From a virus, in the IMG/VR virus record IMGVR_UViG_3300042381_000142, positions 1 to 53,119 of that record: DNA of 53,119 nucleotides. The stretch is one strand, 5' to 3'. The notes under the pieces are model-generated. The model was not told the origin of the DNA, ran no database searches, and saw nothing but the letters and a program-made list of their open reading frames with translations. Within the stretch, counting starts at the first letter, position 1. Each line of letters begins with the position of its first letter. The translations under genes and the position numbers were made by a program. Below, one piece after another: positions 1 to 53,119 of this stretch.

Positions 1-240
1 TGACGGGGGGTCTGGCTGTACTAGGCGCTGGGAAACCGGTGGGTAGAAAAAGAGGGGGTGGGGGGTATGTTTTTTGAAATGTGGTCCCTGAATGTGCAAA
101 ATAGTATGTATGTAGTGGTGGGGTAACACTATGCCACAGTTGGGGGGTCGGGGTATGGTGGGGTAACGGTATAGTCAATCCGTCCACACCCACCCCTAGT
201 AATTCTACACTCCACTCAACTACTACTTAAACCTAATCAA
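1..240. other. Non-coding G-rich then C-rich region
   Basis: No convincing gene is seen here. The + strand carries many G tracts (5-10, 54-58, 60-65, 120-123, 142-147, 150-153, 160-163) up to about 170. It then switches to a C-rich, almost G-free stretch from about 183 to 240. The tracts at 142-163 could support a G-quadruplex. The abrupt strand switch fits a replication or packaging landmark, but this is inference. Confidence 0.5.
116..172 (+). repeat. Two direct repeats of TGGTGGGGTAAC-NN-TAT
   Basis: The block TGGTGGGGTAAC is followed by two variable bases and TAT at 116-132 and again at 156-172, a 40-bp period. The second copy lies in the G-tract cluster. It may be a protein binding site; function unknown. 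Confidence 0.55.
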
Positions 241-266
241 GTCTGCGTAGCAGACCGATTTTATTT
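241..266 (+). terminator. Possible small terminator hairpin
   Basis: GTCTGC and GCAGAC form a perfect 6-bp stem with a 3-nt loop (241-255). It is followed closely by a T-rich run. It could end a transcript entering from the left edge. The stem is short and the T-run interrupted, so this is weak. Confidence 0.3.
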
Positions 267-299
267 TCTAGCTATGCTGCGTGCGTAGTGCGCTTTGCT

Positions 300-311
300 T
301 AACTGTGGTTA
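300..311. promoter_or_regulatory. TAAC-N4-GTTA dyad, copy 1
   Basis: TAAC-TGTG-GTTA, about 57 bp upstream of the P1 -35 box. One of eleven copies in the window, ten of which fall in the first 5.8 kb. Confidence 0.55.
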
Positions 312-324
312 TGCTTTGCGATGT

Positions 325-340
325 CTTAACTGGCGTTAAG
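325..340. promoter_or_regulatory. TAAC-N4-GTTA dyad, copy 2 (full 16-bp form)
   Basis: CTTAAC-TGGC-GTTAAG, a full 16-bp inverted repeat 27 bp upstream of the P1 -35 box. With copy 1 it makes a tandem pair of candidate operators (centres 27 bp apart). Confidence 0.6.
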
Positions 341-367
341 CTCTTGGTTTTAATTCTCCAAGTCCAT

Positions 368-396
368 TTGGTCTAAGCAAGTATATAGGCTATATA
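368..396 (+). promoter_or_regulatory. Promoter P1 (sigma70-like)
   Basis: -35 TTGGTC (368-373), 17-bp spacer, -10 TATATA (391-396). The block TTTGGTCTAAGCAA at 367-380 is identical to 5190-5203, where the same -35 also sits 17 bp from a TATAAC box. That conservation is the main support. It should drive the isolated gene at 453. Confidence 0.65.
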
Positions 397-403
397 TTAA
401 TAA

Positions 404-424
404 CTGGGGGGAGAAACTCCCCAG
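404..424 (+). promoter_or_regulatory. Leader hairpin upstream of the first gene
   Basis: The 3' arm CTCCCCAG (417-424) pairs with a G-rich 5' arm (404-413, two extra G) across an AAA loop. It sits at the expected 5' end of the P1 transcript, about 30 nt before the start codon. It may stabilise the mRNA or affect translation. Confidence 0.4.
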
Positions 425-452
425 CAACACAAACAAATGATTGGAATATCAA

Positions 453-1328
453 ATGACTACTACTGCAAAGCTTCTCACGAATGCATCCACGATTTCAACG
501 GGCCTCGATATGTACCGCGAAGGTACTGCTCAAGCGCAAGCTGGTATCGCCACTATGGTTGAAGGTATCAACACTGCACGCAAGTATTCAATGCGCTGGT
601 CTTACGGCGTTGGCGATAATGAAACGTCTGGTGTCTGCTTGGTTGAAGATATGTTCACGGCTCGGCGTCATGAGGATGGTTCGGTCGATGGTAAATATCT
701 GCCTGCCTTGTATCGCGCCCTAGCTGACAACTTCGGTATCGAAGGTGGCTTATCCTCGGCTGATAAAATGGCTTATCAACGTGCGTTCACGATTGCGTCT
801 GCTGGCTGGTCTGGTTCGCCTGTCGATGTTGTCACTGCCACAGTCCAGCGCAAGGGCAAGTCGGTCAAGGTTCAAGCTGTCGAGGTTCCTGCTTCGCTGG
901 CTTATGATTTGGTCGATGATGCTGGTGCTCCGAATGAATTGGCTCGCGGTCTGGTCGAGCGGGTTCGGGGCAATCTTGAATTGCAAGGTCTGCCTGTTCC
1001 TGCTGATGATGTGCTGTTGGAACAAGCAAAGGCGCTCAAGGTTAAGTGCGTAGGCGGCAACAATCCTATCTTCGGCAAGGTTCCGTCTGCTACTGACATA
1101 GCTAACAAGCTGGCTCCTGCTGCGATTGCTGGCGGTTATATGCAAGCTAAGGTCAACCGCACCAAAGCTGCCAACGGTGAAAAATTTGGCGAGTCTCTTG
1201 ATTACGTCATTAAGTGCGTCGATGAAATCTTGACTGATACTGATGAGGCTTCGTTCGCTCCATCGACTGCGGTTGAGGACAAGCTACACAAGCTAGCTGA
1301 AAAGATTGCTGCCTATTTCTCGGCATGA
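453..1328 (+). CDS. Isolated unrecognised phage protein (291 aa)
   Basis: I do not recognise a family. The protein is Ala/Gly/Val-rich, soluble-looking, without obvious transmembrane segment, and mostly helical by composition. I chose the ATG at 453, six bases after a weak GGAA; a TTG at 441 in the same frame would add four residues. The gene is a complete transcription unit by itself: promoter P1, leader hairpin, then a cluster of strong hairpins right after the stop. Its codons (many GGT, GCT, GTC, CGC) look more optimised than the genes at 2-5 kb, suggesting high expression. It borders the iteron array, so an origin-binding or host-takeover role is conceivable, but nothing in the sequence proves it. 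Confidence 0.8.
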   Translation: MTTTAKLLTNASTISTGLDMYREGTAQAQAGIATMVEGINTARKYSMRWSYGVGDNETSGVCLVEDMFTARRHEDGSVDGKYLPALYRALADNFGIEGGLSSADKMAYQRAFTIASAGWSGSPVDVVTATVQRKGKSVKVQAVEVPASLAYDLVDDAGAPNELARGLVERVRGNLELQGLPVPADDVLLEQAKALKVKCVGGNNPIFGKVPSATDIANKLAPAAIAGGYMQAKVNRTKAANGEKFGESLDYVIKCVDEILTDTDEASFAPSTAVEDKLHKLAEKIAAYFSA

Positions 1329-1384
1329 TAAACGGGCGGGGGTTTCGGCTCCCGCCTTCCCGCCTCGCGGCTCCGCCGCCTCCG

Positions 1385-1416
1385 CCTCGCGGCCTTCGGG
1401 TCGCGGGGTTTTTTTT
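1385..1416 (+). terminator. Rho-independent terminator of the first gene
   Basis: A 10-bp GC-rich stem (1385-1394 with 1399-1408, two G-U pairs) closed by a TTCG tetraloop and followed by eight T (1409-1416). It lies 57 bases after the stop codon. Confidence 0.9.
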
Positions 1417-1420
1417 CGCC

Positions 1421-1441
1421 TCCGCTCGGGTGCGGATTTTT
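1421..1441 (+). terminator. Second, backup terminator
   Basis: TCCGC (1421-1425) pairs with GCGGA (1432-1436), followed by five T. It follows the main terminator directly. Confidence 0.55.
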
Positions 1442-1449
1442 CCGCGCCC

Positions 1450-1470
1450 TTTGTCCCCGAAGGGGACAAA
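1450..1470. other. Perfect 9-bp hairpin without T-run
   Basis: TTTGTCCCC and GGGGACAAA form a perfect stem around a GAA loop. Neither strand shows a long T tail, so it may be an mRNA 3'-end stabiliser or the boundary of the origin-like region rather than a terminator. Confidence 0.5.
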
Positions 1471-1513
1471 CAAACAAATCAAACGTCAATCGAAGATTGT
1501 CATAATTAATCTA

Positions 1514-1625
1514 TGATAGAAGAGATGATAGTCATTACCAATGATAGTCACTTAACCATGATAGTCCTTTTACCAGTGATAGTTGTCTACCCTTGATAGT
1601 AGTCATGATAGTTTGCGGTGATAGT
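1514..1625 (+). repeat. Eight TGATAGT iterons
   Basis: TGATAGT starts at 1526, 1542, 1559, 1577, 1594, 1606 and 1619; a TGATAGA variant starts at 1514. Spacing is 12-18 bp, all on the same strand. Such clustering of a 7-mer cannot be chance, and same-strand iterons usually bind a replication initiator. Confidence 0.85.
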
Positions 1626-1628
1626 AGA

Positions 1629-1674
1629 AGCTAACTGGTTGGGTGAGCGTCTGAGCTAACTGGTTGGGTGAGCG
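1629..1674 (+). repeat. Two 21-bp direct repeats
   Basis: AGCTAACTGGTTGGGTGAGCG occurs at 1629-1649 and 1654-1674 (25-bp period), directly after the last iteron. Its core resembles the arm of the palindrome that follows. Confidence 0.85.
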
Positions 1675-1681
1675 CCTCGAC

Positions 1682-1705
1682 CGTTAGGTTGAGCTCAACC
1701 TAACG
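1682..1705. repeat. Perfect 24-bp palindrome
   Basis: The half-site CGTTAGGTTGAG is followed immediately by its exact reverse complement, with no spacer. It can form a cruciform or bind a dimer. It lies 8 bp after the direct repeats. Confidence 0.9.
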
Positions 1706-1929
1706 TCCAAAAACAGGTAAGTCAACAAGAAAATGCAAAGTAGGCTAAATAGTGCAAAGTTATTTGGCGGGTTTAAAACGATAACTTTAGTTTCCCTTAT
1801 ATTTCAACGCTTTAACCCCCTATTGTAGGAAGTAGGAAAGTTATTGGGTAATGAGCGGGGATTTTGATTTCTGAGCAGTCGCTGTTCGGGTCGCCCCTTC
1901 ACGCTATGCAAAAGGCGAAAAGGGCAGCG

Positions 1930-2003
1930 TTCACTATTTTCCTTATAACTTATTAACTTTAAAACTATACTATACTACTACCCCCAAAAAACCCCACATT
2001 TCT
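1930..2003. other. 74-bp AT-rich stretch with no G on the + strand
   Basis: Not one G occurs in 1930-2003, and the first 50 bp are about 80% A+T, with an ACTAT microrepeat. Candidate DNA-unwinding element beside the iterons. Confidence 0.5.
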
Positions 2004-2093
2004 GGGCCTCTCCAGCCGCCCAATAAAGTTAGAAAACAAATGAGGGTATTTAAACATTCCACAAAACCCTACATTACCAATTCCGAGCCCCAT

Positions 2094-2122
2094 TTGACAT
2101 AAGAGGGACTTTGTGCTACTTT
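2094..2122 (+). promoter_or_regulatory. Promoter P3 (extended -10)
   Basis: -35 TTGACA (2094-2099), 17-bp spacer, -10 TACTTT (2117-2122) preceded by TGC as an extended -10. Start of transcription expected near 2129, about 19 nt before the first ATG of the early operon. Confidence 0.6.
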
Positions 2123-2147
2123 AAATAATCGGCAGAACGTCGATACA

Positions 2148-2393
2148 ATGAAAAACCAAGCGCACACAAAACGCTTAACTGGAGTTAAGGAAATGACACA
2201 GGTCTTATGCAAAGACTGCTACACGCCGTTCTCTGTCGAACGGTTCCGACTGGGCTACCATACATGCTTAGCATGCGGCGACAAGCAAGCCCACGCAGTC
2301 ACATACTGCAGCGCCCCAATCAACAAGAGCAACTACATGCTGATTACTAACGTAACCGAGCTCGCTCAACTCAACCCGAAGAGGACATCATGA
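2148..2393 (+). CDS. Small zinc-ribbon protein (81 aa)
   Basis: Two Cys pairs (CKDC near residue 23 and CLAC near 42) suggest a zinc ribbon; function unknown. The ATG at 2148 has no clear ribosome binding site. An in-frame ATG at 2193 follows an AAGGA only one base away, too close to be ideal, so the start is uncertain. First gene after P3; its early codons contain a full dyad (2174-2189). It ends four bases into the next gene. Confidence 0.65.
   Translation: MKNQAHTKRLTGVKEMTQVLCKDCYTPFSVERFRLGYHTCLACGDKQAHAVTYCSAPINKSNYMLITNVTELAQLNPKRTS
2174..2189. promoter_or_regulatory. TAAC-N4-GTTA dyad, copy 3 (full 16-bp form)
   Basis: CTTAACT-GG-AGTTAAG, 45-60 nt downstream of the predicted P3 start. 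As RNA it could form a small stem over the alternative start at 2193. Confidence 0.6.
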
Positions 2394-2617
2394 TGAGTGA
2401 TTGGAAGAAAAAGTTTGATGCGTTCATGGCGTCACGCAAGCAGCACTACGCATGGGCTAACTACGCCAAGCGTACACCAGAGGAGAAGCTAGCAGCTATC
2501 TTAGAATGGGCGCGTCAAAACAACGAAACCATCGACGAATACGTCGAAGTGCCAGAAGAACTCAAAGGCATGAGCATGGCGCAGATATACGAGAAACTGA
2601 AGGAGCAAGACCAATGA
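2390..2617 (+). CDS. Unrecognised early protein (75 aa)
   Basis: Charged, helical, Trp/Tyr-containing N-terminus followed by an acidic C-terminus ending in KEQDQ. No family recognised. A GAGG lies upstream; ATG at 2390 or 2393. Its last codons encode the ribosome binding cassette AAGGAGCAAG of the next gene, explaining the KEQ tail. Confidence 0.75.
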   Translation: MMSDWKKKFDAFMASRKQHYAWANYAKRTPEEKLAAILEWARQNNETIDEYVEVPEELKGMSMAQIYEKLKEQDQ

Positions 2618-2847
2618 TGGATGAGTTCTATACCTACGTGCTTAGCTTCTATGGCAAGGGCGGTCTGTATCCGATGGGCGTAACGCTAACCGACGTTAAG
2701 TCAGCTACTAAGATACACAAGCACCGGACAAACATAGAGTTCGAAGGTGACAGCGTGGACCGCGAAAATGTACGCGACATATTAATCAAGGACTTTGGCT
2801 ACAAGTTCCCAAGCTTAACCACAGTTAAGGAGCAAGCAGATGTATAG
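2614..2847 (+). CDS. Unrecognised early protein (77 aa)
   Basis: Start ATG at 2614 is eight bases after AAGGAG (2600-2605); the frame is open further upstream, but that part overlaps the previous gene. The protein is small, mixed alpha/beta, and ends VKEQADV, again because the tail encodes the next gene's ribosome site. Two dyads lie inside it (2687-2698 and 2814-2829). No family recognised. Confidence 0.75.
   Translation: MMDEFYTYVLSFYGKGGLYPMGVTLTDVKSATKIHKHRTNIEFEGDSVDRENVRDILIKDFGYKFPSLTTVKEQADV
2687..2698. promoter_or_regulatory. TAAC-N4-GTTA dyad, copy 4
   Basis: TAAC-CGAC-GTTA inside the 77-aa gene; the right side extends to GTTAAG. Confidence 0.5.
2814..2829. promoter_or_regulatory. 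TAAC-N4-GTTA dyad, copy 5 (full form, overlaps RBS)
   Basis: CTTAAC-CACA-GTTAAG; its right arm runs straight into AAGGAGC of the gene at 2840. A 6-bp stem in the mRNA would partly hide that ribosome binding site. Confidence 0.6.
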
Positions 2848-3070
2848 CAAGTCAGCACTATTCGCCAAGGGCACCGCACTACGTGCGCAGCTGGAAGCCG
2901 AAGGGTATCAGTTCTACGACATACCACTAAGCCCCGCCTTTATAGAATACGACTGTAGCTACGCACCATGCAGCTACTGCGGTGAAGGCTGTGACCCAAT
3001 GGCAGCTATGCCAAAGCAATGGCAGTGCAGCAGCTGCGAAGAATGGAATGATAAGGAGCAAGACCAATGA
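2840..3070 (+). CDS. Small zinc-ribbon protein (76 aa)
   Basis: Cys motifs CSYCGEGC and CSSC in the C-terminal half indicate a metal-binding zinc ribbon. Unknown function, likely DNA or protein binding. Start ATG overlaps the end of the preceding gene. The last 18 bases (AAGGAGCAAGACCAATGA) are identical to 2600-2617, a copy of the ribosome binding cassette, and give the same KEQDQ tail as the gene at 2390. Confidence 0.75.
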   Translation: MYSKSALFAKGTALRAQLEAEGYQFYDIPLSPAFIEYDCSYAPCSYCGEGCDPMAAMPKQWQCSSCEEWNDKEQDQ

Positions 3071-3162
3071 ACACCCTACTACACGTAGCAGCCGAGATAT
3101 TCTTTATAAGCGCAGGCATCTTCGCAGTCTGGGCTATCCACGCAACATTGAAGGGGGAGTGA
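3067..3162 (+). CDS. 31-aa single-span membrane peptide
   Basis: ATG at 3067 overlaps the previous stop (ATGA), eight bases after AAGGAG at 3053-3058, giving an unusually good context for such a short frame. About 20 hydrophobic residues (ISAGIFAVWAIH core) suggest one membrane span. It ends TGA at 3160 just before the next gene. Function unknown; small early membrane peptides can act on host envelope or division. Confidence 0.6.
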   Translation: MNTLLHVAAEIFFISAGIFAVWAIHATLKGE

Positions 3163-3163
3163 G

Positions 3164-3622
3164 ATGGGTTATCGTTCAGAAGTAACTGTAGTTATCTACG
3201 TGCCTAGTGACAGCGACACGGCGTATCCGCTGCTCAAGCTGTGGTTTGATGCAAACTATCCGCATACTGAAGCGAAGGGCGAATGGTGCGCCACCATCGA
3301 CTACGAAGAGGAGAACCGAGCAATCGTCGTCTCATACGAGGACGTCAAGTGGTACGAAGCCTACGAGCATCCGAGAGAAGTGGACAAGGCGTTCGCTGAG
3401 ATTGATGCACTGCTAGATGCCGAGCCCGTAACCACAGTTAAGGATGGCGTCAGCCAAGACCCGAACGTCACACCGTTCGAGATAGCATATGAGTACGTGC
3501 GTATAGGAGAGGAGTATCAAGACATAGATATAAACATGAGCACCAACGCAGACTGCGTAACGACGGTAAACCGTGCACTAGACATAACATTCACACTACC
3601 AACCAAGAAAGTAACAACATGA
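3164..3622 (+). CDS. Conserved-looking phage protein, unknown function (152 aa)
   Basis: Starts MGYRSEV, a beginning I have seen in other phage hypothetical proteins; rich in acidic residues, predicted alpha/beta. A GGGGGAG lies just before the ATG. Dyads occur at 3183-3194 and 3429-3440. No catalytic motif recognised. Confidence 0.8.
   Translation: MGYRSEVTVVIYVPSDSDTAYPLLKLWFDANYPHTEAKGEWCATIDYEEENRAIVVSYEDVKWYEAYEHPREVDKAFAEIDALLDAEPVTTVKDGVSQDPNVTPFEIAYEYVRIGEEYQDIDINMSTNADCVTTVNRALDITFTLPTKKVTT
3183..3194. promoter_or_regulatory. TAAC-N4-GTTA dyad, copy 6
   Basis: TAAC-TGTA-GTTA, about 20 bases into the 152-aa gene, close to its translation start. Confidence 0.5.
3429..3440. promoter_or_regulatory. 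TAAC-N4-GTTA dyad, copy 7
   Basis: TAAC-CACA-GTTA followed by AAGGA, the same spacer and right flank as copy 5, but inside a gene with no start codon after it. Confidence 0.5.
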
Positions 3623-3798
3623 CATTCGAAGAGAAACAAGCACTGCGCGAGATGCGCGACGACATGGTAGACGAGCACGACAAGAGCCTGCTTAAGAAAG
3701 CACTCAACTATATCTACGACGTCGAGCGCAAGCTGGCAGCGATACGGGTGTTTGCAAAGGCCATCGACGCCGAGTCCAAGACCAAAGGGGACGAGTGA
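3619..3798 (+). CDS. Charged helical protein (59 aa)
   Basis: ATG at 3619 overlaps the preceding stop (ATGA) and runs 59 codons to TGA at 3796. The sequence is highly charged (Glu, Asp, Lys, Arg) and likely one or two long helices. No family recognised. The next gene starts at the overlapping ATG at 3798, so it fits the packed operon. Confidence 0.6.
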   Translation: MTFEEKQALREMRDDMVDEHDKSLLKKALNYIYDVERKLAAIRVFAKAIDAESKTKGDE

Positions 3799-4043
3799 TG
3801 GAGTCCGTCAGACGTTGGCTTGCGTTCAAGCTAGTCCAGATAGCAAACAGGCTGCACGGCGAGTTATTCATGCGTCTATGTGAGGTGGCTGTGCTGGCTA
3901 AATATAGGGACAGCTTCGAAGAAGCACTACGTGACGCCATGCGGCTCGAGCAAGAGCATGACTACGACTATAATAACGAAAGAGAAACCAATGACACAAA
4001 TAGCAATACGCCACATAACACCAACAAACACAAACTCCACTAA
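3798..4043 (+). CDS. Unrecognised early protein (81 aa)
   Basis: ATG at 3798 overlaps the previous TGA (TGATG); a GTG at 3795 would add one residue. The N-terminal 50 residues are helical and basic/hydrophobic. The C-terminus is low-complexity (Asp/Asn/His/Thr) and overlaps the next gene by 53 bases, which probably explains its odd composition. Confidence 0.6.
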   Translation: MESVRRWLAFKLVQIANRLHGELFMRLCEVAVLAKYRDSFEEALRDAMRLEQEHDYDYNNERETNDTNSNTPHNTNKHKLH

Positions 4044-4269
4044 CAGCGTAGGCATAGGCACAGTGCTGCCCGGGCGTGAAGATGACGCAGCGGATATAGC
4101 TACTATCAAGCTCCTAACTGACGTTATCGAAATACGTAACCAACTACGCGCACTCGAACCGCAGCTTAGCAAGATGATAACAGACTTTGGCTTACGCCGT
4201 GGACAGAGCGGTTACCGCGAGTTCTACCTACGCAACGAGCTGAACGCTCAAGCATACAAGGAGAAGTGA
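3991..4269 (+). CDS. Unrecognised early protein (92 aa)
   Basis: The frame is open from 3880, but ATG at 3991 gives the most natural product (MTQIAIRH...), after a purine-rich AAAGAGAAACC. The middle part (residues 35-70) reads as two helices. It carries dyad copy 8. No family recognised. Confidence 0.65.
   Translation: MTQIAIRHITPTNTNSTNSVGIGTVLPGREDDAADIATIKLLTDVIEIRNQLRALEPQLSKMITDFGLRRGQSGYREFYLRNELNAQAYKEK
4115..4126. promoter_or_regulatory. TAAC-N4-GTTA dyad, copy 8
   Basis: TAAC-TGAC-GTTA inside the 92-aa gene. Confidence 0.5.
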
Positions 4270-4270
4270 G

Positions 4271-5188
4271 ATGGCATTGAATTGGAACACATACGGGGCA
4301 CTACCCGTACTACGCAGCTACACAGCTGCACTCGCACACTTCAACAAGGTCGAACCAATCAGAGGTGACAAGGACGGAACCAAGCCAGCGGGTAGGCGCG
4401 ACCAGAAGTGGTTGGCTATCTACATACGCGACACGGACAAAGCGGTGTGCATAGGTAACACGTGGCAGAAGGACCAGAACAAAGCACTGCTGGCCTACCA
4501 CCCTGACGGGCGCGTGACTATTGAGCAGAACTTAAGTGCGGCGTGTCGTGAGCGTATACAGCGCATAGCAGTGCTTAACATCCAGCGTAAGTATAACGAG
4601 GACTGGGTGCATGCGGTATCGCATGTCGATGGTGAAGAAGTTATCGGGCAGTATCCGCTACAGCTACGATACAATAACCCACGCAAAGCAGTGTTCATAC
4701 TGCGCGAACACGATACACCCATCTACCTCAACCCGACACCTACGTATAAGCACATCATGAACAAGCAAGAGAAGGCCAAGCTAACCAAGCAATACAAACC
4801 GTTCATGCAGTATGTCGAGGTCATGGCTAAACTAAGCGCGGACGATAAGCAGTATAGTCCGTGGGACAAGGAGAGCAGAGATAACCCACGGTTACCGTCT
4901 ATTCCCCCCGAAGAGCGTAGGGAGATGGGTCTGCCAGCACATGGTGGCTTGAGCTGGTCACCCGAGGGTCCGCCACAGTTGATTAGCTTAGTAGAGAGCG
5001 GTGATACCGAGAGCTGGTACAAAGCTATGGCATGGCTAACCGCTGGTCGCTGGCGCATGCTGTTGAACGAGGCCAGACTAGAATTGACGCACACTATGCA
5101 TAAACACTACCGTGACGAGTTGTTTACCAAAGAACGGGTGGAAGCAGGTAAGTGCGTACACGACCGCTATGGCCGATACTTCAGGTGA
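4271..5188 (+). CDS. Unrecognised early protein (305 aa)
   Basis: AAGGAG at 4258-4263 is seven bases before the ATG. The protein is soluble and rich in Tyr, Trp and Arg. The middle contains a Pro-rich stretch (around residues 205-240) and the end is basic (DRYGRYFR). No motif allows a function call. It is the last gene before promoter P2, only a few bases away. Confidence 0.8.
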   Translation: MALNWNTYGALPVLRSYTAALAHFNKVEPIRGDKDGTKPAGRRDQKWLAIYIRDTDKAVCIGNTWQKDQNKALLAYHPDGRVTIEQNLSAACRERIQRIAVLNIQRKYNEDWVHAVSHVDGEEVIGQYPLQLRYNNPRKAVFILREHDTPIYLNPTPTYKHIMNKQEKAKLTKQYKPFMQYVEVMAKLSADDKQYSPWDKESRDNPRLPSIPPEERREMGLPAHGGLSWSPEGPPQLISLVESGDTESWYKAMAWLTAGRWRMLLNEARLELTHTMHKHYRDELFTKERVEAGKCVHDRYGRYFR

Positions 5189-5190
5189 GT

Positions 5191-5219
5191 TTGGTCTAAG
5201 CAAATACCTGTGGTATAAC
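5191..5219 (+). promoter_or_regulatory. Promoter P2 (sigma70-like)
   Basis: -35 TTGGTC (5191-5196), 17-bp spacer, -10 TATAAC (5214-5219). The 14-bp block TTTGGTCTAAGCAA at 5190-5203 matches P1 exactly. Drives the ATPase cassette; leader about 85 nt. Confidence 0.7.
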
Positions 5220-5275
5220 CATAGGACAATAAAGAGCCGCACAAGCGGACGACAACCACAACAACCAAGCAAAGT

Positions 5276-5291
5276 CTTAACTGTAGTTAAG
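5276..5291. promoter_or_regulatory. TAAC-N4-GTTA dyad, copy 9 (full 16-bp form)
   Basis: CTTAACT-GT-AGTTAAG, 50-65 nt downstream of the expected P2 start and eight bases before the AAGGAG of the ATPase gene. Its position relative to P2 closely copies that of copy 3 relative to P3. Confidence 0.65.
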
Positions 5292-5310
5292 CAATAACAA
5301 GGAGCATATC

Positions 5311-6384
5311 ATGAGTGCATTAAACTTCGGCACAACTGTGTCACTTGCAGAAGCTGCAAGCCTTATCATCAACTGCCCTAACAATCGGTTCTTCCTTCAA
5401 GGTGAGCCTGGGATTGGCAAGTCATCCATCATGGGCGCACTGGAGCGGCACTTCGGTGACGCATACGCCTACGCATACTTTGACTGCGCACAAGCCGACC
5501 TTGGCGACATCGCCATGCCGAGTATCAACCGTGACAAGCAGATAACCGAGTACTTCGCTAACGCTATCTTCCAGATACAGTCCGGCAAGCCTGTGGTTAT
5601 CATGCTAGACGAGTTCACCAAGGCACCGCAGCCTGTGCAGAATATGCTTCACCCTCTGCTGGAGTCGCGCAAGCCACGGCTAGGTAACAACGTGCTGCGC
5701 GATGGTTCCATCGTGCTTATGACTGGCAACATGGCAGGCGAAGGTCTTGGCGATACAGTCAAGCCACATACACGCAACCGCGTAACTACGGTTACGGTGC
5801 GCAAGCCAGACGCAGACGAGTGGTTGGCATGGGCAGTTACTAACGACATCGACCCCGTTGTCATGGCTTGGGTTAATCAGTTCCCGCATGCCATGGCATC
5901 ATACATGGACGGTGACCAAGAGAGTAATCCGTATATCTTCAACCCCAAGCGGCAGCAGGGTAGCTTCGTATCAGGTCGGTCGTTGCAGCTTGCGTCTAAC
6001 GACGTACTCAAGCAGCGTGAGAAGCTGACAGCCAACGCGCTACTCGCAGCCATGGTGGGTACAATCGGTGAGTCCGCTGCGCGGGACATGCATGCCTTCG
6101 TAGAGTATCAAGACCAGCTACCTACGTGGGACGACATCACTAAGGACCCAGCCAAGGCCAAGCTGCCCGAGAGTCCCGGCGCATGCGCAGTCATGGTGTT
6201 CGGTGCGATTGCCAAGATTGACCGCAATACAATCACGCCGTTCATGGAGTATGTCGAGCGCATGGCACCAGAGTGGCAAGCTGTGTTCGCAGTCAACCTG
6301 TGTAAGAACCCAGACAAGAAGCAGATTGGCTTTACGTCTACTAAGTTCCGCGACTGGGCATTGGCTAACGTGGACATCCTCTAG
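5311..6384 (+). CDS. MoxR-type AAA+ ATPase (357 aa)
   Basis: Walker A GEPGIGKS (residues 31-38), Walker B MLDEF (Asp100, Glu101), sensor 1 Asn140 in LMTGN, and arginines at HTRNR (about 154-157) give a complete AAA+ core of the MoxR kind. These ATPases typically remodel partner proteins together with a VWA-domain protein, which is exactly what lies two genes downstream. AAGGAG is six bases before the ATG. Dyad copy 10 is inside. Substrate unknown; a role in modifying a host or virion complex is inference. Confidence 0.9.
   Translation: MSALNFGTTVSLAEAASLIINCPNNRFFLQGEPGIGKSSIMGALERHFGDAYAYAYFDCAQADLGDIAMPSINRDKQITEYFANAIFQIQSGKPVVIMLDEFTKAPQPVQNMLHPLLESRKPRLGNNVLRDGSIVLMTGNMAGEGLGDTVKPHTRNRVTTVTVRKPDADEWLAWAVTNDIDPVVMAWVNQFPHAMASYMDGDQESNPYIFNPKRQQGSFVSGRSLQLASNDVLKQREKLTANALLAAMVGTIGESAARDMHAFVEYQDQLPTWDDITKDPAKAKLPESPGACAVMVFGAIAKIDRNTITPFMEYVERMAPEWQAVFAVNLCKNPDKKQIGFTSTKFRDWALANVDIL
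5783..5794. promoter_or_regulatory. TAAC-N4-GTTA dyad, copy 10
   Basis: GTAAC-TACG-GTTAC (5782-5795) within the ATPase gene. Confidence 0.45.
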
Positions 6385-6566
6385 TGGATGGGCTTCACGT
6401 GGTGGATGTGAAGCGTAGTGAGATTTGGTCGATATGGCAGGTTAATCTATCCAATCGCAAAGTCATGCACGTTTCATTCTTCGACCACCCCGACGAGCTA
6501 AGCGCATACGTATACGCAACTAACAGACTAAAGGAGCAAGCTAATGGCACTAACAGCCGAGCGTAA
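6384..6566 (+). CDS. Small unrecognised protein (60 aa)
   Basis: GTG start overlapping the ATPase stop (TAGTG). Short alpha/beta protein; its tail LKEQANGTNSRA is dictated by the ribosome cassette and start of the next gene, which it overlaps by 23 bases. Could be a linker subunit of the ATPase/VWA pair, but no family is recognised. Confidence 0.55.
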   Translation: MDGLHVVDVKRSEIWSIWQVNLSNRKVMHVSFFDHPDELSAYVYATNRLKEQANGTNSRA

Positions 6567-7731
6567 ACTAACACGTGTGGTAATCGACCTCATGCGTAAC
6601 CCGTTGTTCGCAGACATGTCCGGCATCTTCATGATGGGCACGAAGGAGGTGTGTGAGACCACACCAACCGCAGCTACTAACGGGCGTGACGAGATATACG
6701 GACGCGCCTTCATCGACGCGCTATCCATACCAGAGGTAGCTTTCGTCGTGGTGCATGAGTCATTCCACAAGATGTATCGCCACCTAACTACATGGCAGAA
6801 GCTATGGCAGGAGGACGCACAGCTAACTAACATGGCCTGTGACTACGTCATCAACCTAGAGATTATCACCCGTGACCCGAGTGGCACGGTGGTAGCTATG
6901 CCGCAGAAGGATGGTAAGCCAGCAGGTCTTATAGACCGCAGGTTCGCAGGTATGAATACCAAGCAGGTGTTCGACATTCTCAAGAAGGAGAAGCAAGAAG
7001 GCGGTGACGGTGGCGGCAGCGGTGGCTTCGACGAGCATGACTGGGAAGGTGCTAGCGAACTGACCAAGGAAGAGAAGGAAGAGCTGTCTAAGCAAGTAGA
7101 CCAAGCTATCCGTCAGGGTATGATTGCTGCACAGAAGATGCACGGCAAAGGTGCTGGTGGTATGTCGCGTGAGTTGTCGGACATCCTCGAGCCCAAGGTA
7201 GACTGGCGTACGCTGTTACAGGAGTTCGTCAACACTACCTGTGCTGGCCGTGACTACTCATCGTGGCGCAAACCAAACCGTAGGTTTCTATCATCAGATA
7301 CTATCATGCCCAGCCTCGTCGGTGAGCGCGTGAAAAACATCGTGATTGGCTGTGATACGTCTGGGTCCATCACAAACGAGGACCACACACGGAACCTGTC
7401 GGAGACTGACGCTATCTTATCTGTGGTTACGCCTGACAAGCTACACATCATCTACTGGGACCACACCATGGCAGGGCATGAAGTGTATGATGACTCGACA
7501 CGCGGGTCATTCCGTAACTCCACTAAGCCAGTAGGTGGGGGTGGTACGAACCCCGGCGCTATGGAGCAATACCTCAAGGAGCAGGATATCAAGGCCGACT
7601 GCATCATCATGTTCACAGACGGGTTCGTGCCTAACTGGGGTTCGGACTGGAATGGCGCACCGATACTGTGGGTAATCACAGGCGGTGGCAAGATGGTCGC
7701 ATCAACAGGCAAGACAATACATATCAACTAA
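6544..7731 (+). CDS. Zincin-like + VWA domain protein, DUF2201-like (395 aa)
   Basis: N-terminal part: HESFH at residues 71-75 (HExxH), followed by a downstream TNMACDYVIN, the pattern of the putative metallopeptidase domain of DUF2201. A Gly-rich, charged linker follows (about 145-210). C-terminal part: a VWA-like fold with MIDAS DTSGS (271-275), Thr335 in a Gly loop, and FTDG (Asp359). Such proteins are coupled to MoxR ATPases; the ATPase is encoded just upstream, from the same promoter. AAGGAGCAAG precedes the ATG. Whether it still cleaves peptides is unknown. Confidence 0.88.
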   Translation: MALTAERKLTRVVIDLMRNPLFADMSGIFMMGTKEVCETTPTAATNGRDEIYGRAFIDALSIPEVAFVVVHESFHKMYRHLTTWQKLWQEDAQLTNMACDYVINLEIITRDPSGTVVAMPQKDGKPAGLIDRRFAGMNTKQVFDILKKEKQEGGDGGGSGGFDEHDWEGASELTKEEKEELSKQVDQAIRQGMIAAQKMHGKGAGGMSRELSDILEPKVDWRTLLQEFVNTTCAGRDYSSWRKPNRRFLSSDTIMPSLVGERVKNIVIGCDTSGSITNEDHTRNLSETDAILSVVTPDKLHIIYWDHTMAGHEVYDDSTRGSFRNSTKPVGGGGTNPGAMEQYLKEQDIKADCIIMFTDGFVPNWGSDWNGAPILWVITGGGKMVASTGKTIHIN

Positions 7732-7742
7732 GGAGCAAGCAC

Positions 7743-8594
7743 ATGAGTATATCAAGTTCAGCAATGCTGGTGGAGATGAACATCTCTGTATGGACAGCAG
7801 CTATCGTAGACCGCAAGACAACTGACAAGGTAACACTAGACGCACATGCTGTGGCTGACGCTGGTAAGTTTCGAAAGAACCTTATGGCTGGCACTAGCTT
7901 GCGTAAGGACATAGCTGACTACGCTGCGCTCTGTCGCACGTGGCACAACGGACGCACACTGCCTTGGTCCGACAAGGGTGTGAGGCTGCTGCCTACGTCT
8001 ATGTTCCTAGAGTATAAGCGAGAGGCGGACGCACGTGCAGCATACTTCAACTCTAAGGTGTCTAAGTTCGTAGCAGAGTACCCCGACCTAATAGTGACCG
8101 CACAGACCTGCCTTGGTGACCTGTTCGATGGTGCCAACTACCCAAGCGCAGAGGAAGTGGCGTCTAAGTTCGGGTTCCGCATGGTGTTCAGCCCTGTGCC
8201 AGAGGTGGGTGACTTCCGTCTTGACATCAACAACGACGAGCTAGCTCACCTACGCAACCAGTACGAGACAGCATACACCGACCGTGTGGGCGATGCTATG
8301 AAAACTACATGGGATAAACTACATACGACACTGCTGACCATGAGCGAGAAGCTGACCGAGCCACAAGGCGAAGAGACCAAGCAGTTCCGGTCTACGTTCG
8401 TAACCAACGCACAAGAGATGTGCCAACTCCTGTCACATCTAAACATCACTAAGGACCCGACGCTTGAGACAGCTAGGCTAGCACTGGAGAAGGCTATCAG
8501 CGGTGTAGACGTCGAGGACATTCGTAAGGACGAGATAACACGCAGTGACCTCAAGGCGCATGTGGACTCGGTACTAGGACAATTTGATTGGTAA
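7743..8594 (+). CDS. Helical protein, DUF3150-like by context (283 aa)
   Basis: ATG at 7743 after AAGGAGCAAG; the in-frame upstream extension overlaps the previous gene and is not used. Mostly alpha-helical, with long charged helices in the C-terminal half (from about residue 170). Size and position beside a MoxR ATPase and VWA protein match the DUF3150 member of such cassettes, but this is from context and general resemblance, not from a diagnostic motif. Confidence 0.75.
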   Translation: MSISSSAMLVEMNISVWTAAIVDRKTTDKVTLDAHAVADAGKFRKNLMAGTSLRKDIADYAALCRTWHNGRTLPWSDKGVRLLPTSMFLEYKREADARAAYFNSKVSKFVAEYPDLIVTAQTCLGDLFDGANYPSAEEVASKFGFRMVFSPVPEVGDFRLDINNDELAHLRNQYETAYTDRVGDAMKTTWDKLHTTLLTMSEKLTEPQGEETKQFRSTFVTNAQEMCQLLSHLNITKDPTLETARLALEKAISGVDVEDIRKDEITRSDLKAHVDSVLGQFDW

Positions 8595-8608
8595 GAAGGA
8601 GCAAGACG

Positions 8609-9469
8609 ATGACTAAAACCATATACAAACTAAACCTGCACAACACCTACTACACCGTTGCGGGTGTAGATAACGCCGCCACAGAACGTGCGAAGGACTC
8701 CATAGTGCATCCGTTCATGGTCCCGCTAATCGAGGCCATTCAGCACAAGCGTCCACACTGGGAGTTTCATGGTAGGGGCTTTGGCACTAGGGGGATTGGT
8801 GATGAGGTCAACCATGTGCTGCATGACAACTTCGACATATATGATAACGGTGAGAAGATTGGCAACATAGAGAAAGACTACCACGGGGGCACAACTGTAT
8901 ACGCAGCTAGTAGCCACCGCATAAACGCAAAGCGTCTGGTAGGCATGCGCAAGAAGAGTAAGCACTTCAAGGTCATTGCCGCTGAAGTCTTGAAGGAGTG
9001 CTACCCGCTCACGTTGGACGAGCTTGCCAACGAGAAGCACAAGAAGGCTTTCACTGCCATGCAGCAAGCCACCTACAAAGATAGGCGAGCGCACACGCGC
9101 AATGTTGAGCTGTTGCATGAACCGATGCTGGCATACCTGACATCAGGTGACAGGTGGGCGGAGTTCTTAGCTGTTCAAGATAAGCCCGAGGTTATGCGAG
9201 CCAAGGAAGCGTATCAGAGTCTAGCCGAGAGTGACCGTGTAGCTAAGGACATTGCTAGTGCACACCACATACTGTTGATTGAGCGTCCACGGGACATTGT
9301 CGCCATGCCTTTTGGTGGAGCGGCGCAGTCAACCAACCTAGATGCACTGTCGGACCACATAAAGACGTCACTTGCCCTACTCAAGATGACCGAGATGGAT
9401 ACTATAATTGATGGTGTCGGTATCCGCACCGCAGACGATACGTTTTATATATTGACTAGCAATACCTAG
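8609..9469 (+). CDS. Unrecognised protein of the ATPase cassette (286 aa)
   Basis: ATG at 8609 is preceded by AAGGAGCAAG. N-terminal half is beta-rich and Gly/His-rich (residues 55-110), C-terminal half helical. No motif recognised. It is the last gene of the ATPase cassette in spacing terms, so it may be a client or adaptor of the ATPase. Confidence 0.75.
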   Translation: MTKTIYKLNLHNTYYTVAGVDNAATERAKDSIVHPFMVPLIEAIQHKRPHWEFHGRGFGTRGIGDEVNHVLHDNFDIYDNGEKIGNIEKDYHGGTTVYAASSHRINAKRLVGMRKKSKHFKVIAAEVLKECYPLTLDELANEKHKKAFTAMQQATYKDRRAHTRNVELLHEPMLAYLTSGDRWAEFLAVQDKPEVMRAKEAYQSLAESDRVAKDIASAHHILLIERPRDIVAMPFGGAAQSTNLDALSDHIKTSLALLKMTEMDTIIDGVGIRTADDTFYILTSNT

Positions 9470-9502
9470 AGGGATAAACACTCATAAGAAGGAGCAAACG
9501 AC

Positions 9503-9817
9503 ATGGCGTCAACGCCGGAGAAAAGAGTCAAAGAAAAAATAGTCAAGGTGTTGAAGGAGGAAGGAGTATATTACTTCTTCCCCGCCACCCATGGCTTTGG
9601 TCGTAGTGGCGTCCCTGACATTATATGCTGCGTTAATGGACACTTCTTAGCCATCGAAGTCAAGGCAGGAACCAACAAGCCAACAGCCCTACAGGTGCGT
9701 GAGCTTGAGGCCATACGTCGGTGTAACGGCGTAGCTGTGGTAGCCAATGATGAGAACTGGGACATGGTGCGCGGCCTTGTGCACAATATGAAAGAACGAA
9801 CCAATGACAAAGTATAA
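9503..9817 (+). CDS. VRR-NUC nuclease (104 aa)
   Basis: A minimal VRR-NUC domain of the PD-(D/E)XK superfamily: an N-terminal helix with EKRVKEKI, then GVPDIICC (catalytic Asp), then IEVK (Glu-x-Lys) and a downstream Gln. Stand-alone VRR-NUC proteins of this size are common phage nucleases next to polymerase and SNF2 genes, acting on branched DNA. AAGGAGCAAA precedes the ATG. It overlaps the next gene by 14 bases. Confidence 0.88.
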   Translation: MASTPEKRVKEKIVKVLKEEGVYYFFPATHGFGRSGVPDIICCVNGHFLAIEVKAGTNKPTALQVRELEAIRRCNGVAVVANDENWDMVRGLVHNMKERTNDKV

Positions 9818-10160
9818 AGGGTTAGGCCAGACCGACCAAGATATCATCCGTGCGATTGGGTACATAACTGACATGAAATACATTGCATCATATTACGGTG
9901 TGGATGTGAGGCGCGTTCTTCAACTGCGCGACAAGATGAAGAAGGGCACAGAGAAGAAGGTAGAAGTGGTGCGACCAAAGGTAGAGCATGCAACAACCGC
10001 AAAACCCAACGCTAACTCAACCGGCTTGAACAGCGACTCGGAACGCAAGTGGAATAAGAACGCCAAGGAAGGCTCGGCTGCATTACTTAAGGCACTAAAC
10101 AAATTCTTTGAGAAGCGACTGCTGGATATGCACATAGCGGAGCGGGAACAAAACGCATGA
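9804..10160 (+). CDS. Small HTH-like protein (118 aa)
   Basis: Residues 8-50 read as a helix-turn-helix (QDIIRAIGYI..YYGVDVRRVLQLR). A Lys-rich linker follows, and a helical C-terminus ends in RLLDMHIAEREQNA. Possibly DNA binding; no specific family. It lies between the nuclease and the polymerase and overlaps both neighbouring reading frames by a few bases. Confidence 0.7.
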   Translation: MTKYKGLGQTDQDIIRAIGYITDMKYIASYYGVDVRRVLQLRDKMKKGTEKKVEVVRPKVEHATTAKPNANSTGLNSDSERKWNKNAKEGSAALLKALNKFFEKRLLDMHIAEREQNA

Positions 10161-10357
10161 CGTTTGGTACGGACATAAGGAAGTCTAAGTACGGCATTAA
10201 CGCGATGGGGGTAGGTGAGGTACGCATATTCGACACGCCTACCGACCATTCCAAGAGGTTAATCCGCCGCGCTGCACACAACCAGAACGAACGGTCAGAG
10301 CGCTACTACATAACCCGCGCCATAGGCACCACTATTCACGTAACTAGGATAAGATGA
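10157..10357 (+). CDS. Small basic protein (66 aa)
   Basis: Start ATG overlaps the previous stop (ATGA); end overlaps the polymerase start (ATGA). Arg/His-rich, net basic, perhaps nucleic-acid binding. No family recognised. Confidence 0.6.
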   Translation: MTFGTDIRKSKYGINAMGVGEVRIFDTPTDHSKRLIRRAAHNQNERSERYYITRAIGTTIHVTRIR

Positions 10358-12222
10358 TGGACATTCTGAACATCGACTTCGAAACCTACTACAGCCAGAA
10401 GTTTAGCTTATCTAAGCTGACAACGGAGGAGTATGTCCGCGACTCACAGTTCGAGACCATCGGTGTTGCAGTCAAGCGTAACAATGAACCAACTGAATGG
10501 TTCAGCGGGACCAAGGCGCAAACCAAGCGGTGGCTAGATAAGTGGGACTGGGCTAACAGCGTAGCTGTGGCTCACAACGCTATGTTCGACATGGCAATCC
10601 TTAACTGGTGTTATGACATTCGACCCAAGCGAATTGCAGATACCCTGTCTATGCTTCGTGCTATCGACGGGCCGCATGCTGGTAACAGCCTAGCTAAAGC
10701 AGTCGAGCGCTATGGTCTGGGCGAGAAGGGCACAGAGGTTATCAACGCGCTGGGTAAGCGGCGGCTGGACTTTACTGACGAGGACCTAGAGCGGTACGGT
10801 GAGTACTGCATCAATGACGTAGAGCTAACGCACAAGTTGTTTGAGGTCACGGCACCACTCATGCCTGTGTCTGAACTGCGGCTTATCGACCTTACTATCA
10901 GAATGTTTACGGAGCCGGTGCTGGTCTTAGACAAACAAGTCCTCACAAAACACGTGTCTAATGTGAGGAGCAAAAAAGCCGAGCTTATGGAAGCAGTCGA
11001 GGCGGACAAAGACGCACTGATGTCCAACCCGAAGCTAGCTTTGCTGCTACGTGACATGGGTGTAGTCCCACCTACGAAGGTAAGTCCGAAGACAGGCAAG
11101 GAAGCATTTGCCTTCGCCAAGAGTGACGAGGGGTTCAAGGCACTGCTTGAGCACCCCAACCCGACAGTGCAGGCGGTAGTAGCTGCGCGACTAGGTGTGA
11201 AGTCTACACTTGAGGAAACGCGCACCGAGAGGTTTATAGCTATTGCCGACCGGGGGACATTACCAGTCCCACTACGTTACTATGCAGCCCACACAGGTAG
11301 GTGGGGTGGCGACGACAAGGTGAACCTCCAGAACCTACCACGCAAGTCACCACTCAAGAAGTCCATGCTAGCACCAAAAGGCTATGTGTTTATCGACTGT
11401 GACTCGTCGCAGATTGAAGCGCGCACCTTGGCGTGGCTAGCTGGGCAGGAAGACCTTGTGGAGTTCTTTGATAAGAACAATGCGGAAGTCGCAGCGGGTG
11501 TAGAGAAGATGGACATGCAGTACGACCCGTACAAAATCATGGCGTCGGAGATATATAACAAGCCGGTAAACGAGATAAACGAGCACCCCGAGCGCTTCAT
11601 AGGTAAGATGACCATCCTTGGGGCTGGGTATGGCATGGGTGCGGCTAAGTTTAAGGTACAGCTGGAGACCATGGGCGTATCGCTGTCGTCGTCAGAGTGC
11701 GCCAGCATCGTGTATAAGTATAGGGACCAGTTCGAACGCATACCGCTCTTGTGGGCGGAGGGTGACAAGGCTCTCGACGCGCTTATGTCCGCTCGGACCG
11801 CACCTCTAGGCAAGCATGAAGCCGTGCTTATTGATATGTTTGGTGTGCGTCTGCCTAACGGCATGTACTTGAGGTACGATAACCTACGCAAGCAGCGGGA
11901 CCAGAAGTCGGGCCGTGACCAGTTTGTCTACGACGTCAAGAGGGGTCGGGCTACGCTACCTACGTATATATACGGCGGTAAGCTTATAGAGAACGTGTGT
12001 CAGGCACTTGCCCGTATTATTATAGGTGAGCAGATGCTGATGGTCGCACGTAAGTACCGTGTAGTGATGACCGTGCACGATGCCGTGGGGGTGATTGCCC
12101 CCGTAGAAGAGGCCGACAAGGCCCGTGCGTTTGTCGAAGCATGCATGCGCATGCGCCCCAAGTGGGCACCAACGTTACCATTGAATTGTGAAAGCAAGAT
12201 AGGAGCAAGCTATGGAGGTTAA
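10354..12222 (+). CDS. Family A DNA polymerase with 3'-5' exonuclease (622 aa)
   Basis: Exonuclease motifs: DFETY near the N-terminus, AHNAMFD, and YCINDVELT. Polymerase motifs: motif A CDSSQIEAR (Asp350), motif B with KMTILGAGYGMG, and motif C VHDAVG (His575-Asp576-Ala577). It is the phage replicative polymerase, T7-like in size but without a separate 5' nuclease domain. Motif C has Ala where Escherichia coli Pol I has the second acidic residue (HDE); this may be lineage-specific. ATG at 10354 or 10357. The end overlaps the next gene by 11 bases. Confidence 0.96.
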   Translation: MMDILNIDFETYYSQKFSLSKLTTEEYVRDSQFETIGVAVKRNNEPTEWFSGTKAQTKRWLDKWDWANSVAVAHNAMFDMAILNWCYDIRPKRIADTLSMLRAIDGPHAGNSLAKAVERYGLGEKGTEVINALGKRRLDFTDEDLERYGEYCINDVELTHKLFEVTAPLMPVSELRLIDLTIRMFTEPVLVLDKQVLTKHVSNVRSKKAELMEAVEADKDALMSNPKLALLLRDMGVVPPTKVSPKTGKEAFAFAKSDEGFKALLEHPNPTVQAVVAARLGVKSTLEETRTERFIAIADRGTLPVPLRYYAAHTGRWGGDDKVNLQNLPRKSPLKKSMLAPKGYVFIDCDSSQIEARTLAWLAGQEDLVEFFDKNNAEVAAGVEKMDMQYDPYKIMASEIYNKPVNEINEHPERFIGKMTILGAGYGMGAAKFKVQLETMGVSLSSSECASIVYKYRDQFERIPLLWAEGDKALDALMSARTAPLGKHEAVLIDMFGVRLPNGMYLRYDNLRKQRDQKSGRDQFVYDVKRGRATLPTYIYGGKLIENVCQALARIIIGEQMLMVARKYRVVMTVHDAVGVIAPVEEADKARAFVEACMRMRPKWAPTLPLNCESKIGASYGG

Positions 12223-12502
12223 AGGTATAAGAGGATACCGTGATGTCCACATGATGCCTACGGCGACACCACCAGCCGAAGAGTACGAAGCGTGGTTGAA
12301 CCGACCGTCGAACCGAGCGCGTAGGGGGAACATGCACGACCCCGATGCAGGGATATCGGGTACTAAGCTACGTAGGGTCGTTATAATGCGGAAGCAGGGG
12401 GAGACTTGGGCAGATTGCGCCCGTGCAATTGGCTTTCGCGGTAGTAGTGGTGGACAAATCAAATACTACTGCGAGTTTATGCCAGAACATTTAAGACCAT
12501 AA
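12212..12502 (+). CDS. HTH-like protein (96 aa)
   Basis: The C-terminal half reads as a helix-turn-helix: VIMRKQGETWADCARAIGF then a recognition-like helix. N-terminus is Pro/Arg-rich. Possible small transcription or packaging regulator. Ribosome cassette AGGAGCAAG sits within the end of the polymerase gene. Confidence 0.65.
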   Translation: MEVKGIRGYRDVHMMPTATPPAEEYEAWLNRPSNRARRGNMHDPDAGISGTKLRRVVIMRKQGETWADCARAIGFRGSSGGQIKYYCEFMPEHLRP

Positions 12503-12515
12503 GAAGGAGCAAGCT

Positions 12516-12866
12516 ATGGCGGATGAACCGCATGACGCAGTGAAGCTATTACTCGCACGGATGGAGAGCCACCCCGAAGAGTTTAGGTTTAAGGAAGGGG
12601 CGTACCATGACCGGTGGTATAACCACCTGAGCGCGATACACGCCCACGGAAATGAGGCTGACAAAGCTGCACTCGCTGCAAAGATACGCGATATTCGTAT
12701 GGCTGAAGTCCACGAACAGGTGATGGATGAACTCTGCAACGGCCCCGAAAACCGCCGCAAGGAGCTGGAAGAGCAGGAGTACGAGCGTAAGCTGGAGGAA
12801 CTAGCAAGGAAGAAGAAGATACTACAGAATAGCCAGACCGCCATGCAGCACATTGATACAAACTAA
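12516..12866 (+). CDS. Coiled-coil protein (116 aa)
   Basis: After residue 70 nearly all Glu, Lys, Arg, Leu, Ala in heptad-like order (about 75-110), indicating a coiled coil. N-terminal part contains a short helical HDAVKLLLARM. AAGGAGCAAG upstream and downstream. Function unknown. Confidence 0.72.
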   Translation: MADEPHDAVKLLLARMESHPEEFRFKEGAYHDRWYNHLSAIHAHGNEADKAALAAKIRDIRMAEVHEQVMDELCNGPENRRKELEEQEYERKLEELARKKKILQNSQTAMQHIDTN

Positions 12867-12877
12867 GGAGCAAAATA

Positions 12878-13564
12878 ATGACTGAATATAAATTTACAAA
12901 AGACTGGTTCAACTGGGCACCAGAGGTTTGGAACCAGCTTACCCCTATGCTGCCAGAGCGTAAGGCTTTCCTTGAGATTGGTTCCTTTGAGGGCCGCAGC
13001 ACTGTCTGGATCATTGAGAACATGATGAACCCCGGTGACTGGATTGACTGTGTTGATACGTGGAAAGGCGGCGAAGAACATAGCGAAGAGGACATGGACT
13101 CCGTCGAAGAACGGTTCAATTATAATATAAACCTAGCACTGGGCGGCGCGGTGGTGGAAGAGCCTTATGGAGAGTATAAGTTCCCATACCCAGTGCATAC
13201 TCGCTACGCTTCCCCTGCCCCAACAGAGCGCGAGTGCAAGCGGGTATATAAATATAAGCACCCCTCCACCGAGCACTTAGGTTCAAAGCTGGCTAGTTGT
13301 ATCGATAGCAAGAACCTATACGACTTTATTTACATCGACGGTAGCCACATAGCCAAGGACGTTATGACCGATGCGTGTATGGCGTGGCCTCTGCTCAACC
13401 CCAAGGGGCTGATGGTATTCGATGATTACCTATGGACACCGAACGCACGGGATATCCTGCACCGCCCCAAAGCAGCCATCGACGCCTTCACTAACCTGTT
13501 CGCAGAGGAAGTGGATATTGTGCACGTCGGCTATCAGTTAATTGTACGTAAGAAAGGAGAGTAG
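12878..13564 (+). CDS. Class I SAM-dependent methyltransferase (228 aa)
   Basis: FLEIGSFEGRST (about residues 30-41) is the AdoMet-binding motif I; VDTW supplies the acidic motif; FIYIDGSH and GLMVFDDYLW match motifs of the Methyltransf_24 group, often sugar or small-molecule methyltransferases. A glycosyltransferase is encoded 900 bases downstream, so it may act on a glycan. AAGGAGCAAAATA precedes the ATG. Substrate unknown. Confidence 0.85.
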   Translation: MTEYKFTKDWFNWAPEVWNQLTPMLPERKAFLEIGSFEGRSTVWIIENMMNPGDWIDCVDTWKGGEEHSEEDMDSVEERFNYNINLALGGAVVEEPYGEYKFPYPVHTRYASPAPTERECKRVYKYKHPSTEHLGSKLASCIDSKNLYDFIYIDGSHIAKDVMTDACMAWPLLNPKGLMVFDDYLWTPNARDILHRPKAAIDAFTNLFAEEVDIVHVGYQLIVRKKGE

Positions 13565-13566
13565 AG

Positions 13567-13749
13567 ATGGATTATGTAACAGCAATAGCAATATTTGTGT
13601 TGGTCTTCTTTAGCTACATGCTGGGTAAGGGGAGCGCAAATGGAAATGTTCTCACCCTCAAACGCGAGAACGAGCAGCTGAACAAGGAACTAAAGGCCCT
13701 TACTGACCGCGACGAGCGTGGTCGTTTTGTAGGTAATAAAACCAAGTAA
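13567..13749 (+). CDS. Small membrane-anchored coiled-coil protein (60 aa)
   Basis: One N-terminal transmembrane helix (residues 5-20, IAIFVLVFFSYML), then a charged coiled coil, then a basic tail. Could be a small inner-membrane or spanin-like protein, though no lysis gene is nearby. Confidence 0.65.
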   Translation: MDYVTAIAIFVLVFFSYMLGKGSANGNVLTLKRENEQLNKELKALTDRDERGRFVGNKTK

Positions 13750-13772
13750 CAACCAGAGAAGGAGTAAGTACC

Positions 13773-14303
13773 ATGAATTATGCAGTTAAAGTACGCCCGA
13801 ACAGTCGGAAGGAAGAAGTTTTAAATGTGTTGAAACGCAACCCCAACAGTACGACTAAAGAACTTTCCACCCTCATGCCACACTTGGAAATAGACGACAT
13901 ATCACATGCTGTCAGTTCGATGGCAGCTAAGGATATAGTTTTTGTTACAGGTAAAAAGCCTGAGTCGGGCCCATCTGGCCGCACTACTACCCACCGTGCG
14001 TACTCCGTAAAATACGAAAAGAGCAAAGATGCACCACAGAAACTACCGACGCAGTCTGATTTGTTTGGTGAGCTTGTCAATACACTCGAAGCGGAGGTTA
14101 CTGCACTGCAGCAGTGGAAAGAGGCTGCACTACTTCGCTATCCAGACCTCGGCGTAGACCCACTGCTACTTGAAGCACGGGCATTGCTAGCTGCGGAAGC
14201 AGAAAGACAAAATTGCACACCGGCTTCACATAATTATATTAACGGCAATAGGGACCACACCATAGCAGTTCAGGCTTTGGTTAAAGTACTAGGGAGTAAG
14301 TAG
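13773..14303 (+). CDS. Winged-helix-like protein (176 aa)
   Basis: Residues 12-70 look like a winged helix: KEEVLNVLKRNPNSTTKEL, a second helix, then a beta wing with VFVTGKK. The rest has a coiled-coil segment (about 100-120). Possible transcription regulator. AAGGAGTAAG upstream. Confidence 0.7.
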   Translation: MNYAVKVRPNSRKEEVLNVLKRNPNSTTKELSTLMPHLEIDDISHAVSSMAAKDIVFVTGKKPESGPSGRTTTHRAYSVKYEKSKDAPQKLPTQSDLFGELVNTLEAEVTALQQWKEAALLRYPDLGVDPLLLEARALLAAEAERQNCTPASHNYINGNRDHTIAVQALVKVLGSK

Positions 14304-14479
14304 TGCCAATAGTAAGACGGTCTACGATGGTATGGACGCCTGAGAAGGACGCCGAATTGCTGGCTCATTATCAGCACGGCCTAAGACCAGCATATATGGC
14401 GGAACGAATGGGGCTTACGATTGCCTCCGTAGAGGGCCGCTACAGAAAACTTAAAAAGAAAGCGAAAGCAAATGACTGA
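14303..14479 (+). CDS. Myb/SANT-like HTH protein (58 aa)
   Basis: GTG start at 14303 overlaps the previous stop TAG; it ends TGA at 14477, overlapping the next ATG by 8 bases. Sequence VWTPEKDAELLAHYQHG then RMGLTIASVEGRYRKL is a GcrA/Myb-like helix-turn-helix with a basic tail (KKKAKAND). Short enough to be missed by length cut-offs. A candidate regulator; see the dyad findings. Confidence 0.65.
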   Translation: MPIVRRSTMVWTPEKDAELLAHYQHGLRPAYMAERMGLTIASVEGRYRKLKKKAKAND

Positions 14480-15233
14480 AGAAACTAAACGCCCAAGCAT
14501 TATGATTGCCACCCCGATGTACGGTGGCATGTGCACAGGACACTATGTGCAAGGTCTACTCATGACCATGGCTAAGATGCGTGAGATTGGTGTCAACATA
14601 GCATGGTGCCAGATTATGAACGAGAGCCTTATCACACGGGCACGTAACGACTTAGCACGGGTATTCCTTGAGAGTGACCACGACTACCTAATGTTCATCG
14701 ACGCTGACATTGGCTTTGACCAAGAGGCTATCGCGCACCTTCTGCTGACCGACAAGGACATCGCATGCGGTATCTACCCTAAGAAGGAAGTGAACTGGGA
14801 CAGCGTCAACCGCGCTGCCCTTGAAGGCAAAACGGACCTTGCGGACCATGCCGGAGCCTTTGTATTTAATATGATAGGGGAAGGCCATGCAGAGTCCGAT
14901 GAGACAGGCTGCATCGAAGTGCGGCATGGCGGCACAGGCTTCATGTTAATCAAGCGGGGGGTATTCGAAGAGTTGATACCTCATGTGCCAACCTACCGCG
15001 TATCCTCGTTCAAAGACCCAGAGACAGGCGAGTACGTCAAGCCTTTGACCCATGAGTTTTTCGCTACCAGCATCGACGAGACCGGTGCACTGCTAAGCGA
15101 AGATTACCATTTTTGCGAACTGTGGCGTAAACACGGTGGCAAAATACACGCCCACCCGTTCATCCAGTTACATCATGTAGGCACGTATGTGTTTGGTGGT
15201 GACATCCTGAAGAGCGGCGGCAACCTCAAGTGA
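14472..15233 (+). CDS. GT-A fold glycosyltransferase (253 aa)
   Basis: SLITRARNDLARVFL, a DxD-type FIDADIGF (metal/sugar-nucleotide binding), and EDYHFCELW then LHHVGTYVF are the pattern of a GT-A glycosyltransferase. It is a paralogue of the protein encoded at 51372-52109. Likely adds sugar to phage DNA, virion or host lipopolysaccharide; the methyltransferase 900 bases upstream may modify the same product. Confidence 0.82.
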   Translation: MTEETKRPSIMIATPMYGGMCTGHYVQGLLMTMAKMREIGVNIAWCQIMNESLITRARNDLARVFLESDHDYLMFIDADIGFDQEAIAHLLLTDKDIACGIYPKKEVNWDSVNRAALEGKTDLADHAGAFVFNMIGEGHAESDETGCIEVRHGGTGFMLIKRGVFEELIPHVPTYRVSSFKDPETGEYVKPLTHEFFATSIDETGALLSEDYHFCELWRKHGGKIHAHPFIQLHHVGTYVFGGDILKSGGNLK

Positions 15234-15246
15234 AGGAGCAAGTTAA

Positions 15247-15834
15247 ATGAGAAAGATTAACGTACCCAAATACCAACCATCCCAGTACAAAACTAAGTTT
15301 GATGCAGTCGCAGACATGCTCAAAGGCGGTGAGACTGTGAAGCAGATTAAAGAGCGCATGTTAGTTAGTGACAGCTACATCTACTTAGCCAAGAAGAAGC
15401 TTAGGGAAGCGGCAGGTGAAGTGGTGGAAACGGTGCGGCAGACCGCCGCAGAGCACAACAACAAGGTCAAAGAGATGGTCGAAGGCTGGAGGGCAGAGGC
15501 AGAGGCGGAAGCAGTGCTTGGTATACCCTGCACCAGAGAGTGCTTGTCTGAGCCGGAAGTCGATGACGTAGACACAATCCTCGACGAACGTGCAACCACT
15601 TACGGTAGCTTCATTAGCGTAGCGCTTTTTGCACAGGAAATGAAAGAACTCATCCGTAGCGCCCTAGACGAACAAAATGCAGGACTACAAGCAGACCATC
15701 AAGAAGCCCTTGATATGATAGCGAGTAAGATTGCGCGTATCATCATTGGTGACCCACACCACACAGATAGCTGGCTTGATATAGCGGGGTATGCTACGTT
15801 AGTGGCTGACCGTATCCAAGGGAAATCCAGATAA
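15247..15834 (+). CDS. HTH + DUF6378-like protein (195 aa)
   Basis: N-terminal 50 residues: TVKQIKERMLVSDSYIYLAKKKL, a helix-turn-helix. C-terminal half: ILDERATTYGSF and HTDSWLDIAGYATLVADRI, resembling the DUF6378 phage domain, similar in style to MazG-like nucleotide-binding folds. AAGGAGCAAG upstream. Role unknown. Confidence 0.75.
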   Translation: MRKINVPKYQPSQYKTKFDAVADMLKGGETVKQIKERMLVSDSYIYLAKKKLREAAGEVVETVRQTAAEHNNKVKEMVEGWRAEAEAEAVLGIPCTRECLSEPEVDDVDTILDERATTYGSFISVALFAQEMKELIRSALDEQNAGLQADHQEALDMIASKIARIIIGDPHHTDSWLDIAGYATLVADRIQGKSR

Positions 15835-15835
15835 C

Positions 15836-16507
15836 ATGACAGCGTGGTCCTATAGTAGCATCAAGACCTTCGACCAGTGTCCGAAGAAGTACTTCCACCT
15901 CAAGGTGGTTAAGGACGTAAAGGACGACCCCGGCGAAGCAGCTATCTATGGGACCAACGCGCACGAAGCAGCCGAACATTACATTAAGAATGGCACACCG
16001 ATACCAGAGAAGTTTGCAGTCATGCGTCCCGTGGTGGAAGTGCTGGCTCAGTTTAAGGGCGAGAAGCACACCGAGTTAAAGCTAGGCGTCAGGAAGACGG
16101 ATACTGGCTACGAGCCATGCGGCTTCTTTGATAAGGACGTATGGTGGCGCGGCATAGTCGATTTGCTTATAGTGAACGGCAAGACTGCCCACATGGTAGA
16201 TTACAAGACAGGCAAGAACGCCAAGTATGCGGACATGAAGCAGCTAGACCTTATGGCTGGCGCGGTGTTTGTGCACTACCCAGAGATAACTAAGGTTAAG
16301 TCAGGGCTGGCGTTTGTGGTATCGAACGAGTTTCCTAAGAAGACGCACACCCGTGAGCACTTGGATACGTACCTAACCGTGTTTAATAATCAGCTAGAAC
16401 AGCTTGAGGACAGCATGCGAAATGGTGTATGGAACGCAAAGACCAGCCCACTATGTGGATGGTGTCCAGTTAAAAGCTGCGAACATTGGAAGCCTAGGAG
16501 ATATTGA
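15836..16507 (+). CDS. Cas4/RecB-like PD-(D/E)XK nuclease with Fe-S cysteines (223 aa)
   Basis: Start SYSSIKTFDQCPKKYF is the classic N-terminus of RecB/Cas4 nucleases. Catalytic residues: Asp109 in GIVDLL and Asp122-x-Lys124 in VDYKTGK. Cys15 plus C207, C210 and C215 in the C-terminal tail match the four-cysteine iron-sulfur pattern of Cas4/AddB. Likely a DNA exonuclease in phage recombination or host DNA degradation. Dyad copy 11 lies inside. Confidence 0.88.
   Translation: MTAWSYSSIKTFDQCPKKYFHLKVVKDVKDDPGEAAIYGTNAHEAAEHYIKNGTPIPEKFAVMRPVVEVLAQFKGEKHTELKLGVRKTDTGYEPCGFFDKDVWWRGIVDLLIVNGKTAHMVDYKTGKNAKYADMKQLDLMAGAVFVHYPEITKVKSGLAFVVSNEFPKKTHTREHLDTYLTVFNNQLEQLEDSMRNGVWNAKTSPLCGWCPVKSCEHWKPRRY
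16287..16298. promoter_or_regulatory. TAAC-N4-GTTA dyad, copy 11
   Basis: TAAC-TAAG-GTTA, the only copy outside the first 5.8 kb; may be chance. Confidence 0.3.
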
Positions 16508-16785
16508 TGGCACGGGATTACAGGGCGGAGTACGATAAGTACCAAGGCACAGCGGTGCAGAAGAAGAACCGCGCTGCGCGCAACGCTGCCCGTGCTAAGA
16601 TGACGAAGGCTGGTAAGGTACACAAAGGTGATGGCAAGGACGTTGCCCACACAAAAGCATTTGACAAAGGCGGCACTAACAAGACAGGGCTGCGTGTAGA
16701 AAGCAAGACCACTAACCGGTCTTTCCTCCGTGATAAGAAGGGTAACCTCGTGTCGGAGCGCAGCAAACGGGAACGTAAGAAGTAA
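16507..16785 (+). CDS. HNH-like basic protein (92 aa)
   Basis: ATG at 16507 overlaps the nuclease stop (TGATG). Highly basic. The stretch GKDVAHTKAFDKGG then LRVESKTTNRSF follows the HNH-like phage pattern (Asp-x-x-His, then Gly-Gly, Leu-Arg, Asn-Arg-Ser). Small stand-alone HNH proteins can nick DNA or assist packaging. AAGGAGCAG for the next gene follows its stop. Confidence 0.7.
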   Translation: MARDYRAEYDKYQGTAVQKKNRAARNAARAKMTKAGKVHKGDGKDVAHTKAFDKGGTNKTGLRVESKTTNRSFLRDKKGNLVSERSKRERKK

Positions 16786-16801
16786 CCACGAAGGAGCAGT
16801 C

Positions 16802-18346
16802 GTGCAGATAATTGATAACAAGGCGCTGCTAATCACAGCGCCGAACGCACATACTATACCTAACCACATAACAAAGAGCGCTATAGTTGAAGGCGGAGCC
16901 GTAGCCGTACACTGGGGGCTACCCGAGGCTACGCAGCTAGCTAAGCTTGGGTTCGACGGCGTGCCGTCCCCGATGTTACGCGACTATAAGTGGACAGGTA
17001 AGTACGCGCCGTTCGACCACCAGAAAGAGACAGCTTCATTCTTGTCAATCCGCAAACGCGCATTCTGCTTCAACGAGCAGGGTACAGGCAAGACCGCCAG
17101 CGTTATATGGACTGCTGACTACTTGATGAAGAAGGGCCTGATTAAGCGCGTACTGGTGCTATGCCCATTGTCGATCATGAAGTCGGCTTGGCAACGAGAC
17201 TTGTTTACCTTTGCTATGCACCGCTCGTGTAGCGTAGCACATGGCGCAGCCCCCCAACGCAAGAAGATTATCGAAGCAGGGGCAGAGTTCGTCATTATCA
17301 ACTTCGACGGGCTGGCTATCGTCAAGGACGAGATAATTGCAGGGGGCTTTGACCTTATCGTAGTGGACGAGGCAAACGCATATAAGAACGTGCAGACTAA
17401 CCGCTGGAAGATGTTTGATAAGATTGTCCACGCTACAGACCCACGGCTTTGGATGATGACGGGTACACCTGCTGCCCAGTCTCCCATAGATGCTTACGGG
17501 CTAGCTAAGCTGGTTAACCCACAGGGTTGCCCTAAATACTTTACCGAGTTCCGCGCAGCAATCATGCACAAGGTTACGCACTTTAAGTGGGCCCCGAAGC
17601 CCCATGCGTCCGAGTATGTACATAACATACTTCAGCCAGCCATACGGTTTGAGAAGAAAGACTGCCTTGACTTGCCCGAAGTGACGCACGTGTCGCGGGA
17701 CGCTCCGCTAACGACGCAGCAGAACAAGTACTACAAGATGCTAAAAGAGCAGTTGCTGATTGAGACAGCGGGCGAAGAAGTCAGCGCAGTCAACGCAGCT
17801 ACGCAGATAAACAAGCTACTGCAGATAAGCGGAGGCGCGGTCTACACGGATACTGGCGAGGTGCTAGAGTTCGATGTGTCTAACCGCATCAACGTGGTGC
17901 TCGAAGTCATAGAAGAAGCCAGCCACAAGGTGCTGGTCTTCGTGCCGTTCACGCACACCATAGAGATACTACGGGCCAAGCTGGAGAAGGAAGGCATACC
18001 GTGCGGCGTCATCAACGGCAAGGTGTCACTGAATAAGCGCAGCGACATAATCGAGCGGTTCCAGACGCAGAAAGACCCGCATGTGCTAATAATCCAGCCA
18101 CAAGCTGCCAGCCATGGTCTTACGCTAACAGAGGCAGATACTATCATCTGGTATGCGCCGGTAACCAGCGTGGAAACCTACCTGCAAGCTAACGCACGTA
18201 TCGACCGTCCCGGCCAGAAGAACGCCATGACCGTGGTGCACATCAAAGGCAGTCCGGTGGAGGAGCGGCTGTACAGCATGCTAAAAAATAATATCACCAA
18301 CCACCAGAAACTTATTGACTTGTACAAGGAAGTTATGGAAATATAG
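16802..18346 (+). CDS. SNF2-family helicase/translocase (514 aa)
   Basis: GTG start at 16802, five bases after AAGGAG; upstream extension of the frame overlaps the previous gene. Motif I EQGTGKT (Lys97), motif II VVDEAN (DEAN rather than DEAH, Asp189), motif III MMTGTPA, and motifs V-VI ASHGLTLTEAD and ANARIDRPGQ. Phage SNF2 proteins of this length accompany VRR-NUC and family A polymerase and probably act in replication or recombination. Confidence 0.92.
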   Translation: MQIIDNKALLITAPNAHTIPNHITKSAIVEGGAVAVHWGLPEATQLAKLGFDGVPSPMLRDYKWTGKYAPFDHQKETASFLSIRKRAFCFNEQGTGKTASVIWTADYLMKKGLIKRVLVLCPLSIMKSAWQRDLFTFAMHRSCSVAHGAAPQRKKIIEAGAEFVIINFDGLAIVKDEIIAGGFDLIVVDEANAYKNVQTNRWKMFDKIVHATDPRLWMMTGTPAAQSPIDAYGLAKLVNPQGCPKYFTEFRAAIMHKVTHFKWAPKPHASEYVHNILQPAIRFEKKDCLDLPEVTHVSRDAPLTTQQNKYYKMLKEQLLIETAGEEVSAVNAATQINKLLQISGGAVYTDTGEVLEFDVSNRINVVLEVIEEASHKVLVFVPFTHTIEILRAKLEKEGIPCGVINGKVSLNKRSDIIERFQTQKDPHVLIIQPQAASHGLTLTEADTIIWYAPVTSVETYLQANARIDRPGQKNAMTVVHIKGSPVEERLYSMLKNNITNHQKLIDLYKEVMEI

Positions 18347-18348
18347 TA

Positions 18349-18363
18349 TTTGACATTGTCAAA
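18349..18363. promoter_or_regulatory. TTTGACA-T-TGTCAAA palindrome on a -35 box
   Basis: A perfect 7+1+7 inverted repeat that contains a consensus TTGACA -35 box. A dimer bound here would block the promoter. Confidence 0.55.
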
Positions 18364-18378
18364 GCTAAGTGGTAACTA
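18350..18378 (+). promoter_or_regulatory. Candidate promoter P4
   Basis: TTGACA (18350-18355), 17-bp spacer, weak -10 TAACTA (18373-18378); a TATAAC lies further on at 18383. Positioned after the SNF2 stop, 50 bases before the next gene. Confidence 0.4.
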
Positions 18379-18415
18379 ACAATATAACGTACCACTACAA
18401 CGAAGGAGCACAAAT

Positions 18416-18817
18416 ATGGAAGACTTACCCGTAGACAAGCTTGTACGTGTCTACCGCAAGATACGCGATGCCGTGCAAGAAAAGGAAGACGCCCACAAAG
18501 CCGAGATAGCGGAGCTTAGGGGGCAGATGGACATGATTAGCGCCAAGCTTCTAGAAGTCTGCAACGCACAGAACGTCGATAGCCTACGTACCAAAGAAGG
18601 TACGATAACGAGACGCGCTGCTACCCGATACTGGACGAGCGATTGGGAGTCCATGTACAAGTTTCTTAAGGAGAATGATGTTATGCATCTTCTCGAACAG
18701 CGCATCCACAATGGCAACATGCGTAATTACCTAGAGGAGAACCCCGATAGCCTACCTATCGGCCTCAATGCAGATACTAAGTATGTGCTTTCGGTTCGTA
18801 AACCAACAACCAAGTGA
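18416..18817 (+). CDS. Conserved-looking phage protein with coiled coil (133 aa)
   Basis: Coiled coil at residues 15-55, then a conserved-looking segment TRYWTSDWESMYKFLKEN and RIHNGNMRNYLEENPDSLP that I associate with phage replication clusters. Immediately precedes, and overlaps by four bases, the frame of the acidic-tailed Cys4 protein. Function unknown. Confidence 0.8.
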   Translation: MEDLPVDKLVRVYRKIRDAVQEKEDAHKAEIAELRGQMDMISAKLLEVCNAQNVDSLRTKEGTITRRAATRYWTSDWESMYKFLKENDVMHLLEQRIHNGNMRNYLEENPDSLPIGLNADTKYVLSVRKPTTK

Positions 18818-18825
18818 GAGAAACA

Positions 18826-19773
18826 ATGACCAATTTGACTATCTTCAAAAACCCCAATGCTGTCGCAGTGGCGTTGCCACCATCCAAGATGGGTACGCAG
18901 ATTGCTTCGGGCATGGGCGGCTACAACCGCATCGCCACCAACACCAACGGCACGTTCAAGCGCATCGTAAACGGTGAGCAGGTTGGCAAGGCCATCCGTG
19001 GTGAGTTTAACGCCATCATCCTTGCTATGCTGGATAAGCCTAGCCGTAGCTTCTACGCTAACGACTATGACCCCGACGCCAAGGGCAGTGCACCTGACTG
19101 CTTCTCTAACCTAGGTGACAAGCCAGAAGCATCCGCCGCCAACCGTCAGTCCGCTAATTGCGCTAGCTGCCCTAAGAACATAGATGGTTCGGGTAAGAAC
19201 GGTAAGGGTAAAGCCTGTCGCTTCAGCCGCAAGGTAGCACTGTTCTTGGACGGCGATGAGTCCGGTGATGTATATCAGTTCAACATCCCAGCTAAGTCGC
19301 TATTCGGTAAGGCTACTGGTAACGTCCTTCCGTTTGAGCAGTACTGCCGCCATCTGGTGTCAAACAATGCAGCGCCTGACCGCGTGGTTACTACGGTTGC
19401 GTACAACCTTGACGCAGAAACTATGGAGCTTAACTTCACTGCTGACCGGTTTATTGACCTAGATGAGTTAGCGCGTGTCAACGAGGCGCAGAACAACCCT
19501 GCCACTATGCGCTTGATTAGCTTCGACATGGCGAAGGCCACAACTACGGAAGAACCTGTCAAGCTTACAGCACAGCCGGAGCCAGAACCAAAGGCTAAGA
19601 AGCCATCCTTCTTGGATGACGACGATGGTGAGGACGATGAAGAAGAAGCATTGGCCGAACCAGTGAAGCGCCCTTCTAAAAAGGCTACTACCGCTGCCGC
19701 TGTTGATGCACCTACCGGCACACTTGCCGCTGTGGTTAGTGACTGGGCCGACGACGAAGAAGAAGACGACTGA
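18826..19773 (+). CDS. Acidic-tailed Cys4 protein, possible ssDNA-binding protein (315 aa)
   Basis: ATG at 18826 after GAGAGAAAC; a GTG at 18814 would add four residues and overlap the previous stop. Four cysteines (PDCF, NCASC, ACRF; about residues 92-130) may bind zinc. The C-terminal quarter is low-complexity, Glu/Asp-rich and ends DDEEEDD. A zinc site, beta-rich core and acidic tail in a replication cluster recall phage ssDNA-binding proteins such as T4 gp32 and T7 gp2.5 in layout. This is inference from layout, not homology. Confidence 0.75.
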   Translation: MTNLTIFKNPNAVAVALPPSKMGTQIASGMGGYNRIATNTNGTFKRIVNGEQVGKAIRGEFNAIILAMLDKPSRSFYANDYDPDAKGSAPDCFSNLGDKPEASAANRQSANCASCPKNIDGSGKNGKGKACRFSRKVALFLDGDESGDVYQFNIPAKSLFGKATGNVLPFEQYCRHLVSNNAAPDRVVTTVAYNLDAETMELNFTADRFIDLDELARVNEAQNNPATMRLISFDMAKATTTEEPVKLTAQPEPEPKAKKPSFLDDDDGEDDEEEALAEPVKRPSKKATTAAAVDAPTGTLAAVVSDWADDEEEDD

Positions 19774-20015
19774 TGAGCGGCGGTTATAGTCTACGTATAC
19801 AGGAAGCAAATGCCAAGGCGAGCAAACACAAGTTGGGTGTTCGTCTGGGTAGGCTCTGTATCGCGCAGGACATACCCGTAGCTGTGGTAGCCAAGTGTAC
19901 AGGTGTAACGAGGCAAACAGTATACAACTGGTTCTGCGGGACTTCGGTCCCGCAGGGCAGTGCCACGGCGCTTATAGCTTCATACATGGCTAGTCTGGAG
20001 AGCTCTACTTCCTAA
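19773..20015 (+). CDS. Cro/XRE-like HTH protein (80 aa)
   Basis: RLCIAQDIPVAVVAKCTGVT then RQTVYNWFCGTSVP is a helix-turn-helix with an NW recognition helix. Start overlaps the previous stop (TGATG). Its final codons form the terminator stem, so it closes the operon. Likely a small phage DNA-binding regulator. Confidence 0.82.
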   Translation: MSGGYSLRIQEANAKASKHKLGVRLGRLCIAQDIPVAVVAKCTGVTRQTVYNWFCGTSVPQGSATALIASYMASLESSTS

Positions 20016-20033
20016 CGGGGTAGAGAGTTTTTT
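20003..20033 (+). terminator. Terminator overlapping the HTH stop codon
   Basis: CTCTAC (20003-20008) pairs with GTAGAG (20020-20025), followed by AG and six T, then more T. The TAA at 20013 lies in the loop. Confidence 0.7.
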
Positions 20034-20078
20034 CTTTTAGGAGTGGGCTTGTGACTTGCCCTATGGAGTGGTGTCTGC

Positions 20079-22913
20079 GTGGCAGAGGATTTTGACCTTT
20101 TATCAGCGGTGCAGCCCCAAGAGGGTTGGTACGCTATCGTCGGGCTAAGCCCCGACAGCAAGCAACAGGAGCTAGTAGAGACCCGTGAAGAGGCCGACGC
20201 ATGGGCCAAGACGTTCCTCAACCAAGGGAAGAATGTATTTTTTGGTGTAGCTAAGTATACAGACGGTAAGAGCAGGAAGAAAGAAAACGTCAAGTCACTT
20301 AAGTCACTTTGGCTCGACATAGATTGTGGGCCAGAGAAGGACTACGATACACAGGAAGAAGGGTTAGATGCCCTTCGTAAGTTCTGCAAGACAGTCGGTA
20401 TGCCTAAGCCCACCATAGTTAATTCTGGGCGCGGTCTGCACGTATACTGGACGTTGACTGAAGAAGTTACACGTGAAGAATGGGAGCCTGTGTGTCTAAG
20501 GCTGAAGGAAGTCTGCACCACTAAGGAGCTACGTGTCGATAACAGCTGCTTCGAAGCAGCGCGTATCCTGCGTATTCCCGGCACGTTTAACTTTAAGGGT
20601 ACGGACCCCCTACGTGTAGAAGTCATAACGATTGGTAAGCCGACACCCATGCAGGACATACGTGACCTGTTGGGGGTAAAGGAGACGAAGGCGACACTGT
20701 TTGGTGACATGCCTACATTCGCACCTAGCCCGTTAGCTAAGCTTATACGTGCCAACATGGAGTCGAGCTTCACCAAGATTATGAACCGTGGTCAGAACGG
20801 GTGCAAGCAGCTTAACGCTAGTTACGCAGACCGCAGGGAAATATCTGAGCCACGATGGTTTGCTGCGTTGTCAATCGCCAAGTTCTGTAAGGACCGTGAT
20901 AAGGCTATACACAAGTTATCCGCAGACCATCCTGACTATGACCCTGACAAGGTTGAGCAGAAGGTAACACACATAGTCGGGCCGCACACATGTGCGGAGT
21001 TCGAGAAACACAATCCCGGCGGATGTGCAGGGTGCCCGCACATTGGCAAGATACGCTCCCCTATTACACTAGGTAAAGAACTGAAGGAGGCAACTCCAGA
21101 GGACAACGTAGTTATAGAGGAAACCCAGCTTGGGGCAGTGAAGTACCATATACCCGAGTTTCCCTTCCCCTACGTACGGGGCAAGCACGGTGGCGTATGG
21201 CGCAAGGTTACACCCAAAGACGAGGAAGAAGGCGTCGAGGACGTTGTATTGGTGTATCCGTACGACATATATGTAGCCAAGCGTATGGATGACCCAGTCG
21301 AGGGGGGTGTAGCACTTATTCGTCTGCACAGCCCACAGGATGGCGTCAAAGAGTTCACGGTGCACAATTCAAAGGTGATGGACGGTAACGAGCTACGCAA
21401 GTTCCTCGCCTCTAAGCACGTGATGCTTAGCTCCAAGGTCGATTATGCGTACTTGGTGGACTTCATAGTAAAATCAGTAGCTCAATATTTTCACAACACA
21501 AAGGTAGAACAAATGCGCAATCAATTTGGATGGGTCGATAACGACAGTAAGTTTATTATAGGCGACCGTGAGATAAGTGCCGAGGGGACATACCATAGCC
21601 CCCCGTCGTCAGTCACCAAGGCACTAGCCGAACACATGACAGCTAAGGGTACGTTGGAGAAGTGGACAGAGGTGTTTAACCTGTACGGACGTCCGGGCCT
21701 TGAAGGGCATGCGTTCGCAGCAGCCACCGCCTTCGGTGCGCCTCTCTTGCGTTTCTCCGGTCAACGTGGGGCAATCATTAACGTGGTGCACCCCAAGTCA
21801 GGTACAGGTAAGACTACAGCCCTGCTTATGGCTAACAGTGTATACGGCGACCCAGCGGCGCTATGTGCCAAGAAGGACGACACGTTCAACTCGAAGGTAT
21901 TTAAGATAGGGGTTTTCTGTAACCTGCATATCAGCTTCGACGAAATGTCGAACACAGAGCCCAAGCAACTAAGTGAACTCGCCTACTTGATTACACAGGG
22001 TACAGGCAAGGATCGCATGAAGGCGTCTTCAAACGAGCTTCGGGCAAACCTGACGTCATGGCAGACCATAGCACTGTGCTCGTCTAACCACTCGTTCTAC
22101 GAGAAGCTTGAGATTGCCAAGGGGTCGCCTGATGGTGAAACCATGCGCATCATCGAATACAGCATCGACTATTCTGACGCGATTGACATCGAGTATGGCA
22201 AGAAGATGTTCGACCACCAGTTGCTTGAAAACTACGGGCATGCAGGTGACATCTACGCACGGTACCTGATTACGCACTATGACGAGGTGAAGGCGCTTTA
22301 TGCTACGGTTCAACAGCGCATCGACTCCAAGCTTAAGCTAACACAGCGTGAGCGGTTCTGGTCGGCAACAGCAGCAGCTAACATAACGGGTATCTACATC
22401 GCCCTGCATCTTGGCCTGTGTAACTGGGACATTGCTGCCATCTTTAAGTGGACGTGCAAGATGATACTCAACCTACGCAACACGATGACACCGCCACCCG
22501 AAGGTGACCAGCAGATACTTGGTGAGTTTATGAACGCCCGTCTGGGTAACATTCTCATAGTTAATGACGGGGTAGACCGTCGCAGCAAGATGGTGGAAGT
22601 ACCGCAGTTAGAGCCGTTGCGAGAGCTTATGATACGCTACGAACCGGATACTGCTAAGGTATACATAACTGCTAGCTCGTTCCGTGAGTATTGTGGGGCA
22701 CGTAACATTGCTTACCGCTCGACCATTAACGCTATGAAAGCCAAGGGCCTGTACCTTGACGCAGAGAACAAGCGCATGTCAAAGGGCATGAAGGTCAACA
22801 CGGTGCCGGTGCAGTCGCTAATCTTCGACGCTAACCACCCTGACTTTAGTGGCATTACGGACCTGTTCAATAACGCAATCACGGCTGTGAAGCCGGACGC
22901 CGACGAAGAGTGA
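20079..22913 (+). CDS. Primase-helicase, PrimPol-like + DUF927-type (944 aa)
   Basis: GTG start, after GGAG at 20065. N-terminal archaeo-eukaryotic primase signs: LDID (Asp80, Asp82) and SGRGLHVYW (His121). A Cys-rich part CAEFEKHNPGGCAGCP (about 306-321) follows. C-terminal helicase: Walker A SGTGKTT (Lys578), Walker B ISFDEMS (Asp621, Glu622), as in DUF927 helicases. It synthesises primers and unwinds DNA for the family A polymerase. Ends in GTGA, overlapping the next start. Confidence 0.92.
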   Translation: MAEDFDLLSAVQPQEGWYAIVGLSPDSKQQELVETREEADAWAKTFLNQGKNVFFGVAKYTDGKSRKKENVKSLKSLWLDIDCGPEKDYDTQEEGLDALRKFCKTVGMPKPTIVNSGRGLHVYWTLTEEVTREEWEPVCLRLKEVCTTKELRVDNSCFEAARILRIPGTFNFKGTDPLRVEVITIGKPTPMQDIRDLLGVKETKATLFGDMPTFAPSPLAKLIRANMESSFTKIMNRGQNGCKQLNASYADRREISEPRWFAALSIAKFCKDRDKAIHKLSADHPDYDPDKVEQKVTHIVGPHTCAEFEKHNPGGCAGCPHIGKIRSPITLGKELKEATPEDNVVIEETQLGAVKYHIPEFPFPYVRGKHGGVWRKVTPKDEEEGVEDVVLVYPYDIYVAKRMDDPVEGGVALIRLHSPQDGVKEFTVHNSKVMDGNELRKFLASKHVMLSSKVDYAYLVDFIVKSVAQYFHNTKVEQMRNQFGWVDNDSKFIIGDREISAEGTYHSPPSSVTKALAEHMTAKGTLEKWTEVFNLYGRPGLEGHAFAAATAFGAPLLRFSGQRGAIINVVHPKSGTGKTTALLMANSVYGDPAALCAKKDDTFNSKVFKIGVFCNLHISFDEMSNTEPKQLSELAYLITQGTGKDRMKASSNELRANLTSWQTIALCSSNHSFYEKLEIAKGSPDGETMRIIEYSIDYSDAIDIEYGKKMFDHQLLENYGHAGDIYARYLITHYDEVKALYATVQQRIDSKLKLTQRERFWSATAAANITGIYIALHLGLCNWDIAAIFKWTCKMILNLRNTMTPPPEGDQQILGEFMNARLGNILIVNDGVDRRSKMVEVPQLEPLRELMIRYEPDTAKVYITASSFREYCGARNIAYRSTINAMKAKGLYLDAENKRMSKGMKVNTVPVQSLIFDANHPDFSGITDLFNNAITAVKPDADEE

Positions 22914-23110
22914 AGGTAGCTGGGGTCAGCTACGATATAAACTGGCGCGCCTTCACCAAGGGCGCGTCACTGTTCTTCCCGTGCCTAGACCCAAAAGCCG
23001 CTAAGAAGGAAATACGCCCCGTGCTACGCAGACTGAAGCTAAAGGTAGTGTACCGGAGCGTGGTGGATACCAAATCTGGTATTAGGGGTTTACGTATCTG
23101 GAGGATGTGA
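22910..23110 (+). CDS. Small basic protein (66 aa)
   Basis: GTG start overlapping the primase stop. Basic, with KAAKKEIRPVLRRLKLKV in the middle; possibly nucleic-acid binding. Last gene of the + strand block, 45 bases before the terminator. Confidence 0.65.
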   Translation: MKVAGVSYDINWRAFTKGASLFFPCLDPKAAKKEIRPVLRRLKLKVVYRSVVDTKSGIRGLRIWRM

Positions 23111-23154
23111 TTATAAACGTCCTCGGAAGATGCTCCTTCCGTTGGTTGATACTA

Positions 23155-23188
23155 CCCCCGCTGGCCTACTCCCCAGCGGGGGTTTTTT
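23155..23188 (+). terminator. Strong terminator at the convergent junction
   Basis: A perfect 10-bp stem (CCCCCGCTGG with CCAGCGGGGG) with 8-nt loop and six T. It ends + strand transcription exactly where the - strand late operon also ends; the T-run overlaps the stop of the 2260-aa gene. Confidence 0.92.
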
Positions 23189-26100
23189 ATGGGCGGAACT
23201 TATCTGCCATACCGATATCTTTCTCTGCAGTCTTCTTCTCAAGCCGCATGCCCTGCACTGTGCGGCCCCGTACATCCGCACGACCCTTGAGTGACCGCAT
23301 GATGGTCTCTTCGGTAATTATGAAGCTTGGGTCTGGGTACGTGCGGTTGAACGGAATAACCTCGTCGGTGATGAACTCCTGTAGTTGCTCCTTAGAAGTA
23401 ATATCACCCTCACGTAGCTTCCTATCCAAGGTGGATAGCAGCTGGGTCTTCTCCGCCTTTATCTTTTTGTCGTTCTTACTACGAGTGATGTAGTAGTCCT
23501 GCCATCTAGCAAGACGCAGTGGTCGGAAGCCAGATATCGTGCGGAACGTATCCAACCCAGTGATATCGTTCTTATCTATAATGACATCACCCTTGCGGGT
23601 AACCACACCTTCGGCTTCCCCTTGCTCCGCTGCTACCCATGACCGAACAAACGCAGGTGCCATCTTCTTGATACCACCATACATATCGCCTTCAGCAAAG
23701 TTATCCTTTGCATTGAACGCCTGAATAAGCATCTGCCCACCTGCTACGTTAGCCAGCAGTGTTTTTATTATGCTGTCACCAGTGGAGTCACCTGCAACTG
23801 CTTCGCGGAACCACATATTCTTGAGGTCGAGTGATGTACGGCTAGACAGTTCAGTGTTCGATAAAGCGCCAAGCGGGCCGTGTATAAGAATGTCTGCCAA
23901 CGACACGTCGCCAACCATCGGCTCTCCGAACTTATCCATCAACCATGCACGGAACATAATGTCGGAGTCGTAGGCGACACGTGGGTCAAGACCCATAAGC
24001 TTGCGCACATCCTCATCATCTTCTTCGTCAAAGCTTTCAGATAGCGCCAGTGCCATGACCGAGTACAGGGGCATACCTAGAAGGCCACCAAATACGCCAG
24101 CCATCATCAAGACGCCGCCTAGTTCCTTCATAGCGCCCGCACGTGCGGCCTTTGCTTCTGGTGAAGCTCCGGGGTACAACCCACGCCCGATATCTCGCAT
24201 CGCGCCTACTAGGAACTTAGTCTGCAGAATGGGATGCATCTTGAAGAGGAACAGTGCACGAGACACATCGTTCTTCATTATGCGTGAACGTTCCCAGTTG
24301 GAGTAGTCACCAAGAGTATCGCGCACAGTATCTAGGGCAGTGGTGACTGCCTTATCAAACACTACCTTCTCAGGTGCGCCGGGGTTTTTAGCAGTCTCTG
24401 CCTTGTACGCTAACTCAAACGCCATGAAGTAGGCTGCTTGGCGTGAGATGTTTTCCAACCCTTGGAACATGACGCCCATGGCTTTACCTGTTACCGCAGC
24501 AGTTTCGGCAACGGTGCGCGCTGCACCCGTACGGTGCTTCTGTCCTGTTTCCCGCTCGTTCTGGATTAGTGTATCCTGCACGGTCTCAAGCACGTTGCGC
24601 TCCATACCTGCCGCCAGTGCCCTACGTAGAAGTTTACCTTCTTTGGTGTCAGCACTAACCAATTTAGAGCTTAGTATGTTGGGCATCAGGACATCAAGCG
24701 AGTCACCCACACCGGCTATCCCTGTGCGAGTGCTCTGCACCTTAGCTTTACCTAGAGTGTTCCATATCTTCATATACTTCAGCCACATGCGGGTGCCTTC
24801 CGCATACCCGTAATCCCGCCACAGGCGTGGCACCACACGTATCGGTATGGAAGTAAGCTGCAGCATCGCTGTCGCTGGCGCTGTCAGGTAGTAGAAGTAA
24901 GACGCACGGTTAAGGGCGTTAATAAACGAACTCTGCGGGCTTGGGTTTATCTCGTCTTCGGCACGCTGTTCTAATTCATATATAGCGGCTTTAAGTCTAG
25001 CCTGCTCTGTAGTTGGGCGGTCCGACACGTTGTCACGTGCCTCCTCGGTTTTTAAGCGTATGTCCCCGGCGTATGCCAGCTTGCTTAGTTGGTTAGCATA
25101 GCTGCTCGCTTGCGATGCAAAGTTCTGTAGGATATCCTGCTGGAACCCGACTACCTCTTGAGCATGCATGAACCGGCGGCGTACTGACCGTTCGGGGGTA
25201 GATAGCAACCATGTCTGGTAGATGCTGTCCGTCAGGTCTTTGAAGTCGCTGGCACCTAGTACACCACTTGAAGCAAACTCGGCCTTGGCTTTACCCACTA
25301 GGTCAAATATCTTCTTCATCATCTGGTCGTCAGTTTTTAATTCTTCCTGCAACTGTGCGACGTCGTACCCTATAGTAAGTACCCCATCGTTCTTCTCAGG
25401 GTCTATACCTAAGCGCTTAGCTATCGCTTTCTTCGCAGCTATTTGCTGCTTGGCAGTTTCGAACTGGTAGAACTCACGCTCCCGCGAGCCGTCCTTGGCA
25501 GCGGATACACGTATGTAGTATTTACCTGCCCGCATAAACGGAAAGTAGTCTTTGGTGAACAAGCTTGAGTCAAGATTGTAGAATATGTCGCCGCCCTTCT
25601 TGGATTCATCGGGGTTCATAACTTCCCGCATCATATCTGCACGTAGGTCACGCAAACGCTTGGCTTCTTTAGTACCGGCGATAGACGCAATCCGACCGTC
25701 TAGTAGTGCAAGCTCGGCTTCGAACATATCTTTGTAGTAGGAACGTATTTCCTTGTATAGCTTGTGCCCGTTCTTAAGCTCACCTAGCTTGTCCCACAAA
25801 GCATGTGTATCGCGGATACGACGGGTAAGTTCCGCTATCTGCTTCATCTGGTCACTGGTATTTTTGCTATCTATGGCTGTCTTAGATAGGTTCGCTACCA
25901 ACTTCTTCATAGCGGTAGACATAGCTACCTTGTCACCCTTTACGGTGATTGCGTCTTTGCTCTGCATAACCAAGGCTTTTACCTCGGCTATTATACGGGC
26001 AGCTAACACCTTATCGTTGGCGTTCTTCAGTATGCGAGCTTCGACCTCCTTCATGGCAGGGTGATTAGCCAGTGCATCGTCAGCAGACTTGAAATCGTCG

Positions 26101-29100
26101 GGTGCCATTTCATTTATACGGGCAGTGCTCTGCGTCTGGGCCAGTAGTTGGTCTTTATCAGACAGAAGGAACTCGTCTAACTCCATACCAATTTGCTCTG
26201 CAGCTTTGAGTATGTTGGCCTTCATGGCAACCATCTTCTGCACCAACGTGTCAATCTCACGTATGGTGGGTATATCTGGGCCGAACCAGTTTAAGATGCC
26301 AGACGTCGGTATAGTCTTTAGCGTGGCCACCAAGGTAGGTGGTGCCATGGCCTCTAGGTTATCCTTTAGCCCACCGCCCCAGTCTTTCCAGCTATGCCCC
26401 TTAACAACCTGCTCTACACCTTCAGCTATGCCGTTAGTGGAGGTAGACTTCTGGGTACGGCGCATACCGGGACTTATACTAGCTTCAGCAGTTCCTATTT
26501 TCTCTTTGTTCTGCTTAGTGGTCTTGGGCCGTGAGTATTTTGTGGTAGGTGCAGCACCACCACGCCAGCCGTTAATATACCGCATGCCCTTGACGAGTGT
26601 GCTTTCCTGCGCACCGTTTACGACACGCTCGTGGCCTGCAGCCAGTATAGCTTCTACGTCCGCATCGCTGATTGCCAGATTGATACCCAGCCTACGTGCA
26701 AAGTTACGGATAATAGCTGCAATGCGCTTTAGCATTGTCGGCCTAAGCTGCCCATTCTCGGACATCTCGGCTAGGATTTCTTCTACTGCGCGGGCGGTAC
26801 GGTTGGTATCCTGCGCATAGGCATCTGGGTTAGCAGCTAGCCACGCATCGGTATTGGCCCGTATGTTACCGTTGCTTTTATACAGTGCAGTCAGAGCGCT
26901 ATCTAGCTCGCCACGGAACAGCTTCTCAAGGCCAACGTGGCCAAGAGCTTCATGGAACAGCACCGCCTTAGCACGCTCTACGGACTCAAGGTTGTCGGCA
27001 ATTAGATACACTGTACCATCAGGGGCCACGAAGCCTTCTGCATTGGTAGCGTTATCTTGCATCACAGCCCGACGTACCTTAGCGTCAGCTATGTCGTTAA
27101 CAGACTGGACTACCGTAACTACAGGTGGCCCCTTCCATACTGACACGATGGCATCTACCGCTGCACGTACCTTAGATACGTCTGTCTTAACTTGGCCCGG
27201 TTGCGCTTCACCCCTACGGTACTTAGATACACGGCCTTCGGCTATGTCGATTTTGGCTTCGCGTTGTTCGCGCTGCTCGGCACTGGTGTCTGCACCTTCC
27301 ATCTCGCCTAGCTTCTGCTGCACCTTAGCGCTGCCCACACGGGATGTAGCGCCTTCGCGCTCAAGCTGACGGTTCTCTGCCATGGAGCGCAGCTTAGACC
27401 TGATCGGGTTCAGCATGCGGTTGTTTACTAGCTTAGTCAGCTTCTCGTTGGCGACGGCTAGCTCTGCTTCCGCTGCCTTGGCTTCAACACCTGTGGTGTT
27501 GCGGAACTTGGACATTGCTGCACGGGCTTCTTCTTCAGCCTTGGCAATGTTGTCCTGCGGACGACCATACTTATCGTATGCGTCGGGGCGTTCTATCTGA
27601 CGAATAAGCTCGGTGCGCTGGTTGTTGTCTATCTCGCCACGCTCACGCGCAGCATCAATATCACGGGTAAGTTCCTGCACCATGGATGTAGCCACGGTGG
27701 GGTTCGCGGAGTCCGTCTCTTGAATAGATGTAGGGGGAGCAACGTATGGAAGAAGGTCCATCGCCTGTGCTTCAAAGTCCTGCAGGTTATCTGCGGCTGC
27801 AAACAACTCTCCGTCTGGACCTACAACCCTGTAAGGCTTCGGGCTGGTTGCATCAACCTGCACACTATAGGCTTCGTTAGCAGGGTTAGCGCGACGAATG
27901 GCATCTTCGATGTTTTTTACAAAGTCAGCCGTGTACTGCTCGTCTTTCGCTGCGCGTTCTTGCTGCAGCCTATCAAACTCATCGGCACGTGCCTGATTTT
28001 CCGCTTCGCGGTCTTCAGGTGCAAGCGCACCTTGCTCCAGTTTGCGCTGCTGGATTTCCTCAAACTTGTCGAGGCGGTTTTCTTCCTGTGTAGGCAGTGC
28101 GCCGAATAGACCTTCTTGGCCCGCAGCTTCTACCGTGCTCGCACTGGGTGGACGTCCTCTACGTGAGTATACAATGCCTGAAGGTGACGAAGCCGCCGCA
28201 CTTAGGCGCTCAACGGCTTCTGCTTCGTCGATACCGTATTGGTCAGCAAATGCACGAACTTCATCTTCGTTTGCAGTCGCAGCAAATGCTGGCGTAATAG
28301 TGGGTTGGGTTGTGTTACGGCGGTACTGGGCGTTGACGCCACCAGTAGGGGGAGCGTTAGTATCCTGTGTTTCAGAGATTGGGGGAGTAAAATCAAACCG
28401 ACCAACCGCTGCACGGATGCGGTCGATAGTGGCTTCGGGTTTATCATTTTTACCGATATCAAGCCCTAGTCCGCGTCCAATCGCATTTATTCTAGGTGTG
28501 TTGAACGGCACACCGCCAGCGTCAACGGCAGAAACAAGATCAATAGCTGCTTGCTCTATAGTAGATGGTTTACGTTGCTGTGGTGCACCTGCACCTGCAA
28601 ACTCGGCCTCACGCATGCGCTGCATGGCAGCTTCTTCTTCGGTATCAACCGGAGGCGGGCCAGTAAAGTTAGAGCCTGTGCCTTCTTCGGCTGCTGCTTC
28701 AGCTTCTCCTTGTGCCATCCGTTCGGCACGTGCCCGCTCTAGTTCTGCAGCTTGCTTGTCAATAGCTTCTTTGGCGGATTTTAAGTTCTCGACAACTTGC
28801 GTTGCCTTCTCCAAGGGAAACCCGCGCTTGACGAATCTAGCTTCTGCTTCAGATATAGTTTGCTCGTCTGCATCTGCAGGCAGGGCGTCAAGTTCTTGGG
28901 CAATCTCTTCTGTGAGTATCTGACGGTTTTCCGCCTTTGCTGCACGTGCACCACCATAACCACCCAGAAACAGGGACGCGATGCCTTCGGACGCAGCCTG
29001 TCCAGCTACACCCCTAAACGTATCTACATCGAAGCCCTCGCGCTGCAGTGCTAGGTTCTGGGACAGTTTTTCCTGCCCACCTTGTACAGATTCTGGTACA

Positions 29101-29969
29101 GCTTCTACAACTGCACTTTTGGCAACACCACCCAGCACGCTCTTTCTGGCACCGACCTTTACGGCCTCTACAGCTTCACGCTCGGCTACCTCGGCGGCAA
29201 CCTTCTTGACTACGTTATTACCTATGCTGCGAGCGAACTGCGGGCCAAAGCCAGTAGCCGAAGCAAGTGCGCCTATGGCACCACCAAGTGCAATCTGGTC
29301 TATATTCTTGCCGCTATACTCCTGCGCCTTCTCGGCGGCGGCAGCGGCGTCTTCTTCAGATGCACCGTTCTTTACGAACTCGCTGTATACCGCATCGTAC
29401 ACGGAACCTTTTATAGTACCTGCGCCTGACGCTGCGCCAAGCCCAGCCATAGTAGCTAGGGGTACGGCTCCTGTACCTCCGGTGGCAACACCCGCTGCGA
29501 TAAACGGTGCCGCCGAACCTGCCACGCTGGCAATGCTCTCTAGTGGAGAGTAAGTGAACGCCCTAGCTGCAGCCTTTACTTCTTCCCAGACACCTTTGCC
29601 TTCAGCGTCTTTCTGGATTTTACTGGCGATTTCAGCATCTTCACGAGACCCAGCAGATTTCAAAGCAGCCGCTGCTTTAGCTACATAGTCAGCCGCATCG
29701 GATACAACATTGTCGGCACCAAACACATCTGCGATTGACTTGGTAGTGCCGCTTAAACCTTCGACCGCACTCAAGGGTATGTCTGCAATAGGCGCAAGCA
29801 ATCCGCCTACTAGCGGGATATTTTCAATTGCGCTTGGCTTCTGCTTAGGCGTGGTCAGCCTGTTGAGGTCAAACCCGTTCTTCGTTAGCTTAGCATTAAG
29901 CTGTGCCTTAGTAATTCCTGCTGGTACGTTTCTTATAACTGTACCGTCGGGCATGCGTACATCAGGCAT
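23187..29969 (-). CDS. Giant internal virion/polyvalent protein (2260 aa)
   Basis: N-terminus VRMPDGTVIRNVPAGIT is typical of large phage ejection proteins. Residues about 110-260 hold Gly/Ala-rich hydrophobic segments that may enter membranes. A zincin-like HEALGHVG (His1006-Glu1007 to His1011) with a later AVEEILAEM glutamate suggests a metallopeptidase; the spacing is HExxxH. Long helical and coiled-coil regions follow; more hydrophobic stretches occur near 1660 and 1960. The end, FRPLRLARWQDYY (about 2147-2159), resembles the PLxRFG ending. By position and size it is the gp16-like ejection protein, last gene of the late operon. Confidence 0.85.
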   Translation of the reverse strand: MPDVRMPDGTVIRNVPAGITKAQLNAKLTKNGFDLNRLTTPKQKPSAIENIPLVGGLLAPIADIPLSAVEGLSGTTKSIADVFGADNVVSDAADYVAKAAAALKSAGSREDAEIASKIQKDAEGKGVWEEVKAAARAFTYSPLESIASVAGSAAPFIAAGVATGGTGAVPLATMAGLGAASGAGTIKGSVYDAVYSEFVKNGASEEDAAAAAEKAQEYSGKNIDQIALGGAIGALASATGFGPQFARSIGNNVVKKVAAEVAEREAVEAVKVGARKSVLGGVAKSAVVEAVPESVQGGQEKLSQNLALQREGFDVDTFRGVAGQAASEGIASLFLGGYGGARAAKAENRQILTEEIAQELDALPADADEQTISEAEARFVKRGFPLEKATQVVENLKSAKEAIDKQAAELERARAERMAQGEAEAAAEEGTGSNFTGPPPVDTEEEAAMQRMREAEFAGAGAPQQRKPSTIEQAAIDLVSAVDAGGVPFNTPRINAIGRGLGLDIGKNDKPEATIDRIRAAVGRFDFTPPISETQDTNAPPTGGVNAQYRRNTTQPTITPAFAATANEDEVRAFADQYGIDEAEAVERLSAAASSPSGIVYSRRGRPPSASTVEAAGQEGLFGALPTQEENRLDKFEEIQQRKLEQGALAPEDREAENQARADEFDRLQQERAAKDEQYTADFVKNIEDAIRRANPANEAYSVQVDATSPKPYRVVGPDGELFAAADNLQDFEAQAMDLLPYVAPPTSIQETDSANPTVATSMVQELTRDIDAARERGEIDNNQRTELIRQIERPDAYDKYGRPQDNIAKAEEEARAAMSKFRNTTGVEAKAAEAELAVANEKLTKLVNNRMLNPIRSKLRSMAENRQLEREGATSRVGSAKVQQKLGEMEGADTSAEQREQREAKIDIAEGRVSKYRRGEAQPGQVKTDVSKVRAAVDAIVSVWKGPPVVTVVQSVNDIADAKVRRAVMQDNATNAEGFVAPDGTVYLIADNLESVERAKAVLFHEALGHVGLEKLFRGELDSALTALYKSNGNIRANTDAWLAANPDAYAQDTNRTARAVEEILAEMSENGQLRPTMLKRIAAIIRNFARRLGINLAISDADVEAILAAGHERVVNGAQESTLVKGMRYINGWRGGAAPTTKYSRPKTTKQNKEKIGTAEASISPGMRRTQKSTSTNGIAEGVEQVVKGHSWKDWGGGLKDNLEAMAPPTLVATLKTIPTSGILNWFGPDIPTIREIDTLVQKMVAMKANILKAAEQIGMELDEFLLSDKDQLLAQTQSTARINEMAPDDFKSADDALANHPAMKEVEARILKNANDKVLAARIIAEVKALVMQSKDAITVKGDKVAMSTAMKKLVANLSKTAIDSKNTSDQMKQIAELTRRIRDTHALWDKLGELKNGHKLYKEIRSYYKDMFEAELALLDGRIASIAGTKEAKRLRDLRADMMREVMNPDESKKGGDIFYNLDSSLFTKDYFPFMRAGKYYIRVSAAKDGSREREFYQFETAKQQIAAKKAIAKRLGIDPEKNDGVLTIGYDVAQLQEELKTDDQMMKKIFDLVGKAKAEFASSGVLGASDFKDLTDSIYQTWLLSTPERSVRRRFMHAQEVVGFQQDILQNFASQASSYANQLSKLAYAGDIRLKTEEARDNVSDRPTTEQARLKAAIYELEQRAEDEINPSPQSSFINALNRASYFYYLTAPATAMLQLTSIPIRVVPRLWRDYGYAEGTRMWLKYMKIWNTLGKAKVQSTRTGIAGVGDSLDVLMPNILSSKLVSADTKEGKLLRRALAAGMERNVLETVQDTLIQNERETGQKHRTGAARTVAETAAVTGKAMGVMFQGLENISRQAAYFMAFELAYKAETAKNPGAPEKVVFDKAVTTALDTVRDTLGDYSNWERSRIMKNDVSRALFLFKMHPILQTKFLVGAMRDIGRGLYPGASPEAKAARAGAMKELGGVLMMAGVFGGLLGMPLYSVMALALSESFDEEDDEDVRKLMGLDPRVAYDSDIMFRAWLMDKFGEPMVGDVSLADILIHGPLGALSNTELSSRTSLDLKNMWFREAVAGDSTGDSIIKTLLANVAGGQMLIQAFNAKDNFAEGDMYGGIKKMAPAFVRSWVAAEQGEAEGVVTRKGDVIIDKNDITGLDTFRTISGFRPLRLARWQDYYITRSKNDKKIKAEKTQLLSTLDRKLREGDITSKEQLQEFITDEVIPFNRTYPDPSFIITEETIMRSLKGRADVRGRTVQGMRLEKKTAEKDIGMADKFRP

Positions 29970-29978
29970 ATATCAACC

Positions 29979-31670
29979 TTACTTTAGTGAACCGTAGTCC
30001 AGAGTATCTGCTGTGCCTCCTGTAGCACCGGTAGCGCCCTGTGGGAATAGGGTTCCCATATCGCCAGTGCCCCCAAACTCTTCTTTAACCTTAGCAAGCT
30101 GCTTTTCTGCAGCTATATATGCAAACTGCCTAGCTTGGTTTTCTGAATACCCTTTTCTTATTAGCACGTTATAGAACGTTTCTATAAACCGGTCTTTGGT
30201 ATTTTCCTTATCTTTGCTGTCAGCCATTATCTTGGCTAGGTCGGCACCTATCTTTGACCTTTCGATGTCGAGCATAGCTCTCTTATATGCAACGTCTTCC
30301 TGACGGGCTGCGATACCTTCATTAAGAACAGCGGCGGACTTGTTAACGTCCACGCCCATCTGCATGGCTTCTATTTGCTCTTTACGGCTAAGGTTTGCTA
30401 GTGCAGAGCGTTCACGCTGCATTTCGCGTATACTCTTTTCCTCTGCATCTAGTCTCTTTGAAATGTCTCCGGCACCACCACCAAGACTTCCAAATATACT
30501 ACCAAAAGTGCTCTTGTCCTTTGCATTAGCAATACGCTCTGAAAGATCACCTAGACCTGCGAAGAACGCATCTTTTTTGCCCTGTGCACGGCTCTCAGGA
30601 GACAATTTTTCCGCAAGTTCCTTACGAAGTTCAATGTCCTCTTCAGACTCTGCTGGCATCAAGCTTTTAATTAGGTCGATATTACCACGTAGGTTCGTAG
30701 GTAGGCCGTAGACGGTGTCGTCTCCCTGCGCAGCATCTACAAGTTCTTCGCCCCCAGCGTCTTTCGACCCTGAGTACCGGCGTAAGATATCCTGCTCATA
30801 CTTGCGTGTCTTAGCTCCATGCCCCTTTGTGTTAGGCCCAGCAAAGTGGAATGCTCCGGCTTTGCCGATATCACCACCACCAAATTCAATTGCGTCTTGT
30901 AGCTGCGCTGTTCCTAGCGCGTCTTGGTAGGCACGGCCTTCTTTGCTTCGACCCTTATTACCTTGCAGTAGGTCGGGGCGATAGGGGAGACCGAGTCGTT
31001 CGGCTAAAGCGCGAGCAGTTGGTGGCATGAACTGATACGCACCTAGTGCGCCACTACCTTCAGCATTAGCTACACCGTAGTCGCCACCGCTTTCTTGGGC
31101 TATGATGGCTTTGCGGAAGCGTTCAAGGTCGATACCGCCACCTCGGCCAAATGCAACCATACCGCCACCTGCATAGCCCTCGTCAAAGCCACCGCTACTG
31201 GGCTCATCAAACATAGTGTCAGGTACAGGTAGTTCAGAAAGACCACCGCCAGCCATATATGGAGGCACCATGCCACCTTCAGCCATACTAGGCATCTCTT
31301 GCGGCATACCCATTTCTTGAGGCGCAGCCATTTCTTGAGGCGGCATTTCCTGTGGCGGGGGACCCATTTCTTGAGGCGGCATAGCCGCAGCTTCTGGAGT
31401 AGCACCAAGACCTGCAGGGGCACCCATAGGGGCACCCATAGGTGGCGCAGGGGGAGCAGGGGGAGCAAAGACCTGTTGGGCCACAGTCTGCTGGGGTGTA
31501 GCTTCAGTCTGCGCAGCCGACCGCATACGGTCAATAAACATACCTGCTAGCGTGCCCGCAGTAGGGTCAAGAATACCCATCTGCATAGCTTCAGCTATCT
31601 TCTGTTTGTTGCCGCCGTAGTCCTTGGCTATCGCTTCAGGAGACTGTATGGTAAACGGTTTAGTTTCCAC
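29979..31670 (-). CDS. Virion protein with lytic transglycosylase domain (563 aa)
   Basis: Residues about 180-290 are an SLT-type lysozyme-like domain: AIIAQESGGDYG (catalytic Glu193), GALGAYQFMPPTARAL, and a later AGAFHFAGPNTKG. It would locally open peptidoglycan during DNA ejection. The first 180 residues are Pro/Met/Gln-rich and carry copies of the GG motif (AEGGMV, AGGGLS, AGGGMVAFGRGG). The C-terminal half is a helical coiled coil. Two bases separate it from its upstream neighbour. Confidence 0.88.
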   Translation of the reverse strand: METKPFTIQSPEAIAKDYGGNKQKIAEAMQMGILDPTAGTLAGMFIDRMRSAAQTEATPQQTVAQQVFAPPAPPAPPMGAPMGAPAGLGATPEAAAMPPQEMGPPPQEMPPQEMAAPQEMGMPQEMPSMAEGGMVPPYMAGGGLSELPVPDTMFDEPSSGGFDEGYAGGGMVAFGRGGGIDLERFRKAIIAQESGGDYGVANAEGSGALGAYQFMPPTARALAERLGLPYRPDLLQGNKGRSKEGRAYQDALGTAQLQDAIEFGGGDIGKAGAFHFAGPNTKGHGAKTRKYEQDILRRYSGSKDAGGEELVDAAQGDDTVYGLPTNLRGNIDLIKSLMPAESEEDIELRKELAEKLSPESRAQGKKDAFFAGLGDLSERIANAKDKSTFGSIFGSLGGGAGDISKRLDAEEKSIREMQRERSALANLSRKEQIEAMQMGVDVNKSAAVLNEGIAARQEDVAYKRAMLDIERSKIGADLAKIMADSKDKENTKDRFIETFYNVLIRKGYSENQARQFAYIAAEKQLAKVKEEFGGTGDMGTLFPQGATGATGGTADTLDYGSLK

Positions 31671-31671
31671 T

Positions 31672-32955
31672 TTAAATTACTCCCGCCCTGTTAGCAGTAT
31701 TGTAGAGAGCAGCTGCGCCGAGACCGCCACTAACTAGCTGCGAGCCTAGCGAAGCATTGGGAGCGTAAGTTGTGCTAGTTGTATTCGGTGTTACTGGCAC
31801 ACCGCGTAGCAAGCTGCTGTACTGCTGCATCTGCTCCATCGGATAATCACGCTGGCGCAGGAAGTCTTGATACGCCGTGTCTAGGTACTGCTGGTTCATC
31901 GCTTGCTGCTGCGCAGCTGTACCCTGCTGCATACCCAAGCGGGCTTGGTCGGCTTGCGACTGCGCCGAACCAATATTAGCAAGTGTCTGACCCATCTGAC
32001 CGGCTTGCGCCAGCCCTGCAAGCCCCTGCTGCGAACCAAACTGACGAGACTGCTCACCCATACGTTGAGTATCAAGCCCTGCCTGCTGGTTAGCCAGTGC
32101 AGCGCGCATCGCTTGCTCTGAGTTAAGTCCTTGCGTCTGAAGTTGGGCTGCGAGGTTTTGCACGTTAGCCTGTGACTTAGCATCAAGGTTAGCAAGAGCG
32201 GTTTTCAAACCGACGTCAGTGCCAAGTTGCTGGACGCCAAGTTGAGCCGCCAAGTTCTGCTGCTGCGCTGTCATAGTCGCGCCACGATCACGCTCAAACT
32301 GAGCCTGTGCGTTTTCAAACGCCGATTGCGAACCACGTGCTTGGATGTCACCTAACTGCGTACCTAGATTACGCTCACGCTCGAGACCAGCAAGAAGCTG
32401 GCGGCTACCACCATATGTGCCCTGACGAGCAGCGCCGAGGTCTTGCACAATCTGCCCCTGCCGCGCATCGCGGACGGCTTCGCGCTTCTGGGTATCTACT
32501 ACGTTCTGCATGTACGGCGACATGTACTGGTTGGTTTGCTGCTGTCCGAACTGGTCGGGAGCTTGCATCTGGAACGTCGTCAGATTGGGGTTGTAGTTAG
32601 TCTGCGCCGCTTGCATACTGGGCGCATTAACCTGCTGTGCATTCACCTGTTGGAAACCAAATTGGCCGGGAGTATACTTCCCCGCCTCCAAAGAACCAAG
32701 ACCCGCAGCGGTAGCAAGCGTGCTAGCATTGCCGAACTGTCCCGGTGTCTGCATACCTAGGATATTCTGTTGGACTCCACGCTGCTGCTGCGTGAAATCA
32801 GCTATGCGCTCTTGACCGTAGGGTTGGTAGTCAGTTGTTAGCGTCGTGCCTGCCCGCTGCATCAGCCCTTCGAAATAGGGGCGTGCGTATTCGGGGAGGG
32901 TTGACTGAGTAACCTCCGACTTTTGTACTTGATTGCTACCGCCACCACCGCCCAT
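31672..32955 (-). CDS. Gln-rich internal/tail virion protein (427 aa)
   Basis: Starts MGGGGGSNQ, then a conserved-looking ARPYFEGLMQRA and RIADFTQQQRGVQQNI that I associate with phage internal virion proteins. The rest is Gln/Ala-rich and helical (residues 120-350), likely a rod. Position beside the transglycosylase protein supports the gp14-like role. Confidence 0.8.
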   Translation of the reverse strand: MGGGGGSNQVQKSEVTQSTLPEYARPYFEGLMQRAGTTLTTDYQPYGQERIADFTQQQRGVQQNILGMQTPGQFGNASTLATAAGLGSLEAGKYTPGQFGFQQVNAQQVNAPSMQAAQTNYNPNLTTFQMQAPDQFGQQQTNQYMSPYMQNVVDTQKREAVRDARQGQIVQDLGAARQGTYGGSRQLLAGLERERNLGTQLGDIQARGSQSAFENAQAQFERDRGATMTAQQQNLAAQLGVQQLGTDVGLKTALANLDAKSQANVQNLAAQLQTQGLNSEQAMRAALANQQAGLDTQRMGEQSRQFGSQQGLAGLAQAGQMGQTLANIGSAQSQADQARLGMQQGTAAQQQAMNQQYLDTAYQDFLRQRDYPMEQMQQYSSLLRGVPVTPNTTSTTYAPNASLGSQLVSGGLGAAALYNTANRAGVI

Positions 32956-32956
32956 A

Positions 32957-33388
32957 TTACGCTCCTAGTCCTGCATCTGCGACCGGCAATTCATATACCT
33001 GCCAAAGTGCTTTATATCCATCGTCTTTAAAAATCTTTGACCAACCGATCCTACCAGAAGATTCGATCCGTTCACAGTCATTATCGTGCGCCCAGTGCTG
33101 CAACATTTTAAGCATAGGAGTTTTCCATTCCATACCTTCATCACCTGCGCAAAATACCATATCAAGGCATAACATACGTGGGTACTGCTTAAAGCAGGTT
33201 ATTGTAATACCTTTTATCTCTTCGCCTGTAAATGCAACCCAGAGATGATGGTCATACTGCGTAACCGAGTCGAGGATATCTTCAGGCTCATACCGACCAA
33301 ACGTATACTCCGCAGCTTTACTCAAGTGTGGGAAGATGCGAGGCCATAACTCACTCACATGTTCGGTAGGAATTAAAGTAACTTGCAT
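32957..33388 (-). CDS. GNAT-like protein of the ejection module (143 aa)
   Basis: Order and composition resemble a small GNAT-fold protein: LWVAFTGEEIKGITITCF (beta hairpin), then an alpha helix KTPMLKMLQHWAHDNDCERI and GYKALWQVYELPV. The AcCoA-binding loop is not clear. Similar small proteins sit between head/tail genes of podoviruses. It shares its start with the end of the next gene. Confidence 0.7.
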   Translation of the reverse strand: MQVTLIPTEHVSELWPRIFPHLSKAAEYTFGRYEPEDILDSVTQYDHHLWVAFTGEEIKGITITCFKQYPRMLCLDMVFCAGDEGMEWKTPMLKMLQHWAHDNDCERIESSGRIGWSKIFKDDGYKALWQVYELPVADAGLGA

Positions 33389-34995
33389 TATGCAAGCCCA
33401 CGCCGCACTTTAGTATCTTCTCCACGGTCCGCTTTCTTGCGGGCTTTGTGCGCCTTGTTCATAAGTGAGTACAGCTTGGCAGTGCCCTTCTTCGGGTTGC
33501 CGCCGCCTAAGCGCTTAACTGCCTCTGGCGGGAATAACACTTCGTCGCGGGCGACACGTGCTTCCTGCTTACCACCGATACGTGCTTTAATGGAGTCGCT
33601 TACCCCGTCACCGGGCCCTTGCAGGGGGCGTCCGCCCATACGAGACAGAAGCTCCATACCTGCATTGCTGCTGCCGTTACCAAGCTCTGATACAGTGCGA
33701 GCATCAACGACAAAAGAGCCGTTCTTCATATCTACTTCACCGCCATCGGCGTAGCCCATGTCTTGTTGGGGGTCTACCATATACGGAGTGAGTATCTGGT
33801 TGTAGCGGTTCTGGCCCTTCTTAGCGTTAGGGTTCAGGACATTTTGTAGTATGGGTGTGCCCCGCGCAGTGCTGGAACCCGGCTGTACGACTTGGCCCTG
33901 CATGTTATAAACTTCAGGCATACCTACGTCGAAGTAGCGACGCTCCTTGGACGACTTAAGAAGGTCTTCGGTGTTGTCTGCGAAAGTAGCATTGCGCTTC
34001 TGCGCAGTGTACGGACCAGCATAGGAATTATCTATGACGCCGTCATCACCCATAGTGCCTTGTTTTGGGGCCATTGCACCGGAGATACCACTCGTAATGC
34101 CTGAAACACCCAACATAGGAGCAGCTTTAGAGATAATGCCCGGAGTACCAGCAGGTAGACCTGCACGTGTAGCTTGAGCGAAGCGCGAACCTAAGCCGCC
34201 TGTGAACTCTGCGCCTTTCATTACCGGAGGTGGCATATTGCCTACAGAGTTAGCGAACTGCCGAGCAAACTCTGGGCTGTTTATAGCTGCCTGCATAGGG
34301 TTAACCGCCGTAGGCGCTACGGTCGGTGCAGTTAATGTAGTAGCCCCCGGACCACCAGCAATGCCGGATGCTGGGATGTTTACTGTTGGTGTTACTGGTG
34401 TATTAGCAAGATTACCAAGAGTATCAGGAGTGACGGCGACTGGCGCAAGCTGCGCTGCCGGTACAGCAGCACCAAGACCCATATTAGCACCAAAGAAACC
34501 AGCTTTGTCGCCAAGTAACCCAGCTGCGTTGTGTGAGATAGAACCACCAACACCAGCCATACCAGCCATACCAGCACCACCAAAGGCACCGAGGCCAGCC
34601 ATCAAGCCCTTCTTCAAGCTACCAGTACGTGCGAACTGACCTGCGCCTACGATACCAGCAGCAAGGGGAGCACCGACGCCAGTAGCCGCTAGGGCTGCGC
34701 CAAGAATAGTTGGGAGAAGTTTGCCAAGCCAGCCAGCTTCAGGCAGACCTGTTTGCGGGTTAATAGTAAGTGAGCCGCCATGTGCCATAGCCAGACCTTG
34801 AAGGCTGTTAACCTCGTCTGGTGTCATGTGGATAAGCATAGAGTCTTCGCCGCGACCTTGCGACTGCAACTGCTGCGCCATAGGGTTTTGAGCCACATTC
34901 AGCCCACCCTGCGTAGGAAGACCACCCGTAGTGCCGGGTATGGGTGTGCCTAGCTGTGGGGGGTTGCCCATAGGTGAAGCTGCGTTGTAGTCCAT
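33388..34995 (-). CDS. Gly/Ala-rich virion protein (535 aa)
   Basis: N-terminus Pro/Gly/Gln-rich; LIHMTPDEVNSLQGLAMAHGG and GSLTINPQTGLPEAG recall conserved phage virion proteins. Residues about 95-160 are hydrophobic Gly/Ala-rich, possibly membrane-active. Carries GG motifs (AHGGS, ADGGEV). Probable ejection or tail protein; it precedes the ejection module in transcription order. Confidence 0.8.
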   Translation of the reverse strand: MDYNAASPMGNPPQLGTPIPGTTGGLPTQGGLNVAQNPMAQQLQSQGRGEDSMLIHMTPDEVNSLQGLAMAHGGSLTINPQTGLPEAGWLGKLLPTILGAALAATGVGAPLAAGIVGAGQFARTGSLKKGLMAGLGAFGGAGMAGMAGVGGSISHNAAGLLGDKAGFFGANMGLGAAVPAAQLAPVAVTPDTLGNLANTPVTPTVNIPASGIAGGPGATTLTAPTVAPTAVNPMQAAINSPEFARQFANSVGNMPPPVMKGAEFTGGLGSRFAQATRAGLPAGTPGIISKAAPMLGVSGITSGISGAMAPKQGTMGDDGVIDNSYAGPYTAQKRNATFADNTEDLLKSSKERRYFDVGMPEVYNMQGQVVQPGSSTARGTPILQNVLNPNAKKGQNRYNQILTPYMVDPQQDMGYADGGEVDMKNGSFVVDARTVSELGNGSSNAGMELLSRMGGRPLQGPGDGVSDSIKARIGGKQEARVARDEVLFPPEAVKRLGGGNPKKGTAKLYSLMNKAHKARKKADRGEDTKVRRGLA

Positions 34996-35060
34996 TATCC
35001 CTTATCCCTACCTTATCACTACGCTTATAGCGGCAATCTGTTCAAAACTAAACACCATTC
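34996..35060. other. 65-bp intergenic gap
   Basis: I see no gene, clear hairpin or promoter here. Confidence 0.5.
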
Positions 35061-35753
35061 TTACGTGGCCTTCGATACAAAGAACGCTTCGACAATAGCC
35101 GAAGGTGTACCCGGATGTGCAGGTGTTACACCTGCTGAGTACGCAACTGCTGGAAGATGCTCCATAACTACGCTTGTGCTGGTTGTGTGCCACATAACTT
35201 CGACCCATACGCCCGCTGCCTCTGCATAACCACTAAATGGTGTAACCGCGATAAGGTAAGAGGGTGTGCCTGAAGATTTGCGGGGCGGTATTGTAAACCG
35301 GCTGTTTGAGTTAGCGACATCCGTTGTGGTGGTGCCGTTGTTGTACCGGAACCATACGTCTACTTCTTGGGTGTCATTCGTCGTGTTCTTAAACGCCAAG
35401 CTATATATCAGCATATAGATGCCGGGGGCGGCAAAGGTGATCCGCGTGTTATTAACGCCTGTTATAGATATATCATCGGTAAACGACGTCACTTCTAACT
35501 TAACTGGGTAAGCCACATCAACGGCTGCTGCTGACTGGTCAACTAAACTAGTAAACTGATTATGTGGGAACGTCAGACCGATGCCGCTTCCGTAGAAGAA
35601 GTCCGCTGTGTATTTCTGCGCATTGTTTGGGGTGCGCGAGTCTAACTGCGAGAAGTAGTTTTCTATAACGCGAATAACCTGCCGTATATACTGCGGGTCG
35701 TAATGTGACGGTGGGTTAGGTAGTGGAGCGGCTTTGAATCTATCTAGTGCCAT
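35061..35753 (-). CDS. Beta-rich tail protein (230 aa)
   Basis: The first 60 residues are helical (IRQVIRVIENYFSQL), like a trimer-forming attachment region. The rest reads as a beta sandwich, with ITFAAPGIYMLIYSLAF and VDVWFRYNN as in C1q/TNF-like tail knobs. Likely a tail/fibre knob. Overlaps the upstream gene by one base. Confidence 0.78.
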   Translation of the reverse strand: MALDRFKAAPLPNPPSHYDPQYIRQVIRVIENYFSQLDSRTPNNAQKYTADFFYGSGIGLTFPHNQFTSLVDQSAAAVDVAYPVKLEVTSFTDDISITGVNNTRITFAAPGIYMLIYSLAFKNTTNDTQEVDVWFRYNNGTTTTDVANSNSRFTIPPRKSSGTPSYLIAVTPFSGYAEAAGVWVEVMWHTTSTSVVMEHLPAVAYSAGVTPAHPGTPSAIVEAFFVSKAT

Positions 35754-37705
35754 TAGCGTTTACCATCTTCACGGGCATCCAAGCGCGGGGCACCCAACTG
35801 CCACTGCACACCAAGATTTTCAGACTGGATTTTAAGCGCCATCTGGCGCGCACGGGCACGCAGGAAGACCTGATCGGTGTACTGGTCTACCGAAGTCTCG
35901 ATGACAGGCTTTGAGTCCGCCACGTTGTTAGAAAGCGCAGAACCGGGGAAGTTACGCGAGCGGATTTGCATGGTGACACTAGCATCATTAGCTATGGACC
36001 CGCTAAACCCAACGTCAGGAATAATGCGTCTGCAAAGCATAAACTGGTCGCCATCAGCCAAGTCGAAGTCCGACGACTGGATATAGGATAGCATTGGATC
36101 AGCATCATCGTCGATGCCGTCCTCGTGGTTGTAAGTCTGCCCCGCTGAGAAATCAGAGAGTGGTGTGTTTGCGGCCTGTGGGTAGCGGCGCAGTGCTGTA
36201 TCTAACCAAGCGGTGCGCTCTATTGTTCCATAGTACCAGATGCGCTCAAGGTGGTTATAGACCACATAGGCATTGTTATAGTCGCTATCACCTGCTGGGT
36301 AGAACCACCAGACTTCGTTCCATTGCTCGTTGGTGCCGCAGATAACCTGATCGGACTGAGAGATGTTAATGTTCTGGAACACGTGATTGCGCAGTGTGCA
36401 TGGTAGCGTTTCGACGCGCCCGGTATAGGCATAGAACTTATCTTGGCCCATCCAGTAGGTAATGTTAGCTGCCGTTGTCACCGCACGTGATGAGATGATG
36501 GAGATATTGTCAGCATATTCCTGCAAGCCGAACACGTCTGTCGTGCCGAGGAATTGGAGCGTGAACAGGTGGCTATCCGTCCAGACCAAGATTTCCTGAC
36601 GTGATGGCATAGCGCGTACGATGCGCGAGCCACGCGATACCCGGATGTCCCCTGCGGTATTGGTCGGCTGCGGAATCCAGTCTTCAGGAGTGTCTTGGTC
36701 AGCCCAACGGATAAGCATCGGGTCGAAATCGTCAGGGTTCGTTGAGCCAAACGGCACAGCGCCAAAGGCAATAAGATGCCGGTCTTGCTGAGACACGAGC
36801 AACTGCATAATCTTAACTGGTACTGCTTCTGCATATTCCGTAGGGGTATAGACAGGCGCGCTGGTCGCCGTAGCCCAGTCAAACGCATACTTCTGTAGCG
36901 TAATAGCCCGCGTGGCAAGCGCCGTGCCCGGATCGGGAGTAGCACCGCGAACCCACCAGTAACCAGCCCCATTGCGGATATTCATGACGAGGTCGTTATC
37001 GAAGTTATCGAACCACCAGTCGCGCTGCGGGAAGAAGACCGGCTCAGTCGAACCAAGACCCCAAGCCCCACGCGACCACGTGCCTGTACCCCAACCATAA
37101 CCTTCTGTGGTAATTGGATATCCGGGGCGGATTTCGAAGTCGATGATAATAACAGTACCGCCTCCACCAGAGACGTTTGAGGTGACCGGACTTGTAACAG
37201 GGATCGTGAAAGTCAGGCCAGTAACCACAGTAATCTCGTGGTTGCCGTTAATCTCGTCCGCAGGCACACCACCAATAGTGCCGGTTACACCTGAGATTTC
37301 TACGAAGTCACCTGTTTCGGCAAGGTGTGCCACCGGTAACTGGATGGTTACCACATTAGGCGCAGTGGTATCTGTGTAGACGCAGTTGTCAGTGTCCGGT
37401 GTGTCAAGCGTAGGGTCAACCAGACGCAGTGGGGTGATGTTATTGTAGTAGCCACCATTCTCGATGAAAACCTTCTGATGCGTACCAAGCGCCATGAGGT
37501 TATCGGAATAGGTCGTGACCCAGTTCCACATCTGACGGCACACGCCTTGGAATTGAGCAGACGTAGCTTTCTGCCAGCCACCAATCTTCTCTGGATATCC
37601 AGAGCGGAAACGTATTTTGTCGCACTCGCGCCAACCGCCCTCGTTCGAGTAGTCGGTCTGGTCGCGGTTTACACCGGGCTTAAACTGGAGCTTGATGAAT
37701 GGCAT
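35753..37705 (-). CDS. Tail stabilisation/tubular protein (650 aa)
   Basis: GVNRDQTDYSNEGGWRECDK and KIRFRSGYPEKIGGWQKA at the start are characteristic of long podoviral tail proteins (P22 gp10-like or tail tubular B-like) with many aromatic beta strands. Recurrent Trp/Tyr beta repeats are compatible with a propeller-type fold. Beside fibre genes. Confidence 0.82.
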   Translation of the reverse strand: MPFIKLQFKPGVNRDQTDYSNEGGWRECDKIRFRSGYPEKIGGWQKATSAQFQGVCRQMWNWVTTYSDNLMALGTHQKVFIENGGYYNNITPLRLVDPTLDTPDTDNCVYTDTTAPNVVTIQLPVAHLAETGDFVEISGVTGTIGGVPADEINGNHEITVVTGLTFTIPVTSPVTSNVSGGGGTVIIIDFEIRPGYPITTEGYGWGTGTWSRGAWGLGSTEPVFFPQRDWWFDNFDNDLVMNIRNGAGYWWVRGATPDPGTALATRAITLQKYAFDWATATSAPVYTPTEYAEAVPVKIMQLLVSQQDRHLIAFGAVPFGSTNPDDFDPMLIRWADQDTPEDWIPQPTNTAGDIRVSRGSRIVRAMPSRQEILVWTDSHLFTLQFLGTTDVFGLQEYADNISIISSRAVTTAANITYWMGQDKFYAYTGRVETLPCTLRNHVFQNINISQSDQVICGTNEQWNEVWWFYPAGDSDYNNAYVVYNHLERIWYYGTIERTAWLDTALRRYPQAANTPLSDFSAGQTYNHEDGIDDDADPMLSYIQSSDFDLADGDQFMLCRRIIPDVGFSGSIANDASVTMQIRSRNFPGSALSNNVADSKPVIETSVDQYTDQVFLRARARQMALKIQSENLGVQWQLGAPRLDAREDGKR

Positions 37706-37715
37706 CTATTAGCTC

Positions 37716-38483
37716 CTACTGCTGACTAAACTGGAAAGTGACGTAGCCGCTCGCACCACCAGCGATTATCTGGTACGCTTGTCCCGGCGTAACCGAAACA
37801 GAAGAAGCACTAGTTATAATTTGCGGTTGCCCTGCCGACGTCGTGCCTGCTGCGGTGCGCCCAAAGGCGGAGGATGGGGTGCCGGGAAACTCGCCGCCGG
37901 GGGTATAAACGAAAAAGCCGATACCCCATTCAACGGGAGGTTGGCCCGGGCCACCTACTGGGCTACTGCTACGATTATCCCACGGGCCGAGAACGCGTTC
38001 AGCTACACCATTAGCGAGGTAAGTTTGGGGGTTACTCGGCTGCGTAAAATAACCACCCGTAGAAGAATTCCAACTTAGCAATAGCGGGTCAAGAGTTATG
38101 TACCGGTCTCCGGTACCCCCTGAGTTAGCTGCCGCTAGGACGCCGTCTGCATACGCCCCTGCCTGCGCATAAGTGTAGAACGCACCGGGTGAGCCCGGTT
38201 GATCGGAGCTGGGTACGTAGGCAGCTCCGTAAACAGTATTGTACACATAATCTCCGGGGACCTCGGAATACAGACCACCAGCAACCTGAAGGTTAAGAAT
38301 CGTAGACACGCCAGTAGGCGCAGTCCATATGCTACTGGTACCAGCGCCAAACGTAACCGTTTGAAAAACAGGAGGCGGTCCCGGAGGTGGTGGAGTCGGG
38401 GTCGGCGGAGGAGGCGGAGGAGCAGCCGAAAAGGTACCAGCCCCTCGTGCGCTTGCTACTCCACGTGTGACGATTGTCGGCAC
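37716..38483 (-). CDS. Tail fibre with poly-Pro hinge (255 aa)
   Basis: A 19-residue N-terminal part is followed by a Pro hinge (residues about 23-38), then a Gly/Ser/Tyr-rich beta domain typical of fibre tips. The poly-Pro stretch is a rigid spacer. Function: host attachment or virion decoration, inferred. Confidence 0.75.
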   Translation of the reverse strand: MPTIVTRGVASARGAGTFSAAPPPPPPTPTPPPPGPPPVFQTVTFGAGTSSIWTAPTGVSTILNLQVAGGLYSEVPGDYVYNTVYGAAYVPSSDQPGSPGAFYTYAQAGAYADGVLAAANSGGTGDRYITLDPLLLSWNSSTGGYFTQPSNPQTYLANGVAERVLGPWDNRSSSPVGGPGQPPVEWGIGFFVYTPGGEFPGTPSSAFGRTAAGTTSAGQPQIITSASSVSVTPGQAYQIIAGGASGYVTFQFSQQ

Positions 38484-38493
38484 TGTGCGCTCC

Positions 38494-39417
38494 TTAGACG
38501 AACTTAGTCAGCGATGCAAAGACCGTATAGGCTGCGCTACCCGTCTTCACAATGGTATATGTATAAGCGTCAACACTCGAGGTGTTGCCTACGACAGGCG
38601 CACTATTCTGCCATTTGGGGGTGACGGTCACACCGTCAACTTGAAAGACATTATTGTAATACCCTACGGTGCTGATGGTAGCAAAGACCGCAATAGTGAT
38701 CGCCTGCCCCGTAGAAAGCAGTGAGTTGATGGTCGTACCGCTATTACCACGTACATTAACCGTCCAGTTAGCCGATGCGTTACCGGTATAGTATAGTACC
38801 GACTGCGTAATCGCGTCGATAGTCAAAGTGCCACTCAGACCCGAACCTACAACTGTGGCGGTTTCAATAGCATAAGCCAGCGGCTGGAGCGACGTAATGT
38901 CCGTGTTAGTCCCAGACTTAGCTGCGCTCAGGTTAGACCGTGCACCCGCAGCCGTGTTTGATCCTACGCCGCCAGAGGTAAGGGCAAGAGGCGTTCCAAG
39001 TGTAAGCGATGTCAGGTGCGTCGTAGCGTCCACCACATTCACGCCGTCATTGTAAACCCACATAGTCTTGCCAGTAGGCACCGTGATGCCAGTGCCCGCA
39101 GTCGTCTTAACCACCACGCTGTCTGCACAGGTGTTGTTGACGATGTAGACCTTCTCAATGCTGGGTACGACCAGATTGCGTGTCGAGCCGCCAGTGGTGC
39201 CGATCAAGTTCAAGCGCAGGTTACGTGCGGTCTGCGTCGTGTTTGCATTGGAAAGAGTAAGTGTGACGTTGCCACTAGCAAAGGTAACATCCGCTGAACC
39301 GACAATAGCTTCTTCAAGCGCAGTCCCAAGGTTGACATTTGTGACGTTACCCCACGTGGCGAGGTTCTCGCCAGTGGTCATTAACTGGATTTTGAGATTG
39401 CTATATGTGCTTGACAT
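38494..39417 (-). CDS. Fibre-like protein (307 aa)
   Basis: Thr/Ser/Val-rich beta repeats with MSSTYSNLKIQLMTTGENL, a start shared by fibre proteins of related aquatic phages in my recollection. Ribosome site AAGGAAAG is the first codons after the ancestral-looking end of the neighbouring repeat gene. Likely tail fibre or attachment protein. Confidence 0.78.
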   Translation of the reverse strand: MSSTYSNLKIQLMTTGENLATWGNVTNVNLGTALEEAIVGSADVTFASGNVTLTLSNANTTQTARNLRLNLIGTTGGSTRNLVVPSIEKVYIVNNTCADSVVVKTTAGTGITVPTGKTMWVYNDGVNVVDATTHLTSLTLGTPLALTSGGVGSNTAAGARSNLSAAKSGTNTDITSLQPLAYAIETATVVGSGLSGTLTIDAITQSVLYYTGNASANWTVNVRGNSGTTINSLLSTGQAITIAVFATISTVGYYNNVFQVDGVTVTPKWQNSAPVVGNTSSVDAYTYTIVKTGSAAYTVFASLTKFV

Positions 39418-39426
39418 CTTCTTTCC

Positions 39427-39489
39427 TTACGTCGGTATCTGAGTCCAGATTACTGTGTTACCACCACTGACCTGCATCTGTGTACCTGC
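39427..39489 (-). other. In-frame 20-codon extension behind an ochre stop
   Basis: Directly behind the TAA of the 962-aa gene the frame stays open for AGTQMQVSGG and NTVIWTQIPT, ending at a TAA that fits snugly against AAGGAAAG of the next gene. It looks like the original end of the repeat protein. Confidence 0.6.
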
Positions 39490-42378
39490 TTAGGTGTCAT
39501 CAACCACCTGCCAGTTTGGTATTTGCGTATCGGGTATAGCAGACCAATCTGTACTTTGCGAGCTAATAACAACCTGCCAACTTGGGTCCTGTGTGTCATC
39601 AATCGTAACCCAAACACCCGCCTGAGAGTCATCTATAGGCACCCAGTCTGGGTCTTGTACTGGAACGATTGGGTTCCAGCTAGGTACTTCTACAGTACCG
39701 ATAGAGCCATTGGCTGAAACACCAGTTACTGAGTAGCTAGAACGGGTTGTAGTTGTGCCGATGAAGCCGTCGGCTGAAACACCCGTAGGCAGTGCGTTGG
39801 CTTTACCTGAAACCGTAGTTGTACCGACGAAGCCGTCGGCTGCTATGCCTGTGACTGAGAAACCAGTTCCTAGTTTAATCTCAATTGTGCCGACGAAGCC
39901 GTCGGCTGCTATGCCTGTGACAGGCACGTCGGCTTTAGCTAAGACCTCAGATGTGCCAACGAAGCCTTCGGCTAAGACGTCTGTAACATCTACGTTTGTA
40001 TTGAACCGCTGGTCGGTTTCCACCCCTGAGAAGGGCACGACTGAGAAGCCTGAGAAACCTAAGAGGGCCGTGTTGTCTACGTTGCCTACGGCCTCACTAA
40101 CATCACCAATGAAGCCGTCGGTTGCTACGCCTGTTAGGGTAGTGCTGGCTTTACCCGAAACCGTAGATATGCCGATAAACTCATTGGCTGAAACACCCGT
40201 AGGCAGGGCGTTAGCTTTAGCTGAGACCGCAGATGTACCGATTAACCCATTGGCTGCTACGCCTGTTACCGGTACGTTAGCTTTAGCTAAGACCGCAGAT
40301 GTACCGACGAAGCCGTCGGCTGCTACGCCTGTGACAGGCACGTTGGCTTTAGCCAAGACCGCAGATGTGCCAATGAAGCCGTCGGCTGTTACGCCTGTTA
40401 CTTGGTAGCTGAACCTAAACGCAACCGTGCCGACGAAGCCGTTGGCTGCTATGCCTGTTATGGTAGTGCGGCCTTTAGCCGAGATCGTAGCGGTGCCAAC
40501 AAAGCCGTTGGATGCTACGCCTGTAACTGAGAAACTAATTCCTAGTTTAAATGTAGGTGTGCCAACGAAGCCTTCGGCTGCTACGCCAGTTAGGGTAGTG
40601 CTGGCTTTAGCTGAGACCGTAGATGTGCCGATGAAACCATTGGCTGCTACGCCTGTGGGTAGTGCGTTGGCTTTAGCTAAGACCGCAGATGTGCCAATGA
40701 AACCATCGGTTGCTACGCCTGTGATAGGCAAGTTGGCTTTAGCCGAGATCGTAGCGGTGCCAATGAAGCCGTTGGCTACTACGCCTGTGAGTAGTGCGTT
40801 AGCTTTAATTGAGATCGTAGATGTACCGACGAAACCTTCGGTTGCTACGCCTGTGACTGAGAAACTAGTTCCCAGTTTAAATGCAGGTGTGCCAATGAAA
40901 CCATCGGCTGCTATGCCTGTGACAGGCACGTTGGCTTTAGCTAAGACCGTAGATGTGCCAATAAAGCCATTAGCCGAAACGTCTGTGACATCTACGTTTG
41001 TGTTGAATCGTTGGTCGGTTTCCACCCCTGAGAAGGGCACGACTGAGAAGCCCGAGAAACCTAAGAGGGCCGTGTTATCTATATTGCCTAAGGTTTCGCT
41101 GACATCCCCAATGAAGCCCTCGGCTACAACACCTGTGAGTGGTACGTTGGCTTTAGCAAAGACCGTAGATGTGCCAATGAAGCCGTTGGTTGTTATGCCT
41201 GTGAGTAGTGCGTTGGCTTTAGCTGAGACCGTAGATGTGCCAATGAAGCCATTGGCTGCTACGCCAGTTAGGGTAGTGATGCCTTTGGCCGAGATCGTGG
41301 CTGTGCCAATGAAGCCTTCGGCTGAAACACCCGTAGGCAGTGCGTTAGCTTTAGCCGAGACCGCAGATGTGCCAATGAAGCCGTTGGCTAAAACACCCGT
41401 AGGCAGTGCGTTAGCTTTAGCTGAGACCGCAGACGTGCCAATGAAGCCACCGGCTGCTACGCCAGTTAGGGTAGTGCGGGCTTTAGCTGAGACCGTAGAT
41501 GTGCCGATAAACCCATTAGCTGCTACGCCAGTTAGGGTAGTGCTTACTTTAGTCGAGATTGTAGCGGTGCCAATGAAACCATTGGCTGCTACGCCAGTTA
41601 GGGTAGTGCTAGCTTTAGCTAAGACCGCAGTTGTACCAATAAAGCCGTTAGCTGAAACACCCGTAGGTAGGGCGTTGGCTTTGGCTAGAACTGTTTCGTT
41701 ACCGATGAACCCGTTGGTTGAGACGCCTGTTAGGGCAGTGCGGGCCTTAGCTGAGACCGTAGATGTGCCGATAAACCCGTTGGCTGAAACGCCTGTTACT
41801 CGGTAGCTAAACCTAAACGCAACTGTGCCAACGAAGCCGTTGGCTGCTACGCCTGTGACAGGCACGTTGGCTTTGGCTAGAACTGTTTCGTTACCGATGA
41901 ACCCAGTAGCTGAAACGCCTGTGACAGGCACGTTGGCTTTGGCTAGAACTGTTTCGTTACCGATGAACCCAGTAGCTGAAACGCCTGTGACAGGCACGTT
42001 GGCTTTGGCTAGAACTGTTTCGTTACCGATGAACCCATTGGCTGCTATGCCTGTGACGGATACTCGGGCTTTAGCTAAGACTGCTTCATTACCAACGAAC
42101 CCATTGGCTGCTACGCCTGTGACTAGGTAACCAAACTTAATCGTAACTGCGCCAATGAAGCCACCGGCTGCTACGCCTGTTAAAGTAGTTCTGGCTTTGG
42201 CCGATACCGTAGATGTACCGACGAACCCGTTGGCTGCTACGCCTGTTACTCGGTAGCTGAACCTAAACGCAACTGTGCCAATAAACCCATTGGCTGCTAC
42301 GCCTGTGGCGGATACGCTTACAGATACATTAGGTAGAGTACTAAACGGTGTAGTAGAGAGGGGAGTAAAGCCAAACAT
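39490..42378 (-). CDS. Giant 22-residue-repeat protein (962 aa)
   Basis: About 38 tandem units of a 22-residue repeat, consensus TGVAANGFIGTSTVSAKA then a variable four-residue tail. The unit is beta-rich and probably builds a long fibre or adhesin-like rod. Three related caps (start MFGFTPLSTTPFST; two internal LLGFSGFSVVPFSG blocks) split it into three super-blocks. The last about 60 residues are 11-residue Trp repeats (WVPIDDSQAGV type). A strong AGGGAGG precedes the ATG. Unrecognised family; likely a virion fibre. The antisense frame is also open because of the repeats. Confidence 0.85.
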   Translation of the reverse strand: MFGFTPLSTTPFSTLPNVSVSVSATGVAANGFIGTVAFRFSYRVTGVAANGFVGTSTVSAKARTTLTGVAAGGFIGAVTIKFGYLVTGVAANGFVGNEAVLAKARVSVTGIAANGFIGNETVLAKANVPVTGVSATGFIGNETVLAKANVPVTGVSATGFIGNETVLAKANVPVTGVAANGFVGTVAFRFSYRVTGVSANGFIGTSTVSAKARTALTGVSTNGFIGNETVLAKANALPTGVSANGFIGTTAVLAKASTTLTGVAANGFIGTATISTKVSTTLTGVAANGFIGTSTVSAKARTTLTGVAAGGFIGTSAVSAKANALPTGVLANGFIGTSAVSAKANALPTGVSAEGFIGTATISAKGITTLTGVAANGFIGTSTVSAKANALLTGITTNGFIGTSTVFAKANVPLTGVVAEGFIGDVSETLGNIDNTALLGFSGFSVVPFSGVETDQRFNTNVDVTDVSANGFIGTSTVLAKANVPVTGIAADGFIGTPAFKLGTSFSVTGVATEGFVGTSTISIKANALLTGVVANGFIGTATISAKANLPITGVATDGFIGTSAVLAKANALPTGVAANGFIGTSTVSAKASTTLTGVAAEGFVGTPTFKLGISFSVTGVASNGFVGTATISAKGRTTITGIAANGFVGTVAFRFSYQVTGVTADGFIGTSAVLAKANVPVTGVAADGFVGTSAVLAKANVPVTGVAANGLIGTSAVSAKANALPTGVSANEFIGISTVSGKASTTLTGVATDGFIGDVSEAVGNVDNTALLGFSGFSVVPFSGVETDQRFNTNVDVTDVLAEGFVGTSEVLAKADVPVTGIAADGFVGTIEIKLGTGFSVTGIAADGFVGTTTVSGKANALPTGVSADGFIGTTTTRSSYSVTGVSANGSIGTVEVPSWNPIVPVQDPDWVPIDDSQAGVWVTIDDTQDPSWQVVISSQSTDWSAIPDTQIPNWQVVDDT
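41881..42012. repeat. Perfect 66-bp tandem duplication
   Basis: 41881-41946 and 41947-42012 are identical, and the 30 bp before the first copy match the end of the unit as well. Each copy encodes one 22-residue unit, so the array expanded recently here. Confidence 0.85.
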
Positions 42379-42432
42379 ACTATAGCTCCCTCCCTAAGCT
42401 GCGGTTAGGTAAATACCATACAGGGTGGTAAA

Positions 42433-42606
42433 TTACCCGTTAGTTGCGCTGCCGATTGCGTTACGCATCGTCATGCCGAGGATAGCCGTAATAGCTATCT
42501 GACTTGCTTCTATAGCAGAGGCATCACCAACAAGAAAGCTGGCAATAGCGCCAATGACGCCAAGGGCACCGACGATATAAGTCTTTTTACCTTTAAACTT
42601 ACCCAT
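42433..42606 (-). CDS. Holin-like membrane peptide (57 aa)
   Basis: ATG at 42606, TAA at 42433. Two hydrophobic segments: TYIVGALGVIGAIASFLVG, then a short charged turn and ASQIAITAILGMTMRNAIG. Basic N-terminus. It starts just behind the amidase gene. That makes it a candidate holin or pinholin to release the endolysin. Too short for a length-based gene search. Confidence 0.72.
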   Translation of the reverse strand: MGKFKGKKTYIVGALGVIGAIASFLVGDASAIEASQIAITAILGMTMRNAIGSATNG

Positions 42607-42608
42607 AA

Positions 42609-43037
42609 TCATTCTCCCGTTTCTTTAAGCCATGCCGCCACATCAAATGATGGGCAGGCTTTTCTAGTACCGGGCCAGTCGCGGTGACCGCGAATGATAA
42701 TGCCCGGATAGCGTCCCTTATACGTCCTAATGAGTGTAAGGAGCGACTTCTTTTGTGCATCTGTACGGGTATCTTTAGGTTGTTTCATACCCTTATCCAT
42801 ACCACCAATGTAGCAGATGCCAATGTTGCCTGTGTTTGCGTTGCCTACATGCGCACCTTTTTGGTCATCGCGCAGCGTACGGTGCATAGAGCCATCAACC
42901 TCAATAACCCAGTGGTAGCTAGTCTGGCCGAACTTAGCCTTGTCCCACTCTGTAACCTGCTCATGCGTAACATGACGCCCTTCTGGCGTAGCCGCGCAGT
43001 GGATCGTGAGATATTTGACAGGACCTAGTTTTGCCAT
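42609..43037 (-). CDS. N-acetylmuramoyl-L-alanine amidase, T7 lysozyme-like (142 aa)
   Basis: Zinc ligands His13 (LTIHCAATP), His118 (RGHRDWPG), Cys128, plus Tyr41 and Lys126: the same set and spacing as T7 gp3.5 lysozyme. It cuts the amide bond between muramic acid and L-Ala in peptidoglycan at lysis. T7 lysozyme also regulates T7 RNA polymerase; no such polymerase is visible here. ATG at 43037 overlaps the upstream stop; GTG at 43040 is an alternative. Confidence 0.93.
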   Translation of the reverse strand: MAKLGPVKYLTIHCAATPEGRHVTHEQVTEWDKAKFGQTSYHWVIEVDGSMHRTLRDDQKGAHVGNANTGNIGICYIGGMDKGMKQPKDTRTDAQKKSLLTLIRTYKGRYPGIIIRGHRDWPGTRKACPSFDVAAWLKETGE

Positions 43038-43291
43038 CACTCAGCAGCTTGTGGCTCAACCCAATCTGGGTTCAGCGCCCAATCAGTACCGTCGAAGGTA
43101 TACTTGTTACCAACCCAATCGTCGGGGGCAGTAATACCTTCGTATATGGTTGCAGTGCTGGCGTTAAGGTCAGCGATTATGAACTCAGCCGGATCGCCAA
43201 CGACGATGGTGTCCTCATTCAATACAACGACTTCTGTATCATCGAGCAGATACTTAGAGAGGTTAGTAGAATTTTCAACGATGGTTTGCAT
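43037..43291 (-). CDS. Small acidic protein (84 aa)
   Basis: Acidic, with ITAPDDWVGNKYTFDGTDW in the C-terminal half. Such small proteins often follow fibre genes and might be fibre chaperones or lysis regulators; no family is certain. Overlaps the amidase start. Confidence 0.65.
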   Translation of the reverse strand: MQTIVENSTNLSKYLLDDTEVVVLNEDTIVVGDPAEFIIADLNASTATIYEGITAPDDWVGNKYTFDGTDWALNPDWVEPQAAE

Positions 43292-43295
43292 GGGC

Positions 43296-45140
43296 TTATC
43301 CTTTTACAATAATCTTGCTTGCTGCAACAGCTGTGCCAGCAAACACGGATGGGCTATCCGCCGTCAAGCCTAGCGCTCCGGTAGTTTGTACGAAATAAGA
43401 CTGTCCCGGTGTGAGGCCAGTCTGCGCATCATCGACAGCGCCCACTACTTGGACAGTAGCCGTTTGGCCGTTCGTATAGGCACCGTTACTGAAGCCGATA
43501 AAGTTTTCAGCGGTGAGGTTGGTGCCCTTGACTGTTCCGACGATAGCAGTACCAAAGCTGGAGTTGCCGGCGTCTTGATAAGCTATGACTACTTTTTGAG
43601 AAACGCTGTCGTAAGTGGCGGAAATGTATGGGGTAGTTGCGCTCTCAAACACAACCACAGTACCAAAACTGATGCTGGTGCCACTGACTGTTCCGACGAT
43701 AGCAGTACCAAAGCTGGAATTGCCAACGTCTTGATAAGCGATGACTACTCGTTGACTAAAGCTGTCGTAGGTGGCGGAAATGTATGCGGTACTTGCGCTC
43801 TCAAACACAACCGCAGTACCAAAACTGATGCTGGTGCCACTGACTGTTCCGACGATAGCAGTACCGTAGTTGGAGTTGGCTACGTCCCGATAAGCGATGA
43901 CTACTCTCTGAGCGTTGCTGTCGTAGGTAGCGGAAATGTATGCGGTACTTGCGCTCTCAAACACAGTAGCAGTACCGAAACTGATGCTGGTGCCACTGAC
44001 TGTTCCGACGATAGCCGTACCAAAGCTGGAGTTGCCAACGTCTTGATAAGCGATAACTACTTTTTGAGAAACGCTGTCGTAGGTAGCGGAAATGTCAAGG
44101 GTGGCCGCGCTCTCAAACACAGTCGCAGTACCGAAACTGATGCTGGTGCCACTGACTGTTCCGACGATAGCAGTACCAAAGGCGCTGTTGCCGTTGTCCC
44201 GATAAGCGATAACTACTTTTTGAGAAACGCTGTGGTATGTGGCGGAACTGTAGAAAGTGGCCGCGCTCCTAAACACAACCGCAGTACCAAAACTGATGCT
44301 GGTGCCACTGACTGTTCCGACGATAGCAGTACCGTAGTTGGAGTTGCCGGAGTCTTGATAAGCAATAACTACTCTCTGAGCGTTGCTGTCGTAAGTGGCG
44401 GAAATGTCAATGGTGGCCGCGCTTTCGAACACAACCGCAGTACCAAAACTGATGCTGGTGCCGCTCACCGTACCAACGATAGCAGTACCGTAGTTGGAGT
44501 TGGCTACGTCCCGATAAGCTATGACTACTTTTTGAGAAACGCTGTCGTAAGTGGCGGAAATGTATGTGGTATTTGCGCTCTCAAACACAGTCGCAGTACC
44601 GAAGGTCGGGCTTGAAAAAACGACTATGCCTGCCACGCTCACTGTTCCGTCAGTATTAACGATAACCGTTGAGCCGTCTGCCAGCGTTCCAGAAGCGACA
44701 GCTTGAAACGCGGGGCCGCCTGCTGCACTCGTCCATGCCGTGCCATTGCTAGTAAGGACGTTACCTGCTGTGCCGGGTGAAGTTAACCCAGTGCCGCCAT
44801 TAGCGGCAGGCAGTGTGCCGTAGCCATCCGAAATAGCCTTACCAGCAGGATAGGTTACAAAGACATCCTTGGTACCTGCGGAGAAGGTAACCTTGGTCGT
44901 ACCACCTGCACTTGATGCGAGCACCGTATCGCGGGATAGTGTTGTACCCGAAGCCGTGTAAGTGCCGATACCAACTTCCCACTCCGAACCTGCCGTAATA
45001 GTATAATACGTAGTATTGCCGTTACCGATAGCCGTGCCAAACGAAACATACCCGATAGGGGCCGTACCACTAAGCGTGATCGTGCCCGTACCAGTTGTCG
45101 TAGTTGTGTCCTTGACACGGTCTGCGAGAATAAGTGGCAT
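43296..45140 (-). CDS. Tail fibre with seven 52-residue repeats (614 aa)
   Basis: Starts MPLILADRVKDTTTTTGTG and YVSFGTAIGNGN, a conserved fibre N-terminus. Then a 156-bp DNA repeat encodes seven copies of a 52-residue unit, with YISATYDSVSQKVVIAYQD and SNYGTAIVGTVSGTSISFG; varying residues cluster at the start and middle of each unit. Seven such units strongly suggest a seven-bladed propeller, a likely receptor-binding domain. C-terminal 85 residues are beta-rich. Confidence 0.85.
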   Translation of the reverse strand: MPLILADRVKDTTTTTGTGTITLSGTAPIGYVSFGTAIGNGNTTYYTITAGSEWEVGIGTYTASGTTLSRDTVLASSAGGTTKVTFSAGTKDVFVTYPAGKAISDGYGTLPAANGGTGLTSPGTAGNVLTSNGTAWTSAAGGPAFQAVASGTLADGSTVIVNTDGTVSVAGIVVFSSPTFGTATVFESANTTYISATYDSVSQKVVIAYRDVANSNYGTAIVGTVSGTSISFGTAVVFESAATIDISATYDSNAQRVVIAYQDSGNSNYGTAIVGTVSGTSISFGTAVVFRSAATFYSSATYHSVSQKVVIAYRDNGNSAFGTAIVGTVSGTSISFGTATVFESAATLDISATYDSVSQKVVIAYQDVGNSSFGTAIVGTVSGTSISFGTATVFESASTAYISATYDSNAQRVVIAYRDVANSNYGTAIVGTVSGTSISFGTAVVFESASTAYISATYDSFSQRVVIAYQDVGNSSFGTAIVGTVSGTSISFGTVVVFESATTPYISATYDSVSQKVVIAYQDAGNSSFGTAIVGTVKGTNLTAENFIGFSNGAYTNGQTATVQVVGAVDDAQTGLTPGQSYFVQTTGALGLTADSPSVFAGTAVAASKIIVKG

Positions 45141-45197
45141 TACATAGGGTTCCGTAGTTTATATTATGGCTGGCTATCGGCTACGCTACTAATGTTA
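45141..45197. other. 57-bp intergenic gap
   Basis: I see no clear gene, promoter or terminator here. Confidence 0.5.
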
Positions 45198-45677
45198 TTA
45201 AGCTTGACCAATACGAATAATTGCGTTCGCAGCATCAAATGCTGGGAAAACGATGGTGAAATCGCCTGCCGTCGAAGTCTTATCCGAACCAAAGTCCAGT
45301 ACACATACCGCAGCGTTCGTCAGCGTGGTGTTCGCGTTCGAGTTAGCAGACGGCGTGGTATTATAAATAAGAGCGCCGCGAGCCGTAACGGTCGCATTGG
45401 TGAACGTAAGGTCGGTAAAGTCAGTGAAACCCGTACCATTGGTAGTCGTTGAGTTAGTTGTACCGACACCGGTACGCGTCAGCGTGCCGCCACCAGCCGT
45501 GTAGTTTGTGCCGGTCACTTCGTTGGTAGCCGAATAAGCCGTCGTGTTTGCATCAATCGTAGCTGAAGAAGTGTACATGGCTAACTTGAAAGTGTCGCCA
45601 CCTGTTACACGAAAGTCGTGTACGGCGAGCATAAGTTCAGCTTTGAAACTAGTGCACATTGCTTGGGTAATTGGCAT
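45198..45677 (-). CDS. Beta-rich virion structural protein (159 aa)
   Basis: Thr/Asn/Ala-rich with ITQAMCTSFKAELMLAVHDF at the N-terminus and SGGG/TNSTTTNG-like loops. Resembles small phage structural (head or tail decoration) proteins. Late operon context supports a virion role. Confidence 0.75.
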   Translation of the reverse strand: MPITQAMCTSFKAELMLAVHDFRVTGGDTFKLAMYTSSATIDANTTAYSATNEVTGTNYTAGGGTLTRTGVGTTNSTTTNGTGFTDFTDLTFTNATVTARGALIYNTTPSANSNANTTLTNAAVCVLDFGSDKTSTAGDFTIVFPAFDAANAIIRIGQA

Positions 45678-45689
45678 GTTAAGGCCTCC

Positions 45690-45974
45690 TTATATATCGA
45701 GTATGGCGGTTAGCTCTGGATGCCCCGCCTGTTTAAATTTACTTACCAGAGTTACATTATGAGACCGAATTGCTTCGTGCATATAAAACACAATTACTTC
45801 CCGTATATTTTCTCGGAAAGCTTCGGCCTGATCGCGGATAGCTGGGTGTGTCTGACTACCTACGTACATGATCTTGTCTAATGCGCGGTCAGCAATTTCT
45901 TCAGGCGTAAACCCACGGTTATCCGAGGTCATTACCATAACGTTTCCGATATTACCTGCTGCTAAATCAAACAT
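45690..45974 (-). CDS. Small helical tail-region protein (94 aa)
   Basis: NRGFTPEEIADRALDKIMYV then THPAIRDQAEAFRENIREV are conserved-looking helices that I recall from aquatic phage structural clusters. Function unknown; between adaptor and decoration genes. Confidence 0.72.
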   Translation of the reverse strand: MFDLAAGNIGNVMVMTSDNRGFTPEEIADRALDKIMYVGSQTHPAIRDQAEAFRENIREVIVFYMHEAIRSHNVTLVSKFKQAGHPELTAILDI

Positions 45975-45979
45975 CTATA

Positions 45980-46642
45980 CTACCTCACTGGGTACCGTAC
46001 TTGCGGAGTCCGATACATATCTTGACGGTTCTTGCCTTCGCCCAGTTGCTTCAGCATACCCATCGCTTCGTTGTAGCGCTTTTGGTATTCAGCAATAACG
46101 TCAGCTTCGCCTTTCATGAACGTATACGCTTCTAATAGCGCGCCGTAAAGTAAAACGCTCTCAAAGTTATCACCTAACCACGTCGAACCTGCAACCGTAA
46201 TCGACGGCGGGTAGTAGAAATAGTGAAGTTCTGCGCCGTAATTTTGGTCTGGGGTAGGTCCAAGGATGAAGGAGTTCACATCAAAGAAAGCGTAGTGAGT
46301 TGGCGGTCCCGTCACATTTGGATTAGGGAAGGACGAACGAATAAAGCTCACATCTTTATTCAGCAGGAACTCGTACGACCCAGTATTTGCGTCAATCAAC
46401 GCGATTGAAAACGTAGCAAGCCAATCCGAAGGAACAGAAAGATATTTGTTGTTGGCGGTCACGCTGCCGGTGACGTTCTTCCGTAAGTCCAGAAGTTGGA
46501 CTGAGTTGAAGATGCGCTCTTCGGCGTTAACGATGAAAATATCAATTTGCTCAGTCGAAGTGAGTCCACCCGACCCTACCGTATCCGGAAAGTCGTTTTC
46601 GGTGTAACCCTTAATTGCTTCGACGAGTTCAGCGTAATTCAT
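45980..46642 (-). CDS. Head-tail/tail adaptor-like protein (220 aa)
   Basis: MNYAELVEAIKGYTE then IDIFIVNAEERIFNSV is the pattern of phage adaptor/connector proteins (DUF6682-like). Late helices contain EYQKRYNEAMGMLKQL. Likely joins head and tail or tail segments. Confidence 0.75.
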   Translation of the reverse strand: MNYAELVEAIKGYTENDFPDTVGSGGLTSTEQIDIFIVNAEERIFNSVQLLDLRKNVTGSVTANNKYLSVPSDWLATFSIALIDANTGSYEFLLNKDVSFIRSSFPNPNVTGPPTHYAFFDVNSFILGPTPDQNYGAELHYFYYPPSITVAGSTWLGDNFESVLLYGALLEAYTFMKGEADVIAEYQKRYNEAMGMLKQLGEGKNRQDMYRTPQVRYPVR

Positions 46643-46782
46643 TAGCCAAGCTTCTTGCTGCTGTGTGTACCCTTGGTAGCCGCACCCGTACCGCGAGTCT
46701 TCACAGTCTGAGTGTTAGCTACGTTGTTAGGATAGCCTGAGTTGTTCTTCACAATAGGCACCGTTTTTGGTTTATAGTCCAT
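46642..46782 (-). CDS. Basic RGTGAATKG-type peptide (46 aa)
   Basis: ATG at 46782, TAA at 46642, overlapping the next start (TAATG). Short, basic, Gly/Thr-rich; TVKTRGTGAATKGT is a motif I associate with small structural peptides of aquatic phages. Too short for length cut-offs. Possible minor virion or DNA-binding protein. Confidence 0.6.
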   Translation of the reverse strand: MDYKPKTVPIVKNNSGYPNNVANTQTVKTRGTGAATKGTHSSKKLG

Positions 46783-46783
46783 A

Positions 46784-46978
46784 TTATTTACCCCGCGAAG
46801 ATGACTTCTGATTGGCGATCTTGGCTAGGTTACGGCCCATTGCACCCATCTGTGCGTTGGTCTTGCCGCCCTTGGCCATCTTAGTCAGAGGCTTACCCTT
46901 GTGCATTGCGCGCTCGTGCTTGTGCACGGCCTTCGCTGCGGTAGCCTTATCCTGCTTCATGTCTTTCTTATCCATCAC
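46784..46978 (-). CDS. Small basic KGG protein (64 aa)
   Basis: Lys/His/Ala-rich with the motif TKMAKGGKTN and a basic tail. Likely a small virion or nucleoid-like protein; one of several KGG-motif members. Confidence 0.65.
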   Translation of the reverse strand: MMDKKDMKQDKATAAKAVHKHERAMHKGKPLTKMAKGGKTNAQMGAMGRNLAKIANQKSSSRGK

Positions 46979-47370
46979 TAATTCTCCGTCTCGACTGTTA
47001 CGGTCCCTATTTGACCAACACCTAATAGCGTATTTGGAAGACCAAATAAACCCAAAGGATTATTTAACCCTACAGGGGCCCAACCCCACTGAATTATGCG
47101 GCTACCATCGGTTGGGTTATTGTCCACGTTCAGGCCCGCTTGTCCATAGCTATTGTCTGGGCGTGGGTCGCGCAGCGCTTGTGGGTCATCCACGGGGTAC
47201 ATACCCAACTGAAGCTGGGGCTGATCTGGTTCCCAGCAAGTGGGGCACACGAGAATGTTGATGTTCTTGGTCTTAATGACAAGCCGCTTAAGCTCCTTAA
47301 GCTTGTAGCGGAAGTTACAGCGGTCACACTGGGCGATTGCCCACTTACCAGAGGCGAACCGATTAGGCAC
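46978..47370 (-). CDS. Zinc-ribbon virion protein (130 aa)
   Basis: CDRCNF and CPTC (about 15-43) form a zinc ribbon at the N-terminus. The rest is Pro/Asn-rich with RPDNSYGQAGLNVDNNPTDG. A structural role is probable from the context. Confidence 0.72.
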   Translation of the reverse strand: MPNRFASGKWAIAQCDRCNFRYKLKELKRLVIKTKNINILVCPTCWEPDQPQLQLGMYPVDDPQALRDPRPDNSYGQAGLNVDNNPTDGSRIIQWGWAPVGLNNPLGLFGLPNTLLGVGQIGTVTVETEN

Positions 47371-47373
47371 GTA

Positions 47374-48081
47374 TCACCGGAAATACTGACGAGGTGCGAT
47401 GCGCAAAGGCGCTTTCTCACGGTCCTCATCAGCAGCCTGCTGCCAGAGTTCTTCATACTGCATCTTCAGCCCCGCAGAACGCTCAAGCGCGCCGGGAACC
47501 TTTAGGGATAGGTGATACGCGAGACCAGCCACCAGACAAGGGAGGAACCTAAACGGTATATCTTGCGTAGTAACACCTTCACCAGCATCCTGTAAGCGGC
47601 GCAAGCGCCAGTAAACAAATGTATAATAGCTGTTCTGGTCAGGCGCAGGCCACACGTTGATGCTCGGGTACTGGATACCGGAGGGGTTTTGCGCACCAGA
47701 TTGGCGGTTAATCCACACTTGGATAGGCCGACCCTGCGCGTTCTTATTTGGAATAGTCGAGTATGTGTCGATACTGATACGGTTAATAGTGATATCAGTC
47801 TGCTGCTGCCCAGTCTGGGTGCGCACGACATGCTCAAGTAGGTCTATGGTATCTACCGGCAGGTCATAGACGATCTGTCCCTGCACCATGGGGATCGAAC
47901 CCTGCTCAATGGTCCACAAGTTAATGCCACGGTTAGCCCACTCAATAGTGAGCAGGTTCAAACTGCGGCGTGCAGTGCGTAAGTCATAACCCGTGCGAAG
48001 CTCAGCCCCACAACGCTCAAAAGCCTCTTCGACTAGGTCGTTGAGGTTGAGGTTAAATGTGGTGGTGCCAGAGGTAGTCAT
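47374..48081 (-). CDS. Tail adaptor-like protein (235 aa)
   Basis: FNLNLNDLVEEAFERCGAE then TARRSLNLLTIEWANRGIN is the pattern of phage head-tail connector/tail tube A-type proteins. Aromatic beta middle (SINVWPAPDQNSYYTFVYW). With the 220-aa protein it forms the neck. Confidence 0.8.
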   Translation of the reverse strand: MTTSGTTTFNLNLNDLVEEAFERCGAELRTGYDLRTARRSLNLLTIEWANRGINLWTIEQGSIPMVQGQIVYDLPVDTIDLLEHVVRTQTGQQQTDITINRISIDTYSTIPNKNAQGRPIQVWINRQSGAQNPSGIQYPSINVWPAPDQNSYYTFVYWRLRRLQDAGEGVTTQDIPFRFLPCLVAGLAYHLSLKVPGALERSAGLKMQYEELWQQAADEDREKAPLRIAPRQYFR

Positions 48082-48473
48082 CGGTACTTAGCTGCCTTCT
48101 TTGCTATGGCCTTTGGCTGCTTAACGAACTGTTTGCCCGCCTTAATGCCTGCGCGTTTCGCCTTGCTTGTAGCAGAGTATTCCTGCGAACTCAAAGCCTC
48201 ACGTGCTTTCTTAGGTAAGTAGCGCTCACCCGTAGCTTTCGGCCCTTGAGTAGACGGCTTGCCTGACTTGGTTCCCCAGTCTTCCTTACCCCATTTGGAC
48301 AAAGATTTCTGCGCTTCTGTCTTCGGGCCGCTGTAGCTGCCGCCGGACTTCTTGTACCGCTGCGTAGCAAGCTGGGCTTTGCGTGCGGACCATTGACCTG
48401 CGTTTCCACCTTTGTCGCCAGCTTTTACACTAGCGACAATGCGTTTCCATTTAGGTTCGTCCGACCGAGCCAT
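48078..48473 (-). CDS. Basic DUF5872-like protein (131 aa)
   Basis: WKRIVASVKAGDKGGNAGQW, then TQRYKKSGG and KEDWGTKSGKPSTQGPKATG recall a conserved basic protein of phages and large viruses (DUF5872-like, from memory). Very basic. Possibly a DNA-condensing or virion-internal protein. Overlaps its neighbour by four bases. Confidence 0.7.
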   Translation of the reverse strand: MARSDEPKWKRIVASVKAGDKGGNAGQWSARKAQLATQRYKKSGGSYSGPKTEAQKSLSKWGKEDWGTKSGKPSTQGPKATGERYLPKKAREALSSQEYSATSKAKRAGIKAGKQFVKQPKAIAKKAAKYR

Positions 48474-48475
48474 GA

Positions 48476-49057
48476 TTAAAACCTCATCATGCTCATATTA
48501 CGCATGGCTTGCATACGTGGGTCTTCTTGGCCGACCTGCTGAGAATAGGGGTTAGGCGCTGGGGGTTGAGTCATCATTTGCGGCTGCATTGGATCACTGA
48601 CGGGGCCACCTGAAATCCTAGGTTGCGTCGGGTCGAAACCAAAGTCGGACCCGCGCCCACCAGAGACTTGCGGTTGGGGCTGGGGTTGGGGCTGGGGTTG
48701 GGGCTGCTGCGGAGCCGGAGGGAAAGTCATAGGTTGTTGTTGTTGTCGCTGCCGCGCTGACAATATGCGTTGCCGAAGCATATCGAAGCCGCCGAAACGC
48801 TGCTGGGGCATACCAAACCCACCACCAAAGCCGTTAAATCCGCCGAAGCCGCCGAAGCCCTGCTGTTGCTGAGGCATACCGAAACCACCGAAACCGCCGA
48901 AGCCCTGCTGTTGCTGAGGCATACCGAAGCCACCGCCAAAACCACCGAAGCCCTGCTGTTGCTGACCACCGAAGCCACCGCCAAAACCACCGAAGCCCTG
49001 CTGTTGCTGACCACCGAAGCCGCCCTGTTGATTGCCAAAATTACCTGCAGGAATCAT
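48476..49057 (-). CDS. Low-complexity Gln/Gly/Phe protein (193 aa)
   Basis: The first 85 residues are repeats of QQQQGFGGFGG and GFGMPQQQ; then a Pro/Gln-rich linker. Such FG/GQ-rich sequences tend to be disordered and phase-separating. Virion or assembly role unknown. Confidence 0.65.
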   Translation of the reverse strand: MIPAGNFGNQQGGFGGQQQQGFGGFGGGFGGQQQQGFGGFGGGFGMPQQQQGFGGFGGFGMPQQQQGFGGFGGFNGFGGGFGMPQQRFGGFDMLRQRILSARQRQQQQPMTFPPAPQQPQPQPQPQPQPQVSGGRGSDFGFDPTQPRISGGPVSDPMQPQMMTQPPAPNPYSQQVGQEDPRMQAMRNMSMMRF

Positions 49058-49058
49058 A

Positions 49059-49352
49059 TCACTTACCTTTATTGAAGCCCTTTAGCAACTGCGCAAACCG
49101 TGCACGTTGGCCTAACTTACCGGGAGCCTTAGCGGCCTTAGCAAGCTTACCGGCTGGGATTTTCTGCCCTTTCTTGGTGCCTAAAGCCGAGCGCAATGCA
49201 CCGGGCTTCTTAATGGCCTTCGAAATATCGAGCTTCGCCTCGCCGCCTTTAGCATACATAGTCACTTCGTCGGGGTTATCCTTACGACGAATTGTCTTCG
49301 CCCCCGGCATTTTAGAAGGGTTTATAGCCCCCATACCCCGACAAGCGCGCAT
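49059..49352 (-). CDS. Small basic KGG protein (97 aa)
   Basis: ATG at 49352 overlaps the previous stop (TAATG); an extended frame upstream is an artefact of that overlap. Sequence MRACRGMGAINPSKMPGAKT and TMYAKGGEAK; C-terminal Lys/Ala-rich. Common small phage protein type near structural genes. Confidence 0.72.
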   Translation of the reverse strand: MRACRGMGAINPSKMPGAKTIRRKDNPDEVTMYAKGGEAKLDISKAIKKPGALRSALGTKKGQKIPAGKLAKAAKAPGKLGQRARFAQLLKGFNKGK

Positions 49353-50431
49353 TAGCAGGAGCCGCCGTTTTTCATCTTGACCATCGAAGTCTTGGTCTTG
49401 CCTTTGACAGCACAACCGTCGATGGAGCCGCCCTTGGCGAACTTCATCATTGCACGACCCTTAGTGTCGGCTGACTTCTTCTTCATAGCAGCGCCGAACT
49501 TAGTTGCCTTACCGCCTTTCGCCATACCCGGCTTAGCATTGCGCTTTGCCAGTTCCTTAAGAAACTCTTTACGCTCTGGGGTCAACGGCACGGTGTTTGC
49601 ACCACCCGTAATCGGCTCTTTTGGTTTTTTCTTCGGCGGCATTGGTTGCGAAGATGCCGAACCACCTTTAGCGTATTTCATAATTTTGCCTCCTTTGGCT
49701 TTACCGTATTTAGCTTCCTGTGACTTTCTGTAGGCGTCAGATGTTTTGAATATGTCGCCTAAAGAGCCGCTACGTGACGTAGAACCCTTTGGTGCCATCA
49801 ACGCCGATGAAGCGGCAGGTGCGCGTGACTTTCCGAGGTTAGCAGCTCCATAGCTGTTTTTACCGGTTTTCAAGTCGTCGAAAGCCTTCCTGTCCATCCT
49901 AGTAACAGGCTCTTTTTCAGCTGCTGCTGCTATTTTACGACGGTTTTGCTGCTGCTTACGGAAATCGGCGCGCCCTGCTTCCAGCCGTGCCCGAGTGCTA
50001 GACATAGACGGGTTGTCGATATTTGGTTTCTGTACAGGCTTCTGTACGGGCTTCTGTACAGGCTTCTTAGCAGCGGTAGCGAGGTCCGACTTAGGCGCAG
50101 TTAACGCACCTAGGGTGTCTGTGACTTTCCCTGTAGGCCCAGCGGTATCTTTAGTTACCGACTGTGGTGCGCCGTACTTGCGGGTCTTTGTGAGGTTGCT
50201 TTCTGCGGTACGCTCTGCGGCGCGAGTAGCTGTACGATCAGCACCTGTGCGCTTGGCAAGATCATCCTTGGCGTCAGCAATGCGCTGCTGGCGCTTTGCA
50301 TCAGCTACTTCAGCAGCCTTACCCGTCTTACGCTTCATAGCATTTGCGTAGTCTTTTTCGATATCTGCCATACGACGGTCGTAACGACCTTGTGCGCCAC
50401 CGGCTGAGAACTTTTTCATCGTACGTGCCAT
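49352..50431 (-). CDS. Disordered basic protein with KGG motifs (359 aa)
   Basis: Mostly Lys/Arg/Ala-rich and disordered. Contains KFSAGGAQG, MKYAKGGSAS, GMAKGGKAT and MKFAKGGSID, then a C-terminal GKTKTSMVKMKNGGSC. Three copies of KPVQKP repeat (about 124-137). Scaffolding- or nucleoid-like role is possible; unknown. Confidence 0.72.
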   Translation of the reverse strand: MARTMKKFSAGGAQGRYDRRMADIEKDYANAMKRKTGKAAEVADAKRQQRIADAKDDLAKRTGADRTATRAAERTAESNLTKTRKYGAPQSVTKDTAGPTGKVTDTLGALTAPKSDLATAAKKPVQKPVQKPVQKPNIDNPSMSSTRARLEAGRADFRKQQQNRRKIAAAAEKEPVTRMDRKAFDDLKTGKNSYGAANLGKSRAPAASSALMAPKGSTSRSGSLGDIFKTSDAYRKSQEAKYGKAKGGKIMKYAKGGSASSQPMPPKKKPKEPITGGANTVPLTPERKEFLKELAKRNAKPGMAKGGKATKFGAAMKKKSADTKGRAMMKFAKGGSIDGCAVKGKTKTSMVKMKNGGSC

Positions 50432-50433
50432 AA

Positions 50434-50676
50434 TTATACCTTTCTCATCTCATCAACCTTGGCCTCAAGGCGCTCGAAGGCCCGGTCAAACCGATCCCCT
50501 AGCTTATCAACCAATGTGTTCATCTCCGCACGGGTCACATGTTCCCGAGCCATTTCTTCCCGTGTCTTGTTAAGCAGTATACTTATACGGGTGAGGTCGT
50601 CGAACTTACCTTTAAACAGGAAGCCCATGATGCCCACCACTGCGCTCAGTATGATGTTCCAGATCATCATTTCCAT
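50434..50676 (-). CDS. Membrane protein with coiled coil (80 aa)
   Basis: Start ATG at 50676 preferred (after GGAAG); an upstream frame overlaps the previous gene. One transmembrane helix (IWNIILSAVVGIMGFLF) then a coiled coil. The pattern is common in phage lysis/tail regions. Confidence 0.72.
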   Translation of the reverse strand: MEMMIWNIILSAVVGIMGFLFKGKFDDLTRISILLNKTREEMAREHVTRAEMNTLVDKLGDRFDRAFERLEAKVDEMRKV

Positions 50677-50677
50677 G

Positions 50678-50932
50678 TCAGCACTTCCAAGCACGGAGGG
50701 ATTTGTTGATACGGCTGTTAGGATCATTAGCGGTCTTCTTCGATGTGAGTTTCTTCTTCATTCCCGACATCCGTGCGCAGAATGACTTCTTGCGCGGACC
50801 ACCTTCAGGCTGCGGAGCCTTCAACCCGGGCTTACCCGGATTAGCCTTATTGTAAGACGCACGACCCTTGGCGTTCAGCCCGCCAGACTTCGCTTTGCCT
50901 TCTTTGCGTGTCCAAGCAGGCGTCTTGGCCAT
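50678..50932 (-). CDS. DUF6321-like basic protein (84 aa)
   Basis: MAKTPAWTRKEGKAKSGGLN and KGRASYNKANPGKPGLKAPQ resemble the DUF6321 family of short basic phage proteins. Function unknown, likely structural or DNA-associated. Confidence 0.78.
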   Translation of the reverse strand: MAKTPAWTRKEGKAKSGGLNAKGRASYNKANPGKPGLKAPQPEGGPRKKSFCARMSGMKKKLTSKKTANDPNSRINKSLRAWKC

Positions 50933-51372
50933 CAGATAAAACGTCCTTTGGTTTTGCCTTGGGTAGCGATACCATCACCACGCTTAGAAGCAGTTGATCC
51001 GCCTTTGGCCATCTTTTTAACCTTGCCGCCCTTTTTAAACTGCTTGGTATTCTCGCCACGGTCTGTAACTCCGAAGCGACCGCCCATAGCGGGGGCTTGT
51101 TCAGCTACCATAACTTCTTCTATCATCGGACGAGCACGCATACCGGATGCAGCAGCGCGCTTGGCGTCGAAGTCAGCCCTTTGCATAGCCGCAACTTCTG
51201 CGGCTGTCGCTGCGCGTCGAGCGGTCTTCTTCTGTGCCGCTCCAGCCATACGAGGCGCTATACCCGCCATAGGGCCAAGTGCCTTATTCATTGCACCGAG
51301 TCCCTTACCAAATATACCCTTACCCGTTACAGCGCCTGCGAACGGTGAAATATCTCCAAGCTTAATACCCAT
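50932..51372 (-). CDS. KGG-motif virion protein (146 aa)
   Basis: MGIKLGDISPFAGAVTGKGI at the start and a repeat-like end with KKGGKVKKMAKGGST then GDGIATQGKTKGRFI. It has the same KGG-GKTK ending style as the 359-aa protein. Helical Ala-rich centre. Probable virion component. Confidence 0.72.
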   Translation of the reverse strand: MGIKLGDISPFAGAVTGKGIFGKGLGAMNKALGPMAGIAPRMAGAAQKKTARRAATAAEVAAMQRADFDAKRAAASGMRARPMIEEVMVAEQAPAMGGRFGVTDRGENTKQFKKGGKVKKMAKGGSTASKRGDGIATQGKTKGRFI

Positions 51373-52109
51373 TATGCTGCGTCCTTCTGTGCGGGGACAA
51401 CCATCGGATAGAGGATGTCTTGACCGTAGTTACCGATATATTCCTGTACGCCCATATGACCTAACGAGATTGATGGGTCGATCCAGACGTCGAAACCGAG
51501 TTCACGTGCACGGTCGCAGAAGAGGAAGTCTTCCCCCATGTAACCTTCTTCCGTAACTTGGAAATCAAACATCGCGGTAAGCGTGCGATCTGAGCGAGTG
51601 TCATAGTATCTCCATTCTGGATGGGCTTCAGCCATCTGCTCAAAGACTTCACGACGAACCAGCATAAAGGCAGTCGCCACGCGCTTCGCACGTACGAGGC
51701 CCATACCGTTCATGGTGAGTTCGCCATTTTCGTCATGGTCAAGCGTAGCGATGTAAGTTTTGGTTTCGCTGCGCGTACGGGGCACCGCAGCTACAATACC
51801 CTTCTTAGGGTCTGTACCCCACGCCATAAGGCGGAATACATCTTCTGGCTCGAAGTTAATGTCCGAGTCGATGAACATTAGGAAGTCGCAGTTCGACTCA
51901 AGCAGGTCTTGCGCCAGCAAGTTGCGCGCACGGGAGACAACAGAACAGCCGCAAATGCTGCCAATCTGAATATCAACCCCGTGCTGCGCAGCCTGTTGCG
52001 CGAAACGAGCAAGAGAAACAGCTAGCTTCAAGGATACCTTGAAGTCGTACGCTGGAAGAGCAATGAAGATGCTCTTACCAGCTAAGTCGTAGCTTTGTTC
52101 CTGTTGCAT
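51372..52109 (-). CDS. GT-A fold glycosyltransferase (245 aa)
   Basis: SVVSRARNLLAQDLL, DxD-type MFIDSDINF, and MGEDFLFCDR with LGHMGVQEY give the GT-A pattern. It is a paralogue of the early protein at 14472-15233. Being between virion genes, it may glycosylate a capsid or tail protein; this is inference. Confidence 0.8.
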   Translation of the reverse strand: MQQEQSYDLAGKSIFIALPAYDFKVSLKLAVSLARFAQQAAQHGVDIQIGSICGCSVVSRARNLLAQDLLESNCDFLMFIDSDINFEPEDVFRLMAWGTDPKKGIVAAVPRTRSETKTYIATLDHDENGELTMNGMGLVRAKRVATAFMLVRREVFEQMAEAHPEWRYYDTRSDRTLTAMFDFQVTEEGYMGEDFLFCDRARELGFDVWIDPSISLGHMGVQEYIGNYGQDILYPMVVPAQKDAA

Positions 52110-52112
52110 ATA

Positions 52113-52589
52113 TCACCCGTAAAAGGTTGTAGCGGTTACGTTTGCAGGCAAACCTACATAAATCCCGTTTTCCGCAAGGATGCCTTCGCCGGGAACGAGT
52201 ATAGAGTACGCCGTAGGATTGTAGGTATCGGCTTCTAACAGCAAGGTCATATAAACCGTCACGTTACCTGTACCCGAGGCTGCCGTAGTAACCGTAAAGG
52301 TGGTGGCATTAGCAGTAAGCACCGTATACGAACCGTCCACAGCGGTACCACTAGTAAAATCTAGAAATACCCTATCACCGGCAACAAGATTATTTGCTAC
52401 TGTGACGGTCAGCGTGGTTGAGGTGATGCTGTACGTACCTGCTTGCGGGTCGTTCTCCATAAAGAGGACGTTCCTCTGTGCCGCAGCCGCATTTGCAGAG
52501 ATAATAGCCCCCTTCAGGCGCGTACGGGAGCCATACGCAACGCCTGAAGCGCCCAAATGTTTGGATTTGACATCATATTGCATACCCAT
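52113..52589 (-). CDS. Ig-like virion decoration protein (158 aa)
   Basis: Residues about 50-110 are a Thr/Val-rich beta sandwich (STTLTVTVANNLVAGDRVFL) of Ig-like type. The ends are helical or extended. Similar proteins decorate phage heads. Function inferred. Confidence 0.72.
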   Translation of the reverse strand: MGMQYDVKSKHLGASGVAYGSRTRLKGAIISANAAAAQRNVLFMENDPQAGTYSITSTTLTVTVANNLVAGDRVFLDFTSGTAVDGSYTVLTANATTFTVTTAASGTGNVTVYMTLLLEADTYNPTAYSILVPGEGILAENGIYVGLPANVTATTFYG

Positions 52590-52620
52590 CAGTATTCTCC
52601 TTCTTAGAGGTTGTTACCGA

Positions 52621-52989
52621 TTACGAAGCAGTAGTAATTGCAGCCCAGCCGGTCGTGCCGTTGGTGTTGATGTATGCACGGTCGCCTACACCCGAACCAT
52701 CGCTACGCAGGTAGAGCGAACCCTTAGCTGCTGCAACAGTCGGAGCGCCTGAACCCATATAGATGCCCATACCAGCGGCGACGTTAGTGCCGATGAATGC
52801 AGAAGCACCGCCAGCGGTGAGGCCCGAAGCGCTACGAGCGGTAACCGTGCTCGTTGCAGCCAAAGAAGTTACCGAAGTAGCTGCACCGAAAGTGCCGGTG
52901 ACTGTTACAGTGCCGGTCGAGCCGTCGATTGAAATTGTTTGGAAGCCGTTCTCAGAACGAACTGGACCGTTAAATGTGGTATTAGCCAT
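52621..52989 (-). CDS. Head/fibre-associated structural protein (122 aa)
   Basis: MANTTFNGPVRSENGFQTIS then repeated Thr/Val beta strands. The pattern is common in aquatic phages next to capsid genes, in my recollection. SD AGGAG lies ten bases before the start. First visible gene of the late block in transcription order; a promoter or more genes lie to the right. Confidence 0.75.
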   Translation of the reverse strand: MANTTFNGPVRSENGFQTISIDGSTGTVTVTGTFGAATSVTSLAATSTVTARSASGLTAGGASAFIGTNVAAGMGIYMGSGAPTVAAAKGSLYLRSDGSGVGDRAYINTNGTTGWAAITTAS

Positions 52990-53119
52990 GATTTATCTCC
53001 TGTGTAGTAGCACTCGTACGTACCGTCTCTACTAAGTCCGCTGGGCCGGTCGGTACGAATATTGTTCCCTAGTAGCGTAGATATAGCACATATAAAAAAG
53101 AAGGGAAGAGATTTCTCTC
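52990..53119. other. Upstream leader of the last visible late gene
   Basis: No gene seen. The - strand has AGGAGATAAATC before the start codon and an AT-rich TATATGTGCTATATC that could be a -10 region, but no convincing -35. A short GAGA-GAAA-TCTC stem at the very edge with nearby T-runs may be a terminator of a gene further right. All weak. Confidence 0.3.

Follow-up and report, generated by a model that had tools for sequence, protein, structure and literature searches.

The palindromic site TAAC-N4-GTTA is strongly over-represented in the window (the whole stretch of viral DNA analysed, 53,119 nt), and these dyads are probably, with a rough probability of 0.6, operators for a phage-encoded dimeric DNA-binding regulator that would act as a putative transcription roadblock. 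The evidence leans towards regulation of early transcription, because some of the copies are located downstream of σ70-like promoters in presumed transcribed leaders.

Occurrence of the dyad in the window

Scanning of the window revealed 14 copies of TAAC-N4-GTTA (Table 1), while dinucleotide shuffles gave 0.89 per window and at most four in any of 100 shuffles, in agreement with the less than one copy in 53 kb expected by the first-pass annotation. Ten of the 14 are situated in the first 5.8 kb, within 5.5 kb of early genes. The eleven coordinates listed in that annotation, including these ten, were all exact and its four copies extending to CTTAAC-N4-GTTAAG were found again, but it had overlooked the copies at 10602, 20813 and 35453, and four copies rather than a single one lie beyond the first 5.8 kb. 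One further copy is present in the 9,058 bp that a longer, 100% identical record (G003) adds to the window. Among palindromes of the form 4-N4-4 TAAC ranks first (14 compared to 5 for the runner-up), and with spacers of 0–10 the only palindrome more common than the dyad is AGCC-N3-GGCT (n = 18). Within one repetitive gene (39490–42378) 17 of these 18 AGCC-N3-GGCT copies can be found.

Of the 13 copies in the first 23.1 kb, nine fall inside called coding sequences, and the earlier claim that such dyads always share one frame holds only in part; seven are in phase 1 and two (10602 and 20813) in phase 2, the only phases open to the dyad because phase 0 would make a stop codon. The dyads at 300, 327 and 5278 are outside called coding sequences, and the one at 2176 is positioned just 5' of the likelier start at 2193 but would be inside an ORF (2148–2393) if an earlier ATG is used. 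In the early coding sequences 6 dyads were observed, compared to a mean of 0.62 and a maximum of 4 in synonymous-codon shuffles (0 of 2000 reached 6), and in the other plus-strand coding sequences 3 compared to a mean of 0.27 (1 of 500 shuffles reached 3); the observed density was thus not reproduced in the codon-preserving check proposed earlier.

Chance or codon bias could be argued from a site that fixes eight bases and leaves its centre free, and from copies in variable small genes that are not kept in relatives, and the isolated dyad at 35453 may be a chance occurrence. As an explanation of the array it is of negligible probability when set against the dinucleotide and synonymous-codon shuffles, the array of contig L172 and the retention of other copies in relatives (below).

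Table 1. Dyads, promoter-like sequences and associated genes in the window
Feature	Position	Strand	Remark
Dyad TAACTGTGGTTA	300..311	.	First of pair, upstream of promoter-like sequence 368; all 8 fixed bases kept in relatives G016 and G008
Dyad, core of CTTAACTGGCGTTAAG	327..338	.	Second of pair, 27 bp apart; kept in G016 and G008
Promoter-like TTGGTC-N17-TATATA	368..396	+	Ahead of first early gene
Dyad, core of CTTAACTGGAGTTAAG	2176..2187	.	5 nt before likely start codon, gene 2193–2393; kept in G016 and G008
Dyad	2687..2698	.	Inside CDS 2617–2847; absent from G016 and G008
Dyad, core of CTTAACCACAGTTAAG	2816..2827	.	Near end of CDS 2617–2847, 12 nt before start of gene 2840; absent from G016 and G008
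Dyad	3183..3194	.	Inside CDS 3164–3622; absent from G016 and G008
Dyad	3429..3440	.	Inside CDS 3164–3622; absent from G008, no gap-free alignment in G016
Dyad	4115..4126	.	Inside ORF 3880–4269; not kept in G016 (7/8 bases) or G008
Promoter-like TTGGTC-N17-TATAAC	5191..5219	+	Ahead of MoxR-like gene; by eye
Small hairpin CCGC-ACAA-GCGG	5237..5248	+	Between promoter-like sequence 5191 and dyad 5278
Dyad, core of CTTAACTGTAGTTAAG	5278..5289	.	Before MoxR-like ATPase gene
MoxR-like AAA+ ATPase gene	5311..6384	+	phrog_1297 ATPase, 5.6e-47
Dyad	5783..5794	.	Inside MoxR-like ATPase CDS; kept in G016 and G008
Dyad	10602..10613	.	Inside DNA polymerase CDS; kept in G016
Dyad	16287..16298	.	Inside exonuclease CDS; kept in G016
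80-aa HTH protein, λ-repressor type	19773..20015	+	Beside primase
Dyad	20813..20824	.	Inside primase-helicase-like CDS; kept in G016
Dyad	35453..35464	.	Inside other-strand ORF 35061–35753; isolated

Conservation and variation among related phages

Of the alignable window sites, 8 of 12 are retained in G016 (3.2 expected) and 5 of 10 in G008 (1.4 expected). Relatives keep an array, which was the second check proposed by the first-pass annotation, and its reading of a regulatory or replication-related site coexisting with coding is supported, neither check refuting it. The term phage-specific proved too narrow, as arrays are common to related phages, with the site and its spacing switching between lineages. 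The half-site TAAC is kept across relatives with a spacer of 3, 4 or 5, in the forms TAAC-N4-GTTA, TAAC-N3-GTTA and CTAAC-N5-GTTAG (4 copies); contig L172, found through a neighbouring gene, holds 9 TAAC-N3-GTTA in 6.95 kb compared to 0.075 expected. TCCTAC-N-GTAGGA takes the place of the TAAC dyad in G028 (n = 12) and G029 (n = 11), while the named phages RHph_TM3_14A and Pag-Yong1 contain 26 TTACC-N6-GGTAA and 25 GTTCA-N3-TGAAC, respectively. The array, its lineage-specific variants and the retention of key copies can be read directly from these sequences.

Binding by a regulator of the host, e.g. CtrA with its site TTAA-N7-TTAA, could be argued from the TTAA-N6-TTAA within the extended dyad and from the clustering of CtrA sites described for some alphaproteobacterial phages (PMC9437464). 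However, the window contains no TTAA-N7-TTAA and its only TTAA-N6-TTAA are those of the four extended dyads, many N3 relatives carry CTAAC and not TTAAC, and the site sequence switches between relatives, leaving a host site extremely unlikely.

The arrays also bear on whether the dyad could work as RNA, i.e. as a transcribed hairpin (CUUAAC-loop-GUUAAG) acting through a phage protein that binds it or through effects on mRNA stability, translation or nut-like antitermination. Copies close to starts sit in presumed leaders and, of the four window copies with extended arms, three give 6-bp hairpins (-3.9 to -4.2 kcal/mol), but the fourth (327) prefers another fold. RNA stems tolerate G:U pairs, though among the one-mismatch copies of seven N3 records one is of the coding-strand G:U type and two of the opposite, and this lack of bias therefore favours recognition as DNA; the N4 arrays gave 6 of each type, a weaker test since eight fixed bases make chance matches common. 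The same centre is found on the coding strand in 12 of 12 sites in G028 and 10 of 11 in G029, which fits poorly to a symmetric DNA site and speaks for RNA, but within the window's clade the loop sequence is variable with no consistent centre. Coding sequences contain 9 of the 13 copies in the first 23.1 kb, an Rfam search of window positions 1–7000 gave no match, and an RNA element is considered rather unlikely.

When analysing the distances between sites in 16 array stretches, picked by hand, five were more regular than random (P ≤ 0.0007; CV 0.26–0.44, means 562–703 bp) and three more were regular at P 0.002–0.017. This, together with the sites of RHph_TM3_14A being spread across much of its genome, genes included, would suit sites for replication, partition or a nucleoprotein complex, at which part of the genome is organised, protected or condensed. 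Such a role is nevertheless fairly improbable: the five regular stretches all belong to related N3 phages and were hand-picked, the array of the window (CV 0.89, P 0.58) and seven other stretches are not regular, and the observed link to promoters and start codons is not predicted by it. Nor was any partition gene recognised when 48 window proteins were compared to PHROGs, where many families are without known function. The same comparison recognised no integrase or lysogeny repressor, a point against the operator reading.

Position relative to promoters and start codons

The MoxR-like gene, named after some database records of matching proteins, is preceded by a dyad with spacer 3 or 4 in 23 of the 27 loci having 110 nt of upstream sequence. 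A σ70-like promoter was identified by eye upstream of the gene in 14 of 18 records, with the inferred start, where placeable, ~36–57 bp before the dyad centre. In the window the promoter-like sequence at 5191 is too weak for a strict promoter scan, and relatives carry e.g. TTGACA/TTGACT-N17-TATAAC/TACATT at this position; dyad 5278 is centred at ~+57, counting from the start that the -10 hexamer suggests, and it precedes the start codon by 21 nt. The 85-nt leader folds with z = -1.35 and 17 of 200 shuffles fold equally well, which is not significant alone.

Site centres peak 25–75 bp downstream of σ70-like starts (22 of 232 sites compared to ~4.2 expected, in counts that pool related phages). 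A second bin among the N3 sites, at -200 to -175 from σ70-like starts, holds 5 compared to 1.2 expected. In Pag-Yong1 18 of 25 sites are followed by an annotated start within 60 nt (0.10 at random), and in RHph_TM3_14A only 8 of 26. Dyads 300 and 327 are placed upstream, not downstream, of the promoter-like sequence at 368, which has the 14-mer TTTGGTCTAAGCAA in common with positions 5190–5203; in the control 7 of 100 shuffles gave at least two matches to this 14-mer within 2 mismatches. Where the dyads stand with respect to start codons and promoter-like sequences is likewise visible in the letters themselves.

The virion-carried RNA polymerase of phage N4 uses promoter hairpins with a 5–7-bp stem and a 3-nt loop, a geometry matched by CTAAC-N3-GTTAG and GGTTCA-N3-TGAACC, and Schitoviridae-like phages also have the MoxR-like gene. 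However, the σ70-like promoter seen ahead of this gene in 14 of 18 records should place the dyad within the transcript, none of the 48 window proteins compared to PHROGs was recognised as an RNA polymerase, and for a 2260-aa protein neither Pfam nor PDB sequences gave a match and not all of the crude polymerase-motif patterns were found. Hairpin promoters of the N4 type are thus very unlikely.

A candidate binding protein

The leading (unproven) candidate for binding the TAAC half-site may be found in the 80-aa HTH protein. Its predicted model (pLDDT 89; helices 21–31, 36–43, 47–54 and 63–79) has a predicted λ-type helix-turn-helix fold, and the P22 c2 repressor (Z 7.3, rmsd 2.2, 57 aligned) is among the tied best structural neighbours together with HNF-1A, although a Z under 8 may reflect just a common HTH arrangement. 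The predicted fold is also similar to C.Kpn2I (Z 6.7), a controller protein reported as an elongation roadblock (PMC6237814); with identities of 11–18% and Z under 8, at most a shared fold is indicated for P22 c2 and C.Kpn2I. Foldseek gave a probability of 0.99 but E of at least 0.13, and the Pfam HTH matches are all under the curated cut-offs. G033 also encodes the HTH protein, its invariant residues unchanged, yet the 40.0 kb scanned out of 40.7 kb contained no TAAC array. The protein is absent from G028, RHph_TM3_14A and Pag-Yong1, which have other palindromes, and this fits a role as binder, but kinship alone may explain it.

Comparison to known phage systems

The same palindrome scan was applied to phiC31 (positive control), Xp15 and Effie. 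In phiC31, where the conserved inverted repeats (CIRs) are bound by the c repressor, it identified TACTCA-N2-TGAGTA (n = 14, of which 13 between annotated genes), while scores were weak in Xp15 and Effie. As with the CIRs, many near-identical palindromes are dispersed here (14, ten of them within a 5.5-kb stretch of early genes), but they cluster in one arm, are often inside genes and vary among relatives, and the integrase and repressor annotated in phiC31 were not recognised in the 48 scanned proteins.

Cluster A mycobacteriophages (L5, Bxb1) are described as having 20 to 30 repressor sites, most of them off promoters and blocking elongation, with a stoperator consensus that differs between subclusters along with repressor preference (PMC6550527). 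The dyads may resemble these in placement, some copies being inside coding sequences and site centres falling 25–75 bp beyond promoter-like sequences in the direction of transcription, but whereas L5-type stoperators are given as 13-bp, asymmetric, monomer-bound and oriented with transcription (PMC6550527, PMC9283540), the present sites are palindromic and not evidently oriented in the window's clade. The 15-bp SPBRE motif of SPbeta was, according to PMC10516654, found in silico ~24 years before its binder MrpR, a prophage repressor of tyrosine-recombinase fold that binds it in promoter regions of ~ten phage genes; the dyad is similarly a repeated phage-specific site found from sequence.

A proposed model for the control of early genes

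As operators, the dyads would have each TAAC half-site read by one monomer, with the halves held at a fixed spacing of 4 bp here and 3 or 5 bp in relatives, and early-gene expression would be repressed or timed by the bound protein. We infer both this binding and a block of elongation: in the MoxR-like leader and at some other copies the protein would sit 25–75 bp downstream of a host-type promoter and, before the ribosome-binding site, block the elongating host RNA polymerase as a "stoperator", while copies inside genes would stop read-through transcription likewise. The 80-aa HTH protein, made with the replication genes, might then shut the early genes down as Cro does, and the assignment of this protein as binder with its Cro-like step is the weakest step of the explanation.

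More tentatively, and with the odds against it, an uncultivated, possibly virulent phage family might silence or time its early genes through a ladder of palindromic elongation roadblocks running through coding sequence, near-regular at ~0.6 kb in some lineages, with specificity switching by spacing (3, 4 or 5 bp) around an unchanged half-site or by a wholly different palindrome. Every lineage would then have an immunity type of its own, apart from the temperate systems known so far.

Elongation-blocking repressor sites scattered along the genome are already known from a few temperate phages, and to these is added a group of related environmental phages, including two named and sequenced ones, with arrays that change in site sequence and spacing. 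Promoter control alone does not account for the evenly spaced sites that run through genes in some of the lineages. If a phage protein binds the dyads, the co-evolution of a switch protein and its operators would be readable from sequence and superinfection-immunity groups would be predictable in uncultivated phages.

Number of dyads and chance expectation

The search of the window for TAAC-N4-GTTA (hereafter the dyad) recovered all eleven positions of the first-pass annotation and three that had been overlooked, giving a total of 14 copies versus 0.89 expected from dinucleotide shuffles (maximum 4 in 100) and a log10 Poisson score of -13.4. Four copies, and not a single one as first stated, are located beyond 5.8 kb. 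In synonymous-codon shuffles the early coding sequences (5,130 bp as called in this analysis) held 6 copies versus 0.62 expected, a number that none of 2000 shuffles reached, and the other plus-strand coding sequences (16,266 bp) 3 versus 0.27, reached once in 500. The density is not explained by codons, and the two kinds of shuffle rule out chance and codon bias as the source of the dyads. The claim that copies inside genes always share one frame held only in part; of the 13 copies before 23.1 kb nine are in called coding sequences, seven in one phase and two in another. A function as CtrA sites was ruled out by count.

Features of the window discussed in the text, with coordinates
Feature	Position	Strand	Remark
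Dyads retained in both G016 and G008	300, 327, 2176, 5278, 5783		all eight bases
Dyads retained in G016	10602, 16287, 20813		all eight bases
Dyads added to the first list	10602, 20813, 35453
Promoter-like sequences	368; 5191-5219
Hairpin after inferred first early start	404-424		-15.6 kcal/mol over 56 nt, z -3.5
Iteron-like region	1526-1705	one strand (TGATAGT)	seven TGATAGT at 12-18 bp intervals, then two copies of GCTAACTGGTTGGGTGAGCG
24-bp palindrome	1682-1705		by eye
Variable small genes	2617-4269
305-aa gene	4271-5188		fast-evolving, inside the array
Hairpin after inferred second early start	5237-5248		stem sequence differs among relatives
C/A-rich, G-poor stretch	5249-5277		matching place in relatives
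MoxR-like ATPase gene	5311-6384	+
80-aa HTH protein	19773-20015	+	adjoins primase
2260-aa late protein	23187-29969
AGCC-N3-GGCT	38875-42169		18 copies
Repetitive gene	39490-42378		17 of the 18 copies

Arrays in related phages

Two scans of viral contigs gave 96 loci, several sharing a contig. When arranged by identity of the MoxR-like ATPase, the enriched palindrome is TAAC-N4-GTTA in the closest relatives and TAAC-N3-GTTA in relatives at 50-72% identity, the latter mostly flanked by C and G and accompanied by 0-2 N4 copies. G031 contains CTAAC-N5-GTTAG (4 copies close to the contig end), the remote records G028 and G029 (33% identity) TCCTAC-N-GTAGGA (12 and 11 copies), Rhizobium phage RHph_TM3_14A TTACC-N6-GGTAA (26 copies) and phage Pag-Yong1 GTTCA-N3-TGAAC (25 copies). 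Spacer length tracks MoxR identity only untidily: N3 occurs at 71-72% (G013, G014), N4 at 71-76% (G011, G012, G024) and also at 53% (G017, G019). Genome contigs gave a single match, L172, which is 7 kb long, belongs to a Bacillota MAG and was reached only through a neighbouring gene. It carries 9 TAAC-N3-GTTA in 6.95 kb versus 0.075 expected; as a pointer to the host it is too weak to name one. The early stretches of G033, G026 and G032 contained no array.

A uniform palindrome scan of 31 records, scored as log10 Poisson and with phiC31, whose inverted repeats are bound by the c repressor, as positive control (-57), gave array scores between -16.8 and -78.7 for 15 related records (G025, G015, G021, G011, G022, G028, G029, G020, G012, G017, G018, G019, G023, G024 and G030) and, by other motifs, for RHph_TM3_14A and Pag-Yong1. 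Six records (G013, G016, G010, G008, G014, G031) scored between -6.9 and -12.7, Xp15 -5.6, Effie -8.0 and Rollin -9.3, the last owing to three copies in the first 0.5 kb of its record. The top row in G000 and G003 is a repeat within a late gene. Signals not due to arrays in G032 (-12.2, tandem 60-bp repeats) and G026 (-20.7, AGCT-N5-AGCT in a 36% GC genome) expose the limits of the scan. G026 (L148-L151), remote, MoxR-bearing and 74 kb long, holds 20-22 copies of AGCT-N5-AGCT and 22 of TACT-N5-AGTA, possibly another array and possibly an effect of composition.

Pag-Yong1 (L165, L166; OL906435) has 69% GC, and records of its size, 65,014 bp, are credited to three cyanobacterial hosts, so it may in reality infect some other bacterium present in the cultures. 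The literature search found no paper naming Pag-Yong1, and in searches on dispersed phage palindromes and RHph phages none of these arrays was reported in titles or abstract openings among the matches listed.

Turnover and spacing of the copies

All eight bases are retained at 8 of 12 alignable window copies in G016 (3.2 expected from local identity) and at 5 of 10 in G008 (1.4 expected). Copies in the variable small genes are retained in neither, and both relatives have dyads of their own at other places.

Spacing was examined in 16 array stretches picked by the analyst. It was more regular than random in five, all related N3 records (P <= 0.0007), and also in RHph_TM3_14A (P 0.002), G017 (P 0.003) and Pag-Yong1 (P 0.017). 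Neither the window array (P 0.58) nor seven other stretches showed regularity, and as a general rule regular spacing is not supported in the window.

DNA site or RNA stem

Were the dyads stems in RNA, imperfect copies should tolerate G:U pairs on the coding strand. The N3 arrays of seven records, with 78 exact and 29 one-mismatch copies, have no such bias: one mismatch is of the coding-strand kind, two of the opposite kind and 26 of neither, while 22 of the 29 affect the outermost pair only. The same test in the N4 arrays of six records, weaker there with eight fixed bases, gave 6, 6 and 15. Counts for RHph_TM3_14A (9 versus 4) and Pag-Yong1 (4 versus 6) were set aside, since they were tallied by record strand with genes on both strands and are silent on RNA. 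All 12 copies in G028, and 10 of 11 in G029, have an identical loop when read along the coding strand, which speaks for RNA and runs against a symmetric site. RNA stems are disfavoured in the N3 arrays, weakly tested in the N4 arrays and may apply in G028 and G029; promoters of a virion polymerase are also a disfavoured reading. A site for a dimeric protein is the best account of the TAAC arrays, and the directional centre in G028 and G029 is unexplained by it.

The MoxR-like leader and promoters

A σ70-like promoter, identified by eye, precedes the MoxR-like gene in 14 of 18 records and is followed by a short GC-rich hairpin (in several records, with varying stem sequence), a C/A-rich, G-poor stretch and a dyad 17-25 nt before the start codon. 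In 14 records (G011, G014, G017, G019 and G028 omitted) the 30 nt ahead of this dyad contain C 167, A 166, G 50 and T 37, compared with C 1619, A 1359, G 1401 and T 991 ahead of the remaining dyads of these records. The stretch might serve to load Rho or to enhance translation. Of 27 loci, 23 have a dyad in the 110 nt ahead of the MoxR-like gene, several of the 23 coming from near-identical phages, and L009, L014, L015 and L018 have none (28 of 34 loci were taken, omitting L016 and L033-L037, and L021 was too short to count). Both early promoters have a hairpin right after the inferred start, the first of them strong.

Of 232 sites in 17 records, 22 have their centre 25-75 bp downstream from a promoter-like sequence, where about 4.2 would be expected; these records are kin and one other bin is likewise above expectation. 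A strict promoter scan of window 1-11000 gave no excess (7 versus 10.6 expected) and missed both promoter-like sequences, which were spotted through comparison with relatives. The first two window copies precede their promoter-like sequence. The share of sites in the 60 nt ahead of a start that has a ribosome-binding site is 3/14 in the window (random 0.06), 1/16 in G011 (0.08), 6/19 in G025 (0.11) and 5/12 in G028 (0.09), with the remaining records in between; for annotated starts the values are 18/25 in Pag-Yong1 (0.10) and 8/26 in RHph_TM3_14A (0.095).

Candidate binders

A confident structure prediction (pLDDT 89) gives the 80-aa protein the fold of a lambda-repressor-type HTH. Several structures tie as closest to the model, the P22 c2 repressor (Z 7.3, rmsd 2.2, 57 aligned) and HNF-1A among them, and Foldseek E-values are 0.13 and above. 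Among 29 compared records 14 encode the protein: 11 with TAAC arrays, G031 with a partial array, G033 with none and G032, whose record covers little of the early region. It is lacking in G028, RHph_TM3_14A and Pag-Yong1, with arrays of other palindromes, and in Rollin, Xp15 and Effie, without array; in nine other records without a match the region may fall outside the contig. Residues R47, T49 and N52, invariant across 32 aligned homologues, would fit the constant TAAC half-site. The link stays a lead, since G033 keeps the three residues without an array.

The 305-aa gene was rejected as binder (model pLDDT 87, no meaningful fold match). The first early genes of TAAC-array records form two families of no detectable kinship, each occurring with N3 and N4 arrays, and were therefore set aside. 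Across the wider group these genes also fall into families without detectable mutual relation, and in one N3 relative (L032:4935-6418) the first array gene is present as two tandem copies of 165 and 154 aa.

Genome around the array

The phage genome is about 62,180 bp, of which the window covers 53,119 bp. G003 is 100% identical across the overlap, its ends overlap one another by 127 bp, and it adds 9,058 bp with one further dyad and what look, by eye, like late structural genes. Early and replication genes (MoxR-like ATPase, phrog_1314 protein, DNA polymerase, exonuclease, helicase and primase-helicase-like protein) are on the plus strand and most late genes on the minus strand; the phrog_1314 homologue in Pag-Yong1 is annotated VWA-like. 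None of 50,697 phage records came close to matching the first 8 kb, and distant named relatives were found via protein comparison. No tRNA was found in the window and no Rfam match in 1-7000 (E 0.5).

The iteron-like region, in a long stretch without called genes, is possibly a replication origin, and G003 both starts and ends there. The repeat search returned the GCTAACTGGTTGGGTGAGCG direct repeat and not the palindrome, whose arms are below its length limit. The 2260-aa late protein, present in 14 compared records including G000 and G003 (phmmer), is significantly similar to phrog_10089 (DarB-like antirestriction, 1.3e-36) and to phrog_11358 (unknown function, 1.9e-38). The AGCC-N3-GGCT copies, often multiples of 66 bp apart, are internal repeats rather than a dispersed array.

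Proposed control of the early region

To judge from the sequence, the dyads are most likely operators of a phage-encoded dimer acting in the early region. The putative dimer would block host RNA polymerase in early-region leaders and genes; we infer binding to the dyads, the roadblock and the identity of the binder alike. In sequence they may resemble the P22 operator (TTAAG-N4-CTTAA). The dyads are like the phiC31 inverted repeats in palindromic form and dispersal, and like the L5 stoperators in placement. The L5 sites are asymmetric and oriented, as described in PMC6550527 and PMC9283540, and the dyads are therefore not members of the L5 type. Another parallel is the SPBRE of SPbeta (PMC10516654).
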